Of a DNA stretch of 21,514 nt, positions 1 through 21,514 are shown in pieces. The DNA lies in the IMG/VR virus record IMGVR_UViG_3300042519_000984, positions 1 through 21,514 of that record; one strand, written 5' to 3'. The translations under genes and the position numbers were made by a program. This DNA comes from a virus. Every line of letters starts with the position of its first letter. Positions within the stretch are counted from its first letter, which is position 1. The notes beneath the pieces are model-generated. The model searched no databases, was not told the DNA's origin, and was given only the letters and a program-made list of their open reading frames with translations.

Positions 1-31
1 CCAACTGGCGACAGTACAAGGTGTAACCGCA

Positions 32-220
32 ATGATCGAAAAGATTGCGGACGAAGCAATCAAAAATAAAACCCAAGCACCAGCAGGAATGATGCAAGCA
101 ATGGAAGCAGTGTGCAGTCTGTTGGATGCCAAGGGTAACAAGCAAGTGTCAGCCGCAGTCGCCAAGGTTCGTGAGGCTTGCGGCATAACGAAAGGAAAGT
201 CAAATGAAACCATCGCCTAA
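32..220 (+). CDS. Small hypothetical helical protein, possibly 5'-truncated by window edge
   Basis: This is a 62-residue, Ala/Lys-rich and probably all-helical protein that I do not recognise. The ATG at 32 has a plausible SD (AAGGTG at 18-23). The same frame is open back to base 2 without a stop, however, so the true start may lie outside the window and this could be the C-terminal part of a longer protein. Its end overlaps the next gene by 17 bases, matching the tight packing of this plus-strand block. There are no cysteine clusters, membrane segments or catalytic motifs. The frame is likely real because of its spacing to the next gene; its function is unknown. Confidence 0.55.
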   Translation: MIEKIADEAIKNKTQAPAGMMQAMEAVCSLLDAKGNKQVSAAVAKVREACGITKGKSNETIA

Positions 221-407
221 GCGGAAGATCAGCATCGACGCTGACTACACACCACCCGAGAAGCACACACCCGAGGACGATCTTTCTCAGCGTCTGTTTG
301 CCCCGCCGCCTCTCAATCCACCCGATATTGATTGGACGAATCTCGCAATCGGTGTGACCTACGTCATGCTGGCCGTCGCTGTCTTTGTTTTATTCACCAC
401 GTACTGA
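204..407 (+). CDS. Small single-pass membrane protein, unknown function
   Basis: This 67-residue protein has a hydrophilic, proline-rich N-terminal part (about residues 1-45, with repeated PP pairs) and one hydrophobic helix at about residues 47-65, ending a few residues from the C-terminus. That layout suggests a tail-anchored inner-membrane protein with its N-terminal part in the cytoplasm. The start at 204 has a good SD (AAAGGAAAG just upstream). Phages encode many such peptides (holin-like, superinfection or host-takeover factors). Nothing here allows a choice, and no lysis gene sits beside it. The next gene's SD overlaps its stop codon. Confidence 0.65.
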   Translation: MKPSPKRKISIDADYTPPEKHTPEDDLSQRLFAPPPLNPPDIDWTNLAIGVTYVMLAVAVFVLFTTY

Positions 408-417
408 AAGGAAAATC

Positions 418-771
418 ATGCGCTCATTTCTCATCGACCCATTCAAGCACGAGATCACCGAGGTTGTTTACTCTGGTGACATTGAACAGATTTACCAACT
501 GACTGACTGCCAGACGTTCGATGTGGCTCGCATCAACAAGCATGGGGACGGTATCTTTGTGGATGACGAGGGTCTCTACGCAGAGGACGTTCGCTTTTTC
601 TTGCACAGCGACTACCCCAATCCGTTGGCTGGCAAGGGCATGGTGATCGGTTGCGACATGGAGACTGGCGAATCAGCCTCTGCTCACACCACGCTGGACG
701 AGCTGATCGAAAAGGTTCGATGGGTTTACCCCATCAGGGTTAACGGAGAGCTGACATGGATAGATGCTTAA
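418..771 (+). CDS. Conserved phage hypothetical, DUF3846-like
   Basis: This is a 117-residue acidic protein. It opens with a short strand and 'IDPF', continues with alternating strands and helices, and contains 'HGDGIFVDDEGL' followed by a 'GKGMVIG' turn. This arrangement recalls DUF3846-type small phage proteins, but the match is from memory and tentative. I chose the ATG at 418 over the in-frame ATG at 385 because AAAGGA lies five bases upstream, directly on the previous gene's stop. Starting at 385 would give a 23-base overlap with that gene without an SD. No catalytic residues are evident and the role is unknown. Confidence 0.7.
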   Translation: MRSFLIDPFKHEITEVVYSGDIEQIYQLTDCQTFDVARINKHGDGIFVDDEGLYAEDVRFFLHSDYPNPLAGKGMVIGCDMETGESASAHTTLDELIEKVRWVYPIRVNGELTWIDA

Positions 772-791
772 ACAACTTCAAAGGAACAGAC

Positions 792-1481
792 ATGAACTAC
801 ACAACACACAACAAAGAAGCCATCGTTACCGAGGGTTCATCTCTTCGCGGCGAGGTCACTGCCACCTACAAAGAACTGACCGATCTGTTCGGTGTCCCAA
901 CCAAGGGTGATGCGTACAAGGTAGACGCACACTGGTCTGTCAAATTCTCTGACGGCACAGTGGCGACTGTCTACAACTGGAAAGATGGCAAGTCCTATCT
1001 CGGCGAGCAAGGTGCGGATGTCAAGGACATCACCGAGTGGCACGTTGGTGGGTTCGGCCCGAGCGCAACCATATTGGTGCAACTCACACTGGAATTGATG
1101 CGGGAGGCAAAGCCCAAGGACAAATTCGAGGAAGCCTTCTCCTCTGCGTTCGACATGATGGACAGCATCAAGGCCAACAAGGGCGAGCACTTTGCACATC
1201 TGGTTCAAGTCGCCATGCTCACCATAAAGCGCAGAGAGATGATCGAGATGCTGATAGATATGCTGTCGGCATCGACAGATATGCCAGAAGCTATCAAGGA
1301 AATGCTACTGGAAGTAGACACAACCATGTCTGTCAAGACCATCTCTGCCGCCTGTCATGCCTCGGCTGTGAAGTTTGAAACGCAAGAAGGGGCAGACGAA
1401 ATGATGGAGTGGGCGCAACGACTTATCTCTGCCGAGATAGGTGGGGTCAATGAGTTAATCAAAGGGGCGAAGAAGAAATGA
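792..1481 (+). CDS. Conserved phage hypothetical with N-terminal beta domain and helical C-terminus
   Basis: This 229-residue protein has two parts. The first 90 or so residues form a strand-rich domain containing 'LFGVPTKGDAYKVDAHW', 'DGTVATVYNWKDGKSYLG' and 'WHVGG'. I have seen this signature in many phage hypothetical proteins, but it has no assigned function that I know. The remaining 130 residues are helical, Met-rich and acidic, with an AKKK tail. The ATG at 792 is preferred over 756 because AAAGGA sits seven bases before it and 756 would overlap the previous gene. The stop overlaps the start of the following helix-turn-helix gene (ATGA at 1478), so the two are probably translationally coupled. 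Confidence 0.75.
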   Translation: MNYTTHNKEAIVTEGSSLRGEVTATYKELTDLFGVPTKGDAYKVDAHWSVKFSDGTVATVYNWKDGKSYLGEQGADVKDITEWHVGGFGPSATILVQLTLELMREAKPKDKFEEAFSSAFDMMDSIKANKGEHFAHLVQVAMLTIKRREMIEMLIDMLSASTDMPEAIKEMLLEVDTTMSVKTISAACHASAVKFETQEGADEMMEWAQRLISAEIGGVNELIKGAKKK

Positions 1482-1690
1482 TTGACGTACAGATTGAGCG
1501 TGGTCATGTCTCCCTGACCGTAGCCGCCAGTCTGTTGGGTGTATCGCGTCAGCGTGTGCATCAGCTACTCAAAGCTGGGCGCATAGCTGGTGCTTTCCTC
1601 ATGGACTGTGGGGATGGGCGAGAGATATGGTGCGTCCCCCGCAACTCACTCCAAGCAAAGGAAAAGAAATGCTCGACGTTATCGGCGTGA
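1478..1690 (+). CDS. Small helix-turn-helix DNA-binding protein (excisionase/MerR-like)
   Basis: This 70-residue protein carries a helix-turn-helix at about residues 11-40, with the pattern 'LTVAASLLGVSRQRVHQLLK' followed by 'AGRI'. That is typical of HTH_17/excisionase-type and MerR-like DNA-binding domains. Such small proteins act as phage repressors, activators or recombination directionality factors. No integrase is visible nearby, so an excisionase role is not supported and a transcription factor is more likely. It starts inside the previous stop (ATGA), and its 3' end overlaps the next membrane-peptide gene by 22 bases. Confidence 0.7.
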   Translation: MIDVQIERGHVSLTVAASLLGVSRQRVHQLLKAGRIAGAFLMDCGDGREIWCVPRNSLQAKEKKCSTLSA

Positions 1691-1818
1691 TCTTTTTGCT
1701 ATTCGTCGGCGCATTCGGGGCTATTGCTATCGGTGCGCTGGCTATCTGGATAGCAGACACAACATACACAAGGAGGATGAAACGTGACAGACAGCCTAAA
1801 CAGAAAACGACAGATTAG
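1669..1818 (+). CDS. Tiny single-pass membrane peptide
   Basis: This is a 49-residue peptide. Residues 3-29 are almost entirely hydrophobic (Val, Ile, Leu, Phe, Ala, Gly), followed by a strongly basic tail (TRRMKRDRQPKQK), which predicts one transmembrane helix with a cytoplasmic C-terminus. The ATG at 1669 has an AAAGGAAA SD. An in-frame ATG at 1627 would add a segment without an SD and deepen the overlap with the upstream gene. It overlaps the next gene by 35 bases. It could be holin-like or a host-takeover peptide, but I cannot assign a role. Confidence 0.6.
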   Translation: MLDVIGVIFLLFVGAFGAIAIGALAIWIADTTYTRRMKRDRQPKQKTTD

Positions 1819-2443
1819 TGATTCGTTCCAGCGGGAAGCCGAACAGATCATGAAACGATGTCAGCGCGGAACAAGGAACTATGAAGAGGCGAACAATCTT
1901 CATGCCGCCTGTTACGCAATCATCGGGAAACTATTGGCACAGACAGAGCAAGACCATATTCCTGACGCTAGGAAAATGGTGACAGAGCAAGAGCCTGTGG
2001 CTAAAGTAGTTTGCAACAGCGCAGGACAGATTTCTATGCAAACTCTCGATGGAAATTCGTTTGATATTAGCAAATATGTTGGGTCAATGTTCTACACCAC
2101 CCCACCACAGCAAGAGCCTGTCGTTGGAATTACCGCAATCAGAACTTGGTTTAAAGATGGCAGGGTTGTTACGCAGACACTTTGCAATAGCTGGGTTGAC
2201 ACCACCCCACCACAGCGCACAGGGGTAGGGCTGACTGATGAAGAAGAGAATGAGTACAACTATCTTGGCCCAGATATGCACTGGGTTATTCAAGAAATTG
2301 CAGCCAAAGTCCGTGCTGACGAGCGTGAAGCCTGTGCAAAGGTGGTTGATGACATTGAATCGCGGTGCATTGCAGAAGACGTTGATGACCCGCCATTGAA
2401 GCACGTTGCATCCGCAATCAGAGCCAGAGGAGAACAAACATGA
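1784..2443 (+). CDS. Ea22-like phage protein with duplicated EPV...TTPPQ unit
   Basis: This 219-residue protein starts with GTG at 1784, placed seven bases after a near-perfect SD (AAGGAGG, 1770-1776). The N-terminal 60 residues are helical and polar. The middle carries two units that begin with EPV and end with TTPPQ (one ends FYTTPPQQ, the next VDTTPPQR), each containing a CNS tripeptide. The C-terminal part has 'LTDEEENEY', then 'ADEREACAKVVDDIE' and ends 'ASAIRARGE'. This layout is common in Ea22-like/TTPPQ accessory proteins of Proteobacteria phages; the molecular role is not established. The stop overlaps the next gene's ATG. Confidence 0.7.
   Translation: MTDSLNRKRQISDSFQREAEQIMKRCQRGTRNYEEANNLHAACYAIIGKLLAQTEQDHIPDARKMVTEQEPVAKVVCNSAGQISMQTLDGNSFDISKYVGSMFYTTPPQQEPVVGITAIRTWFKDGRVVTQTLCNSWVDTTPPQRTGVGLTDEEENEYNYLGPDMHWVIQEIAAKVRADEREACAKVVDDIESRCIAEDVDDPPLKHVASAIRARGEQT
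2094..2216 (+). repeat. 18-bp exact direct repeat inside the TTPPQ gene
   Basis: The 18-base string ACACCACCCCACCACAGC occurs at 2094-2111 and again at 2199-2216. The copies are exactly 105 bases (35 codons) apart, so they are in the same frame and both encode TTPPQ. The repeat marks the ends of two consecutive EPV...TTPPQ units and could permit unit gain or loss by slippage or recombination. Confidence 0.9.
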
Positions 2444-2619
2444 AGATCGACACATCGGAAGACCTTGAAGGCCACCGTCAGGTGCAAGAGTCACGCATCA
2501 TCAACCACCCTGAATACTACAAGCCAGTTTTGTTGACGAGGTATGGATGGGCAAAGCGTGGTGGCGAGACGCACTGGTACAAGCAAGAGATTCAAGAGAT
2601 TGGGGAGGAAAAGGAATGA
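2440..2619 (+). CDS. Small hypothetical protein of 59 residues
   Basis: This short gene fills the space between the TTPPQ gene and the next ORF. It begins with an ATG that overlaps the upstream stop (ATGA, 2440-2443) and ends with a TGA that overlaps the next start (ATGA, 2616-2619). It would encode 59 mostly polar residues, starting MKIDTSEDLEGHRQ, with an aromatic, basic middle (HPEYYKPV, TRYGWAKRGGETHWYKQ) and an acidic/lysine tail. The four-base overlaps at both ends are the main evidence for translation. I do not recognise the family. Confidence 0.65.
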   Translation: MKIDTSEDLEGHRQVQESRIINHPEYYKPVLLTRYGWAKRGGETHWYKQEIQEIGEEKE

Positions 2620-2858
2620 CAGAAGTCGAACAGATTAAAAGTAACGGTGAATATATAGACGTTAAGGTTCTGCCTGACGGTTCTATTGCCGCCCTCGGTG
2701 ACCTGCTCTACACACGAGCAATCCATCTTGGTTGCAATCAGCTCGGATGGGAAAGGCGATTCTGTTTCTCGGACAGGTCGCTGGCAGACAGGCGCTATGC
2801 CGAACTGGTGTCAGCGGACGACGAGCCATCAGGCTACATAGCAAGGAGGGGCAGATGA
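2616..2858 (+). CDS. Hypothetical protein of 80 residues
   Basis: This 80-residue protein appears to mix strands and helices (IDVKVLPDGSIAALGDLLYTR; then a helix ending YAELVSAD). The ATG at 2616 is chosen because GGGGAGGAAAAGGA precedes it and it overlaps the previous stop; the upstream in-frame ATG at 2547 lies inside another gene and lacks an SD. The C-terminus (YIARRGR) is basic. The family is not recognised. It lies in the chain of coupled small genes and shares its last four bases with the next start. Confidence 0.6.
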   Translation: MTEVEQIKSNGEYIDVKVLPDGSIAALGDLLYTRAIHLGCNQLGWERRFCFSDRSLADRRYAELVSADDEPSGYIARRGR

Positions 2859-3124
2859 AAGAACTTACCTTCGAGGAATTCTGTCATCTGACCATGACAT
2901 ACACGACTGGCATCAGCTTCGAGAACTACGCCCAGCGTCTGTACAGGAACGAGGCGCATGGTATTCAGAAAGAAACCTTCACACCACGCAACGCACGGAC
3001 AATGGAATGGGGTCTGGGTCAGGTCTTCTACTTTGTGGACGGAGACCCTAGACAGTTTGAAACTGTTGACCAATGTTATGTGGCCTACATGGAAAAGGTT
3101 TGCGGAGTTAGGAGTATCGAATGA
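2855..3124 (+). CDS. Hypothetical protein of 89 residues
   Basis: This 89-residue protein is rich in aromatic residues (YTTGISFENYAQRLYRNEAHG, then VFYFVDGDPRQFETVDQCY). It starts at 2855 with an SD (AAGGAGGGGC) overlapping the preceding gene's end. A longer reading frame from 2732 would lie inside that gene in another frame and has no SD. It is probably a small globular accessory protein; no motif suggests an activity. The stop overlaps the start of the DUF1289 gene (ATGA at 3121). Confidence 0.6.
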   Translation: MKELTFEEFCHLTMTYTTGISFENYAQRLYRNEAHGIQKETFTPRNARTMEWGLGQVFYFVDGDPRQFETVDQCYVAYMEKVCGVRSIE

Positions 3125-3315
3125 CAGATAGCCCTTGCATAGCGGTATGCACAACCCTGTATGACGAGGTGTGCAAGGGGTGTGGTCGGACGTACATCGA
3201 GGTCGCCCAGTGGAATGGGATGACCGACGAGCAGAAGCAAGTAATATGGAGGCGCATAGATGCAGAGGCAACTGCATGGCGGTACAACATCTACAAGGAT
3301 AGGGTCAGCAAATGA
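3121..3315 (+). CDS. DUF1289 family small cysteine protein
   Basis: This 64-residue protein matches the DUF1289 pattern: SPCIAVC, a short spacer, then VCKGCGRT followed by 'EVAQWNGMTDEQKQVIWRRI'. Four cysteines (Cys6, Cys10, Cys18, Cys21) are placed to bind zinc or an iron-sulfur cluster. DUF1289 proteins are common in Proteobacteria as short orphan proteins and as domains near redox enzymes; the biochemical role is not settled. A phage copy inside an accessory string is more likely a host-modulating factor than a metabolic enzyme. It is coupled by four-base overlaps at both ends. Confidence 0.85.
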   Translation: MTDSPCIAVCTTLYDEVCKGCGRTYIEVAQWNGMTDEQKQVIWRRIDAEATAWRYNIYKDRVSK

Positions 3316-3557
3316 TCGAACAGATCAGGACATTCTTTGGAAGAACTCGCGGAGATCATGCCAGTCGAGAGACTGTCGTGGTTGAATCGAAAGCATGGCG
3401 GTGTTCGTTTTGCGGACTCATCATGCTTAATCACAAGCAAGTCATGCCACACGGACTGACTTGCTCACCAGACTCACAAAAGGAAATGAACAATGGAACA
3501 GATCAACATCAGAAAGAACAGCATCCAGCACCGAATCCTCGCCTGTCTCGCCACTAA
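3312..3557 (+). CDS. Small putative zinc-binding protein
   Basis: This 81-residue protein has a Cys-Cys/His-His arrangement (Cys31-x2-Cys34, His41, His47, then Cys51) in 'WRCSFCGLIMLNHKQVMPHG', consistent with a small zinc finger or knuckle. The N-terminal 30 residues are basic and helical. After residue 55 the sequence is low in complexity and polar (NNGTDQHQKEQHP), and that part overlaps the next gene by 65 bases, so the tail is probably unstructured. The start overlaps the DUF1289 stop (ATGA). Nucleic-acid binding is a reasonable guess only. Confidence 0.55.
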   Translation: MIEQIRTFFGRTRGDHASRETVVVESKAWRCSFCGLIMLNHKQVMPHGLTCSPDSQKEMNNGTDQHQKEQHPAPNPRLSRH

Positions 3558-3915
3558 CGGGACGCTGGCGGCATCGCAAATCAAGGGGCTCATCGCACTG
3601 ACCGACAGCTTGGTCAAGGTGGAGGACGTACTGCACAACCAACTGCTTCATGCTGGCTTGGTCATGCGCCAAGAGATGACATGGGCATTGACGAATGCGG
3701 GATTGGATGTAAAGATCATGCTCGGTGGACTGGATGACATCAAGCCACTACGCCGAGGCAAAGCCCTTGCCGCACAGAACGATCTGTTCGCTCGGGGCAA
3801 CTACGATGGGGCTGAACTCAAGCCCAACTGCATGAGGCGTGGTGCGTATGACGCTTTCAATATGCCATCACTCAACTTCACAGGACGCACATACAGAAAG
3901 GACGCACTCGTATGA
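3493..3915 (+). CDS. Hypothetical protein with winged-helix-like N-terminal half
   Basis: This is a 140-residue protein. Residues 8-70 read like a winged helix: helix 'IQHRILACLATNG', 'LAASQIKGLIALT', a recognition-type helix ending 'VLHNQLLHAGLVMRQ', and 'TWALTNAGLDV' as the wing. This arrangement resembles MarR/ArsR-like small regulators, but no named family is assigned. The second half is basic and less regular (MRRGAYDAFNMPSL, TGRTYRKDALV). The ATG at 3493 follows an AAAGGAAA SD at the usual spacing and lies within the previous gene. The stop overlaps the next ATG. Confidence 0.65.
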   Translation: MEQINIRKNSIQHRILACLATNGTLAASQIKGLIALTDSLVKVEDVLHNQLLHAGLVMRQEMTWALTNAGLDVKIMLGGLDDIKPLRRGKALAAQNDLFARGNYDGAELKPNCMRRGAYDAFNMPSLNFTGRTYRKDALV

Positions 3916-4151
3916 CAAGCAAGGAAGAATCAATGCAACTACGCATCGACAAACTCTGCGAAGAGTTTCGGGCATCCCGCGACATGGCTATGGTCGTGAT
4001 GAGCAGGGATGAATACCAGTCACTCATTCGGACAGTCGTCACTCGATCTGTCCAAGCTGGCTGGGAGGAGGGGATGGAGGATGCAAAGTATTGCAAGCCC
4101 GTCTCAGTCGCCCAGCCTAAAGTCTCCGTCAACAAACATTCGGATATGTAA
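3912..4151 (+). CDS. Hypothetical protein at end of plus-strand accessory block
   Basis: This 79-residue protein is helical in its first 60 residues (LRIDKLCEEFRASRDMA; MSRDEYQSLIRTVVTRS) and has a polar, proline-containing tail. It starts within the preceding stop (ATGA at 3912). The last 48 bases overlap, tail to tail, the 3' end of the minus-strand antiterminator-like gene. No family is recognised. The amphipathic helices suggest a small dimeric or partner-binding protein, but nothing firm can be said. Confidence 0.6.
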   Translation: MTSKEESMQLRIDKLCEEFRASRDMAMVVMSRDEYQSLIRTVVTRSVQAGWEEGMEDAKYCKPVSVAQPKVSVNKHSDM

Positions 4152-4598
4152 TCTCTCAATGGCTCGCAACTGCAACGGCATCCACGCACGAAGGACTGCG
4201 TTACGCCAGTTGCAGACTTGCCTGTAACTCACGCCCCTCTCCTCTGCAATCTTCCTGATGCTTGGTCGCTTAGTCGCCCAGTGCATTAGGATGATCTGCA
4301 ACTCACGGTTGCTTGGCACTGTGCCGCTTACATTCGGCATCAGATATTCAGCAAGGCTACGGACTGCATCCGTTCTCGCCTTCCCTCTGCCATACATAGA
4401 CAGCACCGAATCCCTTTCCATCGGAAGCAATCTGCCAATCATCGAATGAATCATTGCAGCCTGAGCATGAAGGTCAGTCGGCGACAGATCGTCAAGGCTA
4501 GTGCCTCGCGTGCCGGTCAAGTCTGTGCGGCTGTACTCATCGCGCTCGCTGATGTTGAACGAGAACTTAATCGCCTGTTCGACTGAGTAGAATTTAAT
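4104..4598 (-). CDS. Sigma-region-4/Q-antiterminator-like helix-turn-helix protein, apparent ATT start
   Basis: The protein is 164 residues from ATT at 4598, or 138 residues from TTG at 4520. The longer form is preferred: AGGGAGG (4604-4610) lies five bases before the ATT, and the extra N-terminal residues (FYSVEQAIKFSFNISERDEY) read as normal coding sequence. No ATG, GTG or TTG occurs in frame upstream of 4520 before a stop. The middle has 'LHAQAAMIHSMIGRLLPMERD', and residues about 105-150 carry a helix-turn-helix ('SIRKIAEERGVSYRQVCNWR'). The layout recalls lambdoid Q-type antiterminators and sigma-70 region 4, so a late-gene regulator is plausible. It is the last gene of the replication operon. 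Function is inferred only. Confidence 0.65.
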   Translation of the reverse strand: MKFYSVEQAIKFSFNISERDEYSRTDLTGTRGTSLDDLSPTDLHAQAAMIHSMIGRLLPMERDSVLSMYGRGKARTDAVRSLAEYLMPNVSGTVPSNRELQIILMHWATKRPSIRKIAEERGVSYRQVCNWRNAVLRAWMPLQLRAIERLHIRMFVDGDFRLGD

Positions 4599-4603
4599 AT
4601 CGT

Positions 4604-4610
4604 CCTCCCT
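4604..4610 (-). promoter_or_regulatory. Strong Shine-Dalgarno site supporting an ATT start
   Basis: On the minus strand AGGGAGG lies five bases before the ATT at 4598, and just after the TGA stop of the RusA gene at 4611-4613. No ATG/GTG/TTG in any frame sits at suitable spacing, so this site points to ATT as the initiation codon. Confidence 0.6.
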
Positions 4611-5009
4611 TCATATCCAATCCCCATCCTGTTCGATCATCACATCGAGGCCGCCCTCTGGCACTGGCTGCCCCAGCTTTATTGACAGAAACGTGATCTG
4701 TCTGTCGTTGTCATACGCAATACCCTGCAACGCATCAAGCACAACCTTCTGTGCGTTATCTATGTCGATGCGCCTCACGCCCAATCCCCAAAGCCTGTCC
4801 TTCTTCTCTCGCTTCTCTGCATCCTGCGGCCTCGGCGGGTGCAACGTCATCATCACCCTGATCGGCGTGGTAATCAGCGCGACCTTGTTCACCCTCGCTA
4901 TCCAGCCCACCTCATCCTTGTACGCATTGGCCGCACTGCTCCTGACCATGCGCCCTCGGAAGTTTCTCCAGTAGACATTGGTGCTGATGGGGTAAGGCAG
5001 ACATATCAT
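4611..5009 (-). CDS. rusA: RusA-family Holliday junction resolvase
   Basis: This 132-residue protein fits RusA endonucleases, homodimers that cut four-way DNA junctions symmetrically during phage recombination and replication. It opens with 'PYPISTNVYWR', typical of the family N-terminus. The acidic metal-binding cluster is visible as 'IDIDNAQKVVLDALQGIAYDND', placing Asp82, Asp84 and Asp100/Asp102 where RusA has its catalytic aspartates. The ATG at 5009 overlaps the upstream stop (ATGA, 5006-5009); an upstream in-frame start would run through the neighbouring gene. It belongs with the annealing protein, exonuclease and SSB encoded in the divergent operon. Confidence 0.93.
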   Translation of the reverse strand: MICLPYPISTNVYWRNFRGRMVRSSAANAYKDEVGWIARVNKVALITTPIRVMMTLHPPRPQDAEKREKKDRLWGLGVRRIDIDNAQKVVLDALQGIAYDNDRQITFLSIKLGQPVPEGGLDVMIEQDGDWI

Positions 5010-5536
5010 TCTGTCTCGCCCTTCTTGGGTCTTCCGGCGGATCGCGCTCGGCGGATGGCAACTGTCTCGATGATCTTGGACAGAATCTCTGGCCGGGGAA
5101 GCGAAATCACCGCCCCGGACATGCCCATCACCGCCTTCTCCCACCTCTGAACCTTGGTTGGAATCCTCATGTCCAGTAGAGGAACGCCTATCAATGCGTC
5201 CTTCCCCTCTGGTCTGATGAACACCGTCTCTGGCTGCTGGCATTTGCCAAGTGCAATCTGTTCGTCCCTGAACTTAGGCGTGCAGTCTCGGCAGTGTTCG
5301 ACTGTCACTCCGTCCCTGCGGTCTGGCGCACTGCAAAAGATATAGGCCACCACGTACTGCGCCCACTTCTGCTGGGTCTCGTAACAGGTCGGCTTCTCGC
5401 GTGAGGCAGCGCCGCCTGCTGTGTATCTGTCGAACGCCTGCGATACAAACTCAGGCTCATGGGTTGGGCAGTAGCCAAAGCTGCCTGCTGAACTGGCACA
5501 TCCACCGGACAGACAGCGGCCTCGTTTATTTTCCAA
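5006..5536 (-). CDS. Cysteine-rich hypothetical protein, probable TTG start
   Basis: The protein is about 176 residues and not recognised. The N-terminus has a cysteine cluster (Cys8, Cys13, Cys23, His26 in 'GRCLSGGCASS...GYCPTH') that could bind zinc. Further cysteines follow (Cys51, Cys68, and 'HCRDC' at 81-85). The C-terminal 50 residues are helical and basic, ending GRPKKGETE. The frame is open upstream to ATGs near 5644, but those codons lie in the HNH gene. The first reasonable start after it is TTG at 5536, with GGGAG about ten bases upstream, giving an 11-base overlap with the HNH stop. The position between HNH and RusA genes suggests a DNA-metabolism accessory role. Confidence 0.65.
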   Translation of the reverse strand: MENKRGRCLSGGCASSAGSFGYCPTHEPEFVSQAFDRYTAGGAASREKPTCYETQQKWAQYVVAYIFCSAPDRRDGVTVEHCRDCTPKFRDEQIALGKCQQPETVFIRPEGKDALIGVPLLDMRIPTKVQRWEKAVMGMSGAVISLPRPEILSKIIETVAIRRARSAGRPKKGETE

Positions 5537-5864
5537 GGACGAGCACTCCCTCTCTGATTGCCTGCAAGAAGGTGAGACAGACGTGCTCGAACTGCGATCC
5601 ATTCTGGTCTTCCCATGCGTTGACATCATGGTGAAGGACATCATGGCAAGTGCGACAGATGGGTATCACCCACCAGTCAGGAACCTTCGTCCCCATGCCC
5701 TTGAACCCTGCGCCGTGCGGGTGATGCGGGTCGTCAGCGGGTGCGTTGCAACTCACGCATCGAAGTTGCTTTACCCAGCGGGTGTATGTCTGACACTCCA
5801 TGCGCTCGACGTACCCATTGGACAGAGCCTGCTTAAACGTAAGGTAGGGCGGGATGACTTTCAT
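5526..5864 (-). CDS. HNH-type nuclease of the Ref/DUF968-like group
   Basis: This 112-residue protein shows the pattern Cys36-x2-Cys39, then 'ADDPHHPHGAGFKGMGTKVP', then 'VIPICRTCHDVLHHD' (Cys70, Cys73, His74, His78/His79), then 'AWEDQNGSQFEH'. This is the zinc-stabilised HNH arrangement found in phage DUF968 proteins and in the RecA-dependent nuclease Ref of phage P1. The DPHH core histidines and the CHxxLHH segment would carry the metal-dependent nuclease site. It probably nicks or cuts DNA during recombination. The start at 5864 overlaps the upstream stop (ATGA). RusA lies one gene downstream, consistent with a shared role in processing recombination intermediates. Confidence 0.85.
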   Translation of the reverse strand: MKVIPPYLTFKQALSNGYVERMECQTYTRWVKQLRCVSCNAPADDPHHPHGAGFKGMGTKVPDWWVIPICRTCHDVLHHDVNAWEDQNGSQFEHVCLTFLQAIREGVLVLGK

Positions 5865-6085
5865 GCTGTCGTGTCTGGTGAGTGCTCCTCGAACTCGATC
5901 AGCATATCAAGATAGTGGCGAGCCTTCTTCAAGTCCTCGACCCCACCCTTCGATCTCCAGCGGGAGATGTACTTGATGGCATTCCCTTCCATAAACCCGA
6001 TGCCGTTCTTCATGATGTACTCGATGGGCTGGATGGGCATCTCTTTGTAATGGTTGCCGCCGACCTGAATGTTTAAGCTGCTCAT
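5861..6085 (-). CDS. DUF3310 family protein
   Basis: This 74-residue protein matches DUF3310: 'QVGGNHYKEMPIQPIEYI', then 'GFMEGNAIKYISRW', 'KGGVEDLKKARHYL' and a final acidic helix. The family is very common in tailed phages of many hosts and usually lies among DNA-metabolism genes. Its function is not known, although it is sometimes found fused to or beside nucleotide-processing enzymes. The whole domain is present and of normal length. It is coupled by ATGA overlaps to both neighbours (6082-6085 upstream, 5861-5864 downstream). Confidence 0.93.
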   Translation of the reverse strand: MSSLNIQVGGNHYKEMPIQPIEYIMKNGIGFMEGNAIKYISRWRSKGGVEDLKKARHYLDMLIEFEEHSPDTTA

Positions 6086-6321
6086 TTTTCGAGATCCCTG
6101 TTGATTCTGTTTCGTTTGTATGCTTGAACCTGATTGTCTGCCTTGTCGCTCAGGCCAAGGATTGTGCCGTGGTACGGGTTCTTTCTTTGCAGCTTAGCCA
6201 CAGCTACGCTGGTACTCAGACTGATCTTGGCATCATGCTTCATTTTCTTGAATGGGTCGCCGCCATTCTTGGCGTGTTCCTCATCGGTGTACTGCTTCCA
6301 GTTAAATGCGTTGACGGTCAT
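6082..6321 (-). CDS. Small basic hypothetical protein
   Basis: This 79-residue protein has a basic C-terminal half ('GLSDKADNQVQAYKRNRINRDLEK') and a short aromatic N-terminus (MTVNAFNWKQYTDEEH). I chose the ATG at 6321 because it overlaps the stop of the upstream gene (ATGA, 6318-6321). A longer frame from 6408 would lie inside that gene. An SD-like AAAGGG lies somewhat far upstream, so translation may depend on coupling. The family is not recognised. Confidence 0.6.
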   Translation of the reverse strand: MTVNAFNWKQYTDEEHAKNGGDPFKKMKHDAKISLSTSVAVAKLQRKNPYHGTILGLSDKADNQVQAYKRNRINRDLEK

Positions 6322-6656
6322 GCCCCGTATCCCTTTCGTTCTGTTCTCTCGTTTGCCTGAGTCGTCTGCCACACCGCAACTCCCAGCTTCAGTATCTCCA
6401 GCTCCCACCTCAGCTTCTCAACAATCTCTGTTGATGTCCGAAGATCTGTCAGCAGTTGCAGGTACTTTGGGTCTGCGCGAGCCTCTCTGTCCTGTGCTGC
6501 TGCCGTCTTGAATCCCAGGGCGTCATACTGTTTCATCAGGATTGCAAGCAAAGACTCCCTATATTTTTCCAGATAGTTCTTGGTGGCCTGCTCTGTTGCA
6601 TACAGACCAGCCTTGTCTCGCATCTCAGCGAGTCTTGCCTCTGCCTTTTCGTACAT
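6318..6656 (-). CDS. Helical coiled-coil hypothetical protein
   Basis: This 112-residue protein is predicted nearly all helical, with heptad-like patterns from 'YEKAEARLAEMRDKAGL' to 'TSTEIVEKLRWELEILKLGVAVW'. It contains 'NYLEKYRESLLAILMKQYDALGFKTAAAQDREARA', a segment I have seen in phage helical hypothetical proteins near recombination or replication genes. No catalytic residues are apparent, so it may be a structural or adaptor protein. The start at 6656 has AAGGAC about ten bases upstream and overlaps the previous gene by 32 bases. Confidence 0.65.
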   Translation of the reverse strand: MYEKAEARLAEMRDKAGLYATEQATKNYLEKYRESLLAILMKQYDALGFKTAAAQDREARADPKYLQLLTDLRTSTEIVEKLRWELEILKLGVAVWQTTQANERTERKGYGA

Positions 6657-6891
6657 TTGGTAGTGTCCTTGGTTGTGGGAATGTGTCTTTGGTTATTTCA
6701 AATGCGCTGTTGACGACAGATTTCTTTCCGATCTCCTTCCCGGTAGCAAGATCCTTCGCCCAGATTAACTTCGACCCGGGGTACTTTGCATTAACCTCGT
6801 CCATCAGTTTCGCAAGATCGGGAAACTCTTCTCTGTTTTTGCGGCGCTTCTCCTCATTGATCTGTTCTCTGATCTGTGCTTCATCGTTCAT
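6625..6891 (-). CDS. Small charged hypothetical protein
   Basis: This 88-residue protein begins with a highly charged helix (MNDEAQIREQINEEKRRKNREE), continues with 'LAKLMDEVNAKYPGSKLIWAKDLATGKEIG' and ends in a basic, proline-containing tail (RTLPNVRKGRGKTR) suited to nucleic-acid contact. The ATG at 6891 has AGGAGG nine bases upstream and was chosen over a TTG six bases earlier. It overlaps the upstream gene by 11 bases. No family is recognised. Confidence 0.65.
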   Translation of the reverse strand: MNDEAQIREQINEEKRRKNREEFPDLAKLMDEVNAKYPGSKLIWAKDLATGKEIGKKSVVNSAFEITKDTFPQPRTLPNVRKGRGKTR

Positions 6892-7426
6892 TTCCAAAAG
6901 CCTCCTGCATTTTTTGTAAAGCCTCGCTGATCGCCAAGTCCTTGGTGGTCTTCAGTCCCTCGATCTCTTTGCACAAACGCTCAAGCTCTGCGCCACTTCT
7001 TGGAACTCCGAAGTCCATGACGTGACGCGAAGCCTGCTTCAGTGCGGCAAGGCGAATGTTGTCAATGCGAATGGCTGTTGCCTTATCCACATCCTTGGTC
7101 ATCTCAAGTTGGAACGCCAAGTCTTTGACTGCCGCCTTGTAATCTCGAAGCTCGGACTCCAGCGTTGCAATCCGTGAGCGGTCATTGATGTGAAACTCTT
7201 TCACCATCTTATTGATTGCATCCACAATTATTTCTTCACCGTGTAGCATGAAATCAAATTGAGTAATTGTGATTCTGTTTCTTTTTGTTTCGGAGAAACA
7301 GATAACCTCAAGAGTGCTGTTATGTAAGTGCTCTTCAAATCGAACCTGAACGCTGTACAGGGATGCCCTTTGGATGGCATCGGCCACGGCAGGGTGCGCT
7401 TCAAATCCCGGTGCTGACTTGCTCAT
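6881..7426 (-). CDS. Helical hypothetical protein with central coiled coil
   Basis: This is a 181-residue protein. Residues 1-75 mix strands and helices ('SLYSVQVRFEEHLHNSTLEVICFSE', 'ITITQFDFMLHGEEI'). From about residue 80 to the end it is a charged helix with coiled-coil character ('IATLESELRDYKAAVKDLAFQLE', 'ELERLCKEIEGLK'). I do not recognise it. Its start overlaps the helicase stop (ATGA, 7423-7426), so it is co-translated with the helicase and could be a partner of it, but that is only suggested by position. Confidence 0.65.
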   Translation of the reverse strand: MSKSAPGFEAHPAVADAIQRASLYSVQVRFEEHLHNSTLEVICFSETKRNRITITQFDFMLHGEEIIVDAINKMVKEFHINDRSRIATLESELRDYKAAVKDLAFQLEMTKDVDKATAIRIDNIRLAALKQASRHVMDFGVPRSGAELERLCKEIEGLKTTKDLAISEALQKMQEAFGNER

Positions 7427-8367
7427 ATTGCCACTCCTTCGTCATCCATATATCTGGAATAGTTGTAGATCATCGGCTGGTGTGGTCGCTCAGAATACGA
7501 GCAAGCACCAGACAGATAGAACAAGCCGACCTTACCTTCCCAGTCGCCATGTCTGTTCTTGTCGCAGACCATGATGGCATCCGGCATCTCCTCGTCAACG
7601 TCCTTGCCTGACTGCTTCGCCTGTTCTTTGCGTTTATTGCGCCACACGGTAAAGCACTGGTCAACCTGATCGACGATGGCCCCGCTACCTTTCGCATCCA
7701 TCTTGCCCGGTATCTGCATCTCATCACCCAGCTTGCGGCTGTGGTGAATCAGGTGGACATGGACATTGAAGTCTTGAGCAAAGGCGCAGACAGAATCAAC
7801 GAAAGCCTTCTGCCCGTTGTAGTCATCCTCGCCCTTCACCACCTTCATCAGCGAGTCAACAACGAAGTGTTGGATACCCAGCTTCTTCGCGGCGTAGCGC
7901 ATGATCGACAGCATGTGGTTCGGGTCTGTCTGTCCCATCTTGTCGTACAGCCACAACTTACCAGTGGCGTGACTGAGAACGCCATCAACGAATCTGGGTG
8001 CTGGTGTTGGTGATGCTGCCGCCTGTTTGCACATGCGAGCAAGGGTCGCCCGTGGCTTCATCTCGAAGCTGGCAATACAAACCTTCTGGTTCTGATGCAA
8101 GAAGCCAAGCATGACGTGGCTGGTCAACAGGCTTTTGCCGTGACCATTGATGCCCATCCACAGGCTGACTTCGCCCGGACGAAAACGGATGTGATCAAAC
8201 GTCTTTGGCCAAGGCAGTGTCGCGCCAGTAACCATCTCCTCGCCAGACAGTAGGGCAATCGTTTCATCGCGGTAGGCTTTGGGCGCAACGATCTTGTCCT
8301 TGTCATGAGGCTCACTGGCGTACTCAGCAAAGTCAAAGGTGTCTTCCGAAAAAATCATTTCATTCAT
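7423..8367 (-). CDS. DnaB-type replicative helicase, RecA-fold domain
   Basis: This 314-residue protein has the RecA-like ATPase core of the DnaB/T7 gp4 helicase group, which unwinds DNA ahead of the phage replisome as a ring. The Walker A loop is 'GINGHGKS' (residues 72-79). A Walker B-like strand is 'QHFVVDSLMKV' (about 165-175), followed by the conserved histidine strand 'HVHLIHHSRK' (about 205-214). The late segment 'CDKNRHGDWEG' matches the KNR-G motif near the C-terminus of DnaB domains. About 60 short residues precede the ATPase core. The DnaB N-terminal primase-binding domain is absent and there is no primase domain, so priming must come from another protein. It is coupled to genes on both sides by ATGA overlaps. 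Confidence 0.9.
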   Translation of the reverse strand: MNEMIFSEDTFDFAEYASEPHDKDKIVAPKAYRDETIALLSGEEMVTGATLPWPKTFDHIRFRPGEVSLWMGINGHGKSLLTSHVMLGFLHQNQKVCIASFEMKPRATLARMCKQAAASPTPAPRFVDGVLSHATGKLWLYDKMGQTDPNHMLSIMRYAAKKLGIQHFVVDSLMKVVKGEDDYNGQKAFVDSVCAFAQDFNVHVHLIHHSRKLGDEMQIPGKMDAKGSGAIVDQVDQCFTVWRNKRKEQAKQSGKDVDEEMPDAIMVCDKNRHGDWEGKVGLFYLSGACSYSERPHQPMIYNYSRYMDDEGVAI

Positions 8368-8837
8368 ATAGGACTTTCAATATCTAAAAAGAACGGCACT
8401 TCGTATGGGAACAGATTTCTGTAGATGTTTGTTTCGGGGTGGGTCGGCAGCAAAAGGTTCGGGTCGCCGATGATCTCTGGCGTGTGCGTCATGTGTGCGC
8501 CAGCCTTGAGACTGGTGTTCCACAAAAACAAAGATCCGATAAAGCCCATGCTCGACTCTCGATCACCAACAGATTTGTTCTTTGCGATCTCCAAAGCGAA
8601 GGCTTTCACCTTGTCCTTGTTGCACGTCGAGTCATAGACCAAGCAGATTTGCAGATCACGAACCCATCTCCACTCTTGGTTCTTCGGGTGGATTTCTTGG
8701 TTAGGATATATCTGCCAGCGTCCAGTGGTCAGCTCACCGATCATGGAAACCATGATCATTTCTGTCGGCTTGAATCCTGAGATACGCATATCCCACAACC
8801 TCTGTGCATCGCCTCCCGGAAATATCAATTCATTCAT
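8364..8837 (-). CDS. Conserved phage hypothetical preceding the helicase gene
   Basis: This 157-residue protein contains 'LWDMRISGFKPTEMIMVSMIGEL', 'WRWVRDLQICLVYD' and 'GDPNLLLPTHPE'. It reads as a mixed alpha/beta fold with an opening helix. I recall similar proteins in other phages beside replication genes, always unnamed. No nuclease, ATPase or DNA-binding motif is clear. The start overlaps the stop of the upstream helix-turn-helix gene (ATGA, 8834-8837), and its stop overlaps the helicase start, suggesting a helicase loader or accessory role, which is an inference from position only. Confidence 0.65.
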   Translation of the reverse strand: MNELIFPGGDAQRLWDMRISGFKPTEMIMVSMIGELTTGRWQIYPNQEIHPKNQEWRWVRDLQICLVYDSTCNKDKVKAFALEIAKNKSVGDRESSMGFIGSLFLWNTSLKAGAHMTHTPEIIGDPNLLLPTHPETNIYRNLFPYEVPFFLDIESPI

Positions 8838-9187
8838 GCGGCCATCCTTTGAATCATTTCGAGGCTGTGCTTCTTTGACCGGCTTCTTGCCGCACGCTCA
8901 GCCATGCTCATCCTCTGTCTCTTTGCATCCTTGCCCTCACCGATCTTGTAAACCTTGATCGAGTCTCTGCCATAGATGTCCTTCTCCCACCCGCAGATGT
9001 GAACCGCGCCAACAGAGTGAAGCTCCCTTGTGTACTGGAGAACGGTGACGTAGTGAAGCCCAGTGTGCTCGGCCAACTCCTTGCATGTGTAGATTCCTTC
9101 GAGCATGGCCTTGATGAGATGCGCCTGAGAAATGGCATTGATCTTGATGATTTTCTTGCCCTTGTTTCGTGGTGGTACTGGACTCAT
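8834..9187 (-). CDS. Winged helix-turn-helix protein
   Basis: This 117-residue protein carries a DNA-binding helix-turn-helix at about residues 20-60: 'AHLIKAMLEGIYTCKELAEHTGLHYVTVLQYTRELHSVG', followed by a wing-like 'AVHICGWEKDIYGRDSIKVYKIG'. The C-terminus is strongly basic (KRQRMSMAERAARSRSKKH), which adds DNA affinity. The start at 9187 has a strong SD (GGAGGGAAAGA) and overlaps the upstream stop (ATGA, 9184-9187); a longer start at 9211 would lie inside that gene. It may bind the replication origin or act as a transcription regulator; the sequence does not decide. Confidence 0.75.
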   Translation of the reverse strand: MSPVPPRNKGKKIIKINAISQAHLIKAMLEGIYTCKELAEHTGLHYVTVLQYTRELHSVGAVHICGWEKDIYGRDSIKVYKIGEGKDAKRQRMSMAERAARSRSKKHSLEMIQRMAA

Positions 9188-9402
9188 TCTTTCCCTCCAG
9201 TCATTGCCCATTGCCTTGCTTTCTCTGCCATGAACAAACCCTCTGCTCGGGTCATCTTGGACGAACGCACAAACAGCTCCCCTTCAAAGTCGTACCCAAT
9301 AACCATCACATCGGTCAGCTCCATTTGCAGTGCGGACTGCAATGCTTGTTCAGCCGTGTAGTTCGTGGACGCTGGTAGAGCGGTTACCTTTTCGTTGTTC
9401 AT
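9184..9402 (-). CDS. Small conserved phage hypothetical
   Basis: This 72-residue protein has a strand-turn-strand 'TDVMVIGYDFEGELFVRSS' followed by a helix 'MTRAEGLFMAEKARQWAM'. Such compact proteins recur in tailed phages and prophages beside replication genes and have no known function. The ATG at 9402 is preferred over 9408: it overlaps the upstream stop (ATGA, 9399-9402) and AGGGGG lies at proper spacing before it. A much longer frame from 9510 would run inside the DUF1376 gene. Confidence 0.65.
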   Translation of the reverse strand: MNNEKVTALPASTNYTAEQALQSALQMELTDVMVIGYDFEGELFVRSSKMTRAEGLFMAEKARQWAMTGGKE

Positions 9403-10070
9403 ATCCATCCCCCTGTCACAGATGCCGCTTCCTCGGTCTCGTCTTCCCATCGGCGTTGGTTCAGCCATGTGCTGGGAAATGGGATGAACTGTCCGTTGTC
9501 CTTCGTCCAATCCGTGGACAACTTCGATCTCTCGACTGCCGCCACCATCTTGGTCAAAGTCTGTTCGTCAGGATTGATCTTCGTGAATGCCTTCAATGCC
9601 TCAGCCTTCGCTGTCTTGCGGGGATAGGCTGACCAGAAGGATTCAAACCCAACCACAGGGGTAGATGGTTTACTGGTTCTTTGGTTCTTTGGTTTACTGG
9701 TTGCGTCCTGAAACGGTTCTGATTTCAGTTCTGCAATCAGTTCTGATCTCAGAGATTTCTTTTCTACCTTGGCCTTGTTCGCACGTCTGGCTGAGTCTGC
9801 CTTGCCGTGGTACTTGGTGATCTCGAAGTCGCAACGCTGGTTTGTCCAGCCGGAATCCTCAAGGGTGAAGAACTCATTAAGCACGGCGGTAACCTCATCC
9901 ACGTTGTCAGGCATGGCGATGAGTCGAGCCGCCCGAGCAGGGTCTGCTGGCAGTGGCTGTTCTTCGGTGTAGTAGGTGTCGATCAGACGGCGGTAAGCCA
10001 AGTCTTCGAGAAGGGTGAGATGCCTCGTCTTGGTGAGGTAGTCACGAATGTGGAACTGATAACTGAACAT
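9399..10070 (-). CDS. DUF1376 family phage replication-type protein
   Basis: This 223-residue protein begins with a DUF1376 domain at about residues 1-90: 'YQFHIRDYLTKTRHLTLLEDLAYRRLIDTYY', 'EEQPLPAD' and 'FFTLEDSGWTNQRCDFEIT'. A basic linker (KAKVEKKSLRSE) and low-complexity stretch follow. The C-terminal region 'FESFWSAYPRKTAKAEALKAF' with 'PSTWLNQRRWEDE' matches the tail common in phage O-like/YdaU-type replication proteins. These proteins are thought to recognise the origin and recruit helicase, although DUF1376 itself has no proven activity. It is first in the replication operon, with SD AAAGGA upstream of 10070, as expected for an initiator gene. Confidence 0.88.
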   Translation of the reverse strand: MFSYQFHIRDYLTKTRHLTLLEDLAYRRLIDTYYTEEQPLPADPARAARLIAMPDNVDEVTAVLNEFFTLEDSGWTNQRCDFEITKYHGKADSARRANKAKVEKKSLRSELIAELKSEPFQDATSKPKNQRTSKPSTPVVGFESFWSAYPRKTAKAEALKAFTKINPDEQTLTKMVAAVERSKLSTDWTKDNGQFIPFPSTWLNQRRWEDETEEAASVTGGWI

Positions 10071-10098
10071 GCAATCCTTTCAGACCTTTCTTTTGAAA

Positions 10099-10188
10099 CC
10101 CCGAAGGGGCAGGGAACACTGGCCGAAAGGAAGAAACTACCAGTGCTTTCAGCAATCGGAGCGACCAATTACCTACCCTGCGGGGTGG
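10099..10188. repeat. Three consecutive short inverted repeats
   Basis: CCCC-GAA-GGGG lies at 10099-10109. CACTGG (10117-10122) pairs with CCAGTG (10140-10145) across 17 bases. CTACCC (10173-10178) pairs with GGGTGG (10183-10188), allowing one G-T pair, around a TGCG loop. They lie in the leader of the minus-strand operon and could be operator sites or RNA hairpins controlling it. The stems are short (4-6 bp), so each alone could be chance. Confidence 0.5.
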
Positions 10189-10266
10189 AGTATCAGGGAT
10201 GCAGAAAATAATTGCAAGTGATACCTTATTGGTTTACTTGGTCTTTGCTGGAGTTTCTTGGAATTG

Positions 10267-10294
10267 ACTATATAATCAAACAAAAAACTGGCAA
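10267..10294 (-). promoter_or_regulatory. Candidate sigma-70-type promoter for the replication operon
   Basis: Read on the minus strand, TTGCCA (10294-10289) is followed after 16 bases by TATAGT (10272-10267). Both hexamers are close to the sigma-70 consensus TTGACA/TATAAT. Transcription would begin near 10260, leaving a leader of about 190 bases, with the three inverted repeats, before the DUF1376 start. Confidence 0.45.
10271..10276 (+). promoter_or_regulatory. Candidate -10 hexamer for the recombination operon
   Basis: A perfect TATAAT occurs on the plus strand at 10271-10276, about 75 bases before the annealing-protein start. No good -35 hexamer lies 16-18 bases upstream, so it may need an activator or may be chance in AT-rich DNA. 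It overlaps the candidate minus-strand -10 site, so the two directions could exclude each other. Confidence 0.35.
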
Positions 10295-10350
10295 AAGCCA
10301 CAGAACATTGCTATCATAATCTTGTCACTGCATCAACGAAAGGAAACGCT

Positions 10351-11136
10351 ATGTCCGACAATTCAGAACAACAAGCCCAAGACTTCATGCAAGTCTGGAA
10401 CTCAGCCTGCACCACAGACCCCCGCCATGTAAAGCAGTTCAGTCGAGGCGGCGGCTTCTCCGGCACGGCCATCAATCACACCTACCAAATCCGCAAGGCC
10501 ACTGAAATGTGGGGGCCTATGGGTGGTCTTTGGGGTGTCAAGATTATCGAGCAAGGTCTGTTACCCGGCACTCCAATTATCCTTGAAGACATGGAGCAGG
10601 CATGGGAATCGAATGGTGACGAGCGCATCTTGGTCAGGCAGACCGTCAAGAAGCACATGGTTGCTCAGGAGTCCGTCCACTTTGTCCGCATCCAACTGCA
10701 CTTCCCCCGCTTCGCAAAGAACGACAAGGGCGACGATGTTCACATTGGCACTGGAACCGTGGAGCATTTCGGCCAGACCACCTTTGTTGGCAAGAACAAG
10801 AACGGCTACTTCACGGACGAGGAAGCTCCAAAGAAATCCCTGACAGATGCCATCGGCAAGGCGCTGTCCATGCTGGGCTTCTCGGCTGACGTGTACCTCG
10901 GCCTGTTCGATGACAACAAGTATGTCAATGACCGCAAGGCAGAAGTTGCCAAGGCTGGTGCGGCCAAGCCAGAGATCAAGGCCAAGATGACCGCCGAGCA
11001 GGTCGAGGCATTGAAGATCCGCCTGTCTGGATGCCTGTCTGTGGACACCCTGCGCGGACAGTTCGCCCTTCTGTCGGATGAAGAGAAGGCTGTGACCGAG
11101 GAGTTCTGCAAGGCTTTGGCCAAGGGTCTGGAATGA
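10351..11136 (+). CDS. Rad52/ERF-like single-strand DNA annealing protein
   Basis: This 261-residue protein lies directly before a YqaJ-type exonuclease and SSB, the standard phage recombination trio. The core has 'HTYQIRKATEMWGPMGGLWGVK' early and, at about residues 161-193, 'KKSLTDAIGKALSMLGFSADVYLG'. The latter matches the conserved DA-x-KALSxLGF helix of ERF/Sak/Rad52-superfamily annealing proteins. The C-terminal 60 residues are helical and charged. By analogy the protein coats resected single strands and anneals homologous DNA for repair or end joining. The start at 10351 has an AAAGGAAA SD. The stop overlaps the exonuclease start (ATGA, 11133-11136). The exact annealing-protein family is not certain. 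Confidence 0.8.
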   Translation: MSDNSEQQAQDFMQVWNSACTTDPRHVKQFSRGGGFSGTAINHTYQIRKATEMWGPMGGLWGVKIIEQGLLPGTPIILEDMEQAWESNGDERILVRQTVKKHMVAQESVHFVRIQLHFPRFAKNDKGDDVHIGTGTVEHFGQTTFVGKNKNGYFTDEEAPKKSLTDAIGKALSMLGFSADVYLGLFDDNKYVNDRKAEVAKAGAAKPEIKAKMTAEQVEALKIRLSGCLSVDTLRGQFALLSDEEKAVTEEFCKALAKGLE

Positions 11137-11753
11137 ATCCGCACCAGAAGACAGAGCAGTGGCACAAAGATCGGGAGGGGAAGCTGACGGCTTCTGCTTT
11201 TGGTCAGGCCGCTGGCCTCGGCCCGGGGTCGCGCCAGCAACTGTGGCGGAGGATGATGGGATTGGAGGAGGCGTTCACTGGAAACGCTGCAACAGATTGG
11301 GGTGAACAGAATGAGGATAAAGCGATTGAGGATTACCGCCGTCTCCATCTGGAATCGGGCGATGCCATTGATCTGGTGGGGTTCATACCGCATCCGTCGC
11401 TGGCTTGGCTTGGTGGTTCACCCGATTTTCTTGTTGGGGGTGCGGGGCTGGGCGAGGTCAAATGCCCGTTCACCCAAGTCCTCTATCCCGAAATTCCACC
11501 GTACTACATGGCGCAGATTCAGGGCGGGATGCAAATCACAGGACGAACGTACTGCGACTTCGTGGTATGGACGCCGGAAGTAATGTCTGTCACCAGAGTG
11601 GACAGGTCAGAGAAGTATTGGGACTGGCTGCACCTGCGGCTGGCTGACTTTTGGTGTTGGGTGGTAGCCCAAGTCGAGCCACCAAGAGAAAAGAAATCCC
11701 AACCACCAAAGCTCGAAATCAATGCTGCAACTCTTTACAAACTGAAGGACTAA
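11133..11753 (+). CDS. YqaJ-like (lambda-exonuclease fold) viral recombination exonuclease
   Basis: This 206-residue protein fits YqaJ/lambda-type exonucleases, which resect double-strand ends to give single strands for the annealing protein. The N-terminus has 'KLTASAFGQAAGLG', as in the family's (L/I)TAS motif. 'TDWGEQNEDKAIEDYR' supplies the glutamate near residues 58-61, 'GGSPDFLV' places Asp98, and 'GLGEVKCP' places Glu108 and Lys110, forming the PD-(D/E)xK metal site. 'YYMAQIQGGMQITG' is the expected following helix. The length is normal for the family. It starts within the upstream stop and is followed by ssb after three bases. Confidence 0.93.
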   Translation: MNPHQKTEQWHKDREGKLTASAFGQAAGLGPGSRQQLWRRMMGLEEAFTGNAATDWGEQNEDKAIEDYRRLHLESGDAIDLVGFIPHPSLAWLGGSPDFLVGGAGLGEVKCPFTQVLYPEIPPYYMAQIQGGMQITGRTYCDFVVWTPEVMSVTRVDRSEKYWDWLHLRLADFWCWVVAQVEPPREKKSQPPKLEINAATLYKLKD

Positions 11754-11756
11754 ATC

Positions 11757-12167
11757 ATGGCTCATTTAACTGGTGTATTTCGTATCGGACGCGATGCCGC
11801 TATTCGGCAAACAGCAAAGGGCGACAGCGTTGCCAATCTCTCCTTGGCCTACAACTACGGGCATAAGGGCGAGGACGGCAAGCGCCCATCACAGTGGGTT
11901 GACGGAAGCCTGTGGGGTAAACGCGCCGACGCACTGGCCGAGTATCTGGTCAAGGGTCAACAGATCTTTGCCGTCATCAATGACATCCACATTGAGGAGT
12001 ATCAGAAGAACGATGGCTCCACCGGCACGAAGCTGACTGGCAGCATCGGCGAGATCGAACTGATTGGCGGATCTGGACAGAAGGAACAGAAGCCTGCGCC
12101 GAAGCAGGAACCAAAGCCAGCACCCAGCGGCAGCTTTGATGACATGTCCGATGACATCCCATTCTGA
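11757..12167 (+). CDS. ssb: Single-stranded DNA-binding protein
   Basis: This 136-residue protein has an OB-fold over about residues 1-105 ('LTGVFRIGRDAAIRQTAKGDSV', 'WVDGSLWGKRADALAEYLVKGQQIFAV', 'GTKLTGSIGEIELIGG'). A lysine/proline/glutamine linker follows, and the protein ends in the acidic tip 'DDMSDDIPF'. The tip is the conserved SSB tail that contacts partner proteins such as helicases and exonucleases. SSB protects single strands during replication and recombination. It follows the exonuclease with a three-base gap and is likely cotranscribed with it and the annealing protein. Confidence 0.95.
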   Translation: MAHLTGVFRIGRDAAIRQTAKGDSVANLSLAYNYGHKGEDGKRPSQWVDGSLWGKRADALAEYLVKGQQIFAVINDIHIEEYQKNDGSTGTKLTGSIGEIELIGGSGQKEQKPAPKQEPKPAPSGSFDDMSDDIPF

Positions 12168-12177
12168 TCAATAAGAT

Positions 12178-12501
12178 ATGAATCCTATTGTCAAGGTAAT
12201 GATGGACAACAAGGAGCACTTCACGAGTGAATTCATGAAGTGGCTCCCTGAGAACCTTCATGTGTGGGACGCATTCGTGGAGGAGGCAATGAAGATTCGC
12301 CGCCGTGGATACAAGCACTACTCGGCAAGAACCATTGTCCATGTGTTGAGACACCACTCTGCAATCTCGGAGACGAGCAGCGAGTGGAAGATCAACAACA
12401 ACCACAGTCCGTATCTAGCGCGACTGTTCGACCTCATGTTCCCCGGCTTTGTTGGGATGTGGGAGTACCGTGAAACCAAGAAAGTGACTGCAAGCAAATG
12501 A
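12178..12501 (+). CDS. Conserved hypothetical, 107 residues
   Basis: This protein has the distinctive run 'WLPENLHVWDAFVEEAMKIRRRG', 'YKHYSARTIVHVLRHHSAISE' and 'WKINNNHSPYLARLFDLMFP'. I recall similar phage and bacterial hypothetical proteins with the same HYSARTI and KINNN signatures but no function. The HYSARTI helix is basic and might contact DNA. It follows ssb by ten bases and overlaps the next gene start (ATGA at 12498), so it belongs to the recombination operon. A DNA-related role is likely only by association. Confidence 0.7.
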   Translation: MNPIVKVMMDNKEHFTSEFMKWLPENLHVWDAFVEEAMKIRRRGYKHYSARTIVHVLRHHSAISETSSEWKINNNHSPYLARLFDLMFPGFVGMWEYRETKKVTASK

Positions 12502-12704
12502 AACAGCAACGTATCTACATCGTCGGCCACGGCCAAACAATCCGTCTGGTTCGCGCCGCCCACCGATCACAGGCTTTGAACCATGTGGCAAAGTCCATCA
12601 TCAACGTCAAGGTTGCAAATCAAGATGAGTTGGTTGATGCGCTGAGCCGACAGATTGCAATCGAGAACGCCAGTGATGGCGAGCAAGGAGAGTTAGAAGT
12701 ATGA
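12498..12704 (+). CDS. Small hypothetical, 68 residues
   Basis: This 68-residue protein has a strand-helix pattern: 'RIYIVGHGQTIRLVRAAHRSQALNHVAKSIINVKVANQDELVDALSRQ'. I have seen similar short sequences in phages, always unnamed. The middle is basic and the last 15 residues are acidic. Its start overlaps the preceding stop and its stop overlaps the next start (ATGA at 12701), consistent with coupled translation. No activity can be assigned. Confidence 0.65.
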   Translation: MKQQRIYIVGHGQTIRLVRAAHRSQALNHVAKSIINVKVANQDELVDALSRQIAIENASDGEQGELEV

Positions 12705-12916
12705 AAGAACTGATCGGGATTGGAGAGATCGCTCGAATGCTCGGGATTGTCCCTGAGACTGCCCGTCAATGGTGCGTCTCAAAGAAGATCCCGGCATTTC
12801 GGTTTGATGAGAATGGTCGGTGGAAGGCGTACCGCGAGGACATAGCTGACTGGATTGACTCCAGAAAGAATGCTATGGGCGGCGAAACGCCTTCGTCTTC
12901 TGAGCAATCTTCTTAG
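12701..12916 (+). CDS. MerR/excisionase-type helix-turn-helix protein
   Basis: This 71-residue protein is almost entirely an HTH_17-type domain: 'IGEIARMLGIVPETARQWCVSKKIPAFRFDENGRWKAYREDIADWIDSRK'. Such domains bind DNA in excisionases and small regulators. No integrase is seen in the window, so a regulator of the recombination operon or a neighbouring promoter is more likely. It is the last gene on the plus strand here. Its final 44 bases overlap, tail to tail, the DUF5872-type gene on the minus strand. Confidence 0.85.
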   Translation: MKELIGIGEIARMLGIVPETARQWCVSKKIPAFRFDENGRWKAYREDIADWIDSRKNAMGGETPSSSEQSS

Positions 12917-13259
12917 GCTGGGCTACGAACTGTTTGCCCTGTTTGTTTCCCTCCGATTTGGCTTTGTTGGTTGAAGCCTTTTCGCTGGGCGACAGACTGT
13001 TCCATGCAGCAGCAGGAAGATACCGCTTCTTTCCTTCGGATGGTTTGCCGTCGGAGGTTTTCCAGTCTTCCTTCGTCCACTTCGACAGGGACTTCTGTTC
13101 TCCTGTCTTTCCGCCAGAGTACCCGCCGCCAGCAGCCTTGTACTCCTGAGCCACAAGCTGGGCTTTGCGAGCAGACCACTCGCCGGGGTCGCCGCCCTTA
13201 CCGCTGGCCATCACCTTCTTCTTGATGCGCTCACGCAACTCTGGTTTTGTGTAGCTCAT
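12873..13259 (-). CDS. DUF5872-type small basic protein
   Basis: This 128-residue protein has 'TKPELRERIKKKVMASGKGGDPGEWSARKAQLVAQEY' first, then 'KSLSKWTKEDWKTSDGKP', 'KRYLPAAAWNSLSPSEKAST' and a basic tail. The 'W..E.W' and 'RYLPAAAW..L...E' spacing matches DUF5872, a domain found in phages and large DNA viruses; its function is not known. It is rich in Lys and Gly and may bind DNA or be packaged. The gene follows the giant polyvalent gene by seven bases, so it is probably part of the late transcript. Confidence 0.75.
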   Translation of the reverse strand: MSYTKPELRERIKKKVMASGKGGDPGEWSARKAQLVAQEYKAAGGGYSGGKTGEQKSLSKWTKEDWKTSDGKPSEGKKRYLPAAAWNSLSPSEKASTNKAKSEGNKQGKQFVAQPKKIAQKTKAFRRP

Positions 13260-13266
13260 AGTCTGC

Positions 13267-16200
13267 TCACTTCTTCTGGTTGATGCGGATTTCTTCTACC
13301 TGCTTTGCGATGTCAATCCTGATCTGTTGGAGTCGCTCGATCTCTAGGCGCTTCTCTGCGCCAGACATCACCTTGTCGTCCTCAATCATTCTGATCTGAC
13401 TGCTGATGCCGGACATCATGTTTGTCCCCTTGTTGTACAGCTTCACCAAGGCCAGCTTGTCCTGCTTCTCAGTAAACAACTCGTTGGCTCTCTCAAGCTG
13501 ACCAGCGTTCAGGAAATGGCTGACATCAGAAGCTGCTGTCGCAATGTCCTTGGAGTTCTCGTAGAACGATGTGACGTAGCGGGACTGAGCCTGCGGCACG
13601 CTCTTCACATAGTTGCCCACCACCAAGAAGTCATCAATGCGCTCGTAGCGTGGGGATGCGCCATCCTTGAACGGAGCGGCCATCATGTTCGATGCAGTTT
13701 GGATGCCTGCGCCAACCCAGCCCAAGTAACCTTTGAGCATGTAGTCGTACTGGATCGCAGAAAACTGAACAGATTCTGGCTTGATCGCACCACCTGTCGC
13801 TGTCGATGCGAACTGAGCAAACATGTTGTTCACCGTGTTCAGCGAGACGGCAGCAGCAGATGTTCCGGGCGACTTGCGAAGCTGAGGAGAGATGCGCTCC
13901 ATGCCCATGCTCTCGATTGGGCGGTCTGTGAATCCATCCTTGTTGCGAGCAATGTCGTACAGAGGACGGATTGCCTGTGGGATTGGGTTGATCGCAAACG
14001 TATCGTGCAGAACAGACAGCAGGCGCTTACCAAACACCTTGCCCTCAACACTGGAATCAACCATCTGCTCGGTGAAACGCTCGACCAAGGTGGCGATTGC
14101 GCCCATCTCGAAAGGCTTTGGAATCCGAACAGCCTTGTCTGTTCCGGGAACCTTGAACCAGAAGAAGGCATCACGATCCCAGTCTTCGCGCTTCTTCCAG
14201 TCCTCGTCGTCTTTCTGTGACAGATACAGGATCAGGCCAGCGGTGACCACAGCGCCAGTGACAGTGGCAAACTTTGCCGCTTTCTGTCTCTCAGTATCAG
14301 AAGCGTTGCCAGTCAGGACTTGCATGGTTGGGTCGATGCCGTCCCTGCCCAGCTTGTACATGCCCTGAAGTCGAGCATTGAAGTACGGGAGAACCTGAGC
14401 CGCATAGCGGATAGCCGTCCAGCTACCTTGCAGTCCAAAGTCCTGCAAATCACGGGCGGCGTAGGAGGCTTCAAGATGCGAAGCTCCACTGGCTCGCAAC
14501 TGCTGGTACAGCGCAAGGCGGTTGGCGTTCTCAGAGGCATCGCTGATCACGTCATATTTGTCCTGCACCGAGCGGAAGAAGTTGGCCACCTTGTCTGGGG
14601 TATCCAAGATGTCAGCCTTGCTCACGCCTGTTTTCAAGATTCGTTTGATCGAGGCAGACTGATCTCCGTCGAATGCGTTGCCCATAGCAAACAGACCGCC
14701 GCCAGCCAAAGCCTCGGCACGATCTGTCATGTATGCACGCCAGCCTTGCATGACGTTGCCCACTGGACTACCACTCAACTCGGACAGACCGATAGACTGG
14801 ATGGAGTCACGGATCAAGTTGTTGATTTTGAAGGTTGGCGACAGAGAGATGAACCGTGTGAGGGTGGTCTTGAACCCACGCATAACGTCCATGCCCCAGC
14901 CGTAGCTTGGCATCTGGGACACAGCAGCCAAAGACTCCAGCAAGAACTCGTCGTCGATGCGGTAGTAAGTCTCCTGACCTTTGATCATGACCTTGACTGC
15001 GCCCTTCTCTTGGGCATCCAGCTTGGTAACGATGTCACCCTGCTCTGTTGCGGCAGTCAGAGTCTCGACGGCGGCTTGGTTCTTCATCGAGGCGGACAGG
15101 ATATGAGTCCAGTTCATCAAGACGTTTTCCATCAGGTCGTTCAGTGGACGGTCACTACCCTTCAGCTTCTTGGACAGATACTGGCCGACAGATCCAGAGC
15201 TGGTCTGAGCTGCGGACAGGCTGCCGTCATCCTCCATCTGACGATAGAACGGGATGTACCAGATGTCAGCAGAGAATCGTTTGTAACCTTCGGCATCAAT
15301 CAGGCCGGTATCACGAGCGACATCGAGGACAGAGCGGTTCAACTCGTTCATGTTCTTCAGTGTCTCGGCGTACACGCCGACACGGGACTTGCCGTCTTTC
15401 ATCTTGCCGAGGTTCAAAGCACGTAAAGCCTTGATGTCTTCTGGGCTGAAGAAACGCTCGCGCTCATCTTTCGACAGACTGGCCGCACGGTTGGCTGCGA
15501 TCCAAAGCAGGAAGCGATCAACTTCACCACCCACTGGGTCGAGGATCTCCAGCAAACCCTGCGTACCCTTCTTCACATTCAGTGCGCCATCGTCGTTGAA
15601 GACTTGACCGTAGTGCAGTAGGGTAGAGACAGCGCCATCCTGTGAGCCAGTAGACATACGCAACATGATGTATGCCTTGTTGCTGATCTCTTTGACAGAA
15701 CGGAACTTGTCGAATGTGCCTTGCACAATACGCATCCAGAAGTTCGGCTTGATGTGCTCCAGTCTTTCCTTGATGGTGGGAGGAGAGTAGAAGCCCTTCT
15801 TCAGCGCACGCTCACGGGTGTCAGGGCTGACATCAGAGAACTGCTCTTCGTAGCGTTTGCGGCTGAACATTGGCAAACCATCTTCTGCCGTCTGAGTCAG
15901 AAGGTTTTCAGGGATTACAAATCCCGGCTGATTTGCAAATTGTCCGCCGCCGATACCAACATTCAGGGTTGCAGACTTTCCGCCAAACTCTTTCAGGAAC
16001 TTGTCCGCAACAAGAGGAACAATCTCCTCGTAAAACTTCACCATGCCTTCGCTGCTGGCTTTTAATCCAGCACCAGAAAGCTCTTGGTACTTGCCATCAA
16101 TCTTTTCTGAACTCAAGAGTTTGTCTGCAAGGTCGATGCCAATCCAGTCGGCTACCTCGGCAGGAGAGACTTCTTGAACTTGCGGCTGGGCAGGGTTAAT

Positions 16201-19200
16201 GACTGGAACCATCGTTAGATTTTTTCCGTCATACTTAACCGACGAGACATCTTTGCTGATGTCAAAGCGATCAGACTGCTGCTTACCAGTTGTCCAAGCT
16301 ATCTGCTTAATTCCCTTGTTTACAGCAATGCCAACAGCCCGCTTAATCAAAAGTGAGACCCATGCCTGAGTATCTTTGATGAACGGGGCTGGCGGTACGT
16401 TGTACTTATTCAGCTCAAACAGTTTGGTGGATAGCTTATTGGCCTGCTTTTGCAGCTTAGCTTTTTCTTCCGCAGATTCTGTTGCAGCAATCTTTTCAAT
16501 CAAGCTATTGAACTTGTCTACATCTGCATCTCTCTGCCCGTCAAAACCAAACTTCAAAGCATCTTGAGCACGCTGACTCTGGATCTCCTCAAGAAACAAA
16601 ACATCTTCACCGTTCGCGTCTTTGCGTACATTGTGGCGTAGCCAACCAACATGCTGGCCGTTGGCAACATCACCAAAATGAACAGAATCATCCTTCTTGT
16701 ATGGAGCGACTGTCGGCACAAGGAGAACTGTCTCTTCATAATCCTTGCCGTCAGGCAAGACGTACTTGCCATCACCGTGCTTGGTGGCACTTTGCTTTGC
16801 GTTCTTAGACCACGCACGCATGAAATTATTGCGGCCATAGTTCTCGACAACAAATCCCTCGTACTCATCATCAGTAAAACTATCCAGTCCACCTTCTGGT
16901 TCGTCAACCATTCCGCGATATACCAGATTCTCTGCAAATTCTCTGTAATCATCTGGCGTGGGCTTGGCATCAACTTCACTGAGGTTGACCGTATTCACAT
17001 TTACATTGTTCATGGCAATGTATGCAAGCACGTCTTCTTTTTTGACGCGAGCAGGTTGCAATGACAACCAATCCATGATTCCAGACCAAGTAACTTCCTC
17101 AGCCTTAATGCCCATCTTCTTGCCATTGGAAGTTAGCCAAGTTTTCCACTGCTCTGCTGGCATCACATTCTGAGCATTGCGCTCTATGTTGTCGTACATC
17201 GCCGAATAGAACAGTTCACCCGGTCTCTTGCGAGAGAACATAGCCTCTCCAGCCCGAGCTTCTGGTGCTGGAGCAGCCTCACCGTACTTGTCTTTGACGT
17301 ACTGAACAGCCAGCTTGTAGTCTCCTTCGAGATCATCAAACTCGCCAGCCAAGGCTTTTTGCAAAACAGAGGCGTTATCCTTATCCTCAAGGTAGCGAAC
17401 TCTTCTGTGCCAAGGATAGTGAGCCGCAATAATTTGATCTGGCTGAACATCCTGAAGAACAAACGGAGCATCCCACTGTTCTTTTGGAACGATGAACTCC
17501 AGTGTTGGGCGTGTCTCTACTGGGCCATAGAAAGGGGTCTCTCCAGCATAGATGGCTCGCGGCCCTTCGATGCCCTTTGCGTACTTGATAGACAAGCCTT
17601 CTTTCGCAATGCTGTCCAAAGACTCTGTGTCTGTCTGGTGGTACAGGCGAACATACCCATCAGGTATTTCCTGAGTACCCGGCTCTGCTGGCAAGTCCAT
17701 CTTCTTCTGTGAGAAGGCAGGCATACCAGTGGCTACTGGTTGTGCGGCAGCCTGACCTTGTTCAAAGGTAGACAGGACACTGGCTACGGCTTGGCGTGCA
17801 GCACCGACATCTGTCAACAGATTCTTTGAGTCCAGGGTCTGGCCGCTGCGAAGCTTGGCCATCACCGAGTCCAAGAAGTCAATGACTACGCGAGCCAACT
17901 GCTGGAACATAGTTGGGTTCTCGTCGGCCATCATCTGCCAGAAGGCGGACTCACCAAACCTGTCGCCCACGATGTCGGCAATGGCCTCTTCCAGAATCAG
18001 AGCCGGATCTTTCATCCCCTCCTGAGCCATGATCTGACGATAGCGAGACATGCCTGCTTGGTCGAGGTATGGTGTCAGGTGCGTAACGAGCCTTGCATAC
18101 AGCTTTGGATCGCTGAATCGCAGAGCGTGAACCATCTCGTGGCCGAGGATGCGGACGTGAGGACGGCTGCTGTTGATGTTGACAAAGATTGTGTCTGAGC
18201 CACTTAGTACCGCGCCGTCTAGGAAGTCGATACTTCCTTCCGCCACTGCAAAATAGACAAGCTTTTTTCTGAACAGATCGGCAATGCGCTGCATGGCAGG
18301 GACGCCGGGAATCTTTCCAGCAAGATCGCCGACAGGTACTCTTTTCGCGGTGAAGGTGTCTGTGCTTCCTTGTCTTGCGAGATGTCCTCTGACTTCTTTG
18401 TTGAGGTCGTCAACCGTTTTGAGCTTGGCATAAGCAAAGTCCCTTGTTGTGGTTGCAGGCTCAGCCGTTCTGCTCAGGCTGTACTTGGCTCCGGCTCCAG
18501 CACCCTTGTTCGATTCAGCAATCTTTTTCATCTGAGTGATTGCACCCATGAGGTTGCCTTGGTCGGCCATCTCAGTTAGGGTGAGCACATCCTCGATGTC
18601 CAGAGCACCGTCTTCGTATGCCTTGTTAATGCGCTCCTTAACGCGAGCCTGCACTACGGGGTCAATGGCTGGCTTGGCTGGAGCGGCAGGGGTGGTTGGC
18701 GCTACTTCTTGCGGCTGAGTCCCGCCTTCGACAGGCTGATCGCCACGGCCTGTTTCACCGCCGCCTTTTTGTTCTTGGGTTGTGACTCCCCGATCTTCCC
18801 CGACCGCTGGAACTTGTCCACCAGCTCCTTGACGTTGCTGCTCACCACCTTCTGTGACTTGCCTGACTTGAGTGGCATCTGGTGCTCCTTCTGTTGGTTG
18901 AACCTGACGCTCCGCTGCCGCGACAGCAGGAGTTGTGACGGTGGTAGTTGTGCCTTTGATCTTCTTGACCTGACCAGCCTTGGCCGCAGGAACGATTTCT
19001 TCCTGAACGATGTTGCCAGCCGCATCTTTCTGTTGAACAACAACAGCATCAGCAGGCGGAGTGGTGGTGGCAGATGGCTCGACGTAGCCAAGCAACTGAC
19101 CCATAGCTGGCTTGAATCCAACATCGGCAATCAGCTTCTGAGCCTTTACGCCAATGGTCTTGTCTTTCGACACGATGACAGATTCAACATTCGTCTCTGG

Positions 19201-21027
19201 ATCTGTCACTGTCACACGAGTCAAGCCCTTTGTGCTTACCCCCTTTAGGTCGCTCTTGGTTGTGACGACCACGGACTTGCTGCCATCGCGGACAGCAGAC
19301 ACCTGTGCGGCCACCTGTGCTGGTGGCTCTGGAACAAAGCCAGCCTCATTAACGGGCGGCGTTACTACCGGAGCTGCGGCTGTTACTACCGGAGCAGGAG
19401 TAACCTCTGTCGCTGTGGCTGGCGTAACGGCAGTCTCTGGCGGAGCTTCTGCAAATGCAGCCATGACATCAGCCTCGCGCTGCTTGGTTTTTTCGGCAAT
19501 AGCCTCTGGGCTTGGAGCCTCCAAGTCAACCAGCATACGCTGTGTGGCCAAAGCCTTGACCAACACATTCTGGAATCGTGGGTCGTCACCAGAATCAATG
19601 CCATTGGCCTGAAGGATTGGGCCGATCTTCTCGTCTCCAGACATGGCCTCGAATAATTCTTGGCGACCATCATCGGATGTAAGGTCGGTCTGAGCCTGAT
19701 CAAGAATCTGTCGAACTCTGTCAGCATCTGTCTTGCCGCCACGGAAAGCGCCAACCGCTGCACCAATCGTGCCGCCACCCAAGCCACCCAATGCAAACGC
19801 ATTGATGTACTCGTTCATGGCATCTTCGCCAGCCAAATCCTTGCCTGCGCCGAAACGCTCGATGGCTGTTTGGAACAGTTCTTGTCCGCCCTCAATGCCA
19901 ACGCCTGCTGCGCCGCCAATCAGAGCACGACCCGGACGACCAGCGCCGGGGATATTGATCTTGCCTGCGGCCACGTCCAGACCCAGACGATCAACGACTG
20001 CTTCAGACAGACCGGCAACAACGCCAGATCCAAAGATGCGAGCCAAGTCGCCGCCAGACAGTTCGCGCCCTTCTGCTTGAGCCTGCTCCTCGGCCTCGCC
20101 GTAGATGCCGCCGGTGCTCTTGAGGATTCCCGAACCGGCCAAAGCCGTGCCGGAGCCAATATTCTTGGCCACGGTCTTCGTGGCTTCTTTGATCATCTGG
20201 TCTGTGGCAACGTCTATGCCTTTGTCTGTGGCCAGACGCTTAGCCTCAGCAGACACCATACCCTCGATCAGATTCTTGGCAACGCCCTGAACAGCCTGCT
20301 TGCCGACAGCGCCTGCCCCAACGCCAGCAACAGCACCGACTGGGCCAGCAGCCAAGCCGCCAGCCAGAGAGCCAAGGGCAGAGGTGGCCACGGTCTCGAC
20401 AATGCTGCCGCCGAGGTAGCCAACGCCATACTGCGCCCAGTCAACCAAAGCGCCCAAGTCGCCTTGCTGAGCCTTGGCCCATGCTTTGGTCACATCATCG
20501 GATTCTTTGGCTGTCTCGCCAATCGCTTTCATTCTGGTCTGGTACTCACCAAGGCCAAAGTTTTTCAGCGATGTCATAGCCCCGCCAGCGCCGAAGGCTT
20601 TTTCGCCAGCCGCTCCAGCAAATCCGAGAGCACCGTATGCCAGTGCAGGAGTCTGCTCTAGTGCCGTTGTAAAGCCACGACCTGTATCGCCAGATTCTTT
20701 CTCTGGCTTTGCCTCGACCACTGGCTCAACAGTTTCTGATCCGGGCCATTTGTATGCAAAAGCACCATCTGTTGATTCTTGCTTTGGCTGCTGCATAGCT
20801 GGCTCAGAGCCGGGCCACTTATATGCAAATGTCTCTGACTGCGATGCTGGCGGTGAAGATGGCAATGACGCTCCGCCCGACTTTGGAATTGGCGGCGCAA
20901 CATCTGGGCGTGATCTTGGAAGAACGTCCTCAGTCAATGCCTCAGAAGAACTCTTGTACATATTGAGTTCATCCTCTGGCTCAATCCCCAGCGGGTCTCT
21001 ACGACCAAGACGCAAAGATGTATCCAT
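13267..21027 (-). CDS. Giant polyvalent virion-type protein (metallopeptidase, ART-like, LPD38-like modules)
   Basis: This 2586-residue protein is probably an ejected virion protein. Residues 1-115 are disordered, with a duplicated FAYKWPGSE (67-75, 90-98). Residues 120-430 are Gly/Ala-rich and hydrophobic with 'EGGQELFQTAIERF', suited to membrane insertion. Residues 430-845 are a Pro/Thr/Gln-rich linker. A zinc metallopeptidase follows, with HEMVH at 963-967 and Glu1013/1014 in 'LEEAIADIVGD'. Residues about 1110-1210 have 'YVRLYHQTDTESLDSIAKEG', an ADP-ribosyltransferase-like start (Tyr1129, His1130). Residues 1268-1350 are helical, then comes an uncharacterised module with EEIQS (1480-1484) and WTTG (1578-1581). 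From about 1726 the C-terminal region has 'YIPFYR', 'NNLIRDSIQS' (from 2069) and a hydrophobic helix near 2247-2268, matching LPD38. Such proteins may aid genome entry and disarm the host; these roles are inferred. Confidence 0.9.
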   Translation of the reverse strand: MDTSLRLGRRDPLGIEPEDELNMYKSSSEALTEDVLPRSRPDVAPPIPKSGGASLPSSPPASQSETFAYKWPGSEPAMQQPKQESTDGAFAYKWPGSETVEPVVEAKPEKESGDTGRGFTTALEQTPALAYGALGFAGAAGEKAFGAGGAMTSLKNFGLGEYQTRMKAIGETAKESDDVTKAWAKAQQGDLGALVDWAQYGVGYLGGSIVETVATSALGSLAGGLAAGPVGAVAGVGAGAVGKQAVQGVAKNLIEGMVSAEAKRLATDKGIDVATDQMIKEATKTVAKNIGSGTALAGSGILKSTGGIYGEAEEQAQAEGRELSGGDLARIFGSGVVAGLSEAVVDRLGLDVAAGKINIPGAGRPGRALIGGAAGVGIEGGQELFQTAIERFGAGKDLAGEDAMNEYINAFALGGLGGGTIGAAVGAFRGGKTDADRVRQILDQAQTDLTSDDGRQELFEAMSGDEKIGPILQANGIDSGDDPRFQNVLVKALATQRMLVDLEAPSPEAIAEKTKQREADVMAAFAEAPPETAVTPATATEVTPAPVVTAAAPVVTPPVNEAGFVPEPPAQVAAQVSAVRDGSKSVVVTTKSDLKGVSTKGLTRVTVTDPETNVESVIVSKDKTIGVKAQKLIADVGFKPAMGQLLGYVEPSATTTPPADAVVVQQKDAAGNIVQEEIVPAAKAGQVKKIKGTTTTVTTPAVAAAERQVQPTEGAPDATQVRQVTEGGEQQRQGAGGQVPAVGEDRGVTTQEQKGGGETGRGDQPVEGGTQPQEVAPTTPAAPAKPAIDPVVQARVKERINKAYEDGALDIEDVLTLTEMADQGNLMGAITQMKKIAESNKGAGAGAKYSLSRTAEPATTTRDFAYAKLKTVDDLNKEVRGHLARQGSTDTFTAKRVPVGDLAGKIPGVPAMQRIADLFRKKLVYFAVAEGSIDFLDGAVLSGSDTIFVNINSSRPHVRILGHEMVHALRFSDPKLYARLVTHLTPYLDQAGMSRYRQIMAQEGMKDPALILEEAIADIVGDRFGESAFWQMMADENPTMFQQLARVVIDFLDSVMAKLRSGQTLDSKNLLTDVGAARQAVASVLSTFEQGQAAAQPVATGMPAFSQKKMDLPAEPGTQEIPDGYVRLYHQTDTESLDSIAKEGLSIKYAKGIEGPRAIYAGETPFYGPVETRPTLEFIVPKEQWDAPFVLQDVQPDQIIAAHYPWHRRVRYLEDKDNASVLQKALAGEFDDLEGDYKLAVQYVKDKYGEAAPAPEARAGEAMFSRKRPGELFYSAMYDNIERNAQNVMPAEQWKTWLTSNGKKMGIKAEEVTWSGIMDWLSLQPARVKKEDVLAYIAMNNVNVNTVNLSEVDAKPTPDDYREFAENLVYRGMVDEPEGGLDSFTDDEYEGFVVENYGRNNFMRAWSKNAKQSATKHGDGKYVLPDGKDYEETVLLVPTVAPYKKDDSVHFGDVANGQHVGWLRHNVRKDANGEDVLFLEEIQSQRAQDALKFGFDGQRDADVDKFNSLIEKIAATESAEEKAKLQKQANKLSTKLFELNKYNVPPAPFIKDTQAWVSLLIKRAVGIAVNKGIKQIAWTTGKQQSDRFDISKDVSSVKYDGKNLTMVPVINPAQPQVQEVSPAEVADWIGIDLADKLLSSEKIDGKYQELSGAGLKASSEGMVKFYEEIVPLVADKFLKEFGGKSATLNVGIGGGQFANQPGFVIPENLLTQTAEDGLPMFSRKRYEEQFSDVSPDTRERALKKGFYSPPTIKERLEHIKPNFWMRIVQGTFDKFRSVKEISNKAYIMLRMSTGSQDGAVSTLLHYGQVFNDDGALNVKKGTQGLLEILDPVGGEVDRFLLWIAANRAASLSKDERERFFSPEDIKALRALNLGKMKDGKSRVGVYAETLKNMNELNRSVLDVARDTGLIDAEGYKRFSADIWYIPFYRQMEDDGSLSAAQTSSGSVGQYLSKKLKGSDRPLNDLMENVLMNWTHILSASMKNQAAVETLTAATEQGDIVTKLDAQEKGAVKVMIKGQETYYRIDDEFLLESLAAVSQMPSYGWGMDVMRGFKTTLTRFISLSPTFKINNLIRDSIQSIGLSELSGSPVGNVMQGWRAYMTDRAEALAGGGLFAMGNAFDGDQSASIKRILKTGVSKADILDTPDKVANFFRSVQDKYDVISDASENANRLALYQQLRASGASHLEASYAARDLQDFGLQGSWTAIRYAAQVLPYFNARLQGMYKLGRDGIDPTMQVLTGNASDTERQKAAKFATVTGAVVTAGLILYLSQKDDEDWKKREDWDRDAFFWFKVPGTDKAVRIPKPFEMGAIATLVERFTEQMVDSSVEGKVFGKRLLSVLHDTFAINPIPQAIRPLYDIARNKDGFTDRPIESMGMERISPQLRKSPGTSAAAVSLNTVNNMFAQFASTATGGAIKPESVQFSAIQYDYMLKGYLGWVGAGIQTASNMMAAPFKDGASPRYERIDDFLVVGNYVKSVPQAQSRYVTSFYENSKDIATAASDVSHFLNAGQLERANELFTEKQDKLALVKLYNKGTNMMSGISSQIRMIEDDKVMSGAEKRLEIERLQQIRIDIAKQVEEIRINQKK
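20734..20829 (-). repeat. Duplicated nine-residue motif in the giant protein's N-terminus
   Basis: FAYKWPGSE is encoded at 20803-20829 and again at 20734-20760, 69 bases apart and in frame. The two 27-base copies differ at five positions, each a third codon base and each synonymous. This indicates that the peptide, not the DNA, is being preserved. Confidence 0.9.
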
Positions 21028-21038
21028 CTGTTTTCCTA

Positions 21039-21514
21039 TTAAGGCAAGACAACCCGTGTGCTGCCAATGTTAGTAAATGTTGTTCCGTCTTTGTCTTTAC
21101 GAGCCTGCAATGTCCCGCTCGAAATAAGCCGCGCCGCATTGGCAAGAGTCTGAACATCCACCTTTGGATTTAAGCCAGAAAGCTGAGAAGTCTTTTCAAA
21201 GAGGTCTGTGTTTCTTACGGCCTCATTCATCTTGCTTTGCTTTTGTTCTTCAGTAAGACCCATCATCTTGTCAAAACTAATGTCAGGAATAGGGAACAGC
21301 TTTTGAATTGTCTCGACCTTCGCCTTTTGCTCAGATCCTTTTGCGGCCTTATCTTCTGCCGCCGTCAAAGCTTTGTACCTTTCGATCTGTGCATTTGCCA
21401 CAGACTGAGATACGCCAAGCTGCCTTTCTTTAAGTCCAAATTCGCGCTCTTCTTTGACCTTTGCCTCTGCCTTGTCTTCTGCGCGGATCTTTTGTCCAAG
21501 TTCAAACTCAAAAA
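21039..21514 (-). CDS. Coiled-coil protein, partial at window edge (likely virion-associated)
   Basis: The frame is open from the window edge and its N-terminus is missing; about 157 residues are visible. A GTG at 21401 is internal, as the coding sequence continues upstream of it with charged heptads (RAEDKAEAKVKEEREFGLKERQLG). The visible N-terminal half is a coiled coil, the middle has 'KLFPIPDISFDKMMGLTEEQKQ', and the C-terminus is short and strand-rich (TTFTNIGSTRVVLP). It lies 11 bases upstream of the giant polyvalent gene, which suggests a virion or ejection-related protein; the family is not recognised. Confidence 0.75.
   Translation of the reverse strand, partial: FEFELGQKIRAEDKAEAKVKEEREFGLKERQLGVSQSVANAQIERYKALTAAEDKAAKGSEQKAKVETIQKLFPIPDISFDKMMGLTEEQKQSKMNEAVRNTDLFEKTSQLSGLNPKVDVQTLANAARLISSGTLQARKDKDGTTFTNIGSTRVVLP

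Follow-up and report, generated by a model that had tools for sequence, protein, structure and literature searches.

Layout of the gene block

The window analyzed here, a 21,514-nt stretch of viral DNA (IMG/VR record IMGVR_UViG_3300042519_000984), opens with 14 consecutive plus-strand open reading frames (ORFs; g1 to g14) that occupy positions 2 to 4151, in line with the initial annotation, which had counted about 14 ORFs in 4.1 kb linked by ATGA overlaps. Such 4-nt overlaps are found at seven of the 13 junctions (g4/g5, g7/g8, g8/g9, g9/g10, g10/g11, g11/g12, and g13/g14). The dN/dS ratio is below 1 in 12 of the 14 ORFs, those with sufficiently diverged relatives, and ranges from 0.04 to 0.65 (mostly 0.1 to 0.3), with that of g12 mostly saturated; g7 and g8, whose copies are near-identical only, fall outside this set. 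Because the ratio lies below 1 in these 12, the ORFs are not chance frames, and the 14 small genes are confirmed as real.

These genes make up the distal half of an operon that runs rightward in a tailed phage and is probably early. In relatives, the longest of which are 53-kb records, the first genes of the operon lie farther upstream, encode an AAA ATPase and a DUF7192 protein, and adjoin the terminase genes; nine of 24 contigs terminate within 1.7 kb upstream of the operon. Matches to the σ70 consensus showed no excess over shuffled sequences in positions 1 to 10500 of the window (five versus 7.6), and none was found in the terminase-AAA interval of relative L166 (zero versus 1.5).

The first gene, g1 (2 to 220), is truncated by the contig end, since its reading frame stays open as far as base 2 and the gene of the relatives is longer; its homologs lie at 35 to 96% and its dN/dS at 0.14 to 0.47. 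It is followed by g2 (204 to 407; homologs at 46 to 100%, dN/dS of ≤0.18), with a single C-terminal membrane segment, and by the DUF3846-like g3 (418 to 771; 25.7 bits, cutoff of 27.5; phrog_25534), which is present in all 26 contigs that reach it. The g4 gene (792 to 1481, with ATG 792 a likelier start than ATG 756) fuses an N-terminal domain ("THN") to a helical C-terminal domain, and these domains are two separate genes in two other phage contigs. Foldseek searches of the g4 fold against the PDB returned nothing at an E value of ≤0.001. The best VIA-align match, 6z1p_AR (Z of 7.6, RMSD of 4.0, 105 aligned), may merely reflect a common arrangement, and all 11 matches in a viral fold library (E value of ≤0.001) are uncharacterized or unnamed. 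Next, g5 (1478 to 1690) resembles HTH_17 (23.9 bits, under the 27-bit cutoff) and, likewise under the cutoff, excisionases, and g6 (1669 to 1818) encodes a small membrane protein. At the distal end, g12 (3312 to 3557) is Cys/His rich (C-x2-C...H..C), g13 (3493 to 3915) is a predicted MarR-like winged helix-turn-helix (HTH) protein by fold (best Foldseek E value, ~0.001) with a conserved C-terminal CxRxGAYDAxxLPS motif, and the 3' end of g14 (3912 to 4151) overlaps a convergent gene by 48 nt. The membrane peptides and HTH domains attributed to the block were thus recovered, as g2 and g6 (read from sequence) and as g5 and g13, respectively, and Cys-rich proteins are present as g11 and g12.

A conserved frame encloses a variable cargo slot

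We compared 29 contigs that span g4 to the convergent gene m1, the window included and some of them near-identical to one another. Among near relatives, g1 to g6 and g12 to g14 form a conserved frame, and g7 to g11 occupy a turnover slot (1784 to 3315, from g6 to g12). This slot is bracketed by the two HTH genes, with g5 at its upstream edge in 29 of 29 contigs and g13 at its downstream edge in 26 of 29; in L099 and L100, where the HMM match to g5 is short and misplaced, its presence is taken from tblastn on the same contigs (L013 and L008). The g5-to-g13 distance varies from 18 to 4160 nt across the relatives, and the slot cargo falls into 70 clusters, 46 of them singletons. We count about 66 cargo families, because four clusters are not cargo: F2 and F18 are ORFs that run antisense to the convergent gene, and the other two, F8 and F15, are the unlabeled frame genes g12 and g5. 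Recognizable cargo in relatives comprises Rap1a, a zinc finger, and a sigma-70 region 4 protein. In the window, the cargo consists of g7 (1784 to 2443; GTG start), g8 (2440 to 2619), g9 (2616 to 2858; phrog_24748, E value of 3.5e-6), g10 (2855 to 3124; order variable), and g11 (3121 to 3315; DUF1289, 64.2 bits; dN/dS of 0.04 to 0.06), which occur in three, three, five, nine, and five of the 29 contigs, respectively. A second cargo site (m12 and m13, 8834 to 9510, minus strand) lies in a replication-type operon; m12 appears HTH-like by eye and has no family match. In several relatives, the joint-bearing class to which g7 belongs (see below) sits at this second site instead.

The initial annotation had read the entire block as a candidate host-takeover or counter-defense island. 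In such an island, small early proteins would each block a host function or defense, and the HTH genes of the frame would act as regulators, as in acr-aca loci. The small size of the ORFs, the high turnover of the slot, its two flanking HTH genes, and an operon that begins on the terminase side fit this reading. So does the Nmad5-like gene located upstream in the operon of three relatives (L002, L009, and L004) and within the slot of another (L029), with partial Pfam matches of 42.6 to 50.6 bits (L002, L009, and L029). Nmad5 was rejected as a proven counter-defense gene: in the portions of PMC11846954 drawn on here, nmad5 is a DNA modification gene, the anti-Tmn gene is ORF35, and mutation of nmad5 lets the phage escape Tmn. 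However, no counter-defense family was matched significantly in Pfam and PHROGs (14 of 14 proteins) or in NCBIfam and PADLOC (10 of 14 each), PADLOC being a library of defense, not counter-defense, genes. The weak matches were of g5 to mad1 (E value of 0.0024), g14 to AbiEii (0.0056), g4 to LmuB (0.01), and g13 to a Ren-like exclusion protein (0.17). Moreover, the recognizable cargo of the relatives is mixed. The high turnover expected at this locus is borne out for g7 to g11, about one-third of the block, and not for g1 to g6 and g12 to g14; conversely, conservation of the gene set among relatives holds for about two-thirds of it, the frame, and fails for g7 to g11. An island comprising the whole block is therefore not supported, as most of it is conserved frame, and we regard this reading as doubtful.

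g7 carries the joints of a protein class

The cargo gene g7 belongs to an unnamed class of small phage proteins with segments seemingly recombined at short DNA joints. Its members are built as an N-terminal part, EPVA, a variable segment, YTTPPQRTWVGLTDE, and a second variable segment. The joints are termed E1 (QPEQEPVA) and E2/E3 (YTTPPQRTWVGLTDE); a tail, EAKLKEKNT, is less sharp. In g7, E1 (EQEPVA) is present as an exact copy at 1985 to 2001; over the entire window, chance would yield 0.34 matches at ≤3 mismatches. It is followed by an E2 copy fused to a second E1 (YTTPPQ-QEPVV, 2094 to 2124, two mismatches each) and by E2/E3 (TTPPQR..VGLTDE, 2199 to 2242), so that g7 carries two E2 copies. 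The 20-nt E2 core at 2199 to 2218 is exact, with 0.01 matches expected by chance; two E1 copies also arose in five of 100 shuffles and are weak evidence alone. We found g7 only as near-identical whole copies (L093 and L094); no case in which just one of its segments is shared was seen, and the tail of its C segment differs from that of most of the class. None of the three class members tested matched a Pfam family above the cutoff. The scan for the class yielded at least 120 stretches; among the matches listed, the PPQRxWVGLT pattern is in frame in 82 of 82 instances from 80 loci, in ORFs with a median of 127 amino acids; tails of the EREACA...AIRARG type were found 69 times among the matches listed.

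Segments reassort at the joints

The joint scans covered at least 231 loci of a metagenomic sample, and the class set among the matches listed comprised 128 joint proteins in 122 loci, of which 123 were usable and five were dropped for too short a segment. Among the 7503 pairs that these 123 listed proteins form, 24 share the middle segment, 20 share the C segment, and only three share both. This count replaced a looser one (16, 83, and 2), in which the common tail had inflated C similarity. Sixteen of 19 multimember middle clusters occur with two or more C segments and eight of 10 multimember C clusters with two or more middles (among the matches listed). Members of the class are thus put together from segments that are unrelated to one another and meet at short in-frame DNA sequences, with middle and C segments in many combinations.

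The edges of sharing lie at the joints. Among the matches listed, pairs that share the C segment stay at background identity (22 to 33%) up to 13 nt before the joint; beyond it, they reach 72 to 95% and unrelated pairs drop to ~30%. The opposite edge of sharing falls at E1 in a profile of nine listed pairs, drawn from the 14 of 21 middle-sharing pairs with E1 in both members. Not every edge among those 14 is clean: L207 and L281 are identical upstream, and two other pairs are at 43% and 53%. Among the matches listed, the flanks of middle-sharing pairs are similar downstream in two of 21 cases and upstream in one of 20, and some upstream similarity exists in six of 17 C-sharing pairs, in one over 240 nt. 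Short, conserved coding DNA is hence found at the edges of exchanged segments, as in homology-joint mosaicism.

Every sequence compared is a metagenomic assembly and the joints are repeated, so the combinations could be assembly chimeras formed at short repeats. However, most middle-sharing pairs end at the joints on both sides with differing flanks, and because of this two-sided limit a chimeric origin needs two misjoins per case. The recurrence of g7 in contigs named for two different metagenomes (L093 and L094) also speaks against it. Joints are, in addition, shorter than the usual assembly k-mers. Altogether, we consider chimeras very improbable.

Constant joints with variable segments resemble, in outline, the products of a shufflon-like site-specific recombinase or of a diversity-generating retroelement. 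Against such an origin, each of the 131 listed joint copies (≤3 mismatches) has an open PPQR frame of at least 45 codons around it, and the multicopy loci, only four among the matches listed, keep all copies on one strand; this is not decisive, since the opposite-strand frame is longer in 25 of the 131 listed. The segments are unrelated sequences, not point-mutated copies. Either mechanism seems improbable.

Joints are conserved at the codon level

The joints are conserved not only as protein motifs. Among the matches listed, single codons dominate their positions (CCA in 117/123 and 114/123, CAG in 111/119, CGC in 111/120, ACA in 72/72, GGG in 110/123, and CTG in 104/123), with others freer (GTA in 76/120, ACG in 79/123, and GAG in 59/76). 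This uniformity is seen in all GC classes among the matches listed, whose contigs range from 36 to 59% GC. At near-invariant residues of control genes from the same joint-bearing set of loci, the share of the top codon was 0.41 to 0.93 for DUF3310 (41 loci), 0.25 to 0.94 for YqaJ (17 loci), and 0.25 to 0.79 for m7 (16 loci); among the matches listed, codon conservation in the joints exceeds that of most of these residues. The N-terminal helix and the tail of the class are likewise codon biased, so part of the bias may stem from recent spread of whole genes. Since the edges of sharing fall within the joints and these are conserved at the DNA level, we infer segment exchange at short in-frame homologies.

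Accessory slots are common in phage operons, and the cargo is diverse and mostly made up of singletons. Ordinary turnover of moron-like accessory genes, with no special mechanism and with the joints as a conserved protein motif, would account for this diversity. It is at odds, though, with joint codons that are more uniform than most invariant control residues independently of GC content, and with segments that reassort at the joints. We deem it an unlikely explanation.

Relatives and candidate exchange machinery

A DNA search with positions 1 to 8000 of the window found no isolate phage. At the protein level, the helicase has 111 relatives among isolate phages, all at <60% identity, and g4, g13, and g7 retrieved one, two, and one weak records, respectively. 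The joint and one class protein matched only Manatee Spring "Caudoviricetes sp." records (two by DNA, four by protein); another class protein gave no match in the isolate-phage search. The exact joint pattern was absent from 299 host genomes of the family of the metagenome-assembled genome (MAG) that gave L091. A profile search of genome contigs with the g4 alignment returned two loci; the MAGs that contain them are named Limnohabitans and Nitrospinota, which is weak evidence of the host. PF00589 occurs in two of 10 records of the window's group.

The window also carries recombination-type genes (10351 to 12167, plus strand), a candidate exchange machinery. The first (10351 to 11136) matches two PHROGs "exonuclease" families (166.7 bits); an ERF recombinase was considered for it and rejected, as Pfam and NCBIfam gave no match. 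It precedes a YqaJ/lambda-exonuclease family gene (11133 to 11753; 54.6/68.9 bits) and a single-stranded DNA-binding protein gene, SSB (11757 to 12167; 49.4 bits). Among the 231 listed loci of the joint scans, which are short pieces, none has a homolog of the 10351-to-11136 product and 17 have a YqaJ homolog, so any involvement of these genes in the exchange is a guess.

Interpretation and comparison with known systems

We favor, with a probability of roughly 60%, an operon of conserved frame and cargo slot in which the g7 class is built from segments exchanged at in-frame DNA joints. Homologous recombination between coinfecting phages at joints of 20 to 48 nt would swap the segments while keeping the joints identical, and the products might act as variable host-interaction or counter-defense factors. 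More tentatively, and at somewhat less than even odds, the class could be a combinatorial protein system of many phages, with coding joints as crossover sites and a common segment pool, perhaps tracking host targets or defenses. The joint makes a class of more than 100 genes (among the matches listed) recognizable by a simple DNA signature, and it raises the testable questions of whether phages keep in-frame crossover sites for protein diversification and what the variable segments bind. None of five joint strings searched for was found in any paper, and titles and abstract openings among the literature matches listed did not describe the class.

In most descriptions, phage mosaicism has its borders between genes or between whole domains; in the present class, it lies inside small accessory proteins. 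In lambdoid phages, the junctions between modules carry boundary sequences, which are likewise short, conserved stretches of DNA. Those are intergenic, whereas the joints of this class are coding and in frame. In acr-aca loci, small variable ORFs stand beside a conserved HTH gene; the present locus is similar, but with an HTH gene on both sides of the slot. Unrelated phage proteins are known to share sequence parts, and more mosaicism is expected in proteins of unknown function and in less frequent accessory proteins (Smug et al. 2023, PMC10684548). In the parts of that study considered here, the units are domains or fragments of annotated functional classes and the word "linker" is absent from the main text, in contrast to the short segments, unnamed small proteins, and joints conserved at the DNA level reported here. 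A further likeness is to the relaxed homologous recombination that Rad52-like recombinases of phages carry out (De Paepe et al. 2014, PMC3945230), where, in the sections relevant here, similarity at mosaic edges is taken as a trace of homologous recombination. Those mosaics, however, lie between genomes, whereas the edges described here lie inside one reading frame and the same element recurs in many phages.

A conserved frame of small genes surrounds a variable cargo slot

The first 4.15 kb of the 21.5-kb virus record carry 14 ORFs on the plus strand (g1 to g14), joined by ATGA overlaps at 7 of 13 junctions, which agrees with the initial annotation of about 14 small ORFs linked in this way. 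Comparison with relatives revealed purifying selection on 12 of the 14 ORFs (g7 and g8 lay outside this test). A replication-type operon encoding RusA, DUF968, a helicase, primosomal proteins, and DUF3310 (10070-4104, minus strand) converges on the block. Its last gene, m1 (HTH_23 match of 19.7 bits, below the cut-off), overlaps the 3' end of g14 by 48 nt (4104-4151). Because of this overlap and the nearly constant g13-to-m1 spacing in the near group (173 to 198 nt), the two transcripts may be antisense here. Farther along the minus strand, 13267-21027 forms a single 2,586-aa ORF, two pieces of which were queried by tblastn.

Relatives were collected from IMG/VR by scans with the helicase (best 80 loci) and g4 (9 loci, and the best 80 of 353), with contigs partly the same between scans. 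Among the matches listed, 29 contigs, including the window, span g4 to m1; they are not independent, as several are near-identical to one another. The initial annotation had regarded the whole block as a candidate host-takeover or anti-defence island and proposed gene turnover among related phages as a check. Turnover is high for the cargo genes g7 and g8 (3 of 29 contigs each), g9 and g11 (5 of 29 each), and g10 (9 of 29, in varied gene order), but not for g5 (29 of 29), g13 (26 of 29; missing from L112, L114, and L117), or g3 (all 26 contigs that extend to it). The genes g1, g2, g6, g12, and g14 are characteristic of the nearer relatives. The g5-g13 interval measures 18 nt in contig L107 (likewise in L091, which stops short of m1), 264 to 279 nt in ten contigs holding g6 and g12 only, 1,803 to 1,806 nt in the window, L093, and L094, and 4,160 nt in L111. 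Clustering yields approximately 66 cargo families, the majority singletons. Among the products of cargo genes in relatives are a Rap1a-type immunity protein (59.6 bits; L022:7415-7744; cluster in three contigs), a sigma-70 region 4 protein (L024:6017-6388), and a phage zinc-finger protein (L020:15409-15696).

Across positions 1-4200, identity of the window to L093/L094 is 73 to 85% at the end of g4 and in g6 versus 97 to 100% in g5 and g7 to g11. These jumps, which occur within a few hundred bases, point to recent mosaic exchange inside the block.

Among the frame genes, g4 (792-1481) is a fusion of an N domain with a THN motif and a helical C domain. The N domain occurs as a free small protein, mostly of about 93 to 115 aa, in many other phage contigs, and both domains are separate genes in L148 (6215-6559, 7260-7649) and L150 (8896-9240, 9941-10330), where the C-domain gene lies about 0.7 kb upstream of the N-domain gene. 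Being fused in g4 yet separate there suggests a Rosetta-stone fusion whose two domain proteins work together. Gene g13 (3493-3915) encodes a MarR-like winged helix-turn-helix protein. It ends in a conserved motif, CxRxGAYDAxxLPS; of the 16 alignment columns that are invariant across 15 sequences, 12 fall from residue 101 on. This region, modelled with low fold confidence, is possibly a partner-binding tail. Since g5 and g13 bracket the slot, we infer that they are candidate regulators of the cargo.

Upstream of the block, relatives carry small genes; beyond these come genes matching DUF7192 (99.3 bits) and AAA_5 (68.4 bits), the latter encoding an ATPase. An Nmad5-like gene lies upstream in some relatives (partial matches, L002 49.0 bits and L009 50.6 bits) and within the slot of L029 (partial match, 42.6 bits). 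A largely non-coding stretch (L166:15547-16842 and counterparts) separates the AAA gene from terminase genes transcribed away from it; matches on that side of L166 are Terminase_6N (29.3 bits) and SU10_portal (34.1 bits), and the presumed terminase small subunit matched no family. Both ends of two records 52.6 and 53.4 kb long fall in this stretch. On the upstream side of the AAA gene, 9 of 24 contigs stop within 1.7 kb, and the remaining 15 continue through. The stretch is possibly a genome terminus or an early promoter region; by position, a genome end there followed by an early operon fits. A tyrosine integrase was present in 2 of 10 records examined.

Short DNA joints recur in a class of cargo proteins

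Cargo gene g7 contains two repeated elements. ACACCACCCCACCACAGCGC, encoding TTPPQ(R), occurs at 2094-2113 (two mismatches) and 2199-2218 (exact), with 0.01 matches expected by chance. GAGCAAGAGCCTGTNGC, encoding EQEPV, occurs at 1985-2001 (exact) and 2108-2124 (two mismatches), with 0.34 matches expected and at least two copies arising in 5 of 100 shuffles. The evidence for g7 comprises these joints and its near-identical copies only.

A degenerate PPQRxWVGLT pattern retrieved at least 120 stretches from IMG/VR. Among the matches listed, all 82 are in frame, in 80 loci (L176-L255), in ORFs of median length 127 aa with EPV upstream in 52 of 82; a second pattern, QEPVAWM, brought further loci. 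With both patterns, the joint was found in at least 128 proteins from 122 loci, which are mostly from other phages. Among the matches listed, any of 38 window queries matched in 49 of 118 joint loci, and the 231 loci of both scans contained DUF3310 in 41, YqaJ in 17, and the helicase in 8. Gene g7 ends in a second recurrent tail, EREACAKV...AIRARG (2320-2440), which may be another exchangeable segment, as 69 distinct EREACA-like sequences recur in the fetched loci.

Segments on either side of the joint are mostly shared separately

In this class, the EPVA joint precedes a middle segment and the PPQRxWVGLT joint a C segment. Among the matches listed, 123 usable proteins gave 7,503 pairs, of which, at 60% identity, 24 have their middle segment in common, 20 their C segment, and three both (window/L093, L232/L235, and L259/L294). 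Residue-shuffled controls reached 60% in either segment in 0 of 3,000 pairs. At least two C segments occur in 16 of 19 multi-member middle clusters, and at least two middles in 8 of 10 multi-member C clusters.

The PPQRxWVGLT joint is alike in all pairs, with unrelated pairs at 96, 93, 77, 86, and 86% across its first 30 nt. C-sharing pairs show 22 to 33% identity up to 13 nt before it, 45 to 50% in the final 12 nt, and 72 to 95% beyond; middle-sharing pairs are highly similar before it and fall to background, like unrelated pairs, beginning 42 nt downstream of the joint's first base. The switch therefore sits within the joint. Middle-segment sharing usually starts at EPVA (profile of nine pairs); the exceptions among 14 pairs with the site are one identical upstream and two 43% and 53% identical. 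Assembly chimeras could in principle create such pairs, but flanks beyond the gene are mostly dissimilar, which argues against them: C-sharing pairs have similar flanks downstream in 1 of 16 and upstream in 6 of 17 cases, and for middle-sharing pairs the counts are 2 of 21 downstream and 1 of 20 upstream.

Joint conservation extends to codons. Among the matches listed, CCA (117/123), CCA (114/123), CAG (111/119), CGC (111/120), ACA (72/72), GGG (110/123), and CTG (104/123) are nearly fixed; GTA (76/120), ACG (79/123), and GAG (59/76) are freer. The near-fixed codons' shares for the same residues elsewhere in class proteins are 0.55, 0.55, 0.43, 0.30, 0.45, 0.23, and 0.16, respectively. The search did not select for the near-fixed codons, as its pattern placed no constraint on the third base of the codons for P, R, V, G, L, and T. 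Consensus third positions were matched on average at 8.4 to 9.2 of 10 in every GC class (0.36 to 0.59). Top-codon shares at near-invariant control residues from the same set of loci were 0.41 to 0.93 for DUF3310 (41 loci), 0.25 to 0.94 for YqaJ (17), and 0.25 to 0.79 for the minus-strand gene m7 (16); a few control residues are thus as fixed as the joint, and most are less so. The same codon tendency is seen at EPVA, in the N helix, and in the tail.

The same cargo kinds use two sites

In L083/L004 and L082/L006, the g6-g12 slot contains homologs of m12, a gene that belongs to the replication-type operon in the window, L002, L003, and L007. Joint-bearing genes are slot cargo in the window, L093, L094, L108, and L111, and adjoin m11 in the replication-type operon of L007, L008, L009, L010, L012, and L018. 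The same kinds of cargo therefore use two sites.

Judged from these sequence patterns, the joints behave as homology for segment exchange, which would also hold the joints identical. No homolog of the window's protein of the PHROGs "exonuclease" families was detected in the 231 joint-scan loci, among the matches listed. The class proteins are plausible, if unproven, variable host-interaction or counter-defence factors. The window itself encodes a YqaJ/lambda-exonuclease-type nuclease and an SSB, preceded by that "exonuclease"-family protein, as candidate exchange machinery.
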